Shown one piece after another: positions 1 through 34,912 of a stretch of 34,912 nucleotides of DNA (position 1 is the first letter of the stretch; every line of letters starts with the position of its first letter). The notes under the pieces are model-generated. The model saw only the letters and a list, made by a program, of their open reading frames with translations, did no database searches and was not told the DNA's origin. Source of the stretch: Adlercreutzia sp. ZJ473 (lineage in GTDB: Bacteria; Actinomycetota; Coriobacteriia; Coriobacteriales; Eggerthellaceae). The translations under genes and the position numbers were made by a program. Location: positions 1 through 34,912 of the forward strand of contig NZ_JAAVTO010000027.1 of the NCBI RefSeq assembly GCF_013185065.1. Reading direction: 5' to 3'.

Positions 1-1343
1 GGCACGGCGCCGCCCGCCTCGCCTCCCGCGCGGCGCCCGCTGCGGGCCGCGCGCCCGTCCGCGCGCTCCATCTGCTCCGCCGCGCGCTCGCCCGCGCAGG
101 TGCTCGGCGACTTCGCGAGGTAGAACGCGCGCTCGCCGTAGCGCACCTGCGCGTCCACCTCGATCAGATCGCCCTTCTTCTGGTAGTCGAAGTAGAACGA
201 GAGGCGCGCGGGCACGGGCTTCAAGAGCTCGAGCTCGGCGGGCGCGTCGACGGCGAGCGTCTCCTCGAGCGTGGGCAGCACGGTGGCGCAGAACAGCGGC
301 ATGTCCTCGGCCGCCACGAACAGCTGGTCGTCGGCCGAGCGGTAGACGCTGCGCAGGAAGTCGGCGCAGCGCGCGAAGGCGGGCGAGCAGCGGAAGAGCA
401 TCCCGTCCTGCAGCACGTACATGCGCGCGCCCTCGGCGGCGAAGGCCACGTTCTCGTCGCGCATGATGACGTAGCCGCCCTCGTGGCGCGTGATGCGCAA
501 GGGGATGCGCGGGTCGGCGTCGACCACGTGCGCGCTCGAGGAGCGCCTGAAGCTGCCGTCGGTGCACTCGAGCGCGACGGAGTCGCGGCCGAGGAGGTCG
601 ATGAGGTCGATCACCTCGCCGTCGGACAGGTCGAGGTCGCGCCCCACGTAGGGGGCGGCGAAGCTGCGCCAGCGCGCGGCGTCGGGGGTGCGCTCGCGCT
701 GCGTGACGGCGCGCTCGAGGAAGCGCACGAGGGCACGCCCGCGCTCGTCGAAGGCGCTCGGCGCGTGCGTGAAGGCGAGCTTCTTGCCGTAGGCGACGTG
801 CTCGCGCGTGCGCACGGCCTCGACGAACGAGCTCACGGACTTCATGACGTAGCTGCCCCGGGGCCCGCGCACCTTGAAGCGCGCCGCCCAGCTCTCGTAC
901 CCGTAGACGAGCGTGACGTCGATGCCCACCGTGCCCGCGAGCTCGCCCTCGGCGGCGAGGCGCTCGGCGCGGCGCATGAACGCGGCCACGGACGGGCTCG
1001 TCTCGGGCGCGCGCGAGCGCTTGTAGCCGAGGAAGCCCTGCGGGTCGTCGATGTAGGAGAGCGCGAGCGCCACGGTGTGCTTGCACATGCCGTCGTACTT
1101 GAGGAACGCCGGGCAGGTGCACGAGTAGTCGAGGACCTCGCCGGCGTCCTCGTCGACGTCGACGGAGACGCGGTAGCGGTCGGCCCAGCCGCTCGAGGCG
1201 GCGACGAAGGCGGTGATCGTGGTCTCGCCCGCGCCGTAGCGCACCTGCTTGGTGAGGATGTTCTTCTCGCGGCCGGCGATCTGCCGCGCGCGCTGGAACG
1301 TGCGGGCGGGGCAGTGCCAGGCAAGGTCGTCAACGGTCAGCAC
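1..1343 (-). CDS. SWIM zinc-finger SNF2-family helicase, N-terminal part
   Basis: The frame is open from a GTG at 1343 to the window edge (about 447 codons), so only the N-terminal part is seen. Around residues 75-95 it reads CTCPAFLKYDGMCKH, the CxCx(n)CxH pattern of a SWIM zinc finger. The following roughly 350 residues have the length and position of the bacterial SNF2 helicase-associated domain that sits between SWIM and the ATPase in HepA-like helicases. That predicts a DNA-dependent ATPase or remodeller acting on nucleic acid, but no Walker motifs are visible because they would lie left of position 1. The GTG start is preceded by AAGGAGG ten bases upstream, and an in-frame TGA lies above it. 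It is divergent from the DUF2974 gene. A SWIM-only protein is the alternative if the helicase core is absent. Confidence 0.8.
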   Translation of the reverse strand, partial: MLTVDDLAWHCPARTFQRARQIAGREKNILTKQVRYGAGETTITAFVAASSGWADRYRVSVDVDEDAGEVLDYSCTCPAFLKYDGMCKHTVALALSYIDDPQGFLGYKRSRAPETSPSVAAFMRRAERLAAEGELAGTVGIDVTLVYGYESWAARFKVRGPRGSYVMKSVSSFVEAVRTREHVAYGKKLAFTHAPSAFDERGRALVRFLERAVTQRERTPDAARWRSFAAPYVGRDLDLSDGEVIDLIDLLGRDSVALECTDGSFRRSSSAHVVDADPRIPLRITRHEGGYVIMRDENVAFAAEGARMYVLQDGMLFRCSPAFARCADFLRSVYRSADDQLFVAAEDMPLFCATVLPTLEETLAVDAPAELELLKPVPARLSFYFDYQKKGDLIEVDAQVRYGERAFYLAKSPSTCAGERAAEQMERADGRAARSGRRAGGEAGGAV

Positions 1344-1384
1344 GCGCCTCAAGCCTCCTTCGCCACGGAAAACGGGTATCGTCC

Positions 1385-1393
1385 ATCATACCA
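1385..1393 (-). promoter_or_regulatory. extended -10 promoter of the SWIM helicase gene
   Basis: On the minus strand this reads TGG followed by TATGAT, an extended -10 (TGn + 5/6 match to TATAAT), about 42 bases upstream of the GTG start. No convincing -35 is visible, as expected for an extended -10 site. Confidence 0.5.
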
Positions 1394-1473
1394 CGCCGGG
1401 TGACGGCGCATGCAGGCCGCGCGTGCTTTGCGTGGAGCGCCCGCGCCGGGCCGGCCCGCGCGGCGCGGCGCGC

Positions 1474-1479
1474 TACAAT
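1474..1479 (+). promoter_or_regulatory. -10 box, possibly giving a leaderless mRNA
   Basis: TACAAT ends only six bases before the ATG at 1486, so transcription starting about seven bases downstream would begin at or next to the start codon. There is no Shine-Dalgarno sequence in the GC-rich DNA in front of the gene and no recognisable -35. Confidence 0.4.
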
Positions 1480-1485
1480 AGGCGC

Positions 1486-2637
1486 ATGGAAACCATCGTC
1501 GACTTCCTCGAGCGCGAGCAGCGCACCTTCGCCGAGCTGGCGCTCACGCCGGTCGACTCCCTCGTGCTCTCGTCGCTCGTGTACTTCAACTTCGACGCGG
1601 CGGGCGTGGTCGAGCGGCAGTCGTCGCGCGAGGTGCTGCTGCACGACGTGGTGGCGCTCACCCCGCACGACGCGCTCACGGCGTCGAGCTGGCTGGAGGA
1701 CGCCGAGCTCACGGGGCGCTTCGTGCATGCCGTCATGGCGAGCCGCCGGCTGCGCGACGTGCGCGTGACGTTCTTCGTCAACGAGTACGCGCGCGCCATC
1801 GAGAAGCAGTTCTCGGCCGCAGCCTTCCTGCTCCCGCGCGCGGTGCGCGGCGCGGACGCGGTCTACCTGGCCTTCCGCGGCACTGACGGCACGCTGGCGG
1901 GCTGGAAGGAGGACTTCAACCTCACGTTCAAGAACGTCATCCCCTCGCAGGCGGCGGCCTTGCAGTACCTCTCGGGCGTCGGGTCGGCCCTGGCGGGCCC
2001 GCTTGTGCTCGGCGGGCACTCCAAGGGCGGCAACCTCGCGCAGTACGCGGCGCTCACCTGCGACGACGCCCTGTTCGAGCGCATTGAGGCGGTGTACGAC
2101 CACGACGGCCCGTCGTTCTTCGACGACCCCTCGCCGCGCGCGTCCTCCGAGGCCTTCCTGCGCAAGCTGCACAAGACGGTGCCCTCCTCGTCGGTGTTCG
2201 GGCTCATGCTCGAGCGGCGGGGGGACTACGCCATCGTGGCGTCCGACGCGCCGCCGTTCCTGTCGCATTCGCCGTTCACGTGGATGGTCGCGGGGACCGA
2301 CTTCGCCTACGCCGAGAAGCTCACGCGCGGCTCCGCGACGTTCGACCGCTCGCTCGACGAGTGGCTGCACAGCGTGGACGCGGACAAGCGCGAGCTGTTC
2401 ATCGACACGGTGTACGAGCTGCTCATGAGCACGGAGGCGTCCACCTGGTCGGAGTTCCAGGAGAACCTGCCGAAGAACATCGCCACCATCGCGCGCCACG
2501 GCGCGGGGCTCGACTCCGAGCTGCGCGGGTTCCTGCTGCGCACGTTCGCCCAGGGCGTGGGGATCCTCACCTCCTCCACGGCGCGCAGCATCCTGCCCGA
2601 CCCCCCGAAGCGCCTGCCCTCGAGCTCGGAGGGCTGA
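1486..2637 (+). CDS. DUF2974 family alpha/beta hydrolase
   Basis: The 383-residue protein has the lipase-like nucleophile elbow GGHSKGGN (GxSxG) near residue 180, preceded by a YLAFRGTDG strand-turn near residue 125; this arrangement is typical of the DUF2974 (Mbeg1-like) hydrolases. It is probably a serine hydrolase acting on an unknown ester, with no signal peptide seen. A likely acid residue lies in the YDHDGP segment; I did not assign the catalytic His. The ATG at 1486 was chosen because the homologous N-terminus (a short acidic lead, then the VDSLVLSSLVYF segment) begins here, and the -10 box sits immediately upstream. It stands alone between the divergent helicase gene and the downstream GT2 gene, which has its own promoter. 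Substrate and role are unknown. Confidence 0.8.
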   Translation: METIVDFLEREQRTFAELALTPVDSLVLSSLVYFNFDAAGVVERQSSREVLLHDVVALTPHDALTASSWLEDAELTGRFVHAVMASRRLRDVRVTFFVNEYARAIEKQFSAAAFLLPRAVRGADAVYLAFRGTDGTLAGWKEDFNLTFKNVIPSQAAALQYLSGVGSALAGPLVLGGHSKGGNLAQYAALTCDDALFERIEAVYDHDGPSFFDDPSPRASSEAFLRKLHKTVPSSSVFGLMLERRGDYAIVASDAPPFLSHSPFTWMVAGTDFAYAEKLTRGSATFDRSLDEWLHSVDADKRELFIDTVYELLMSTEASTWSEFQENLPKNIATIARHGAGLDSELRGFLLRTFAQGVGILTSSTARSILPDPPKRLPSSSEG

Positions 2638-2772
2638 GCGCGGGCGCGGCCCAGCCGCCATGCGCTCGCTGCCCCAGCCGCCTCGCACCCTTCCCTCCAC
2701 CCCCGAGACCTGAGAATTGTGCGCGCCTTGTGTCCGAATGCGTACAAAAGCGTCACTTTCGCCTGTCAGAGC

Positions 2773-2801
2773 TGGGCAGGGGAGGTCGCGGTCGCTATAC
2801 T
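2773..2801 (+). promoter_or_regulatory. promoter of the GT2 gene
   Basis: TGGGCA, a 17-base spacer and TATACT form a reasonable sigma-70-type promoter. The predicted transcript would have a leader of about 87 bases containing two near-identical TTTGCA-type steps (2810-2835) before the start. Confidence 0.5.
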
Positions 2802-2894
2802 CTCAAGAGTTTGCAAGAAGTTTGCACAAGGTGCATAAGGCCCGCGAGGGCGGAGTCGGACGCTGTGCGCGTCCCGTCGAAGGAGCGCGTGCAG

Positions 2895-4217
2895 GTGTTT
2901 GAGTGGTTCGCGGAGTCTATGGCGGCGTTGTCGTTCGTCGACATATTCAACGGCTGCGTCTTCATCACGTTCACCATCATGTACACCTACCAGCTGCTCT
3001 ACGTGCTCGTGGTGCTCACGCGCCGCGCGCCGGCGTACGAGGCCAAGCGCAACCACAAGTTCGCCGTGCTGATCGCCGCGCGCAACGAGAGCGCCGTCAT
3101 CGCCGACCTGATCGGCTCCATCCGCGCGCAGAACTACCCCGCCGAGCTCATCGACATCTTCATCATCGCCGACAACTGCACCGACGACACGGCAGAGCGG
3201 GCCCGCGCGGCGGGCGCGCACGTGTTCGAGCGCTTCAACCAGGAGCAGGTGGGGAAGGGCTACGCGCTCGACTTCGGCCTGAAGAGCATCTGGGAGCAGT
3301 TCCCCGACGCGGGGCACGAGGCGTACTTCGTGTTCGACGCCGACAACGTGCTCGACGCGAACTACTTCCGCGAGATGAACGCCACGTTCGACTCGGGCGC
3401 GCAGGCGTCCACGAGCTACCGCAACTCCAAGAACTTCGGCTCGAACTGGATCTCGGGCGGCTACGGATTGTGGTTCCTGCGCGAGGCGAAGTTCCTGAAC
3501 CAGGCGCGCCTCACGCTGAACACCTCGTGCGCCGTCTCCGGCACGGGGTTCTTCATCGCGGCCGACATCCTGAAGCGCGCGGGCGGCTGGAAGTGGCACC
3601 TGCTCACCGAGGACATCGAGTTCTCGGTGTCGTCGGTCATCGACGGCGTGCGCATCTCGTACTGCCCCACGGCCATTCTCTACGACGAGCAGCCCATCAC
3701 CTTCCGCGACTCGTGGAACCAGCGCTTCCGCTGGGCGAAGGGCTTCTACCAGGTGTTCTTCCACTACGCGGGCGGCCTGGTGCGCGGCATCGCGAAAAAC
3801 CCCAAGGGGTACCGCTTCGCGTGCTACGACATGCTCATCACCATCGCGCCGGGCATGCTGCTCACGGTGATCTCGGTGGTGTTCAACGCGGCCATCGTCA
3901 TCCTGGCGCTCTCGGGCGCCATGTCGGTGGGCATCGCGGTGGCGAGCTCCATCTCCTCGATCTTCTTCTGCCTGTTCAACTACATCGTGTTCATGTTCGT
4001 GTTCGGCGTGCTCACCACCTTCGTCGAGTGGGACGCCATCCGCATGTCGCGCGCCAAGAAGATTCGCAACCTGTTCACGTTCCCCCTGTTCCAGCTCACC
4101 TACATCCCCATCGCGCTCGTGGCGCTGGTGAAGAAGGCCACCTGGAAGCCCATCAAGCACTCCATCTCGGTCGACGTGGCCGAGTTCTCCGAAGCCCCCC
4201 GCAAAGCCGAGGAGTAG
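2895..4217 (+). CDS. membrane-bound family 2 glycosyltransferase
   Basis: A 440-residue GT-A fold transferase. One membrane segment lies near residues 15-40, followed by the GT2 catalytic core: an IADNCTDD nucleotide-binding loop near residue 92, FDADN (DxD-type metal site) near 148, LTEDIEF (acceptor/base region) near 236, and QRFRW near 275, the Q(R/Q)xRW motif of processive GT2 enzymes. Several hydrophobic segments follow from about residue 315 to 420. It should use a nucleotide sugar at the inner membrane face; the Q-x-x-R-W motif is shared with cellulose, hyaluronan and poly-GlcNAc synthases, but product and processivity cannot be read from sequence. GTG 2895 is preferred because AAGGAG lies nine bases upstream; GTG 2889 and ATG 2919 are alternatives. 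It is monocistronic and separate from the polysaccharide operon. Confidence 0.85.
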   Translation: MFEWFAESMAALSFVDIFNGCVFITFTIMYTYQLLYVLVVLTRRAPAYEAKRNHKFAVLIAARNESAVIADLIGSIRAQNYPAELIDIFIIADNCTDDTAERARAAGAHVFERFNQEQVGKGYALDFGLKSIWEQFPDAGHEAYFVFDADNVLDANYFREMNATFDSGAQASTSYRNSKNFGSNWISGGYGLWFLREAKFLNQARLTLNTSCAVSGTGFFIAADILKRAGGWKWHLLTEDIEFSVSSVIDGVRISYCPTAILYDEQPITFRDSWNQRFRWAKGFYQVFFHYAGGLVRGIAKNPKGYRFACYDMLITIAPGMLLTVISVVFNAAIVILALSGAMSVGIAVASSISSIFFCLFNYIVFMFVFGVLTTFVEWDAIRMSRAKKIRNLFTFPLFQLTYIPIALVALVKKATWKPIKHSISVDVAEFSEAPRKAEE

Positions 4218-4260
4218 GGAAGAAGCGCGCCGCATCGGGTGGGCAATAGACGTGAATTCG

Positions 4261-4563
4261 TCAGAGCGAACCCAAGCGGCGTTCGGCGTCGTGGAACACC
4301 TTTCCCTTGTCTCGCGCTCCGATTGCCAAGATGTCCACGATTTGTATCTTGCCGTTTCGGACGCGATAGACTATTCGGATACCATCTGAGCGGAACTTCA
4401 GCTCTCGGCAACCTGACAGGGATCCCGACAACGGTTTTCCTATTTCGTTCGGCCTCGTGCGCAGTTTTGCCAGACCCTTGTTCACCATGGCACGCACGGT
4501 GCCGTCCAGAGCTTCGTATTCTTTTGCTGCCGCGCGTGTGAAGACGAGCTCGTATGCGTTCAT
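4261..4563 (-). CDS. RelE/ParE-family toxin
   Basis: This 100-residue basic protein shows the RelE/ParE layout: an N-terminal helix pair (FTRAAAKEYEALDG), then the beta-sheet core with CRELKFRSDGIRIVYRV and a C-terminal helix ending in the DKGKVFHDAERR segment. RelE members are usually ribosome-dependent mRNA endonucleases, whereas ParE members poison gyrase; the sequence alone does not separate the two. It starts with ATG at 4563, overlapping the last four bases of the upstream antitoxin gene (ATGA), a normal antitoxin-first toxin-antitoxin arrangement. The pair is isolated between the GT2 gene and the polysaccharide operon and transcribed against both. Confidence 0.85.
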   Translation of the reverse strand: MNAYELVFTRAAAKEYEALDGTVRAMVNKGLAKLRTRPNEIGKPLSGSLSGCRELKFRSDGIRIVYRVRNGKIQIVDILAIGARDKGKVFHDAERRLGSL

Positions 4564-4925
4564 GCGAACAGCTCCTCGTCAGGCACGTCATCTGCGTTGA
4601 TTGCCAAAAAGTCGCGATAGCCCTCTTCTCCAAGGACTTCTCTCAAAGGAATGACGGCTCCTTTGGGATCAGCGTCAACCTCAGCAAGGCGAGCAGCCGC
4701 CTCAGCGTGGAGCTTCTCAACTCGGAGTCGCTCCAGTTCCAAAGCCATGGCCTCGTATTCGTCATAACCCATGATGACCGTCTCGACGCTTGCGTTTCTG
4801 TCGGTGACGAAGATAGGTTCGTGCTTGGCTCGGCTACGACATTCTCCGAAGTTCTTCGAAGCATGGGTTGCGCTCACGATGCGATCACGGCTAAACGCCA
4901 GCTTTCCATTGGTGACAACGACCAT
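4560..4925 (-). CDS. Phd/YefM-like antitoxin
   Basis: The 121-residue protein has the Phd/YefM pattern: an N-terminal DNA-binding part including VSATHASKNFGECRSRAKHEPIFVT, with the typical 'short beta hairpin - invitation to neutralise' order, then VIMGYDEYEAM and a long acidic helix that would wrap the toxin. It should neutralise the RelE-like protein encoded directly downstream and repress its own promoter. ATG 4925 is preferred; a TTG at 4937 adds four residues. The upstream DNA (4940-4990) is unusually AT-rich, with TATA-like steps suited to a -10, but I could not fix one promoter. The hairpin at 5021-5041 is close enough to be a terminator or an operator. Confidence 0.8.
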   Translation of the reverse strand: MVVVTNGKLAFSRDRIVSATHASKNFGECRSRAKHEPIFVTDRNASVETVIMGYDEYEAMALELERLRVEKLHAEAAARLAEVDADPKGAVIPLREVLGEEGYRDFLAINADDVPDEELFA

Positions 4926-5020
4926 GGTTTTGTCCAATCCGTATAGACGCTTAAAATATTATCCGTGCTCTTATACGTACTATAGCACGAACGAAAACGG
5001 TGCCTTTTGGAATAGCAAAA

Positions 5021-5041
5021 CCACACATGGGGCATGTGTGG
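5021..5041. repeat. perfect 9-bp hairpin between the toxin-antitoxin pair and the polysaccharide operon
   Basis: CCACACATG, a GGG loop, then CATGTGTGG. Short T runs follow on both strands (TTTTT from 5047 on the plus strand, TTTT on the minus strand), so it could act as a bidirectional terminator insulating the antitoxin promoter from the operon. Confidence 0.5.
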
Positions 5042-5117
5042 AGGCATTTTTGGGCGCATGGTCGCTGGATACGAAAAAAGCGTCACTTAGCTCGAGGGCC
5101 GTTTTTTGTCTCGTCAA

Positions 5118-5236
5118 AAAGTAGACTTTTTGTCAGGGGAGGGTTATCTTGGTCGAGTTTGAAAAAAGAGCAGGTCGTACGTTTTCGCGCACCGCCTCTT
5201 CAAGTTGGTTTTAGGGTTGGGCAAAAAGTCTACTTT
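5118..5236. repeat. pair of 15-bp inverted repeats upstream of the polysaccharide operon
   Basis: AAAGTAGACTTTTTG at 5118-5132 is the exact reverse complement of CAAAAAGTCTACTTT at 5222-5236, with 89 bases between. Each arm is also nearly self-palindromic (CAAAAAGT..ACTTTTTG). Either the arms flank an invertible promoter, or they are two operator sites about ten helical turns apart. The wider gap 4926-5324 holds no gene; it is AT-rich, and I see only weak candidate promoter hexamers in it. Confidence 0.7.
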
Positions 5237-5324
5237 ATCTCACCAGCATGGATGCAGGCTGACGCCGCCTTGTGCGGCTCGCGTGGCGACGCATGGCCGC
5301 GAGGAGAATGCGAGCGGATCCAAG

Positions 5325-5918
5325 GTGAGCGCCCAGCTTGCGGAGCAGACCGACTTCCTGCCTGCGATTTCGTCAGGGGGGTCGCACGCCGCAGAGGCGA
5401 ACGCGCTCAGGTGGTACGCGGTGCACGTGCGCGAAGGGCATGAGGAGGCCATGGCCGCCAAGTGCGAAAGCGTGCTTGCGCCGGAGGTGGCCGAGAGGTG
5501 CGTCGCCCCGCGCTACGAGAGGTTCCTGCGCCAGCGGGGCACGTGGCGGCTGGTGGTCGACCCCATGTTCCGCGAGTACTTCTTCATCGCCGCGCGCGAC
5601 GCGCGGGCGCTCTCGCGCGCGCTCGGGAGGCTGTCGTTTCCCGTGGCGCTGGCGGGCGGCCGCAAGGGCGCGCACGCGGCTCTTTCCCCGAACGTTCAGG
5701 CATGGCTCAGCTCGGCGCTCGACGCGCAGGGCGTGCTGCGCGCGAGCGAGGGCGTCATCGAGGGCGGCGAGCTCACGGTGACGCGCGGCCCGCTCGCGGG
5801 GCGGGAGCGCTCCATCAAGAGCGTGAACCGCCGCAAGCGCATGGCCTACGTGCGTTTTGACGAGCCGAGCGGCGGCTTCCTGCTGAAGGCCGCGCTCAAC
5901 GTGCCTGAGAAGAGCTGA
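5325..5918 (+). CDS. NusG-family specialised antiterminator (first paralog)
   Basis: About 197 residues with NusG architecture: an N-terminal NGN domain opening with RWYAVHVREGHEEAMAAK (near residues 27-45), a MFREYFFIAA strand where other NusG proteins have PGYxFV, and a C-terminal KOW domain around VTRGPLAGRERSIKSVNRR. NusG paralogs of the LoaP, RfaH and UpxY groups bind elongating RNA polymerase and let it read through terminators in long polysaccharide or antibiotic operons. Its place at the head of such an operon supports that role. It is distinct from the second paralog (different length, little identity by eye), so this is not a recent duplication. The start is uncertain: GTG 5325 has only a weak GGAT-type SD; GTG 5283 and TTG 5205 are also in frame. 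Confidence 0.75.
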   Translation: MSAQLAEQTDFLPAISSGGSHAAEANALRWYAVHVREGHEEAMAAKCESVLAPEVAERCVAPRYERFLRQRGTWRLVVDPMFREYFFIAARDARALSRALGRLSFPVALAGGRKGAHAALSPNVQAWLSSALDAQGVLRASEGVIEGGELTVTRGPLAGRERSIKSVNRRKRMAYVRFDEPSGGFLLKAALNVPEKS

Positions 5919-6221
5919 CGGAGCCCCGGCGAGGCATCTGCCTGGTTGAGGAAACCGCTCGGCTCTCCCGGCGCGCGCCCGCGAGGGCGCGGGGTGGGAA
6001 GCATACCTTGACGCGACGGAGACTGCGCCTGTGGCGAGCTTCGCTTCGGTCAGGGGGATGAATACCTTTTCGTTTCAAGTCGTGCGCAAGGCGACGGGCG
6101 GAGCTGTGCCCGAAGGCTCGTCTGGGGATGTCGCGCGGGGCCGCGGGTCCCGCGGCGGGCCGCATGGCGGGCCTCCGGCCCCCCGGCCTTCCCGCGGCGC
6201 GCGAAGGGAGGAGCCTGCTTT
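5919..6221 (+). promoter_or_regulatory. highly structured spacer between the two NusG paralogs
   Basis: I see no gene in these 303 bases. They contain CGCGCCC-GCGA-GGGCGCG at 5974-5991, a 7-bp stem closed by a GNRA-type tetraloop, and a near-perfect palindrome at 6140-6156 (GCCGCGGG-CCCGCGGC), followed by alternating GGGCC/GGCCC tracts (6157-6200). The ribosome-binding site GGGAGGAG of the second paralog ends the region. A transcript would fold heavily; an attenuation or antiterminator-loading role is plausible but inferred. Confidence 0.45.
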
Positions 6222-6776
6222 ATGCCCAGGTGGTACGTTATCCAGGTGGGCGCCGGCTGCGACGACGTCGTGTGCGAGCGCATGCGCCAGAAGGCGGCCG
6301 AGCTCGAGGGTTCAGGCGCGGTGGCGCCGGGGGCGCTCACGCGGGTGTTCTCGCTGCGCTACGAGACGCAGGCTAAGATCCGGGGTGAGTACCGGCTGGT
6401 GAGGCGCAGGCTCATCCCCGGCTATTTGGTGGCGGTGAGCAGCAAGCCCGAGGACCTCGAGCGCATCCTCCGCACCGTGGGCGAGTTCGCGCGGCTGCTG
6501 AGAAACGAAAAGGGATTCACCCCCCTGAGCGACGACGAGGCGGCGTGGATGGCGGCGTTCACCAAGGAGGGAAAGCGCGCGGTCCCCATGTCCACGGCGG
6601 TCAAGGAGGGCGACGAGGTGGTGGTCACCGACGGCCCGCTTTTGGGGTGCGTGTTCCCGATAAAGCGGATCGACCGCCACCGGAGCACGGCCTGGCTTGA
6701 GGTGACCATCTGCGGAAGAACGAAAGAGATCCCTTTGGGGTTGAAGGTAGTTGCAAGAAGAAGCACTGACAACTGA
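6222..6776 (+). CDS. LoaP-type NusG-family antiterminator (second paralog)
   Basis: The 184-residue protein starts with the canonical WYVIQVGAG strand of the NGN domain, has RRLIPGYLVAV (the PGY strand) near residue 65 and a KOW domain from about residue 125 (VKEGDEVVVTDGPLLGCVFPIKRIDRHR). The layout, size and residues around the KOW match LoaP, which in Firmicutes and Actinobacteria drives processive antitermination of operons for long secondary-metabolite or polysaccharide pathways. A strong GGGAGGAG lies nine bases upstream of the ATG. Only about 200 bases separate it from the first biosynthetic gene, and that interval holds several palindromes, the kind of RNA a LoaP protein would need for loading. 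It probably acts with, or alternates with, the first paralog. Confidence 0.85.
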   Translation: MPRWYVIQVGAGCDDVVCERMRQKAAELEGSGAVAPGALTRVFSLRYETQAKIRGEYRLVRRRLIPGYLVAVSSKPEDLERILRTVGEFARLLRNEKGFTPLSDDEAAWMAAFTKEGKRAVPMSTAVKEGDEVVVTDGPLLGCVFPIKRIDRHRSTAWLEVTICGRTKEIPLGLKVVARRSTDN

Positions 6777-6869
6777 ATACGCGGGAAGGGGAGGACGCGT
6801 CTCTGTACTCTTTATAGGACAGTATTTAACAGAAGGGACGCCTTGCCCCTCCTGTTCACGTAGCAAGCT

Positions 6870-6889
6870 GCTGGGTCAATTGACCCAGC
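6870..6889 (+). promoter_or_regulatory. perfect 20-bp palindrome in the operon leader
   Basis: GCTGGGTCA and TGACCCAGC meet in an AATT-centred perfect palindrome, a strong hairpin or dyad operator 90 bases after the second NusG gene. As RNA it is a good candidate for the element that recruits the antiterminator; as DNA it could be a repressor site. Confidence 0.5.
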
Positions 6890-6898
6890 GGAACGCGA

Positions 6899-6926
6899 GG
6901 GCCCGCAGGCCCAGATGCGCATCTGG
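6899..6926 (+). promoter_or_regulatory. two overlapping, mutually exclusive hairpins
   Basis: GGGCC-CGCA-GGCCC (6899-6912) shares its last two bases with the perfect 16-bp palindrome CCAGATGCGCATCTGG (6911-6926). Both full stems cannot form at once, so the leader has at least two alternative folds. Confidence 0.45.
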
Positions 6927-6938
6927 CGGGGAGGGGCG

Positions 6939-6975
6939 CGCCTCCGCCAGGCATGCCGCGCCGGCGGCGGAGGCG
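6939..6975 (+). promoter_or_regulatory. hairpin masking the ribosome-binding site of the first sugar-transferase gene
   Basis: CGCCTCCGCC (6939-6948) pairs perfectly with GGCGGAGGCG (6966-6975) across a 17-base loop. The right arm contains GGAGG (6969-6973), the Shine-Dalgarno of the TTG start at 6981. Folding would therefore block initiation, and the opposite arm is free to pair elsewhere. Confidence 0.6.
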
Positions 6976-6980
6976 TAGCG

Positions 6981-8174
6981 TTGCCCGCGTACTGGGATCT
7001 GGCGCTCGTCGCCCTGGCCTCGTTCGCCCTCACCTTCGCATTGGTCCCGGCCTCGATCGCCGTCGCGAAGAGGGTCGGCGCGATAGACGAGCCGGGCGGG
7101 CGGCGCGTCCACGAGGTCGCGACGCCCCGCATGGGCGGGGTCGCGCTCTTCGGCGGGATGACGGGGTCCCTGGCCCTGGCCTGGCTCCTCCACGAGGCCG
7201 GGGCCGCCCCGGGCCTGGGCTTCCCCGACGGCGTCGACGCGGGCCTCGTCGCGCTGTCCGTCGCCGTCGTCTTCCTCGTCGGCGCGGTTGACGACGTCAT
7301 GCAGATCAGGGCGAGGACGAAGCTGCTCGGCCAGGTGGTCGCCGCCTGCGTCGCGGTGCTGGGGGGCGTCCTGCTGACCGGCGTGCACTCCGGGTACGCC
7401 GGGTTCTCCCTCGAGCTCGGGGCGTGGGCGTACCCGGTTACGGCGCTCTACCTGGTCGCCTTCGCGAACATCGTGAACCTCATCGACGGCCTGGACGGGC
7501 TGGCCGCCGGGGTGGCCGCGATCTCGGGGACGGCCCTGCTCGTGCTGTCGTGCCGGCTGGGCATCTGGGCGGCGGCGGCGATGGCGGCCGCCCTGGTCGC
7601 CTCGTGCCTGGCCTTCCTGAGGTTCAACTTCCACCCCGCGAGGCTGTTCATGGGGGACAGCGGCTCGCTCACGCTCGGGTTCGTCCTGGGCCTGGTCTCG
7701 CTGATGGGCGCGGCGGAGGTCTCGAGCGTGACCTCCCTCGTCGCGCCCGTGGTGATCGCCGCGGTCCCCGTCCTCGACACCTTCGCCGCCATCGTCAGGA
7801 GGAGGCGCAGGGGCGTCTCCGTCGGGGCGCCGGACAAGGAGCACATCCACCACCGCCTGCTCAGGCTCGGCTACGGCCAGAGGAGGGTCGTGCTGACCAT
7901 CTACGCGGTGTGCGTCGTGTTCGCCGCCTCGGGCGTGGCGATCGCGGAGGCCCCGCTGGCGGCCAGGGCGGCGGTCCTCGCATTCGACCTCGCGATCGCC
8001 GTCGCCCTCGCCTGGGGGCTCCGCCTCTTCGGGGGCGCCGCGGGCCGCGAGGGCGACGACGGCCCCCGCGGATCCGCGGGGGCGGCGGCTGAGGAGGGCG
8101 CGCCGGGGCGCGGCCCCGGTCCGCTCGGGGACGGCGCCGCGCTTGAAGGGAAAGAGAGCCCTCGTGAGGCATGA
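6981..8174 (+). CDS. WecA/TagO-type undecaprenyl-phosphate sugar-1-phosphate transferase
   Basis: This multi-pass membrane enzyme (397 residues) belongs to the MraY/WecA family. Signature residues are GAVDDVMQI (metal-binding DD) near residue 103, NIVNLIDGLDGLAAG near 163, ARLFMGDSGSL near 224 and EHIHHRLL near 288. It should transfer HexNAc-1-phosphate from its UDP-sugar to undecaprenyl phosphate on the cytoplasmic face, starting each repeat unit; UDP-GlcNAc or the UDP-L-FucNAc made downstream are both possible donors. The last 60 or so residues are Gly/Ala/Pro-rich and charged, longer than in typical WecA. The TTG at 6981 is preferred to ATG 6915 because GGAGG sits seven bases upstream and residue 1 then abuts the first membrane helix. 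Its end overlaps the next gene. Confidence 0.87.
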   Translation: MPAYWDLALVALASFALTFALVPASIAVAKRVGAIDEPGGRRVHEVATPRMGGVALFGGMTGSLALAWLLHEAGAAPGLGFPDGVDAGLVALSVAVVFLVGAVDDVMQIRARTKLLGQVVAACVAVLGGVLLTGVHSGYAGFSLELGAWAYPVTALYLVAFANIVNLIDGLDGLAAGVAAISGTALLVLSCRLGIWAAAAMAAALVASCLAFLRFNFHPARLFMGDSGSLTLGFVLGLVSLMGAAEVSSVTSLVAPVVIAAVPVLDTFAAIVRRRRRGVSVGAPDKEHIHHRLLRLGYGQRRVVLTIYAVCVVFAASGVAIAEAPLAARAAVLAFDLAIAVALAWGLRLFGGAAGREGDDGPRGSAGAAAEEGAPGRGPGPLGDGAALEGKESPREA

Positions 8175-9291
8175 GGGGAAGATACTGGTGGTGGCCAGCG
8201 GCACGGAGTCCCTGAAGTGGCACCGCATGGACATGATGGCCGAGTTCAGGAGGGCCGGCTACGAGGTGGTCGCTTTGGGCGAAGGCAGCGAGGAGGAGTG
8301 GGAGGGCTTCTTCGAGGCCGCCGGCATCCGCTACACCCAGGTCCCCATGTCGGCCAACGGGACGAACCCGGTCCAGGACCTCAGGACGCTCCTGTTCCTG
8401 CGCCGTTTCTACTCCGCCGAGAAACCCGACAAGGTGTTCACCTTCGCGGCGAAGCCCAACATCTACGGGTGCCTGGCGGCTCGCGGGCGCAGGGACGTGG
8501 AGGTCTACTCCATGGTCGCTGGCCTCGGCAACGTCGTCGCGGGTGACTCCCTCAAGGACCGTCTGGTCCAGGCCGTCTTCCTCGCGGAGTATCGCGTGGC
8601 CCTGAAGAGGGCGAAGCGTGTTTTCTTTCAGAACGACGACGACGCCCGGCGCTGCGTTGATCGGCGAATCGCGACGGCAGGGCAGGTCGCTCGCGTGAAC
8701 GGGTCCGGCGTGAACCTCGACCACTTCGCCCGAAGGCCCCTGCCCGAGGGCGTCGGCTTCCTGTTCAGCGGCCGGCTCCTGGAGTCCAAGGGTGTCTTGG
8801 ACTACTGCAGGGCCGCCGAGGTCGTGAAGGGCGCCCATCCGGAGGTGACGTTCACGGTCGTGGGGCCGTTCCACTCGAACCCCACCGCCCTGAAGGCCGG
8901 GGACCTCAGGCCCTACGTCGAGTCCGGCGTCATCACGTACGAGGGCCCGCAGGACGACGTCCGCCCCTTCCTCGAGAAGTGCAGCGCGTTCGTCCTGCCC
9001 TCCTACTACGGGGAGGGAACCCCCAAGGGATGCCTCGAGGCCATGGCCGTCGGGAGGGCGGTCATCACGACCGACTCGGTGGGCTGCCGCGAGGTGGTGC
9101 GCGACGGCGGGAACGGCTTCCTCGTGCCGCCGAGGGACCCCGAGGCCATCGCCGAAGCGATGATTAGACTTATTGACGACCCGGCGCTCGCAGCGCGCAT
9201 GGGCGAGGAGAGCCGGCGTATGGCCGAGGAGCTCTTCGACGTGCGCAAGGTGAACGACGTGATCTGCGAGACGATGGGGATAAACAGGTGA
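8164..9291 (+). CDS. GT4 family glycosyltransferase
   Basis: The 375-residue GT-B enzyme has the C-terminal GT4 motif EGTPKGCLEAMAVG near residue 285 (E-x7-E, binding the donor nucleotide sugar) and the GRLLESKGVLDYCRAA donor-domain strand near residue 200. The N-terminal acceptor domain opens with GKILVVASGTESLKWHRMD. It resembles the second-sugar transferases of capsule and O-antigen clusters (PglA/WbpX-like), which add a residue to the undecaprenyl-linked primer at the membrane. The substrate is not readable from sequence. GTG 8164 overlaps the upstream gene's stop by 11 bases; TTG 8143 is an in-frame alternative. It ends in a 4-base GTGA overlap with the next gene, indicating translational coupling. 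Confidence 0.85.
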   Translation: MRHEGKILVVASGTESLKWHRMDMMAEFRRAGYEVVALGEGSEEEWEGFFEAAGIRYTQVPMSANGTNPVQDLRTLLFLRRFYSAEKPDKVFTFAAKPNIYGCLAARGRRDVEVYSMVAGLGNVVAGDSLKDRLVQAVFLAEYRVALKRAKRVFFQNDDDARRCVDRRIATAGQVARVNGSGVNLDHFARRPLPEGVGFLFSGRLLESKGVLDYCRAAEVVKGAHPEVTFTVVGPFHSNPTALKAGDLRPYVESGVITYEGPQDDVRPFLEKCSAFVLPSYYGEGTPKGCLEAMAVGRAVITTDSVGCREVVRDGGNGFLVPPRDPEAIAEAMIRLIDDPALAARMGEESRRMAEELFDVRKVNDVICETMGINR

Positions 9292-10610
9292 ACGATTGCG
9301 AGAAGACTGTTGAATCGGTGCGGGAAGTGTCGTCCTCCGAGGCGCTTGTATCGGCGACGGGTGCGTCGCTGTCGCAGAAAGCGCGGTCGAGGGAGAAGGG
9401 CTGTCTGGAACCGCCTGCTTGCAGCGGAGGAATGCAGAGTTCCTCGCTGCGCATAGAGGCCAACGCAAAGGATGACGGGCCGGTGAGGATCCTCCATGCC
9501 ATAGGAAGCCTCAACATCGGCGGCTCCCAAGCCTTCGCTATGAACCTTTACCGCAACATCGACCGCTCGCAGGTTCAGTTCGACTTCGTCATCGAGCATC
9601 CTGGCGAGCTCTACTACAAGGACGAGGTAGAATCTCTCGGCGGTCGCGTCTTTGAGCTCCGACCCTTCCGAGGGACGAATCTCGTTGCCTATCGGCGGCA
9701 ATGGCGTGAGCTGTTGGACGAACATCCGGAATGGCGCGTATTGCACAGCCATGTGCGCAGCACGGCGTCACTGTACTTCCCTATAGCGAGGCAAAGGGGA
9801 ATCGCGGCCGTCATACACAGCCATAGCACCGCCGAGGCCCCTGGCTTCAGTGGTGTGGTAAAAAGAATCTTTGAGCTGCCCTTGCGAAGGCAGGCAGACT
9901 ACTATTTTGCTTGCTCTGGCAAAGCGGGTGAATTTCTCTACGGGAAGAAGCTCGCTGCCTCGGATAGGCTGGTCGTTGTTGCCAACGCGATAGACGTCGA
10001 GAGCTTTCGATTCGACAGCCAAGTTCGCGCTGATGTGAGAGATGAGCTTCACATATCGGACGATGCCTTTGTCGTGGGCCATGTCGGCAGGTTCGTCGAG
10101 CAGAAGAACCACCCATTTGTCATCGACGTATTCTGCGAGATCCTGAAGCTGGTTCCATCCGCCAAGCTCGTGTTGGCTGGGGACGGGCCTCTGTTTGGCG
10201 GCGTTAAGCAATTGGCAGCTGAGCGTGGCGTCGAAGGCTCCGTCCTGTTCCTCGGGGCAAGGTCAGATGTGAGCAGGCTGTACCAGGCGATGGACGTCTT
10301 CCTGTTCCCGTCTTTGAACGAGGGGTTGGGCATCTCGCTCGTGGAGGCGCAGGCCTCAGGGCTTCCCTGCGTCTATTCAAGGGCCGTTCCCGAAGACGCT
10401 TGTGCTGTCGTGCCTCTCTGTCGAAGCCTTGGCCTCAATGATCGTCCTAAGATTTGGGCCGAGGTCTGCTGCGCAGTCCATGCGGAAGACCGCCGTTCAT
10501 CGGCTGACGAGGTCATTGAAGCTGGTTTTGACCTGCGTTCTACCTCATCGATGCTTCAGGACTTCTACTACAGGCTCGGCAACGGGCATGAAGCAGGTAT
10601 CAACGGATAA
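9288..10610 (+). CDS. GT4 family glycosyltransferase with unusual N-terminal extension
   Basis: Up to 440 residues. The canonical GT-B start VRILHAIGSLNIGGSQ comes at residue 66, and the donor-site motif NEGLGISLVEAQASG (E-x7-E) near residue 345. EpsF-like enzymes of this type extend exopolysaccharide repeats. The first 65 residues are Ser/Ala/Glu-rich with no clear domain, so the true start may be ATG 9432 or GTG 9483 (AAAGGA about ten bases upstream); GTG 9288 is kept because it forms the GTGA overlap with the previous stop. Base composition drops here compared with the genes on both sides, suggesting separate acquisition. The C-terminal 60 residues lack the usual GT4 tail helix pattern. 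Confidence 0.8.
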   Translation: MNDCEKTVESVREVSSSEALVSATGASLSQKARSREKGCLEPPACSGGMQSSSLRIEANAKDDGPVRILHAIGSLNIGGSQAFAMNLYRNIDRSQVQFDFVIEHPGELYYKDEVESLGGRVFELRPFRGTNLVAYRRQWRELLDEHPEWRVLHSHVRSTASLYFPIARQRGIAAVIHSHSTAEAPGFSGVVKRIFELPLRRQADYYFACSGKAGEFLYGKKLAASDRLVVVANAIDVESFRFDSQVRADVRDELHISDDAFVVGHVGRFVEQKNHPFVIDVFCEILKLVPSAKLVLAGDGPLFGGVKQLAAERGVEGSVLFLGARSDVSRLYQAMDVFLFPSLNEGLGISLVEAQASGLPCVYSRAVPEDACAVVPLCRSLGLNDRPKIWAEVCCAVHAEDRRSSADEVIEAGFDLRSTSSMLQDFYYRLGNGHEAGING

Positions 10611-10615
10611 CGGCA

Positions 10616-11683
10616 ATGAAAGGGCGAGCTTTGATTTCATTCTTCGGTAAAACCCTGATGATCACGGGCGGCACGGGGAGCTTCGGCTCAACCGTGCTCA
10701 GGCACTTCCTGGGCTCGGACGTGGGCGAGATCCGCATCTTCTCCCGCGACGAGAAGAAGCAGGATGACATGAGGCACCGCCTGCAGAGGGTTGACTCCGA
10801 GGCGGCCCGCAGGGTGCGCTTCCACATAGGCGACGTGCGCGACCCGCAGTCGGTGCGCGACGCCATGCGGGGCGTGGACTACGTGTTCCACGCCGCGGCC
10901 TTGAAGCAGGTTCCCTCATGCGAGTTCTTCCCCATGGAGGCGGTGCGCACCAACGTCATAGGCACGGACAACGTGCTGCACGCCGCGATCGCCGAGGGAG
11001 TGGAGCGCGTGGTGTGCCTGTCCACCGACAAGGCGGCCTACCCCATAAACGCCATGGGCAAGTCCAAGGCCATGATGGAGTCGGTTATCTACGCGAACGC
11101 CCGCAACGGCGCCGAGGCGGGCACGACCGTGTGCTGCACCCGCTACGGCAACGTCATGTGCTCGCGCGGAAGCGTCATCCCGCTGTTCATCAAGCAGATA
11201 AAGGCGGGCGATCCCGTGACCGTCACGGACCCCTCCATGACGCGCTTCCTCATGAACCTGGACGAGGCGGTGGACCTGGTCTGCTTCGCCTTCGAGCACG
11301 CGAACCCGGGCGACCTCTTCGTCCAGAAGGCCCCGGCATCGACCGTGGGCGACCTCGCCGAGGCCGTCCAGGAGCTCTTCGGCTGCACGGGAACGCGCGT
11401 CATCGGCACCCGCCACGGCGAGAAGCTCTACGAGACGCTGATGACCTGCGAGGAGCGCCTGCGCGCCGAGGACATGGGCGACTACTTCAGGGTCCATGCA
11501 GACACCCGCGACCTCAACTACGACAAGTTCGTCGCGAAGGGCAAGGTGAGGACCCAGGCGGCAGAGGCCTACACCTCGCATAACACCGAGAGGCTTGATG
11601 TGGCCGGTACGGTAGAAAAGATAAAGACCGCGGAGTACGTCCAGCTTGCCTTGCAGGGTCGCGAGCACGAGGCGGTGCAGTAG
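10616..11683 (+). CDS. capE: UDP-GlcNAc 4,6-dehydratase/5-epimerase (CapE)
   Basis: An extended SDR enzyme of 355 residues: TGGTGSFGS (Rossmann glycine motif) near residue 18, FHAAALKQVP near 92, and LSTDKAAYPINAMGKSK near 140, where Met replaces the usual Tyr of YxxxK, as in CapE of Staphylococcus and related dehydratases. CapE converts UDP-GlcNAc to a UDP-4-keto-6-deoxy-L-arabino-hexosamine, the first step to UDP-N-acetyl-L-fucosamine. The two following genes encode the other two steps in order, which makes this assignment much firmer than the family alone would. ATG 10616 lies five bases after the previous stop; TTG 10631, with AAGGG upstream, would give the shorter N-terminus usual in the family. 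Confidence 0.9.
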   Translation: MKGRALISFFGKTLMITGGTGSFGSTVLRHFLGSDVGEIRIFSRDEKKQDDMRHRLQRVDSEAARRVRFHIGDVRDPQSVRDAMRGVDYVFHAAALKQVPSCEFFPMEAVRTNVIGTDNVLHAAIAEGVERVVCLSTDKAAYPINAMGKSKAMMESVIYANARNGAEAGTTVCCTRYGNVMCSRGSVIPLFIKQIKAGDPVTVTDPSMTRFLMNLDEAVDLVCFAFEHANPGDLFVQKAPASTVGDLAEAVQELFGCTGTRVIGTRHGEKLYETLMTCEERLRAEDMGDYFRVHADTRDLNYDKFVAKGKVRTQAAEAYTSHNTERLDVAGTVEKIKTAEYVQLALQGREHEAVQ

Positions 11684-11684
11684 C

Positions 11685-12881
11685 ATGAGGATCCTCGTCA
11701 CCGGCGCGAAGGGCATGGTCGGCACGGCGCTCTGCAACAACCTGCGCAATCTGCGCGACGGCAAGGACCGCACCCGGCCCAACTTGAGGATCGACGAGGT
11801 CTTCGAATATGACCTGGACTCGACGCCGGAAGATCTCAAAAGGTACTGCCGGAAAGCTGACTTCGTGTTCAACCTGGCCGGCGTGAACCGCCCCGAGGAC
11901 CCGGCCGACTTCATGGCTGGCAATTTCGGGTTCGCCGGCGAGCTGCTCGACGAGCTCAGGGCCGCAGGAAGCAAGGCGCCCGTCATGCTTTCCTCCAGCA
12001 TCCAGGCAACCCTGTCTGGCCGTTTCGGGGAGAGCGATTATGGCAAGAGCAAGAGGGCGGGAGAAGAGCTGTTCTTCGACTACGCAAAGGAAACCGGCGC
12101 CAAGGTAGCCGTCTACCGCTTCCCCAACCTCATGGGCCATTCCCGCCCCAACTACAACTCGGCGGTGTCCACCTTCTGCTGGGCTATAGCAAATGACGAG
12201 CCCTTTACGGTAAACGACCCGGGCGTCGAGCTCGAGCTGCTCTACATAGACGACCTGGTGCAGGGCATGCTCGACCTCCTGGAGGGGAAGGAACAACGCT
12301 GCGAGTACGAGGGCGCCGAGGCGGTCCCGACTGACGACGGGCGCTACTGCCACGTGCCGGTGACCCACAAGGTGACGCTGGGGCGCATCGTCGAGCTGCT
12401 CCAGGAGCTCAAGTCCCAGCCCGAGACGCTCATGATGCCGTCCATGCCGGAGGGCTCCTTCGAGAAGAAGCTCTGCTCACTCTACTTAACCTACCTTCCG
12501 ACAGATAAGTTCAAGTATCCCTTGCATATGAACATTGACGAGCGTGGGAGCTTCACCGAGCTTATCCATACCCCAGACTGCGGCCAGGTGTCCGTGAACA
12601 TATCCAAGCCCGGCGTCACCAAGGGGCAGCACTGGCACAGCTCGAAGTGGGAGCTCTTCATCGTGGTGTCAGGCCGCGGGCTCATACGCGAGCGCAACGT
12701 CGCCACCGGCGAGACGGTCGAGTTCGAGGTCTCGGGCGACAGGGTCGAGGCCGTGCGCATGGTCCCCGGCTGGACCCACAGCATCACCAACCTCTCCGAC
12801 GCCGAGGACCTGGTCACGGTCATGGCCTGCAACGAGGTCTTCGACCCGGCGCGTCCCGACACCTACTTCGAGGAGGTCTAG
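11685..12881 (+). CDS. capF: CapF-like reductase/epimerase with cupin domain
   Basis: A bifunctional protein of 398 residues. The N-terminal SDR domain has TGAKGMVG at residues 6-13 and the active-site YGKSK near residue 122. The C-terminal half (from about 280) is a cupin: GVTKGQHWHSSKWELFIVVSG carries the His/Glu metal ligands. In the known pathway the cupin domain epimerises C3 and the SDR domain reduces the 4-keto group with NADPH, giving UDP-N-acetyl-6-deoxy-L-talosamine for CapG. The gene starts one base after the CapE stop and ends four bases before capG. Codon use and GC match capE and capG, so the trio travels as one high-GC block. Confidence 0.9.
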   Translation: MRILVTGAKGMVGTALCNNLRNLRDGKDRTRPNLRIDEVFEYDLDSTPEDLKRYCRKADFVFNLAGVNRPEDPADFMAGNFGFAGELLDELRAAGSKAPVMLSSSIQATLSGRFGESDYGKSKRAGEELFFDYAKETGAKVAVYRFPNLMGHSRPNYNSAVSTFCWAIANDEPFTVNDPGVELELLYIDDLVQGMLDLLEGKEQRCEYEGAEAVPTDDGRYCHVPVTHKVTLGRIVELLQELKSQPETLMMPSMPEGSFEKKLCSLYLTYLPTDKFKYPLHMNIDERGSFTELIHTPDCGQVSVNISKPGVTKGQHWHSSKWELFIVVSGRGLIRERNVATGETVEFEVSGDRVEAVRMVPGWTHSITNLSDAEDLVTVMACNEVFDPARPDTYFEEV

Positions 12882-12885
12882 GATC

Positions 12886-14055
12886 ATGGGCTACGACGCC
12901 AAGTTCAAGAACGACGGCAGGCTCAAGCTGCTCATCATCGTGGGCACGCGCCCCGAGGTCATCCGCCTGTCCGAGGTGATCAAGAAGTGCCGCAGGTACT
13001 TCGACTGCCTGCTCGCTCACACGGGGCAGAACTACGACTACGTCTTGAACGGCGTGTTCTTCCATGACCTGGAGCTGGGGGAACCCGACGTGTACCTCGA
13101 CGCCGTGGGAGCAGACCTCGGCGAGACCGTGGGCAACGTCATCGCCAGAAGCTACCAGTTGATGGTGGAGGTGAAGCCCGATGCCGTGCTGGTCTTAGGC
13201 GACACTAACAGCTGCCTGTCGGTCATCGGGGCCAAGAGGCTCCACATCCCCATCTTCCACATGGAGGCGGGAAACCGCTGCAAGGACGAGTGCCTGCCCG
13301 AGGAGACGAACCGGAGGATCGTCGACGTGATCTCGGACGTGAACCTCGCCTACTCCGAGCACGCGAGGCGCTACCTGAGGGAGACGGGCTGTGCCCCCGA
13401 GCGCACCTACGTGACCGGCTCCCCCATGGCCGAGGTGCTGCACAGGAACCTGGGCAAGATCAACGCGAGCGACGTCCACGCGAGGCTGGACCTCGAGAGG
13501 GGCGAGTACATCCTGCTCAGCGCCCACCGCGAGGAGAACATCGACACGCCCGCCAACTTCGAGAGCCTGTTCGGCGCCGCGAACAAGATGGCCGAGAGGT
13601 ACGACATGCCGGTCCTCTACTCCTGCCACCCCAGGAGCCGAAGGCGCCTGGAGGAGTCCGGCTTCGAGCTCGACCCCCGCGTGCGCATGCACGAGCCGCT
13701 CGGGTTCCACGACTACAACTGCCTGCAAGTCAACGCCTTCTGCGTGGTCTCCGACTCGGGGACGCTCCCCGAGGAGTCCGCCTTCTTCGCGAGCGTCGGG
13801 CAGCCCTTCCCGGCGGTGTGCATCCGGACCTCCACCGAGCGCCCCGAGGCGCTCGACAAGGCGTGCTTCGTGCTCTCGGGCATCGACGAGAGGGGCCTCC
13901 TTCAGGCGGTCGAGCTCGCCGTTGCCATGGAGCGCGACGGACTGCATGCCGCCTTGGTCCCCGACTACGCCGACGAGGGCGTCTCCGACAGGGTGGTCAA
14001 GATCATCCAGTCCTACGCGGGCGTGGTGGACAAGATGGTGTGGAGGAAGGGCTGA
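12886..14055 (+). CDS. capG: non-hydrolysing UDP-HexNAc 2-epimerase, UDP-L-FucNAc forming (CapG)
   Basis: A WecB-like fold of 389 residues: IIVGTRPEVIRLS near residue 17, HTGQNYD near 45, HMEAGNRCKDECLPEETNR near 125 (substrate-binding loops), LLSAHREENID near 205 and VSDSGTLPEES near 287 (UDP-binding). CapG inverts C2 of UDP-N-acetyl-6-deoxy-L-talosamine to give UDP-N-acetyl-L-fucosamine. WecB/MnaA (UDP-GlcNAc 2-epimerase) is the alternative in isolation, but directly following capE and capF makes CapG much more likely. It marks the right end of a high-GC block: the next gene, 12 bases on, has a very different composition. Confidence 0.9.
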   Translation: MGYDAKFKNDGRLKLLIIVGTRPEVIRLSEVIKKCRRYFDCLLAHTGQNYDYVLNGVFFHDLELGEPDVYLDAVGADLGETVGNVIARSYQLMVEVKPDAVLVLGDTNSCLSVIGAKRLHIPIFHMEAGNRCKDECLPEETNRRIVDVISDVNLAYSEHARRYLRETGCAPERTYVTGSPMAEVLHRNLGKINASDVHARLDLERGEYILLSAHREENIDTPANFESLFGAANKMAERYDMPVLYSCHPRSRRRLEESGFELDPRVRMHEPLGFHDYNCLQVNAFCVVSDSGTLPEESAFFASVGQPFPAVCIRTSTERPEALDKACFVLSGIDERGLLQAVELAVAMERDGLHAALVPDYADEGVSDRVVKIIQSYAGVVDKMVWRKG

Positions 14056-14067
14056 GATGATGCCACT

Positions 14068-14856
14068 ATGGCGGAAATGCTGAAAAGCTGGAGAAATCCC
14101 GTACAACTAGAGTCTCGAAAGTTTGAGCACATTGTATCTCTGGGTTATTTCTGCAGTGTTGCGCTTGAGCTGGAACGTTTTGGCCTGAGAGACACAAGTG
14201 GTCCTTTTGACTGGGTCATATCCCCGTGGTGGGGGGTGTGCCAGCTAATGAATGATGGCTTTAGCGATCTGTTCATGCCAGATCTCTTCGAGCAAGATCC
14301 GACTATCCCCGAACATTACAGGAATGCGAAGTACGGGATTGCTTTCTACCATGACTTCGATCGGTGGAGGCCTTTTGGCGATCAACTGCCTATGGTTCGC
14401 GACAAGTACGTTCGGCGCATAGAGCGTTTCTACGAGAACGCTCTTGAGCCTACTCTGTTCGTTAGATATGTACGGGATGAAGCGGAGTTGGATAATTTGA
14501 CATACACTCTTCCTGGAATCATGGGGATACTAAGGGGCTTCAATCGTGATAGCGATATTATGCTCGTTGGCAATCGGAGCGATCTTGGCTCGGGTCGAAT
14601 CGATTTCTCCTTCGATCCAGACCGGGGTGATGTCGTTGCGCGGAGGTTTCTGGACAACGACCCATTACTTGCCGAGAAGTTAGTCGCAAGCTATCCTTGC
14701 CTCAAAAGGAAATCGAACATTGCTCGTTACGCAGCTAAAGAGGCTGCCAAGCGTAAAGAACCGGCGATGCGGCTATTCAAGCTCGTAGGTCACAGAGCGA
14801 AGAAATCACTCGTTCGCCCATACGTGCATTCGCTGGTTGCAGGGGAGGCCTTCTAG
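14068..14856 (+). CDS. DUF1796 putative cysteine peptidase-like protein
   Basis: The 262-residue protein has the DUF1796 signature near its N-terminus: VSLGYFCSVALELERFGLR, with Cys29 the proposed nucleophile, followed by GPFDWVIS. His95 (FYHDF) and nearby acidic residues could complete a papain-like triad. The family is described as papain-like from sequence only, and its substrates are unknown. No signal peptide or membrane segment is evident, so it is probably cytoplasmic. Such proteins often sit in polysaccharide or glycosyltransferase clusters, where a transferase or polymer-modifying role is as likely as peptide cleavage. This gene opens the AT-richer block of the operon. The start may instead be ATG 14077. 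Confidence 0.7.
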   Translation: MAEMLKSWRNPVQLESRKFEHIVSLGYFCSVALELERFGLRDTSGPFDWVISPWWGVCQLMNDGFSDLFMPDLFEQDPTIPEHYRNAKYGIAFYHDFDRWRPFGDQLPMVRDKYVRRIERFYENALEPTLFVRYVRDEAELDNLTYTLPGIMGILRGFNRDSDIMLVGNRSDLGSGRIDFSFDPDRGDVVARRFLDNDPLLAEKLVASYPCLKRKSNIARYAAKEAAKRKEPAMRLFKLVGHRAKKSLVRPYVHSLVAGEAF

Positions 14857-14857
14857 C

Positions 14858-16126
14858 ATGCTGCCCTTGGCATCCTCATCTGCAGCGACTCGTTCAATGC
14901 GCTTGCGCATCTTCTCTGAGGTGCACGTCACCGCTTCTTTTCTTTTTTGCGGTTTGCTCGTGCTCTACCCGATTCTCAATCGCTACTCTTCACCCGTTCC
15001 TCAACTAACCCTATCAGAATTTCTTCTTCTCGGCTTCTTTCTGCACGCGTTACTTTCTAGGAAGCTTTTGGGCGTAAAACCCATCTGGAGTGCGCTTGTA
15101 TTCTCGTTGTATCTCGTTTTGCATTCATTTCTGGATGCTGCGAACCTAAGCGGGGCTCTTGAAAGCGATGCCATATGGAGCGCCTGCAGAGTCGCCTACA
15201 TTTACACAGGTATTGCCATCTTCGCACCACTGTATTTCGACGAGAGAGTCGCCACTCGCTGGCTTAACGTCGTTTCTGTCTTCGTAGCCTCTTACGGCCT
15301 CTTGCAAATCGCTTTCAGCTATGCTGGCATTGTTCTTACGAGCTATATACCGTTTCTTCCTGTCATTGGCGATAACCTGGACTTGGCTCTGGAAGCAAAA
15401 ATGTCATACGGGTTGAGGTTTCGCTGCCAATCGCTTCTCAACGAGCCAGCGGCTCTTTGCTGCTATCTCCTCTTGCCTGTCGCCCTGAGCCTCTTCAAAA
15501 GAGGAAGTCAATCTCCGAACTATAAGCTTGCCTCATTCCTTTCGGTTGTGGCTCTGGCGTCAGCCTCTTCTACTGGTTTAATTTGCGTGGCCATTCTCTG
15601 GATTTCTCACTTTCTCGTTCGCCTTTGGATGGATCGCAAGAACGGGGGGTGGCTAATCGTAGCATTTGCTGCGCTGTGCATTATCGGTGTCGGTACAGTC
15701 GTTGTGTCGGGGCTCTGGGATTATTTTGTTATGAGGGTGTTCGGTGGTAGCGGCCTCACTGTATCTGGATTGTCGCGAAGCACTCGCTTTTACGCCTTCA
15801 AGGATACCTTTGGGGCGAGTGAAACCATCTATGGCATTCTATTCGGTGAGGGGATGTATCAAACGACGAATTATCTTCCAGGGTTCTTCCGCCTCTATCT
15901 CTCTCTTGGTTTAGTTGGGCTGACAATCATGGTGGTGCTTCTCGCAACGCGACTGCATTGCGGTAACCATGAGACAAGGGCTTGCACCCTCCTCTTTATC
16001 GTGCTCAATGTCGGCACCGAAATTCTCTTAGGTAACTTCGCTTTTTACTACTTGGCTTTTATATTAGGTATGGAGGTTGGGGGGAATGGGCTATCCTATT
16101 CGATCTCTTCGCAAGACCATCCGTAA
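14858..16126 (+). CDS. O-antigen/exopolysaccharide polymerase (Wzy-like)
   Basis: The 422-residue protein is almost entirely hydrophobic, with about ten to eleven predicted membrane helices and a larger extracytoplasmic loop before the [16 protein letters not shown] helix, the topology of Wzy polymerases and O-antigen ligases. Within the loop, [15 protein letters not shown] and [12 protein letters not shown] resemble the Wzy_C/PF04932-type regions by position. It would join lipid-linked repeat units at the outer face of the membrane. ATG 14858 starts one base after the previous stop, with GGGGAGG nine bases upstream. Wzy proteins diverge fast, so the assignment rests on topology plus neighbouring flippase, transferases and initiating enzyme. 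Confidence 0.75.
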
Positions 16127-16799
16127 CGCTGCATATCTGATGAGAGCGAACACTCGAAAAACCGTTGATGTCCCGCTCTCATCAGATATTCGCGGAGCAA
16201 GTCTTGATGACTACGTTAGCGTGGGGAAGAGATGCTTTCTGATTGGAAGCAGGATTGGAGCTCACTCCTATTGTGGCGATGACTGCTCCCTGCCTAGAGT
16301 TGACATCGGCCCCTTCTGCTCTTTAGCAGGAAACGTTATGCTTGCGGCTGGGAATCACCCTCTCCACTCTGTGAGCACCTCGCCAGCGCTCTATCGCCCA
16401 GAGGGCATGGCTGGGGATGAACTGGTGAGCGAATGCACTTTTGGCGAAGAATTCTTCTACGTGGACAAAGACGAGAAGTTCTATGGGGTCATCGGAGCTG
16501 ACTGCTGGGTTGCAACGGGAGCTATTCTGGTCGTACGCAGGGGTGGCTTAAAACTCGGAACAGGATCTGTTGTTGCGGCTGGAGCTGTTGTAACGCGTGA
16601 TACCCCTCCTTACTCCATTGTCGCCGGCAATCCTGCGAGAGTCATCAAGTACCGCTTCGAAGAGGAAACCATCAACAGGCTTCTCGCCTCAAGATGGTGG
16701 GAGAAGGGCGATTCTTGGATAAGGGAGCACGAAAGAGCCTTTATCAGTCCTGATGCTCTTCTAGACGGGGATTTGCATGGTCGCATCAAAGCTCAATAA
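16086..16799 (+). CDS. left-handed beta-helix acyltransferase (CatB/XAT-like)
   Basis: A 237-residue hexapeptide-repeat acyltransferase. Repeats begin near residue 40 ([21 protein letters not shown]), and the putative catalytic His lies in [10 protein letters not shown] near residue 95. [20 protein letters not shown] and [31 protein letters not shown] (near 135-190) are the classic XAT-family C-terminal coils, followed by a helix with WW residues. It probably O-acetylates a sugar of the repeat unit from acetyl-CoA in the cytoplasm. ATG 16086 lies inside the end of the polymerase gene (41-base overlap), with GGAGG nine bases upstream, and the gene overlaps the flippase by 23 bases. Such tight overlaps imply co-translation. 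Confidence 0.85.
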
Positions 16800-18138
16800 C
16801 GTATTTCGCATGCGTTTTTCCAACGCTGAAAACAGGCGGCTATTGATTAATGTTGCGGGGAGCTATGCCATTAAGGGTGGAAGCATGATAGTAGCCTTGC
16901 TTGTCATGCCTGCCTACCTCGCCTATTTTAACTCGCAAGAGGTGCTTGGCGTTTGGTTTGCAATGGTTGCGCTGCTCAACTGGGTTCTGCTCTTTGATTT
17001 TGGCATAGGTGGTGGCTTGCGAAACCAAATCATCGAGCCCATAGTCGAGGAGGATCATAAGAGCCTCGCAAAGCTTCTCGTGTCCGGGTACTATTCGGTC
17101 ATCGCCATCATTGTCGCTCTCTCTCTGCTCGCTTGGCCCATAGTCAACGTGATTAACTGGAATTTCTTGCTCAACGTTGACGAAGCTGTCATATCAGCTG
17201 GGACGCTCAGCCTTGTTGCTTACATCCTGTTGCTAGGCATTTTCCTACGCCTATTGTCCGTGATGGTTAGCCATATTCTCTATGCCCTTCAGGATGCCGT
17301 AACCCCCAGCGCCCTCATCCTCCTCTCCAATATCTTGATTTTGCTTTACATGCTCGTTGCGAAAGGAAATAATGGCGAGGATGGGCTTGTCGCCTTAGCT
17401 GTTGCAACCTCTTTTACAAACAACCTTCCTGGGCTTGTTGCAACCTTCGTCGTGTTTCGCAGGAGATTTCCAAGCGTAAGGCTGCTTCCTAGGTATTTTG
17501 ACCTTGCTATAGCATGCTCGATCATGGGGAAGGGCGGACAGCTCTTCTACCTTCAGCTCCTGCTTGCCTTCGTCTTTAATTCGAAAGAGATTCTGATCTC
17601 CTTTTTCGTTGATCCTGCGCAGGTTGTTGACTACCAGGTCTATTACAAGACCTTGGGAATCGTAGGCGGCCTTTTTGCTCTCGCTCTCACTCCCATTTGG
17701 TCTGCTGCGACAAAGGCTATCGTCGAGGGGCGTTTCTCTCGCATAAAAAAGCTCTACAGGGCTGGCGTCCTCGCGGTTTTTGCTGTTGGCATCTGCCAAC
17801 TCGTCCTCGTGCCCATCATGCCGTTGTTTGTAAGCATCTGGATTGGCAATGATGTTGTCGAGGTATCGCCATTCTATAGCCTAGTGTTTTGCGTCTACAA
17901 TGTTCTCTATATGTGGATCATGCTCAACTACAATTTCGCCTGCGGCCTACAGGAGACAAGTGCAGCTGCGGCATCCCTTACCTTGGCCTCTTTTCTCAGC
18001 GTCGCGCTCGTTTGGGCGGGGAGCGGGCAGTTTAGCACCTGGGTCTTGGTCATAGCCTCAACCGCAATCTCGGTCATTCCCGCTTGTGTGGCTATGCCCA
18101 AGCAGGTTATTGGGGACATCAGACGTTTGTCAAGATAA
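16777..18138 (+). CDS. Wzx-type lipid-linked oligosaccharide flippase
   Basis: This 453-residue protein has about twelve to fourteen hydrophobic helices and the MOP-superfamily look of Wzx: an N-terminal [29 protein letters not shown] helix pair with a conserved Gly-rich loop ([16 protein letters not shown]) near residue 70, then central TM bundles and a C-terminal half with a second GxG-rich loop. It would move undecaprenyl-diphosphate-linked repeat units across the cytoplasmic membrane for Wzy. Its neighbours include the polymerase and acyltransferases, all AT-richer than the rest of the operon. The gene is followed by the only gap of about 90 bases within the core cluster. Wzx paralogs are diverse and substrate is unpredictable. 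Confidence 0.85.
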
Positions 18139-18229
18139 GCTTAAACAATGCTAAACTTGGTGCATCGGAATTTCTCGATTCGTCTCCTGCGCCTCTCCTT
18201 AATCGTTTTCATTGTCAGGGGTGTTTTGC

Positions 18230-19525
18230 ATGAGAGTCCTTTTTCTGACCGATAAGTACTATCCCCGCCCGTTCGCCAACGCTGTCTGCGCTCAAAACGT
18301 GGCTCGCTCTTTTGTCGAGGCGGGACACGAAGCCGACGTGATTGCGTTCGACGATCCCTTTGAGAGCCTTCCAAGCGAGCTTGATGGCGTCAGGGTGTAC
18401 GGCGTGCGTCCCGACGAGCGACTTAAGCTATTCTATTTCGCCTCTGATCTTCCGGGCGACAGAAAAGCAAAGGTAGCCATGGCGGCTTTTCGCTTTCTTA
18501 ACTTCGCGAGTCGTCTTTCAAACTGGATGAGATATCCCCTAGCGTCAAAAGCTCTCTCGCAGCGCGTAGCTAACCTCGCAATATGCCTCCACCACGTGAA
18601 GCCCTACGACTGCATCGTAGCCACTTGCTGTCCAGTAGAGTGCATCGAGGCGGCTGTGAGAGTGCGTGCTTGTCTTCCTGGCATTCCTCTATTCGCTTAT
18701 TGCGTTGACTATATCCCTAATACTCTCAGGAGACACATCTCCAAGGAGAAACAGGCTTCTGCTTCCGAATACTGGGTTGACCGCATCGGACGTAATTTCG
18801 ATCACGTCATCGGCATGGCTTTTGAGGAAGGATGGTATAGGTCATCGTATGCTGCTGCCCCGAGGGCTCAGGTCCTAATAAGTGATCTCCCTTTGCTTTC
18901 GAAGGCCCCCGCGGCAACCGATTCTGTTACCACAGCCTCTGGTGACTGGGTTTACGCGGGCTCGCTCAGCAGGGAGCACTACAATCCAATTCCAGCTATG
19001 GAAACCTTCTTTTGGCTGAGCGCGCACGGCATCATCGGATCCGCAACTTTCCACATCGTTGGCAGAGGCGACCTTGCTCGGCTCTGCAAAGAGTGGGAGG
19101 CTAGAACCGGGGGTGCTATTCAATTCCATGACTACATGGCACACAGTGAGTTGGAAAAGATGTATGAGAACGCAAGCGTGCTCGTCAGCATGAAGTGCAG
19201 CGATCAGATCTCCGCAAAGGTGTTCGAGTACATGGCGCAGGAGAAGCCCCTGCTCCACTTTTCTGGGCACTTGGAAGATCCTGATCGGCAATATGTTGAC
19301 CGATACAGATTGGGGTTGACCGTGGATGTGCTTGAAGGTGGGCCAGAGGCGTGGGGCTCACAGGTTACAGAGTGGCTTTCGATTATAGATGACCTCTCTC
19401 TGCCTCCTGGCTGGACATCTGAATTCGAGAAAAACAGACCTTCGTATACGAGAGACCTCATTCTCTCTCGTATCAACACTAACCCATGTGGCTTTTGGTC
19501 GGGGGCTTCTCATGTCGTTTCATAG
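18230..19525 (+). CDS. GT4-like glycosyltransferase
   Basis: A 431-residue GT-B transferase starting MRVLFLTDKYYPRPFANAVC, the standard acceptor-domain strand. The C-terminal donor domain carries VSMKCSDQISAKVFEYMAQEKP near residue 325, the WbuB/GT4-type variant in which ISAKVFEYMA occupies the E-x7-E region with only the second acidic residue clear. That missing first Glu means the sugar-binding site differs from the two GT4 enzymes upstream. ATG 18230 has AGGGG nine bases upstream. The gene follows a 91-base gap (18139-18229) in which I see no terminator, and ends in a 14-base overlap with the next gene. Donor and acceptor are unknown. Confidence 0.8.
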   Translation: MRVLFLTDKYYPRPFANAVCAQNVARSFVEAGHEADVIAFDDPFESLPSELDGVRVYGVRPDERLKLFYFASDLPGDRKAKVAMAAFRFLNFASRLSNWMRYPLASKALSQRVANLAICLHHVKPYDCIVATCCPVECIEAAVRVRACLPGIPLFAYCVDYIPNTLRRHISKEKQASASEYWVDRIGRNFDHVIGMAFEEGWYRSSYAAAPRAQVLISDLPLLSKAPAATDSVTTASGDWVYAGSLSREHYNPIPAMETFFWLSAHGIIGSATFHIVGRGDLARLCKEWEARTGGAIQFHDYMAHSELEKMYENASVLVSMKCSDQISAKVFEYMAQEKPLLHFSGHLEDPDRQYVDRYRLGLTVDVLEGGPEAWGSQVTEWLSIIDDLSLPPGWTSEFEKNRPSYTRDLILSRINTNPCGFWSGASHVVS

Positions 19526-20042
19526 CGCTTATAGAAAGATCTCAAAACTGCTTGAATACATTCGGGGAGGGGTTGTTGGATTGGCTCATGAGGGTGGCAG
19601 GCGGCTTCGCGTTGGAAGAGGCGCGGCAATTGAAGCTGCAGACGTTGTCTTCGGGGACGATGTTTGCATAGGTCGCAATGTTCATATCTTCGGCGGGGGG
19701 CACGTGGAGATTGGCGACAGAACGATCATAGGTGACTGTTCTGTGATTTGCGCGGCAGAAAACGTCAGCATAGGCAAAGAAACCATGATAGCTGCTCACT
19801 GTAAGATCTATGATTCTAACCATGGCATGCATCTTGGTACGCCGATGAGACAGCAGACTCTCTCCATCCGGCCGGTTGCGGTTGGTAGTGATTGCTGGCT
19901 TGGCGCGGGTGTCACGCTTCTAGCTGGAGCAGCGGTTCAGGATGGATCCGTTGTTGGCGCAGGTACTGTTTTGGAGGGCATCGCTCGCGAGAATATGATC
20001 GTCTTTCAGCAACGCGTCATCGATACGGTCGCAAGAAGATAA
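19512..20042 (+). CDS. WcaF/LacA-like hexapeptide acetyltransferase
   Basis: The 176-residue protein is made of hexapeptide repeats from about residue 40 (VVFGDDVCIGRNVHIFGGGHVEIGDRTIIGD), with the catalytic His in KIYDSNHGMH near residue 105 and closing coils VGSDCWLGAGVTLLAGAAVQDGSVVGAGTV near 130-155. This matches sugar O-acetyltransferases such as WcaF and the maltose/galactoside acetyltransferases. With the acyltransferase at 16086, the cluster encodes two separate acyltransferases, so the polymer may carry two acetyl positions. The ATG is inside the preceding GT gene (14-base overlap). The AT-richer block ends near the 3' end of this gene. Confidence 0.83.
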   Translation: MSFHSAYRKISKLLEYIRGGVVGLAHEGGRRLRVGRGAAIEAADVVFGDDVCIGRNVHIFGGGHVEIGDRTIIGDCSVICAAENVSIGKETMIAAHCKIYDSNHGMHLGTPMRQQTLSIRPVAVGSDCWLGAGVTLLAGAAVQDGSVVGAGTVLEGIARENMIVFQQRVIDTVARR

Positions 20043-20070
20043 GCACTTGATACAGATGCGGAGTGTTCCT

Positions 20071-21186
20071 ATGCAACGTAAGCGCGACGACAACGAAGAA
20101 AGATCAAATTATGAGACTGGCAAGGTTCTAATCACCGGCGCGGCCGGGTTCATCGGCGCGTTTTTGTGCAGGCGGCTGCTGGAGGACGGCGGCTGCGAGG
20201 TCGTGGGGCTCGACAACGTGAACGGCTACTACGACGTCGGGATCAAGGAGGACAGGCTGCGAATGCTCGCCGAGGCGGCGGGCGGCAGCGCGGGCGACGC
20301 CGATGTCGACGGGTTCTCCGCCGGGCGCTTCGAGTTCGTGCGCGGCGACCTCGCCGACGAGCAGGCGGTGGAGGCGCTGTTCGGGGAGAGCGGCTTCGAC
20401 GTCGTGGTGAACCTCGCCGCGCAGGCGGGGGTGCGCTACTCCATCGAGAACCCGCGGGCCTACGTGGACTCCAACCTCGTCGGCTTCTTCAACGTGCTCG
20501 AGGCGTGCAGGAGCCACCCGGTGGGGCACCTGGTCTACGCGAGCTCCAGCTCCGTCTACGGCGGAAACGAGAAGGTGCCCTTCTCCGAGGGCGACCGGGT
20601 GGACGCGCCCGTGTCCCTCTACGCGGCCACCAAGAAGTCGAACGAGCTCATGGCCCACGCCTACTCCAAGCTCTACTCGATCCCCGCCACGGGGCTTCGC
20701 TTCTTCACGGTCTACGGCCCCATGGGTCGGCCCGACATGGCTTACTTCGGGTTCACCGACAAGCTGGTGCGCGGCGAGAAGATAAGGATCTTCAACATGG
20801 GCGACTGCCAGCGCGACTTCACCTACGTGGACGACATCGTCGAGGGCGTCGTGCGCGTGATGGGCGCCCCGCCCGCGGTGGAGACAGGCGCCGACGGGCT
20901 GCCCCGGGCCGCGCACCGCGTGTACAACATCGGCAACTCCAACCCTGAGAACCTCCTCGATTTCGTCGACACGCTGCAGAGGGTGCTCGTGGAGGAGGGC
21001 GTGCTGCCGGAGGGCTATGACTTCGAGGCGCACCGAGAGCTCGCGCCCATGCAGCCCGGCGACGTGCCCGTCACCTACGCGGACACGAGCGCCCTCGAGC
21101 GCGACCTGGGGTTTCGCCCCTCCACGAAGCTGGAGGACGGCCTGCGCGCGTTCGCCAGGTGGTACAGGGGGTACTACGGGCTGTAG
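20071..21186 (+). CDS. UDP-glucuronate 4-epimerase
   Basis: An extended SDR enzyme of 371 residues: VLITGAAGFIGAF near residue 20, SSSSVYGG near 160, and YAATKKSNE (YxxxK) near 185. The TVYGPMGRPDMAYFGFTDKL segment near 220 is characteristic of GAE-type UDP-glucuronic acid 4-epimerases rather than GalE. It would convert UDP-GlcA, made by the ugd product downstream, into UDP-GalA for the repeat unit. ATG 20071 is preferred (GGAG seven bases upstream; TTG 20047 and ATG 20056 lie in frame). The first 20 codons are AT-rich and Lys/Asp/Glu-rich, like the preceding genes, while the rest is two-thirds GC, placing a recombination junction inside the gene. It is the last gene before a terminator. Confidence 0.88.
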   Translation: MQRKRDDNEERSNYETGKVLITGAAGFIGAFLCRRLLEDGGCEVVGLDNVNGYYDVGIKEDRLRMLAEAAGGSAGDADVDGFSAGRFEFVRGDLADEQAVEALFGESGFDVVVNLAAQAGVRYSIENPRAYVDSNLVGFFNVLEACRSHPVGHLVYASSSSVYGGNEKVPFSEGDRVDAPVSLYAATKKSNELMAHAYSKLYSIPATGLRFFTVYGPMGRPDMAYFGFTDKLVRGEKIRIFNMGDCQRDFTYVDDIVEGVVRVMGAPPAVETGADGLPRAAHRVYNIGNSNPENLLDFVDTLQRVLVEEGVLPEGYDFEAHRELAPMQPGDVPVTYADTSALERDLGFRPSTKLEDGLRAFARWYRGYYGL

Positions 21187-21193
21187 GCATGGG

Positions 21194-21238
21194 AAAAGCG
21201 CCGGAGTTAGGTAAATTACATACCGTTCGGGCGCTTTT
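21194..21238. terminator. bidirectional terminator after the epimerase gene
   Basis: AAAAGCGCC (21194-21202) pairs with GGCGCTTTT (21230-21238), giving a stem with A and T runs on both strands, placed between the epimerase gene and the oppositely oriented nuclease gene. Its sequence is a diverged relative of the repeat starting at 21271. Confidence 0.75.
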
Positions 21239-21270
21239 CTGATTTGCATGATAGCACGGCACTAGATGCA

Positions 21271-21337
21271 AAGAAAGCGCCGGATATATGTGAAATACTC
21301 ACCAATCGGGCGCTTTGCTGCCGCGATCATACCACCC
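21271..21337. repeat. 67-bp direct repeat, left copy (terminator-like)
   Basis: This stretch recurs at 25105-25171 in the same orientation with a single C/T difference (66/67 identical), 3834 bases away. It contains the stem AAAGCGCC...GGCGCTTT (21274-21281 with 21309-21316) and lies just after the stop codon of the nuclease gene, so it also works as that gene's terminator. Confidence 0.85.
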
Positions 21338-21727
21338 CTACTTGATCCTGACAACCCCGCCTCGCTTGCTCACGTAGAGGATGCGCCGGGCGTGCGTCAG
21401 GCTGGCGGCCCACTTGCGCACCTCCCGCTCTATGGCGGCGTCGGAGAGCCCGCGCATCCTGCGCGCGTCGAACACGACGTCGCGCGACTGGCGCAGCGCG
21501 GCGCGGAGGTGCTTCTGGACGACCCTCAGGCTCCCGGAGGTCGGGGACTTGACCTCCCATACCACCCCGTCGGCCTCGAGGTCGGCCGAGGTCACGCGCT
21601 CGCCCCGCGTGCGGCGCACGAACTCAACGTCCATCCCCGCGTCGGCGAGGGCGCGGGCCGTGTCCATCTCGTGCGGCAGCACGTTGAGGTCCGACGGCGC
21701 CTTGATGGTCCCGATCCGCTTCTCCAC
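21338..21727 (-). CDS. CdiA C-terminal tRNase-like nuclease domain protein
   Basis: This 129-residue protein is a stand-alone version of the nuclease domain found at the C-terminus of some CdiA toxins (CdiA_C tRNase type). It reads [20 protein letters not shown], then [16 protein letters not shown], a D...(E)xK arrangement typical of PD-(D/E)xK folds, then [19 protein letters not shown]. It has no secretion or delivery domain and no adjacent immunity gene in the operon sense, so it may be an orphan or domesticated nuclease. GTG 21727 is preferred because AGGAGG lies nine bases upstream and the domain begins at once. It is transcribed against the flanking sugar genes, inserted between an enzyme (epimerase) and its substrate supplier (ugd). 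Part of the same gene survives as a relic at 24721-24794. Confidence 0.65.
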
Positions 21728-21770
21728 GGCGTGCTCCCTCCTCGCTCGGGCAGGGTTCGCTACGGGGCGA

Positions 21771-21800
21771 ATCATACGCCTTCGGATGACGCTTTCGCAA
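21771..21800 (-). promoter_or_regulatory. promoter of the CdiA-C-like gene
   Basis: On the minus strand TTGCGA (21795-21800) and TATGAT (21771-21776) are separated by 18 bases, giving a leader of about 37 bases to the GTG start. It lies back to back with the ugd leader. Confidence 0.55.
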
Positions 21801-21829
21801 CTGCAGATTGATCGACTTACGACGGGCCG

Positions 21830-21849
21830 GCGCGGGCTTTCGCCCGCGC
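21830..21849 (+). promoter_or_regulatory. GC-rich hairpin in the ugd leader
   Basis: GCGCGGGC, a TTTC loop and GCCCGCGC form a perfect 8-bp stem 45 bases before the ugd start. It has no T tract, so it is better read as an mRNA leader structure than as a terminator. Confidence 0.4.
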
Positions 21850-21893
21850 GTGGCCGGGACTTTGACAACCGAAGAGAGAGGACTGACTTGACT

Positions 21894-23135
21894 ATGAGAA
21901 TCGCCGTTGCCGGGACGGGCTACGTGGGGCTCTCGCTGGCGGTGCTGCTGGCGCAGGGCAACCGCGTGGACGCCGTGGACGTGGTGCCGGAGAAGGTGGA
22001 GAGGCTCTCGCGGTGGGAGAGCCCCATCGCGGACGCCGAGATAGAGCGCTTTCTCGACGAGGCGGCGCGCGGGGAGCGAAAGCTCGACCTGCATCCCACG
22101 CTCGACGGGAGGGCCGCCTACGGGCGGGCCGACCTCGTGGTCGTCGCCACGCCCACCAACTACGACGAGGAGAGAAACTTCTTCGACACGCGATACGTGG
22201 AGCAGGTGGTGGAGCTCGTGCTCGAGGTGAACCCCGAGGCGGTCATGGTGGTGAAGTCCACCGTGCCCGTGGGCTACACGAGGACGCTCTGCGAGCGCTA
22301 CCTCGAGGGCCGCTTCCTGTTCTCGCCTGAGTTCCTGCGGGAGGGCCGCGCGCTCTTCGACAACCTGCACCCCTCGCGCATCATCGTGGGGGTGCCCTCC
22401 GAGTCGCCCTTCGCAGACGAGCTGGAGGGGAGGGCGCGCGAGTTCGCGCGGCTCCTCGCCGAGGGGGCGGAGGAGCCTGCGGAGGGCATCCCCACCCTCG
22501 TCATGCGCGCCACCGAGGCCGAGGCGGTGAAGCTCTTCGCCAACACGTATCTGGCCCTGCGCGTCTCCTACTTCAACGAGCTGGACACCTACGCGTCGGT
22601 GCGCGGGCTCGACGCCGGGCAGATCATCGAGGGGGTGGGCCTGGACCCCCGCATAGGCTCCCACTACAACAACCCCTCGTTCGGCTACGGGGGCTACTGC
22701 CTTCCCAAGGACACCAAGCAGCTGCTCGCCAACTTCAGGGACGTGCCGCAGTGCATGATCCAGGCCATCGTCGACGCCAACCGCACGCGCAAGGACTACG
22801 TCGCCGAGGAGGTCGTCGACCGCGTCTGGAAGCTGGTCTACGAGGGCGTGGAGAGGCCCGTCGTGGGCGTCTACCGCCTCGTCATGAAGTCGGGGAGCGA
22901 CAACTTCCGCGCGAGCTCCATCCAGAGCGTCATGAAGCGCGTCAAGGCCAAGGGCATCCCCGTGGTGGTCTACGAGCCCACCTTGGACGACCCCGAGTTC
23001 TACGGGAGCGAGGTCACCCACGACCTGCGCGCGTTCAAGGAGCGCTGCGACCTCATCGTCGCCAACCGCTGGAGCCCCGACCTCGACGACGTGGCGGCCA
23101 AGGTCTACACGCGGGATTTGTTCAGGAGGGACTAG
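21894..23135 (+). CDS. ugd: UDP-glucose 6-dehydrogenase
   Basis: A 413-residue UDP-glucose dehydrogenase: [17 protein letters not shown] at residues 3-19 (NAD-binding), [11 protein letters not shown] near residue 118, and [15 protein letters not shown] near 265-279, whose Cys (about residue 269) is the catalytic thiol that oxidises UDP-Glc to UDP-GlcA. The C-terminal UDP-binding domain ends in [19 protein letters not shown]-GlcA is used by the GAE-type epimerase encoded 0.7 kb upstream to make UDP-GalA. ATG 21894 follows a GAGAGAGG-type SD. The gene has its own leader and is separated from the operon by the antisense nuclease gene, an arrangement best explained by insertion of the nuclease. 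A degenerate copy of its 3' end lies at 24822-24887. Confidence 0.92.
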
Positions 23136-23174
23136 GGGGCTTTCGAGCGAGCCCGCTGCGGGCGCTTCGGATAT

Positions 23175-23223
23175 CACACCAAGCGTCAGACGCCTGGTGT
23201 GCCAGCCTTTTGCGCCAGGCGTC
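23175..23223. terminator. two alternative hairpins downstream of ugd
   Basis: The 27-bp near-perfect palindrome CACACCA-GCGTC-GACGC-TGGTGTG (23175-23201) competes with GACGCCTGG pairing with CCAGGCGTC (23189-23197 with 23215-23223). One or both may end the ugd transcript. The remaining gap 23136-23368 holds no recognisable gene. Confidence 0.45.
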
Positions 23224-23368
23224 CAAGACGACCACCTCCGTCCCTAAGCGTGATTTGCGAGCCGTCTCAGTCGGTGAGCAAATCGACGAATTATCTTTGA
23301 AGAAGATTCGAGTCGAGTGACCATTTGCCACCAAGATATTGATTTTCCTCGTTGTCGAGTCCATAATC

Positions 23369-23965
23369 TCAAGTGAGCCCATTGCTTATAGCTTTGGACC
23401 TGGCCTGCCTCGGTGCCCCATATCCGGGGCTTTTTTGTGTCCTCGATTGAGCTTCGCCATCCTTCTGCTCTTTGCGGATTCTTTCGACCAGCTCGCCGGT
23501 TTTCTTCACTTTCGTAACATAGGTCTCGTCTGCAGGATAGGCCGAGCGGACAACGTAATGATCCTTAACGCAGCCGAGGACCACGATATAGTCAGCATCC
23601 TCGCCATTGACGATGATCTCGACTTTGTCGACGGTCTTGTTTTTGCGGACCTGACGATACACGTCCGCGTTCAGCTTGCCTGTAACGGCCGCTTTGAGAA
23701 TGGGCAGTCGACGCACGCGTTCGACGTCGATATCCATGAGGGCGTTCAGGGGCGGTTTGCCGCGTCCGTGTTTGCAGGCAAGATGGAGGAACTCGTTCTC
23801 GCTGTCCATGCCTTCAATCGCGGTGCCGTCCCAAGCCGTCAGGTCGACGATCTCTTCGAAGTAATACTCCCGTGCGAGTTTTTCGACGGCAAACATGTCG
23901 TAGTCTCGTCTCATGAAGCAGGTGCTGAGGTCAAGGTGCCCCAGCTCATCTATGGACCAGCCCAT
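23369..23965 (-). CDS. uncharacterised protein of a DUF3800 operon, possible ribonuclease-like fold
   Basis: I do not recognise a named family for this 198-residue protein. The central part (residues 75-160) has RVRRLPILKAAVTGKLN, VEIIVNGEDADYIVVLG and HYVVRSAYPADETYVTKVKK, a strand-rich pattern with a 'VRSAYP' segment that reminds me of the phage Barnase/EndoU/ColicinE5-D/RelE-like nuclease group; this similarity is tentative. The N-terminus contains the acidic segment YYFEEIVDLTAWDGTAIEGMD. The C-terminal 30 residues are basic and repetitive, probably disordered. Its ATG overlaps the stop of the DUF3800 gene by one base (taATG), so the two are translationally coupled. The pair is AT-richer than ugd and inserted between the ugd gene and its relic, suggesting mobility. 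Confidence 0.5.
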   Translation of the reverse strand: MGWSIDELGHLDLSTCFMRRDYDMFAVEKLAREYYFEEIVDLTAWDGTAIEGMDSENEFLHLACKHGRGKPPLNALMDIDVERVRRLPILKAAVTGKLNADVYRQVRKNKTVDKVEIIVNGEDADYIVVLGCVKDHYVVRSAYPADETYVTKVKKTGELVERIRKEQKDGEAQSRTQKSPGYGAPRQARSKAISNGLT

Positions 23966-24639
23966 TATTGCGCTCCGAAATTGAACACATTGAACTTACG
24001 GGCATTTGGTCCGGTTCTGTAATGGTCGATTGTACTGACCCCAAGCTTTTGCGCGATGTATGCGCAGAGATCTTCTTTGGCTTTGCTTCCGCTGAGTCCG
24101 TTCCATGTGTATCCGACCGCTCCTAGGATAAGGTCGGCAAGTTGGATGAGGTTGTTTTCTTTTGACTCGACTTCCTCGACGAATAGGACGCTTTGTCCGA
24201 ACTTGAATGTGTTGATGAGGCAGCGGCGTAGAGTTGCGACTCTTTTGGGGTCATCAATTCTTCGATCGATGAAGATGCGGTGCTTGCAGCGCCTGTCTAG
24301 CCAATTGTTGAATACCTGGTAGTAGAGCTTTTGGAACTGGTCTTCGCTGTCTGCGAAGTTGGTGTGCTGCCTGCTAGAGACGACGCACCTGAATTTCAAG
24401 TCGGGATCGTCGAAGAACAAATCGACAAGGTCTCGGAAGAAGTCGTATTTGCTCGGGGACACCGTCTTCCAGCCGAATTCGCCCTGAACCCCGTGCTTTG
24501 CTCGCAGGCAGTCAATGGCGCGCACGATGTCGCGCTTCTTCTCGGTAGGGCAGGACACTCCGCCGATGACCATGTGCTCTTCGCTGGGGTTTGAGTTCAC
24601 CCTGCTCTCGTCGCAGTAGACGTTGATGGTGTCGCTCAT
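23965..24639 (-). CDS. DUF3800 domain protein
   Basis: This 224-residue protein begins [23 protein letters not shown], the DUF3800 signature (a DES motif on the first strand, then a conserved IGG strand). Near the middle, [11 protein letters not shown] lies on a second acidic strand, and [24 protein letters not shown] near residues 165-185 closes the predicted active site: this combination of D/E residues is RNase H-like, and many DUF3800 genes sit in mobile or defence contexts. No biochemical role is established. ATG 24639 is preferred over TTG 24657, although the SD is weak. The upstream stretch 24660-24695 is AT-rich, with TATA-like hexamers and a small TTATC/GATAA dyad. It heads a two-gene operon with the gene at 23369. 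Confidence 0.75.
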
Positions 24640-24720
24640 GTTCTCGCTTTCGCTCAAGATAATTTGCCCTGTTTATTATCTCACGATTGCGATAAAGATC
24701 CATGCTCAAGCCCTCTGCTC

Positions 24721-24794
24721 GAGGCGTCGGGCGTGCGTTAGGTTGTCGGCTGCGTACGGCGCACGAACTCCACGCCCATCTCCGCGTTGGCACC
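24721..24794 (-). pseudogene. relic of the CdiA-C-like nuclease gene
   Basis: Bases 24752-24791 match 21607-21646 of the intact nuclease gene at 35 of 40 positions, and 24723-24750 resemble 21384-21410 (GGGCGTGCGT then a diverged tail), with the 200 bases between deleted. No useful reading frame remains. Confidence 0.65.
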
Positions 24795-24821
24795 GTGGTG
24801 TCAAGGAATGCGCCGATCGCC

Positions 24822-24887
24822 GGAGTCCCCGACCTCGACGACGTGGCTGACGAAATCTACACATGGGACTTGTTCGGGAGGGGCTAG
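24822..24887 (+). pseudogene. relic of the 3' end of ugd
   Basis: The last 21 codons of ugd recur here: PDLDDVADEIYTWDLFGRG then TAG, against [19 protein letters not shown] in the intact gene. Immediately upstream the homology jumps to the nuclease relic, so a second nuclease-ugd copy has collapsed by internal deletions. Confidence 0.75.
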
Positions 24888-24964
24888 GAGGCTCTGGGCG
24901 CCGTTTCGCGCTTCGGACAGAGCGTTTCGCCCTGGAGGCATGCCTTCAGGGCGTCGGCAATGCG

Positions 24965-25001
24965 AAGCGCCCCGGAGCGGCCAGAGCTCCGAGGCGCTTT
25001 T
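24965..25001 (+). terminator. strong intrinsic terminator
   Basis: AAGCGCC-CCGGAGC pairs with GCTCCG-A-GGCGCTTTT. The outer bases match those of the repeat-family terminators at 21194 and 21271. No live gene now reads into it; it probably served the vanished second ugd copy. The rest of 24888-25104 holds nothing I recognise. Confidence 0.6.
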
Positions 25002-25104
25002 CGTCGATGGGATGCTGCGGCCTTGAGGCTGCCATCAGCCATGGGTTTCTTCGGCGGTCGGCGTATACGATCTCGCTCAACGAGGTGCTGCGGTTGTGGG
25101 CATG

Positions 25105-25171
25105 AAGAAAGCGCCGGATATATGTGAAATACTCACCAATCGGGCGCTTTGCTGCCGTGATCATACCACCC
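25105..25171. repeat. 67-bp direct repeat, right copy
   Basis: Same orientation and 66/67 identical to 21271-21337. The two copies bracket the nuclease gene, ugd, the DUF3800 operon and the relics. Homology stops abruptly beyond 25171. Bases 25172-25311 contain no gene I can support. Confidence 0.85.
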
Positions 25172-25311
25172 TTTACCTGGTTTTCGCAGCCTAAAAAGCA
25201 GGACTCTTCGCGCATCTCCACCCCCCATCGCCGGTCTTGCGGGGAGAAAAAATGGCGGGGACTGTTCCTCGCCGATGGGTGGACCCGCCTCAGGCGCGCC
25301 CAGATAGCTTC

Positions 25312-25512
25312 TTATACCACATAGCGCGCATCTGCGCAACCGGCTGTGACGGGCCGATGCAAGCTCTCGTCCTCGGCGGCGTCGAGCTCGGCGTCGGTGA
25401 TGCCGAGCTCCTCCATGACGTCGGCCATAGGCGTGCTGGGCCTTCCCGCGTTGGCCTCGAGGCGCTCGGCGGCCTTGAGCAGCAGCGCGTAGCTCTCCTC
25501 GGCCTCCGACAT
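25312..25512 (-). CDS. small acidic hypothetical protein, possibly antitoxin-like
   Basis: A 66-residue frame begins MSEAEESYALLLKAAERLEANAGRP and ends in TAA at 25312. It is acidic and mostly helical, of the size and charge of type II antitoxin tails, but I do not recognise a family. It is divergent from brnT, and no partner toxin follows it on its own strand. The lack of a clear SD and the AlaArg-rich upstream codons leave open that it is the shortened relic of a longer gene. Confidence 0.35.
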   Translation of the reverse strand: MSEAEESYALLLKAAERLEANAGRPSTPMADVMEELGITDAELDAAEDESLHRPVTAGCADARYVV

Positions 25513-25528
25513 GCGCGCGTGCAGCGCC

Positions 25529-25557
25529 TTTACGATAGCAGATGGCGAAGATATAAT
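25529..25557 (+). promoter_or_regulatory. promoter of brnT-brnA
   Basis: TTTACG (25529-25534), a 17-base spacer and a perfect TATAAT (25552-25557). This is the best promoter in the window. Confidence 0.75.
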
Positions 25558-25561
25558 GTGT

Positions 25562-25576
25562 ATACCTAGGAGGTAT
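25562..25576 (+). promoter_or_regulatory. inverted repeat over the brnT ribosome-binding site
   Basis: ATACCT-AGG-AGGTAT spans the predicted transcription start region and contains the SD AGGAGG (25568-25573). It is well placed as the BrnA operator, and the RNA could also mask the SD. Confidence 0.5.
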
Positions 25577-25578
25577 GC

Positions 25579-25854
25579 ATGATATTTGAATTCGATGAAA
25601 GCAAGAACGAGTCGAATATCGAGAAGCACAAGGTCAGCTTCGAGGAGGCCCAGGTGATCTGGGAGGACCCCGATCTCATGGTGGTCTCGGCGAGGAAGCG
25701 AGGCGAGAGGCGCCAGATGGCGATCGGGCGTGCCTACGCGGTCATGTTCAGCGTGGTGCACACGAAGCGAGGGGAAGCCGTCAGGATCATCTCGGCCCGC
25801 AGGTCGACGAAGAAGGAGGTGCAGCGTTATGAGCAGAACAGAAGCCGTCGATAG
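25579..25854 (+). CDS. brnT: BrnT-family toxin
   Basis: The 91-residue DUF497/BrnT protein starts FEFDESKNESNIEKHKVSFEEA (the family hallmark, WDxxKxxxNxxKHxVsFeeA-type), continues VIWEDPDLMVV, and ends GEAVRIISARRSTKKEVQRYE, with the conserved ISAR catalytic/structural stretch. BrnT is a RelE-like ribosome-independent RNase in known examples. A strong SD (AGGAGG) lies five bases upstream of the ATG, within an inverted repeat. The antitoxin gene overlaps its 3' end by 26 bases, the usual toxin-first BrnTA order. It is the third toxin-antitoxin type in the window. Confidence 0.9.
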   Translation: MIFEFDESKNESNIEKHKVSFEEAQVIWEDPDLMVVSARKRGERRQMAIGRAYAVMFSVVHTKRGEAVRIISARRSTKKEVQRYEQNRSRR

Positions 25855-26071
25855 GCTCGAGGCCGCGTTCGACGCGGGCGAGGACATGGACGAGTTCTTC
25901 GACTTCGACAACCCCTCGTTCCCGAACCGGGAGCTGAAGCGCGTCAACGTCGACTTTCCGCAGTGGATGGTGGCCGGCCTCGATGCCGAGGCGTCCCGCT
26001 TGGGCATCAACAGGCAGGCCGTGATCAAGACGTGGATAGCCGAGAAGCTTGACGCCCGAGCTCTCGCTTAA
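25829..26071 (+). CDS. brnA: BrnA-family antitoxin
   Basis: Eighty residues. The acidic N-terminal part (EAAFDAGEDMDEFFDFDNP) should bind and neutralise BrnT; the C-terminal RKR-type ribbon-helix-helix (NVDFPQWMVAGLDAEASRLGINRQAVIKTWIAEKL) binds DNA and autoregulates the brnTA promoter. A perfect AGAAGGAGGT eight bases upstream of ATG 25829 gives it stronger translation than the toxin, as expected for an antitoxin encoded second. Its 3' end runs into the antisense remnant of a vapC-like gene. Confidence 0.88.
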   Translation: MSRTEAVDRLEAAFDAGEDMDEFFDFDNPSFPNRELKRVNVDFPQWMVAGLDAEASRLGINRQAVIKTWIAEKLDARALA

Positions 26072-26081
26072 CGGCATCCCG

Positions 26082-26174
26082 CTCCTGCAACGGCAGGTCC
26101 CCGATGCGCGAAAACTCCTGTGTGTTGTTCGCGACGAGCTTCATGCCGAGGGACTTCCCCGTCGCGGTTGTCAC
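26082..26174 (-). pseudogene. 3' remnant of a VapC-like PIN toxin gene
   Basis: In one minus frame this encodes GKSLGMKLVANNTQEFSRIGDLPLQE, the C-terminal strand and loop of PIN-domain VapC toxins (compare the family pattern LVTNNxxEFxR). The catalytic acidic residues and the rest of the PIN domain are absent, and no VapB gene is nearby. It lies immediately downstream of hicB. Confidence 0.5.
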
Positions 26175-26193
26175 GAGGACCTTACCTTGAGGC

Positions 26194-26637
26194 TCACTTC
26201 GCTGCGGCCGTTCTGGGACGTCCAGCCTTGCGCTCGTCGGTCAGGCGTGCTCTCACGCTCGCCTCGGTGACCCAGGTGTTGCGGCCATCCCGCCATCCGT
26301 CGAGGAGGCCGCTCGCCAGCATCGCGGTGACGCGCGGGCGCGTGACGCCGAGGGCGCGCGCCGCCTCGGCCGCGCTCATGCGCGGGATCTCGGACATGGC
26401 GGCGTCCACCGACACCACCACCGTCACGCCGCCGCGCTCGGGGGCGTTGCCGAACGACGCGGGCGGGAGGGCCTGCCCGCGCATGACGTGGTCGCGCACG
26501 GTCTCGCGCAGCCAGTCGGCCGCCGACTCGCAGGCGTCGGCCACGTCCTCGCCCTGGGTGGCTCCGTCGAGGCCGAACGGGGCCATGCACCACCCGGCCT
26601 CGCCCCGCCACATCTCGAACTCGTAGGTGTACTGCAT
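26194..26637 (-). CDS. hicB: HicB-family antitoxin
   Basis: The 147-residue protein has the partial RNase-H-like HicB fold at its N-terminus (YEFEMWRGEAGWCMAPFGLDGATQGEDVADACESAADWL), then PASFGNAPERGGVTVVVSVD, and a C-terminal helix-turn-helix with MerR/excisionase character: MSAAEAARALGVTRPRVTAML followed by DGRNTWVTEASV. It should neutralise HicA encoded just upstream (25-base gap) and repress the shared promoter. ATG 26637 has AAAGGA upstream. The HTH C-terminus instead of a ribbon-helix-helix is a known HicB variant. Confidence 0.85.
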   Translation of the reverse strand: MQYTYEFEMWRGEAGWCMAPFGLDGATQGEDVADACESAADWLRETVRDHVMRGQALPPASFGNAPERGGVTVVVSVDAAMSEIPRMSAAEAARALGVTRPRVTAMLASGLLDGWRDGRNTWVTEASVRARLTDERKAGRPRTAAAK

Positions 26638-26662
26638 ATCGGAGTCCTTTCCGAGGGGTCGG

Positions 26663-26836
26663 CTACCCGATCCCCGCCTGCCTCTTGATCCTCTCGAACG
26701 TCTCGTCCTCGATCTCCCGGTGCCTCTTTACCAGGACGGTCACCTTTCCGTTGGTGAACTTCTCGTGCTTCGCGCCGCCCTTTGACCAGAAGCCGTTTTG
26801 CTCGAGGAGCCTCACCACGTCCCTCCGCTTGGTCAT
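26663..26836 (-). CDS. hicA: HicA-family mRNA interferase toxin
   Basis: At 57 residues it has the normal HicA length and dsRBD-like fold. It reads MTKRRDVVRLLEQNGFWSKG, then GGAKHEKF with the catalytic His at position 24, and ends VKRHREIEDETFERIKRQAG. HicA cleaves mRNA independently of ribosomes in known systems. ATG 26836 is chosen because GGAGGG lies just upstream; an upstream in-frame start would add 18 residues that no HicA has. hicA comes first and hicB second, with the promoter at 26862-26890. Confidence 0.9.
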   Translation of the reverse strand: MTKRRDVVRLLEQNGFWSKGGAKHEKFTNGKVTVLVKRHREIEDETFERIKRQAGIG

Positions 26837-26861
26837 TTTCCCTCCTTGCCGGGACAACTGC

Positions 26862-26890
26862 ATTGTAAACTGAGTTAACATAATCGGCAA
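26862..26890 (-). promoter_or_regulatory. hicAB promoter with internal operator
   Basis: On the minus strand TTGCCG and TACAAT are separated by exactly 17 bases. The spacer and -10 contain the dyad GTTAACT-C-AGTTTAC (26865-26879), a fitting HicB operator. Transcription would start about 20 bases before the hicA start codon. Confidence 0.65.
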
Positions 26891-26912
26891 TATGTGCTAA
26901 TCGGATTGACGT

Positions 26913-27059
26913 CTCCTCGTGGCGGATCAAGGGGGCGGTGTGGGGTTCTCGTTTGCGCGCGATCAAGGTGACCCGCTGTCCACCATGGAGTCGGCTGACC
27001 TGCGGGAGGATCTGGCTCGCCGTGATTGGCGCCCTGATCTCCTGGGCATTGCTAGGCAC
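26913..27059 (-). pseudogene. possible phd-like antitoxin fragment
   Basis: A minus frame starting with GTG 27059, overlapping the stop of the HicB-like gene (taGTG), reads NAQEIRAPITASQILPQVSR and HGGQRVTLIARKREPHTAPLI. This resembles the N-terminal half of Phd/YefM antitoxins, but the rest of the domain is missing and the frame runs on into hicA in another register. Probably decayed. Confidence 0.35.
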
Positions 27060-27460
27060 TAAGCTTGCAGCTGCTCGCGCAGGGCTCCTTGGAGGGTTTG
27101 CGAGAAGTTCACGCCGCGCTCTACGGCCAGCGAGTTCAGCCAGGCGGGCAGGGTAACCGTGCGGTTCACGGCCTTGTTCGACTGCGCGAGACGCACCGCG
27201 GGCATGTATACGTCGACGAGCGCGGTGTGCTCGCCCTCCTCGAGCTTGACGTCGGCGAGCGGTGTGGGGCTGGGGATGGGCATCCCGTCCTCCTCCATGC
27301 CGAAGAGCACGCAGCCGAGCAGCTCGCGCGCGGAGAGCAGCGCGTCACCGTCGTCGCTGCCGCTGGTCGCCACGTTCAGATCGGGGAATTCCACGGCGAT
27401 CTCGCAGCCTTCCTCATAGGTGAACACAGCAGGAAAGAAGTAGCGGTCAACTTTTTTCAT
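27059..27460 (-). CDS. orphan HicB-family protein
   Basis: A 133-residue protein with the HicB core: YFFPAVFTYEEGCEIAVEFPDLNVATSG, then DALLSARELLGCVLFGMEEDGMPIPSPTPLADVKL, and a ribbon-helix-helix-like C-terminus NRTVTLPAWLNSLAVERGVNFSQTLQGAL. There is no HicA-like gene within several hundred bases on the same strand and in the usual position (upstream), so it may be solitary, or have lost its toxin. Solitary HicB proteins can act as transcription factors. The SD GGAGA lies seven bases before ATG 27460; it has its own well-formed promoter. Its stop overlaps the start of a Phd-like fragment. Confidence 0.75.
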   Translation of the reverse strand: MKKVDRYFFPAVFTYEEGCEIAVEFPDLNVATSGSDDGDALLSARELLGCVLFGMEEDGMPIPSPTPLADVKLEEGEHTALVDVYMPAVRLAQSNKAVNRTVTLPAWLNSLAVERGVNFSQTLQGALREQLQA

Positions 27461-27494
27461 GATTGTCTCCTTCCGCCTGATATTCTGCGAATTG

Positions 27495-27523
27495 ATTATA
27501 ACAAATATGATCGTATGTGTTGA
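27495..27523 (-). promoter_or_regulatory. promoter of the orphan HicB-like gene
   Basis: TCAACA, a 17-base spacer and a perfect TATAAT on the minus strand; the leader to the ATG is about 28 bases. Confidence 0.65.
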
Positions 27524-27571
27524 AGTGTGAGCTTCAGTTGGTCGCGGCGGCTCCTTTCCTTACGTACATGG

Positions 27572-28333
27572 CTAGGCGCGGGCGAAGGTGAGGGCGTAGA
27601 GGGTGCGCGCTCCCTGCTCGCGCAGGGCGTCGGCGGCGGCGTAGAGGGTGGCGCCGGTGGTGCACACGTCGTCGACGACGATGACGCGCTCGGGCAGGGT
27701 GGCGCCCGCCAGCACGGCGAAGCGACCCGCCATGTTCGCGTGGCGCTGCGCGCGCCCGAGACTGCGCTGGTCGGCGCTGCGCGGGCGGGTGAGGACGGGC
27801 GCGCACTCCAGGTCGAGCGGCGCGGCGAGACTGCGCGCGAGCTCTTCGGCGTGGTCGAACCCGCGTCGGCGCACGGCTGCGGCGGTGGCGGGGACGAAGG
27901 TGAGCGCGGTGCGCGCCGGGTCGGCCGTCCACTCGGGCGGCACGTAGCGCACCATGATCTCGGCCATCACCGCCGAAAGGCGCCTCTCGCCGCGGTCCTT
28001 GTAGGTGGTGACGATGCGCCGTGCGGCCTCGTCGAGCACAAGGGCGCTTGCGGCCTGGTCGAGCGGCATCCGCTCGCGCCCGCTGAGGGCGAGCAGGGCG
28101 TGGTTGCACTCGGTGCACTGCACGCGCCCGAACGGCGCGCCGCAGCGCGGGCAGGCGAGACACGCGTCGATGTAGGGCAGGCGCGCGGCGCACGCGCTGC
28201 AGAGAAGCTCGCCCGGCGCGTCGCATACGGCGCAGCGCGTCGGCCAGAGCGTCTCGGCGAGCACCTCGGATGCGAAGCTCAGGCAGCGGGCGGGGGATAT
28301 GTCGCGCATGAGGGCGGCCATGCCTCCCAGCAT
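27572..28333 (-). CDS. ComF family phosphoribosyltransferase-like protein
   Basis: The 253-residue ComF/ComFC protein opens with a double CxxC zinc-binding region (CAVCDAPGELLC...CPRCGAPFGRVQCTEC, residues about 31-75) and ends with the PRPP-binding loop VIVVDDVCTTGATLYAAA near residue 220. It is linked to DNA uptake and double-strand handling in competent bacteria, though many carriers are not known to be competent; the precise reaction is not established. The start is uncertain: ATG 28333 gives the full family N-terminus, while ATG 28321 and 28309 are shorter options. It is divergent from the structured RNA candidate at 28620. Confidence 0.85.
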   Translation of the reverse strand: MLGGMAALMRDISPARCLSFASEVLAETLWPTRCAVCDAPGELLCSACAARLPYIDACLACPRCGAPFGRVQCTECNHALLALSGRERMPLDQAASALVLDEAARRIVTTYKDRGERRLSAVMAEIMVRYVPPEWTADPARTALTFVPATAAAVRRRGFDHAEELARSLAAPLDLECAPVLTRPRSADQRSLGRAQRHANMAGRFAVLAGATLPERVIVVDDVCTTGATLYAAADALREQGARTLYALTFARA

Positions 28334-28604
28334 AGGGACGCCGCCTGACGGGATCATCCCGCGAGTTCGGCGCGAGCCTGGCGGGATCGCCGCCTCGGTT
28401 TGGCGCGCATCCCTTCGCTGGGAAGCATCTTCGCCACCTCTTCCACATCGCGCCGTCGGCACGCCTTCGCTTTTTCCGCGCTTCGCGTGTCACCCTGCGC
28501 CCGCGCGCCACACCTGCCTGCCCGCCCCGCGCTTGCGCGGCGGGCGTCCTCCCTCTCGCTGGCGTATTTCTGCGGCGTGTCCGGCGAAAACAACCCGCCG
28601 CTTC
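28334..28604. other. intergenic region between comF and the RNA candidate
   Basis: No coding feature with a plausible start, frame bias or homology is visible. I see no clear comF promoter hexamers; GC stays high up to about 28590 and then falls near the promoter of the RNA candidate. Confidence 0.4.
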
Positions 28605-28613
28605 TGCTACACT
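28605..28613 (+). promoter_or_regulatory. extended -10 promoter of the structured RNA candidate
   Basis: TG-C-TACACT is an extended -10; no -35 is evident. A start about seven bases downstream (28620) coincides with the base of the RNA's terminal helix. Confidence 0.55.
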
Positions 28614-28619
28614 AGTAAA

Positions 28620-28864
28620 TTGCTTCTTTCGAGTCTGTAGTTGCGGGAGCGCCTGCTCCTCAGTCCATGGCAGATGCGGTCGAAAGGATCCACGTAAGCC
28701 GCGCGGGCGTGCCCGGGCGGTGAGCATGGCGTATCCTAGGGGTAAGTCGCACCGCCCGTTCTACCTTCGCGGCATTCGGCTGCGGCGGGCGAGAGGGTTC
28801 TAAGCGCAAGCGGAAGCCCCGGTGCGCGAGTGTGGGGGCAAAGACTAGGTCAGTCGAAGGAAGC
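28620..28864 (+). ncRNA. candidate structured non-coding RNA, possibly raiA-motif-like
   Basis: The ends pair: GCTTCTTTCGA (28622-28632) with TCGAAGGAAGC (28854-28864), 11 consecutive pairs with one G-U, continued after a 2-base bulge by CTG/CAG. Inside are GGAGC-GCCT-GCTCC near 28650, GGGCGGTG (28715-28722) with CACCGCCC (28750-28757), a GC hairpin near 28775 and a CCCC/GGGG stem near 28817-28838. A multi-branched RNA closed by a long end helix, starting right at a predicted transcription start, is typical of independent ncRNAs. I find no RNase P, tmRNA, SRP or 6S consensus. Its place next to comF recalls the raiA RNA motif of Firmicutes and Actinobacteria, a suggestion only. It could also be a leader of the lipoprotein gene 55 bases downstream. 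Confidence 0.5.
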
Positions 28865-28918
28865 CTTGTTTGACAGGCTAAGTAAGAGAACCTCTTCTGA
28901 GGGCAAATGGAGGATGTT

Positions 28919-29905
28919 GTGGGAAAGCGTTTGCATGCCGTGGTCCTGTGCGCTGCGGCTTTCTGCATGATGCTGGTGCTCGCAGGCTGCTCGGGCGGCT
29001 CGACGTACCAGCCTGAGCTGAAGAGCGCCACGGTCACCACGCCGACCATCGGCCAGGCCGACACGCTGCGCGTGGGCGTGAACACCGAGAAGTCGCCTTT
29101 GGCCGGCATGGGCAGCGAGAAGATCATCGGCATCGACGTCGACATCGCGGCCGCGCTCGCCGACGAGCTGGGGCTCAAGCTCTCCATCGTCGACGTGGGG
29201 TCTGACCCCGAGGATGCGCTCGCGCAGGGCAAGGTCGACATCGTCATGGGCATCGACAACTCCGACGCGAGCAACTTCTGGCTGTCCGAGGAGTACCTGC
29301 CCACGGGCGTCGCCCTGTTCGCGCTCACCTCGAGCAACGCCGGCGTGCCTGACGCCGCTTCCAATCCTAAGATTGCCGCGCAGGTGTCCTCGAAGAGCGC
29401 GTGGGCCGTCTCCAACGAGTTCGGCGACGAGGCGCTCACCTCCACGACCAACCTTGCCGACGCCTTCGCGCAGCTTGAGGCCGGCAAGGTGAAGTACGTG
29501 GCGTCTGACGCGCTCATCGGGCTGTACGCCGCGCATCGCGCGGGGCTCGACACCACGGTGGTCGCGCTCATGGCGAAGCCGAGCGGGTACTGCGTGGGCG
29601 TGGCGAAGGACAACACCGCGCTGCAGACCACCGTCACCGACGCGCTCAAGACCCTTGTCGATCAGGGCGTGGTGAACGTGATCGAGATGAAGTGGCTCGG
29701 CCAGTCGCTCGACTTCTCGAGCACGCCGCTCACGGCGGGCGCCACGTCGGCGAAGGCGACGGATGACGGCGCCGAGGCGCCTGCGGGCGAAGGCGCCGAG
29801 GGCGCTGAGGGCGAGGCCCCAGCTGCCGAAGGCGAGGCTCCTGCCGCTGACGCCGCGCCTGCTGCCGACGCCGCACCCGCGGAGCCAGCTCCTGCGGCAG
29901 CCTAA
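28919..29905 (+). CDS. solute-binding lipoprotein (SBP_bac_3-like) with Ala/Pro/Glu-rich tail
   Basis: The 328-residue protein has a lipoprotein signal peptide with the lipobox LAGC (Cys24), then a type II periplasmic binding fold: ADTLRVGVNTEKSPLAGM, GIDVDIAAALADELGLKLSIV, and QGKVDIVMGIDNS. This is the polar amino acid family (SBP_bac_3), so it should capture an amino acid or similar ligand outside the membrane. It differs from typical members by a 65-residue C-terminal tail (from about 263) built from repeated EGEAPAAE/ADAAPA-type units, a flexible cell-wall-spanning or masking sequence. No permease or ATPase is next to it, so it is an orphan binding or sensor protein. GTG 28919 is chosen (GGAGG five bases upstream); ATG 28907 is the alternative. 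Confidence 0.82.
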   Translation: MGKRLHAVVLCAAAFCMMLVLAGCSGGSTYQPELKSATVTTPTIGQADTLRVGVNTEKSPLAGMGSEKIIGIDVDIAAALADELGLKLSIVDVGSDPEDALAQGKVDIVMGIDNSDASNFWLSEEYLPTGVALFALTSSNAGVPDAASNPKIAAQVSSKSAWAVSNEFGDEALTSTTNLADAFAQLEAGKVKYVASDALIGLYAAHRAGLDTTVVALMAKPSGYCVGVAKDNTALQTTVTDALKTLVDQGVVNVIEMKWLGQSLDFSSTPLTAGATSAKATDDGAEAPAGEGAEGAEGEAPAAEGEAPAADAAPAADAAPAEPAPAAA

Positions 29906-29931
29906 GCGCGCAGAGCAGCATAGGAACGAAA

Positions 29932-29964
29932 GAGGGCCCGCGAACAGCCAGTTCGCGGGCCCTC
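29932..29964. terminator. 14-bp perfect hairpin after the lipoprotein gene
   Basis: GAGGGCCCGCGAAC pairs with GTTCGCGGGCCCTC across a 5-base loop, 26 bases after the stop codon. There is no T tract on either strand, so it is an atypical terminator or a 3'-end stabiliser. Confidence 0.55.
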
Positions 29965-30012
29965 GTGCTCATGCTATAGGGTAAAAGTCACGTTGTCGGC
30001 CAAAGTCAGCGA

Positions 30013-30111
30013 GAGGCCCGGAGGTGCTCGCAATTGGCGCGAAAGCGAGGCGAAGCGTACTTCGTACGCGAGCCCCGCTTGGAGCGACAAGGGCGGATGC
30101 CTCCGGCCCTC
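30013..30111. repeat. 99-nt long imperfect hairpin (REP-like element)
   Basis: The arms 30013-30060 and 30064-30111 (48 bases each, 3-base loop TTC) are complementary over most positions: GAGG-CCGGAGG at the ends and GCGTAC-TTC-GTACGC at the apex pair perfectly. It lies between two convergent genes, flanked by two further 14-bp hairpins, and looks like an interspersed palindromic element. Confidence 0.6.
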
Positions 30112-30119
30112 GCAGCGTC

Positions 30120-30159
30120 GGGTAGCTCCGCCGCTGCGTCAGCAACGGCGGAGCTACCC
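30120..30159. terminator. 14-bp hairpin after the suf genes
   Basis: GGGTAGCTCCGCCG and CGGCGGAGCTACCC pair perfectly around a 12-base loop, touching the stop codon of the minus-strand sufB-like gene. Again there is no T run. Confidence 0.55.
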
Positions 30160-31089
30160 CTAGTTCAGGAAGTCCTCCAGGATCTCCTGCTCGGCTTCCT
30201 CCTCGGTGAGCCCGAGCGTCATGAGCTTCACGATCTGGTCGCCGGCGATCTTGCCGATGGCGGCCTCGTGCACCAGGAGCGCGTCCTTGCTGGCGGCCTC
30301 GATGCCGGGGATGGCCTTCACCTTCGCGTTGCCCATGATGATGGCGTCGCACTGCACGTGCCCGCGGCAGGCCGCCTCGCCGATCACGAGCGGGTTGAAC
30401 ACCTGCACGGAGTCGTCCTGGGCCACCGAGCGCGAGATCACCTGCACGCTCGAGTCGTCGCCCTTGAGCTCCACCTTCATGTTGGAGACGGCCGTCTGCT
30501 TGTCATGCGTGAGCAGCTTCTCCAGGAGCACGAGCTTCGCGCCCGCGGCCAGCTCGGCGTTGGTGTCGCGCACCGTGGAGGTGACGCCGCGCAGCTGCAC
30601 CAGCTCCATCTCGCAGAAGGAGCCCTCCTCCTGGTACACGTTGGTGGTGGGGTTCAGGATGCGCTCGCCAGTTCCCTCGCCTTCGCCGTAGTGCTTCTCC
30701 ACGTAGCTCACGTGGCTGTTCTTGCCGAGGTAGAAGCTGTGGATGCCGTCGTGCTCGGACGCCTCGTGGCTCGCGTTGTGGATGCCGCAGCCCGCCACGA
30801 TCTTGACGTCGCAGTCCTCGCCGATGTAGAACGTGTTGTACACCACGTCCTTCAGGCCCGACTGCGTGACGATGACGGGGATGTAGATGGTCTCGCCCTT
30901 GGTGCCCGGCTTCACGCGGATGTCGATGCCGGGGTGGTCGGTCTTGGTGGAGATCTCCACGAACGCCGAGGACGACCGCTGGACGAGCTGGCCGTCCTTG
31001 CGGATGTTGAACGCGCCCTTCGGCATGCCGTGGAGGTTGGCTATCTCGGCGAGCAAGCTCTCGTCGATGGGGGAAAGGTCTACTGCCAT
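30160..31089 (-). CDS. SufB/SufD-like Fe-S cluster assembly protein (short form)
   Basis: The 309-residue protein is a SufBD-type beta-helix core: EISTKTDHPGIDIRVKPG, VKIVAGCGIHNASHEASEHDGIHSFYLG, then a conserved C-terminal part ALLVHEAAIGKIAGDQIVKLMTLGLTEEEAEQEILEDFL (the SufBD C-terminal helix pair that docks SufC). It is much shorter than SufB (about 470-495) or SufD (about 420), lacking the N-terminal domain, and corresponds to the minimal SufBC-type (SMS-like) systems of anaerobes. With the SufC gene 13 bases upstream it forms a scaffold that builds Fe-S clusters in the cytoplasm. The conserved Cys/His residues in GCGIH and the C-terminal HE are the likely cluster ligands. It ends at a hairpin. 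Confidence 0.85.
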   Translation of the reverse strand: MAVDLSPIDESLLAEIANLHGMPKGAFNIRKDGQLVQRSSSAFVEISTKTDHPGIDIRVKPGTKGETIYIPVIVTQSGLKDVVYNTFYIGEDCDVKIVAGCGIHNASHEASEHDGIHSFYLGKNSHVSYVEKHYGEGEGTGERILNPTTNVYQEEGSFCEMELVQLRGVTSTVRDTNAELAAGAKLVLLEKLLTHDKQTAVSNMKVELKGDDSSVQVISRSVAQDDSVQVFNPLVIGEAACRGHVQCDAIIMGNAKVKAIPGIEAASKDALLVHEAAIGKIAGDQIVKLMTLGLTEEEAEQEILEDFLN

Positions 31090-31102
31090 GGGTCCGTCTC
31101 CT

Positions 31103-31873
31103 TTAGCACGTGGTGGGAATCTCGGTGAGGTGCAGCTCGGTGGGCTGCGTGAGCGGGCAGCCGTCGATGCCCTTGGCCGCGAAGCCGAGCTTCGGCAGAA
31201 GCTCGTCGGGCGTGCCGGTGTCGGCCACCTGGCCGTCGCGCAGGAGGATGATCTCGTCGGCGAGCTGGATGATGCGCTCCTGGTGCGAGATGATCACGAT
31301 GGAGCGGCCGTCGCGCGCCGCGTGGATGTCGCGGAACGTCTCGGTGAGCCGGTCGAAGCTCCACAGGTCGATGCCGGCCTCGGGCTCGTCGTAGATGGCG
31401 AGCTGCGGGTCGCGGGCGAGGATGGTGGCGATCTCGATGCGCTTGACCTCGCCGCCCGAGAGCGACTTGTCCACCTCGCGCGTGAGGTAGCTCGCCGAGC
31501 ACAGGCCCACCTTGGCGAGGAACTCGTTGCAGGCGAGCATGGGCAGCTTGCGCCCGGCGGCGATGTCGAGCAGCTTCTTCACCTTCATGCCCTTGAAGCG
31601 GGCGGGCTGCTGGAAGCCGTAGCCGATGCCGAGCTTGGCGCGCTCGGTGATGCCCAGGTCGGTGATGTCCTCGCCGTTGAACAGGATCTGGCCGCTCGTG
31701 GGGCGCTCGATGCCCATGATGAGCTTCGCGAGCGTGGACTTTCCGCCGCCGTTCGGGCCGGTGATCACGGTGAAGCGGTCGTCGCCGATGGTCAGCGACA
31801 GCCCGTCGATGATGCGTTTCGCGGCGCCCTCCTCGGCGGGCACCTCGAACACGAGGTCTCTCAGTTCGAGCAT
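31103..31873 (-). CDS. SufC-like ATPase of Fe-S cluster assembly
   Basis: The 256-residue ABC ATPase has GPNGGGKST (Walker A, residues 39-47), YGFQQPARF (Q-loop) near 87, LSGGE near 140 with the SufC-specific VKRIEIATIL, and LAIYDEPEAGID (Walker B) near 160; these fit SufC. A C-terminal extension beyond normal SufC carries a Cys-containing tail (GCPLTQPTELHLTEIPTTC). It energises the SufBC2-type complex. It is the promoter-proximal gene of a two-gene unit, without SufS, SufU or SufE in sight, so the cysteine desulfurase must come from elsewhere or be unnecessary. ATG 31873 was chosen by family alignment; the SD is weak. Confidence 0.9.
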   Translation of the reverse strand: MLELRDLVFEVPAEEGAAKRIIDGLSLTIGDDRFTVITGPNGGGKSTLAKLIMGIERPTSGQILFNGEDITDLGITERAKLGIGYGFQQPARFKGMKVKKLLDIAAGRKLPMLACNEFLAKVGLCSASYLTREVDKSLSGGEVKRIEIATILARDPQLAIYDEPEAGIDLWSFDRLTETFRDIHAARDGRSIVIISHQERIIQLADEIILLRDGQVADTGTPDELLPKLGFAAKGIDGCPLTQPTELHLTEIPTTC

Positions 31874-31969
31874 GGTCGGGTATACTCCATCTCTCCTCGC
31901 GCGAGGCTTTGGCTGCGGGAGGGAGCACGCGCCTTCCCGCACCTCGCAAGACGTGTTTTTCACTGACCC

Positions 31970-31997
31970 ATTGTAGCCCCAATCGCGCAAAAGTCGA
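31970..31997 (-). promoter_or_regulatory. promoter of the suf genes
   Basis: On the minus strand TCGACT and TACAAT are separated by 16 bases; the predicted leader to the ATG is about 90 bases. No IscR- or SufR-like operator is evident. Confidence 0.5.
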
Positions 31998-32131
31998 CGG
32001 CAAACCCCCTGGGCGCAACGATATCCGACGCGGCTCCAAAGTAATGCCACAATTTCAGTAGCATTTAGGGAAGAGAAGGGGCAACGAAGGAGAGGGGGCA
32101 CGGCGTGCCGGCGCACGCGAAATGAAGGCTG

Positions 32132-32352
32132 TCGACTGAGCTCGACACCTTATCGGTTGCAAAGGTGCGAGAAATGCACGATCTGATACCGCACATGGCC
32201 TCAAATCAGTCAAAAAAATAAGCCTGAGCTAACGTCGATCAGGTATTTCGCGAAGGCATTCCGTCATCTCAACGCGCTCGCTTCCTTGGATTGGTATCAG
32301 ATCGTGCGTTTCTTGCACTTCGTCCAGCGAAAAGGCGTCGAGTTGACTGCGG
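32132..32352. repeat. long imperfect inverted repeat (MITE- or hairpin-like element)
   Basis: The inner arms, 32165-32190 and 32293-32318, are complementary at 24 of 26 positions (GCACGATCTGATACC is identical in both), and weaker complementarity extends outward to about 32132 and 32352 (CGAC-CCTT-TCG and CTCGAC blocks). The 102-base centre has no frame. This whole gap, 31998-32548, contains no gene I can support. Confidence 0.65.
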
Positions 32353-32517
32353 ACGGGACGAAAGGGGGAGCGGGTGGCGAAGGGGAGGTGCGCGGGTGGC
32401 AGGGCGGCTGGGCTTTCGGTGCGTTACCGCTTGGCGTCATGCGGGGAAAAGTTGGCAGCTGGGACAAGCCGCGCATGCGTGCGGGCTGAAATGCGGGTAG
32501 AATGGAGGGGAAACCAG

Positions 32518-32557
32518 CGCGCGGCGACGATGGGCGCCGCGCTTGCCATGCGATAAT
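32518..32557 (+). promoter_or_regulatory. hairpin and extended -10 promoter of the M16 gene
   Basis: TG-C-GATAAT (32549-32557) is an extended -10 with a perfect 8-bp GCGCGGCG/CGCCGCGC hairpin just upstream (32518-32541). Transcription from here gives a leader of about 24 bases before ATG 32586. Confidence 0.45.
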
Positions 32558-32585
32558 CCTGATGAGCTGAAAGGCTTGGGCCACC

Positions 32586-34912
32586 ATGAACGATGTCTTT
32601 TCCGCTGCCGTTCGGCACGGCTTCGCCGTCACGTCAACCGACGAGCTGCCCGAGATCGAGGGCACCGCCTACGTCATGCGCCACGCCGCCAGCGGCGCGC
32701 AGCTGCTCTACCTGCGAAACGACGACGCGAACAAGGCGTTCTCCATCAGCTTCAAGACGCCCGCGGCCGACGACACGGGCGTGTTCCACATCCTCGAGCA
32801 CTCGGTGCTGTGCGGGTCGCGCAAGTTCCCCGTGAAGGAGCCCTTCGTCAACCTGCTCAAGAGCTCGATGCAGACGTTTTTGAACGCCATGACCTTCCCC
32901 GACAAGACGATGTACCCGGTGGCCTCCACCAACGAGCGCGACCTGATGAACCTCATGGACGTGTACCTCGACGCGGTGTTCTACCCCGCCATCTACGAGA
33001 AGCGCGTCATCTTCGAGCAGGAGGGCTGGCACCTCGAGGCCGCCGACGGGGAGCTCTCCTACAACGGCGTGGTGTACAACGAGATGAAGGGCGCCCTGTC
33101 CGACCCCGACTCGGTGCTCTACGACGCGCTCTCGGCGGAGCTCTTCCCCGACACCACCTACCGCTTCGAGTCGGGCGGCACGCCGCGCGCCATCCCCGAG
33201 CTCACCTACGAGGCGTTCCTCGACAGCCATCGTCGCCACTACCGCCCCGACAACAGCTACCTCATGCTCTACGGCGACCTCGACCTCGAGGCGTTCCTCG
33301 CCTTCATCGACGAGGAGTACCTCGCCCCGCTCGCGGCCGAGGAGCGCGGGCCGCTGCGCGCCAACCCGCTTGAGGAGCAGGCGCCGGTGGTGAGCACGGG
33401 CGTGCGCAAGCTCATGTCCACGGCCCTCGAGAACGCCGGCGTGGCGCTCGGGTACGTGGCCGGGCGCGCGTCCGACCGCGAGCGCCTGATCGCGGTCGAC
33501 ATCCTGCTCGACGCCGTCATGGGCTCGAACGAGGCGCCCCTGAAGCGCGCGCTGCTCGACGCGGGGATCGCCGCCGACGCGGTGGCGTACCTCGCCGACG
33601 CGGTGCTGCAGCCCTTCGCCGTGATCCAGCTCAAAGGCGCGCGCCCCAAGGCCGCCGCGCGGTTCCGCGCCTGCGTCGAAGAGCGCGCGCGTGAGCTGGC
33701 TGACGGCGCGCTCGACCACGCGCTCATCGAGGCGGCGCTCTCGCACGCCGAGTTCGCGATGCGCGAGCGCAACTTCGGCTACGCCGACGGCGTGGTGCTC
33801 GCCATGTCGAGCATGGCGGGCTGGCTCTACGACAACAGCCTGGCCACGGCGTACCTGAGCTACGAGAGCGCCTTCGCCAGCCTGCGCGCGAAGATCGACG
33901 AGGGCTACTTCGAGCAGCTCCTGCGCGAGCTCGTGCTGGAGAACGCGCACTTCGCGGAGGTGGAGCTCGTGCCGTGCGAGCGCGACGAGGAGGCGGACGC
34001 CCGCGAGCGCCTCGCGCGCATCGCCGCGGGCTTCGGCCCCGACGACTTCGCCGCCGTCGGGCGCGCGGTGGCCGCCCTGCGCGCCGCGCAGGAGGCGCCC
34101 GACGCCCCCGAGGACGTGGCGAAGCTCCCGCAGCTGTCCGTGGCCGACATCGGCGAGGCGCCGGCCGAGGGCGCGTTCTGCCTGGAGGAGAGCGCGTCGG
34201 GCGCGTGCCTGCGCCACGACGTCCACACGCACGGCATCGCGTACGCCTACCGCTACTTCGACCTGGGCTGCCTTGCGTTCGAGGAGCTGCCCTACGCCAC
34301 GGTGCTCGCCCTGGTGCTCGGGCGGCTCGGCACGCGGGAGCACACCGCCGCCGAGATCGACATGATGGCCCAGAGCAAGCTGGGGAACTTGAGCTTCTTC
34401 GCCGAGGTGCACGAGGACGCGCGCGACCGCAGCGCGTTCTTGCCGAAGTTCGTGGCGAGCTCGTCGGCTTTGGCGGAGAACGTCGAGCACATGGCGCTCA
34501 TCGCCGACGAGGTCCTGCACGAGACGGACTTCAGCGACCACGAGAAGATCCGCGACATCCTCACGCAGAAGCGCGTGGGCATGGAGCAGGGCTTCGCGAC
34601 GGCGGGGCACAGCGTGGCCATGGCGCGCGTGGCGTCGTACTACCTGCCCGCGGCGATCGTGCGCGAGCAGCTCGGCGGCGTGGACTTCTACCTGTTCCTG
34701 CGCGACCTGCTCGACCGCTTCGACGAGCGCGCCGACGCGCTCGAGCGGAAGCTGCGCGAGCTGGCAGGCCGCCTGACGGCGGGGGAGGGCTGCCTGCTGT
34801 CGTTCACGGGGACCGACGAGGACCTGCGCCGCTACCGGGCCGCCGGCGCCGCGCGGGGCGAGGGCGGGGTCGGCGTGCCCGCATGCGGCGACGACGCGCC
34901 GGAGGCCGCGAC
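32586..34912 (+). CDS. M16C-type zinc metallopeptidase (PreP/insulinase-like), 5' part
   Basis: The frame is open to the window edge: 775 residues of what is probably a protein of about 960-1000. Residues 68-72 are HILEH, the inverted zinc motif HxxEH, followed by SVLCGSRKFPVKEPF, and the third ligand, Glu166, lies in VVYNEMKGAL at the spacing seen in PreP-type (M16C) peptidases. PVASTNERDLMNLMDVYLDAVFYP and FESGGTPRAIPELTYEAF are also characteristic. It degrades small unfolded peptides inside a clamshell in the cytoplasm. The N-terminal and inactive C-terminal halves are linked near residue 480. ATG 32586 is preferred, with an AAAGG SD. It is preceded by the M16 promoter and not part of an operon. 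Confidence 0.9.
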   Translation, partial: MNDVFSAAVRHGFAVTSTDELPEIEGTAYVMRHAASGAQLLYLRNDDANKAFSISFKTPAADDTGVFHILEHSVLCGSRKFPVKEPFVNLLKSSMQTFLNAMTFPDKTMYPVASTNERDLMNLMDVYLDAVFYPAIYEKRVIFEQEGWHLEAADGELSYNGVVYNEMKGALSDPDSVLYDALSAELFPDTTYRFESGGTPRAIPELTYEAFLDSHRRHYRPDNSYLMLYGDLDLEAFLAFIDEEYLAPLAAEERGPLRANPLEEQAPVVSTGVRKLMSTALENAGVALGYVAGRASDRERLIAVDILLDAVMGSNEAPLKRALLDAGIAADAVAYLADAVLQPFAVIQLKGARPKAAARFRACVEERARELADGALDHALIEAALSHAEFAMRERNFGYADGVVLAMSSMAGWLYDNSLATAYLSYESAFASLRAKIDEGYFEQLLRELVLENAHFAEVELVPCERDEEADARERLARIAAGFGPDDFAAVGRAVAALRAAQEAPDAPEDVAKLPQLSVADIGEAPAEGAFCLEESASGACLRHDVHTHGIAYAYRYFDLGCLAFEELPYATVLALVLGRLGTREHTAAEIDMMAQSKLGNLSFFAEVHEDARDRSAFLPKFVASSSALAENVEHMALIADEVLHETDFSDHEKIRDILTQKRVGMEQGFATAGHSVAMARVASYYLPAAIVREQLGGVDFYLFLRDLLDRFDERADALERKLRELAGRLTAGEGCLLSFTGTDEDLRRYRAAGAARGEGGVGVPACGDDAPEAA

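Follow-up and report, generated by a model that had tools for sequence, protein, structure and literature searches.

Candidate invertible promoter, A1-clade NusG paralog, covarying RNA element and LoaP-type gene in series ahead of a capsule-type operon of Adlercreutzia

Capsule operons of Bacteroides have invertible promoters, and their regulator UpxZ is not itself a NusG paralog. In Bacteroides fragilis, eight capsule loci carry a NusG paralog together with an adjacent second regulatory gene, and Bacteroides UpxZ acts against foreign UpxY, as described in the available part of PMC7593976. LoaP of Bacillus velezensis, another NusG paralog, is encoded beside long biosynthetic operons (dfn and mln) and requires a leader RNA hairpin, according to the available part of PMC12691694. 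RfaH, with its ops element, is likewise an operon-specific NusG paralog of capsule-type operons. LoaP-type antitermination works by countering NusA. In Eggerthella lenta, megabase inversions move capsule genes relative to loaP and are linked to phage resistance; the available part of this 2026 preprint (PMC13174815) mentions neither tandem NusG genes nor a local invertible promoter at loaP nor an RNA element.

Here we describe a locus of Adlercreutzia sp. ZJ473 at which two NusG-type genes, A and B, stand at the head of one capsule-type operon. Positions refer to the window, i.e. the whole stretch of 34,912 nucleotides that was analysed. To the available part of the E. lenta preprint, the locus adds a putative local invertible promoter, a second NusG clade travelling with that promoter, and a covarying RNA at the would-be LoaP loading site. 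It makes testable the question why two different NusG-type factors occur in series on one operon, and surface-coat expression looks controlled in two successive steps. The features are the following:

5115..5132, no strand: left inverted repeat CAAAAAGTAGACTTTTTG, carrying a proposed -35 box TAGACT at 5122-5127 (by eye)
5133..5221, + strand: invertible segment of 89 bp, with a proposed -10 box TATCTT at 5145-5150, 17 nt after TAGACT (by eye)
5222..5236, no strand: right inverted repeat CAAAAAGTCTACTTT (inverted-repeat scan)
5325..5918, + strand: gene A, NusG paralog of A1 type (LoaP profile, A1 clade, AlphaFold2, Foldseek), NGN-KOW from about 5403
5999..6071, + strand: covarying RNA element between A and B (covariation, fold test; model R1 71.6 bits and model R2 63.9 bits, the window copy being among the 8 sequences building R1 and the 42 building R2)
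6222..6776, + strand: gene B, NusG paralog of LoaP type (LoaP profile, trees, Foldseek match 8f5g)
6870..6889, no strand: perfect palindrome of 20 bp, GCTGGGTCAATTGACCCAGC (6 genome sites, mosaic at other loci)
6981..23135, + strand: polysaccharide gene cluster (Pfam); start of the first gene uncertain (open reading frame from 6915)

A preliminary description of this DNA had proposed that two dissimilar NusG-family genes with NGN and KOW domains lie in tandem at the head of a polysaccharide operon, and AlphaFold2, the LoaP profiles and downstream Pfam matches agree with it. Both reading frames (A, 5205-5918; B, 6222-6776; both on the + strand) are intact, which rules out a pseudogene in the window. 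Since the longer frame would take in the right arm of the promoter repeat (5222-5236), the GTG at 5325 was chosen as the start of A, with some uncertainty. The top NCBIfam model for both proteins is LoaP (NF033641), at 91.6 bits for A and 103.5 bits for B, both under the curated cut-off of 125 bits; a further gene of the same genome, on contig C64, exceeds it with 161.7 bits. UpxY (NF033644, cut-off 100) yields 15.4 bits for A and 23.4 bits for B, both far under, and the housekeeping nusG model (TIGR00922, cut-off 135.7) yields 49.3 bits for B, again under, with A unlisted. The housekeeping NusG of this genome is a separate gene at C30:93743-94258 (209.6 bits), so that neither A nor B can hold this position; the profile scores thus bear out that neither groups with housekeeping NusG. 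AlphaFold2 predicts an NGN and a beta KOW domain for A (pLDDT 80.9, pTM 0.74) and, at moderate confidence, for B (pLDDT 67.7, pTM 0.59). The alpha-helical CTD is absent from both models, which together with an RfaH profile score of 17 bits for B (A unlisted) separates the pair from RfaH. The first-ranked Foldseek match of both (E 2.6e-14 for A, 1.2e-13 for B) is 8f5g, named in the database listing as a NusG-RNA complex and taken by us to be the LoaP complex.

Top profile and top structural match thus link both genes to LoaP, as does their position beside a long biosynthetic operon, whereas the scores below the cut-off and the presence of two paralogs in series distinguish them from it. A and B share 28% identity (BLASTP, E 5e-12); by this alignment they are homologous but dissimilar, as had been noted by eye, and the low identity, together with the separate clade of A described below, rules out a recent tandem duplication. 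Judged by profiles and trees, A and B are NusG paralogs whose nearest relative is LoaP, and they do not form a duplicated LoaP pair: A belongs to a clade of its own. In line with the earlier remark that no well-described example of such a pair is known, the best-ranked open-licence papers contain no description of one. A search for relatives of B in viral contigs gave 13 candidate stretches, none of them related.

Gene A falls into clade A1 (33 rows; 100/96, and 100% of 200 bootstrap trees); one tree was built without L022_A, L077_B and L080_A, and the A1 tree without most near-copies. A survey of 138 Eggerthellaceae genomes yielded 26 loci with A1, always as the first gene and never as the second. 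These frequencies derive from 37 rows scoring 165 bits or more. With the two near-copies G051:2573319 and G053:C45 set aside, the other 35 were re-scored as 26 A1 and 9 general LoaP; weaker rows were fetched in part. At 22 of the 24 assessable loci an intact second LoaP-like gene follows within 436 bp, confirming that the pair co-occurs across relatives; in three of these 22 it belongs to a third class, M, with M and then LoaP in two. When A1-first and A2-first pairs are taken together, NusG-paralog pairs are present in at least 10 of 48 Eggerthellaceae genera, contrary to the expectation that such paralogs normally occur singly per operon. The A2 loci were obtained via regions chosen for holding pairs or via LoaP matches, and their figure of 8/8 is biased. 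Outside Eggerthellaceae, 20 A1 loci from two other families were fetched from among those listed: A1 has no partner at 16 of the 19 assessable ones and none of the 20 shows a match to the RNA element at E<=0.1, which indicates that A1 is independent of B. At the three such loci inspected (L193, L202, L206), the genes behind the lone A1 are, by eye, sugar-transferase or capsule genes. A further locus in the window's own genome, C50, has a first gene of another type than A1.

The inverted repeats ahead of gene A form an exact 15-bp match (5118-5132 to 5222-5236), with a score of 15 against a maximum of 11 in 30 shuffles. In the assembly the segment between them faces gene A, which by eye we propose to be the ON state. 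The segment is inverted at the orthologous loci L099 and L100 of Adlercreutzia sp. ZJ176 and at L074 and L065, and has the same orientation as the window at C52 (L021); both orientations are thus seen between related genomes. Repeats with a GTA(G/C)AC core occur at 20 of the 26 Eggerthellaceae A1 loci, 16 of them exceeding all 30 shuffles and 4 lying within shuffle range, and the scan found no repeat with this core at the other 6; by scan score they are also present at 13 of the 20 A1 loci outside the family and absent at 7. (The first scan used a set of 15 "A1 pairs", made up of 13 intact A1, the remnant at C22 and C50; the later one covered all 26 A1.) The core is found at none of 29 single loci, three of which carry other repeats beyond shuffles. 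Inverted repeats had been expected at the A2 pair loci as well, but were found at 0 of 6, whose leaders bear G runs in their place.

A serine recombinase (Pfam Resolvase, 109-116 bits) adjoins A1 at L101, L157, L205 and L206. No recombinase gene adjoins the window promoter; a homolog lies elsewhere in the genome (C67:13568-14167, Resolvase family, 117.6 bits). It is 67% identical to the recombinase adjoining A1 in Gordonibacter sp. 28C, and copies of the same site adjoin it, with both orientations assembled in tandem. From these patterns we infer that A1 sits behind an invertible promoter and that the window copy would function as a promoter and as a switch. Unlike the polyketide operons of B. 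velezensis LoaP, the window operon is a polysaccharide operon preceded by promoter inverted repeats. The UpxY/UpxZ loci are alike in joining a NusG paralog to an adjoining second regulatory gene in capsule operons, but they belong to another phylum and have another repeat sequence, and the second gene in the window is itself a NusG paralog, with both A and B far from the UpxY cut-off.

The spacer between A and B had been described as structured, which is supported by the covarying element found there. Its stem is formed by CAU.ACCUUGA and UCAGGG..AUG and its inner hairpin by GCGCC UGU GGCG, and its 3' flank GAUGAAUACC is conserved. The structure was obtained by single-sequence folding and alignment of 8 close sequences; for an initial MAFFT alignment of 17 elements RNAalifold returned no structure, apparently owing to misalignment of the variable stem. 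The fold of the window copy has a z of -2.69, with 1 of 200 shuffles equally stable. Thirteen of 18 pairs vary on both sides, and 87.3% are paired vs 30-51% when the alignment is slid; the count of further pair types in the 8-sequence alignment is not above shuffles (325 of 500 as high). Two Rfam searches gave no match at 5999-6071. The apical loop is short and, in the window copy, not of the UNCG type, and the stem is longer than that of the UNCG-type dfn hairpin of LoaP, as far as the available part of its description goes. The preliminary description mentioned neither the upstream inverted repeats nor the covarying element.

Across Eggerthellaceae the element has 62 matches, in a search whose stricter filters lost weak ones. 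Of these, 59 are followed at 23-568 bp, in the same orientation, by a LoaP-type gene among those listed, two lie ahead of damaged LoaP-type genes and one is ahead of a capsule operon without LoaP. Of 33 loci with a pair or triple, the models detect the element at 18; seven others have a similarly built element of a second sequence class, which L149 resembles, four have a putative third class (by eye) and three have no room for an element. Three further loci in the window's own genome score weakly (39.8, 36.8 and 27.9 bits), and C50 is undetected by the element model. One locus, L048, carries two elements. Weak matches elsewhere were treated as chance, for instance L072:2213-2292 (R2 16.2 bits, E 0.12), which lies some 0.7 kb ahead of an A2 gene. 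At 11 pair loci the element follows B, with A taken into account (r 0.60, p 0.0002), more closely than it follows A, with B taken into account (r 0.33, p 0.056). For this comparison L022 was omitted from the A set and L047 was assigned the gene behind its element; given the position of the element between the two genes, its correlation with B could stem from linkage alone. Element and protein together provide an RNA-protein pair for learning how LoaP-like factors choose operons in Actinomycetota.

We propose, as the probable reading of the locus, two antitermination modules, each of them autonomous, placed one behind the other on a single capsule-type operon. The first would consist of the invertible promoter followed by gene A: with the promoter facing A, A would be made first and, by analogy with other operon-specific NusG paralogs, may travel with RNA polymerase, starting at its own leader. 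The second would consist of the structured RNA element followed by gene B, whose product would bind the nascent RNA copy of this element directly ahead of gene B and so allow polymerase to read through B and the operon of about 16 kb, for which a single transcript is assumed. The relay would run from promoter state to A, then to element and B, and finally to the distal genes. RNA binding, antitermination and order of action at this locus are what we infer. Sequential action, one of two modes suggested at the outset, fits the gene order promoter, A, element, B, operon. The other, antagonism between A and B, appears weakened by the A1 genes of other families that have no partner and precede sugar-transferase or capsule genes.

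A related alternative would make A an inhibitor, a NusG-like competitor on RNA polymerase or RNA that dampens B or, in trans, other capsule loci. Genomes with A1 hold several LoaP-type genes among the matches listed, the main A1 subclade lacks the P of the FPGY motif (FREY in the window copy), by which the contact with polymerase could change, and UpxY/UpxZ, in the available part of PMC7593976, offers a precedent. Most A1 rows nevertheless retain the RHKR-like basic strip of KOW as well as the aromatic residue and Y of FPGY, and the unpartnered A1 genes outside Eggerthellaceae would be odd for a lone inhibitor, so that we consider this role unlikely. The same unpartnered genes speak against an obligate complex of A and B that loads jointly onto the element, to which the constant order and close spacing at the 22 loci might otherwise point; many single loci have LoaP alone with the element, and at C22 an A1 remnant accompanies an intact B, which leaves such a complex very improbable.

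The C22 remnant and a truncated B at L077 could also be seen as decay of one of two redundant tandem paralogs without distinct roles. Broken members, which the preliminary description had considered, thus do exist in relatives, but most copies are intact: A- and B-type genes both are so in the window and in most relatives, from 8 genera. Moreover, A1 is a clade of its own instead of a recent duplicate of B, and many of its rows share a VPxKS-like C-terminal tail; redundancy is therefore hardly credible. As for the RNA, its position upstream of LoaP genes would also suit an independent riboswitch-like or translational leader that is not a LoaP target, and its 3' strand can pair with a competing terminator that follows it at 8 of 31 single loci, as in ligand-gated attenuators. 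Such a terminator, expected at pair loci too, was found at 0 of the 13 tested, also on repetition. The copy ahead of the LoaP-less capsule operon (1 of 62) lies in a genome with LoaP elsewhere, and across 38 loci the element varies in step with the LoaP that comes after it (r 0.66, a correlation that linkage could cause); both argue against an independent leader, which we regard as quite unlikely.

Downstream of B, the 16-bp core of the palindrome occurs at 6 sites in the genome with at most one mismatch, and its reversed control at 0. Comparison with other loci (pairs scoring >35) gives a mosaic in which regulatory heads and operons break at the palindrome, and we propose that in Adlercreutzia regulatory heads and capsule cassettes are exchanged at this site. 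Apart from one mismatched site in G080, the palindrome occurs only in two genomes of that genus. A reading of it as the target hairpin of LoaP was dropped as the main one, because of this narrow distribution and because the palindrome lies 3' of LoaP and marks the point where heads and operons break. In the same place, 107-122 bp past the LoaP match, four genomes of one genus (G051-G054, among the matches listed) have the 16-bp repeat of E. lenta; the sequence of that inversion site, in the available part of its description, differs from the palindrome. A wider view, which we offer tentatively as possible, is a capsule switch of three layers, combining a serine-invertase promoter, an A1-then-LoaP relay on a new class of leader RNA, and cassette swap at the palindrome, with A1 as a new operon-specific NusG class tied to invertible promoters across several Coriobacteriia families. 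The proteins encoded downstream (two of 14 scanned being without Pfam match) are mostly polysaccharide-related and include a GT4 (WecA-like) and other glycosyltransferases, Polysacc_synt_2, epimerases, hexapeptide transferases and a UDP-glucose/GDP-mannose dehydrogenase.

Genes A and B stand in tandem upstream of polysaccharide genes extending to about 23 kb, on one contig of a genome of 2.63 Mb. Two dissimilar NusG paralogs separated by a structured spacer had been described here, and both statements hold. The best curated model for each protein is LoaP, with both scores under the LoaP cut-off; a LoaP-like fold is predicted for both, their mutual identity is 28%, and the spacer contains a covarying RNA element of 73 nt. 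Housekeeping NusG was ruled out as the identity of either gene. The features of the locus are as follows.

Features at the head of the polysaccharide operon
5133-5221, invertible segment between inverted repeats 5115-5132 and 5222-5236
5325-5918, plus strand, gene A, NusG paralog of the A1 clade
5999-6071, RNA element of 73 nt between A and B; in stem P1, CAU, an internal loop and CCUUGA pair with UCAGGG..AUG, and an inner hairpin follows
6222-6776, plus strand, gene B, LoaP-type NusG paralog
6870-6889, 20-bp palindrome after B, core TGGGTCAATTGACCCA

The best-supported reading, which we hold to be rather probable, is modular stacking of two antitermination modules on one operon. The first module would be an invertible promoter carrying its own NusG paralog (A1), and the second, next in order, would couple an RNA element to a LoaP of its own (B).

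Tandem arrangements recur in this genome and in the family Eggerthellaceae. LoaP-like genes occupy five loci of the window's genome, one single (contig C64) and four doublets. The first gene of the C50 doublet belongs to class M, a third class of NusG paralogs, and not to A1; that of the C22 doublet is reduced to an A1 remnant with an internal deletion (L022, about 8680-8979), followed by an intact LoaP. LoaP profile matches above the cut-off are present in at least 38 of 138 family genomes. An A-type alignment search of the same genomes yielded 37 rows scoring 165 bits or more; re-scoring of 35 gave 26 A1-type genes (13 genomes, 8 genera) and 9 general LoaPs. Two of the 26 A1 genes lie at contig ends; at 22 of the 24 assessable loci an intact second LoaP-like gene follows in the same orientation at a distance of at most 436 bp (class M at L141, L142 and L152), so that the pair, whose co-occurrence across related genomes had been raised as a check, does recur. 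At L077 the following gene is truncated, and at L157 a sugar transferase directly follows A1. First genes of another type, A2, precede a LoaP-type gene at all eight fetched loci, a biased set. At least 10 of 48 genera have pairs headed by A1 or A2, and triplets A1-M-LoaP are found at two loci (L146, L151), where the class M protein begins MWFAINV; the tandem at L047 is of a different kind. Leaders of A2 genes (L056, L060-L063, L071, L072) contain G tracts of about 6 to 10 nt, whose length slippage could vary.

In a first tree (75 rows), first genes fell mainly into two strong clades and second genes were spread over several. A second tree of 83 rows, including other families, placed A1 on one side of a branch (33 rows, 100/96, recovered in 100% of 200 bootstrap trees), where it borders on a cluster of single LoaPs; the group containing window B holds the second genes at L068, L069 and L073 (98/87). 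No root is claimed, because placement of the long NusG branch is unreliable.

Comparison of loci indicates that A1 goes together with a putative invertible promoter. Ahead of A, 89 bp are enclosed by CAAAAAGTAGACTTTTTG on one side and its inverted counterpart on the other. By eye, TAGACT in the left arm and TATCTT in the segment are spaced by 17 nt, as are TACACT/TATACT in C52 and TAGACT/GATAAT in L077. In a scan, inverted repeats with a GTA(G/C)AC core were found at 20 of 26 family A1 loci, 16 of them scoring above all 30 shuffles, and none at L067, L073, L075, L140, L146 and L151; an earlier scan had picked up an imperfect repeat at L073. A repeat of this type is present also at C50, where the first gene is not A1. 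No inverted repeats were found at six A2 pair loci and no GTA(G/C)AC-core repeat at 29 single loci, three of which (L044, L047, L053) have other repeats exceeding shuffles. The inner segment is oppositely oriented in the window and in its two closest orthologous loci (Adlercreutzia sp. ZJ176), and other relatives differ likewise; in another family it runs one way in L193, L194, L195, L199 and L200 and is reversed in L197, L198, L201 and L203. A Resolvase-family serine recombinase gene lies immediately 5' of A1 in Gordonibacter sp. 28C (L101), L157, L205 and L206. A copy with 67% identity is present on contig C67 of the window's genome; pattern matching finds the site twice beside it, and a third, reversed occurrence was noted by eye. 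In this region (L188, about 1500-2600) the gene is followed by a segment assembled in tandem in both orientations, flanked by copies of that site. This points to a mixed population, or to an assembly error that such a population produced, as if the segment were inverting in culture.

A1 can stand alone, without a second LoaP-like gene. Among 396 genomes sampled from the class, 57, from three families, have a hit to the A-type alignment at E<=1e-40, general LoaPs among them. Twenty A1 loci were fetched from two other families, one lying at a contig end; the second LoaP-like gene is absent at 16 of the 19 assessable loci and present at three. Repeat arms scoring at least 13 were found by scan at 13 of these 20 loci and an element match at E<=0.1 at none. 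By eye, sugar-transferase and capsule genes seem to follow A1 in L193, L202 and L206.

Gene B, judging from the same kind of comparison, goes together with the RNA element, whose conserved 3' flank is GAUGAAUA. In the first-model alignment (8 sequences) both sides change at 9 of 18 pairs and 93.1% of cells are paired, against 37-55% when slid; the number of further pair types is no higher than in shuffles. In an alignment of 42 matches (40 distinct), itself fitted to the element model, both sides change at 13 of 18 pairs, in 74 cells against 20.6 in shuffles, with 87.3% paired against 30-51% slid. For the window copy the folding energy is -27.6 kcal/mol (z -2.69), and an Rfam search gave no match at 5999-6071. 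In a search of 60 loci, 48 examined matches lay directly upstream of the second gene of a pair or of a single LoaP. The refined model has 62 matches in 33 of the 138 family genomes, 59 of them 23-568 bp upstream of a listed LoaP place on the same strand; class-wide, the element occurs at E<=1e-6 in 45 of 396 genomes. Of the other three family matches, one stands before the truncated second gene at L077, one before a LoaP broken by Ns, and one before a sugar-transferase operon. Around that operon, 4.5 kb of fetched sequence contain no LoaP match, and the same genome has a LoaP elsewhere; this copy looks as a target acted on in trans would be expected to look.

Element distance correlates with that of the directly downstream LoaP (38 loci, r 0.66). 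At 11 pair loci the partial correlation of the element is 0.60 with B given A (p 0.0002) and 0.33 with A given B (p 0.056). Window A is closest to L064 and L066 (Gordonibacter-type), the window element to L068, and window B to L069 and L068 (Rubneribacter-type). The element-B correlation is support and not proof, because linkage could be its cause.

Of the 33 loci with a pair or a triplet, element models match 18. A second sequence class of similar plan is found at seven more, with covariation at 6 of 13 pairs and 89.0% paired against 41-58% slid; 74 of 500 shuffles have as many further pair types. L149 resembles this class, L023, L145, L146 and L151 seem by eye to make up a third class, and at L141, L142 and L152 another gene lies at most 12 bp after A1. 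At 8 of 31 single-LoaP loci (L036, L037, L038, L041, L043, L044, L046, L078) the 3' strand of the element can alternatively pair into a terminator whose T run starts about 54-63 nt past the element (-28.6 to -36.3 kcal/mol, beyond all 20 shuffles). The element can thus be a putative attenuator part in some loci. Those of the eight loci that were placed in the first tree all fall within the clade next to A1; no competing terminator was found after the element at 13 pair loci.

Three other explanations bear on these data. Antagonism, with gene A as an inhibitor, is unlikely, and a riboswitch-like role for the element is slightly less likely still. Formation of a complex between A and B is the most doubtful of the three. 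Under modular stacking, the order of the two modules in the sequence predicts a relay.

The core of the palindrome after B occurs at six sites in its own genome at up to one mismatch (reversed control 0). Each of the five LoaP loci (window, C64, C52, C22, C50) has one such site, 77-327 bp beyond its LoaP match. The sixth, on C39, precedes a LoaP-less sugar-transferase gene and adjoins a divergent tyrosine recombinase gene (L029:1824-2852; Phage_integrase, 93.3 bits). Among the 138 family genomes the core was found only in two of three genomes of the window's genus, plus one mismatched site elsewhere. We compared 500 bp before with 700 bp after the palindrome in this genome and in G028 (Z_ contigs), which carries the same genus label. 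Alike heads precede different operons in C52/Z_C17 (head score 331 vs operon score 15) and C50/Z_C2 (320 vs 15), and alike operons follow different heads in C39/Z_C2 (9 vs 364) and Z_C11/Z_C17 (13 vs 468); for C64/C39 head and operon are both alike (73 and 298). Matches at the junction of the window itself are weak only. Given this reassortment of heads and operons at loci other than the window's, the palindrome is read as a cassette-exchange junction, where recombination presumably takes place. In PMC13174815 a 16-bp repeat is reported as the boundary of 2-Mb inversions. In G051-G054 (one genus, taken to be Eggerthella) this repeat follows a LoaP match at a distance of 107-122 bp, much as the palindrome here lies past LoaP matches, and G052 has an oppositely oriented copy 2.06 Mb away.

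No paper on tandem LoaP or A1-like genes stands among the top matches of the open-licence literature on LoaP, UpxY and two-NusG systems, nor among those on DNA inversions and phase-variable traits of these genera. The comparison drew on available portions of PMC12691694, PMC7819879, PMC7593976 and PMC13174815.

Two further observations concern the window. Directly upstream of the invertible promoter lies a Phd/YefM-like antitoxin gene (4560-4937, minus strand; 27.7 bits, below the cut-off of 29.8), and a raiA RNA (RF03072, Rfam) matches at 28624-28862, plus strand, with 146.7 bits against a gathering score of 101.3.
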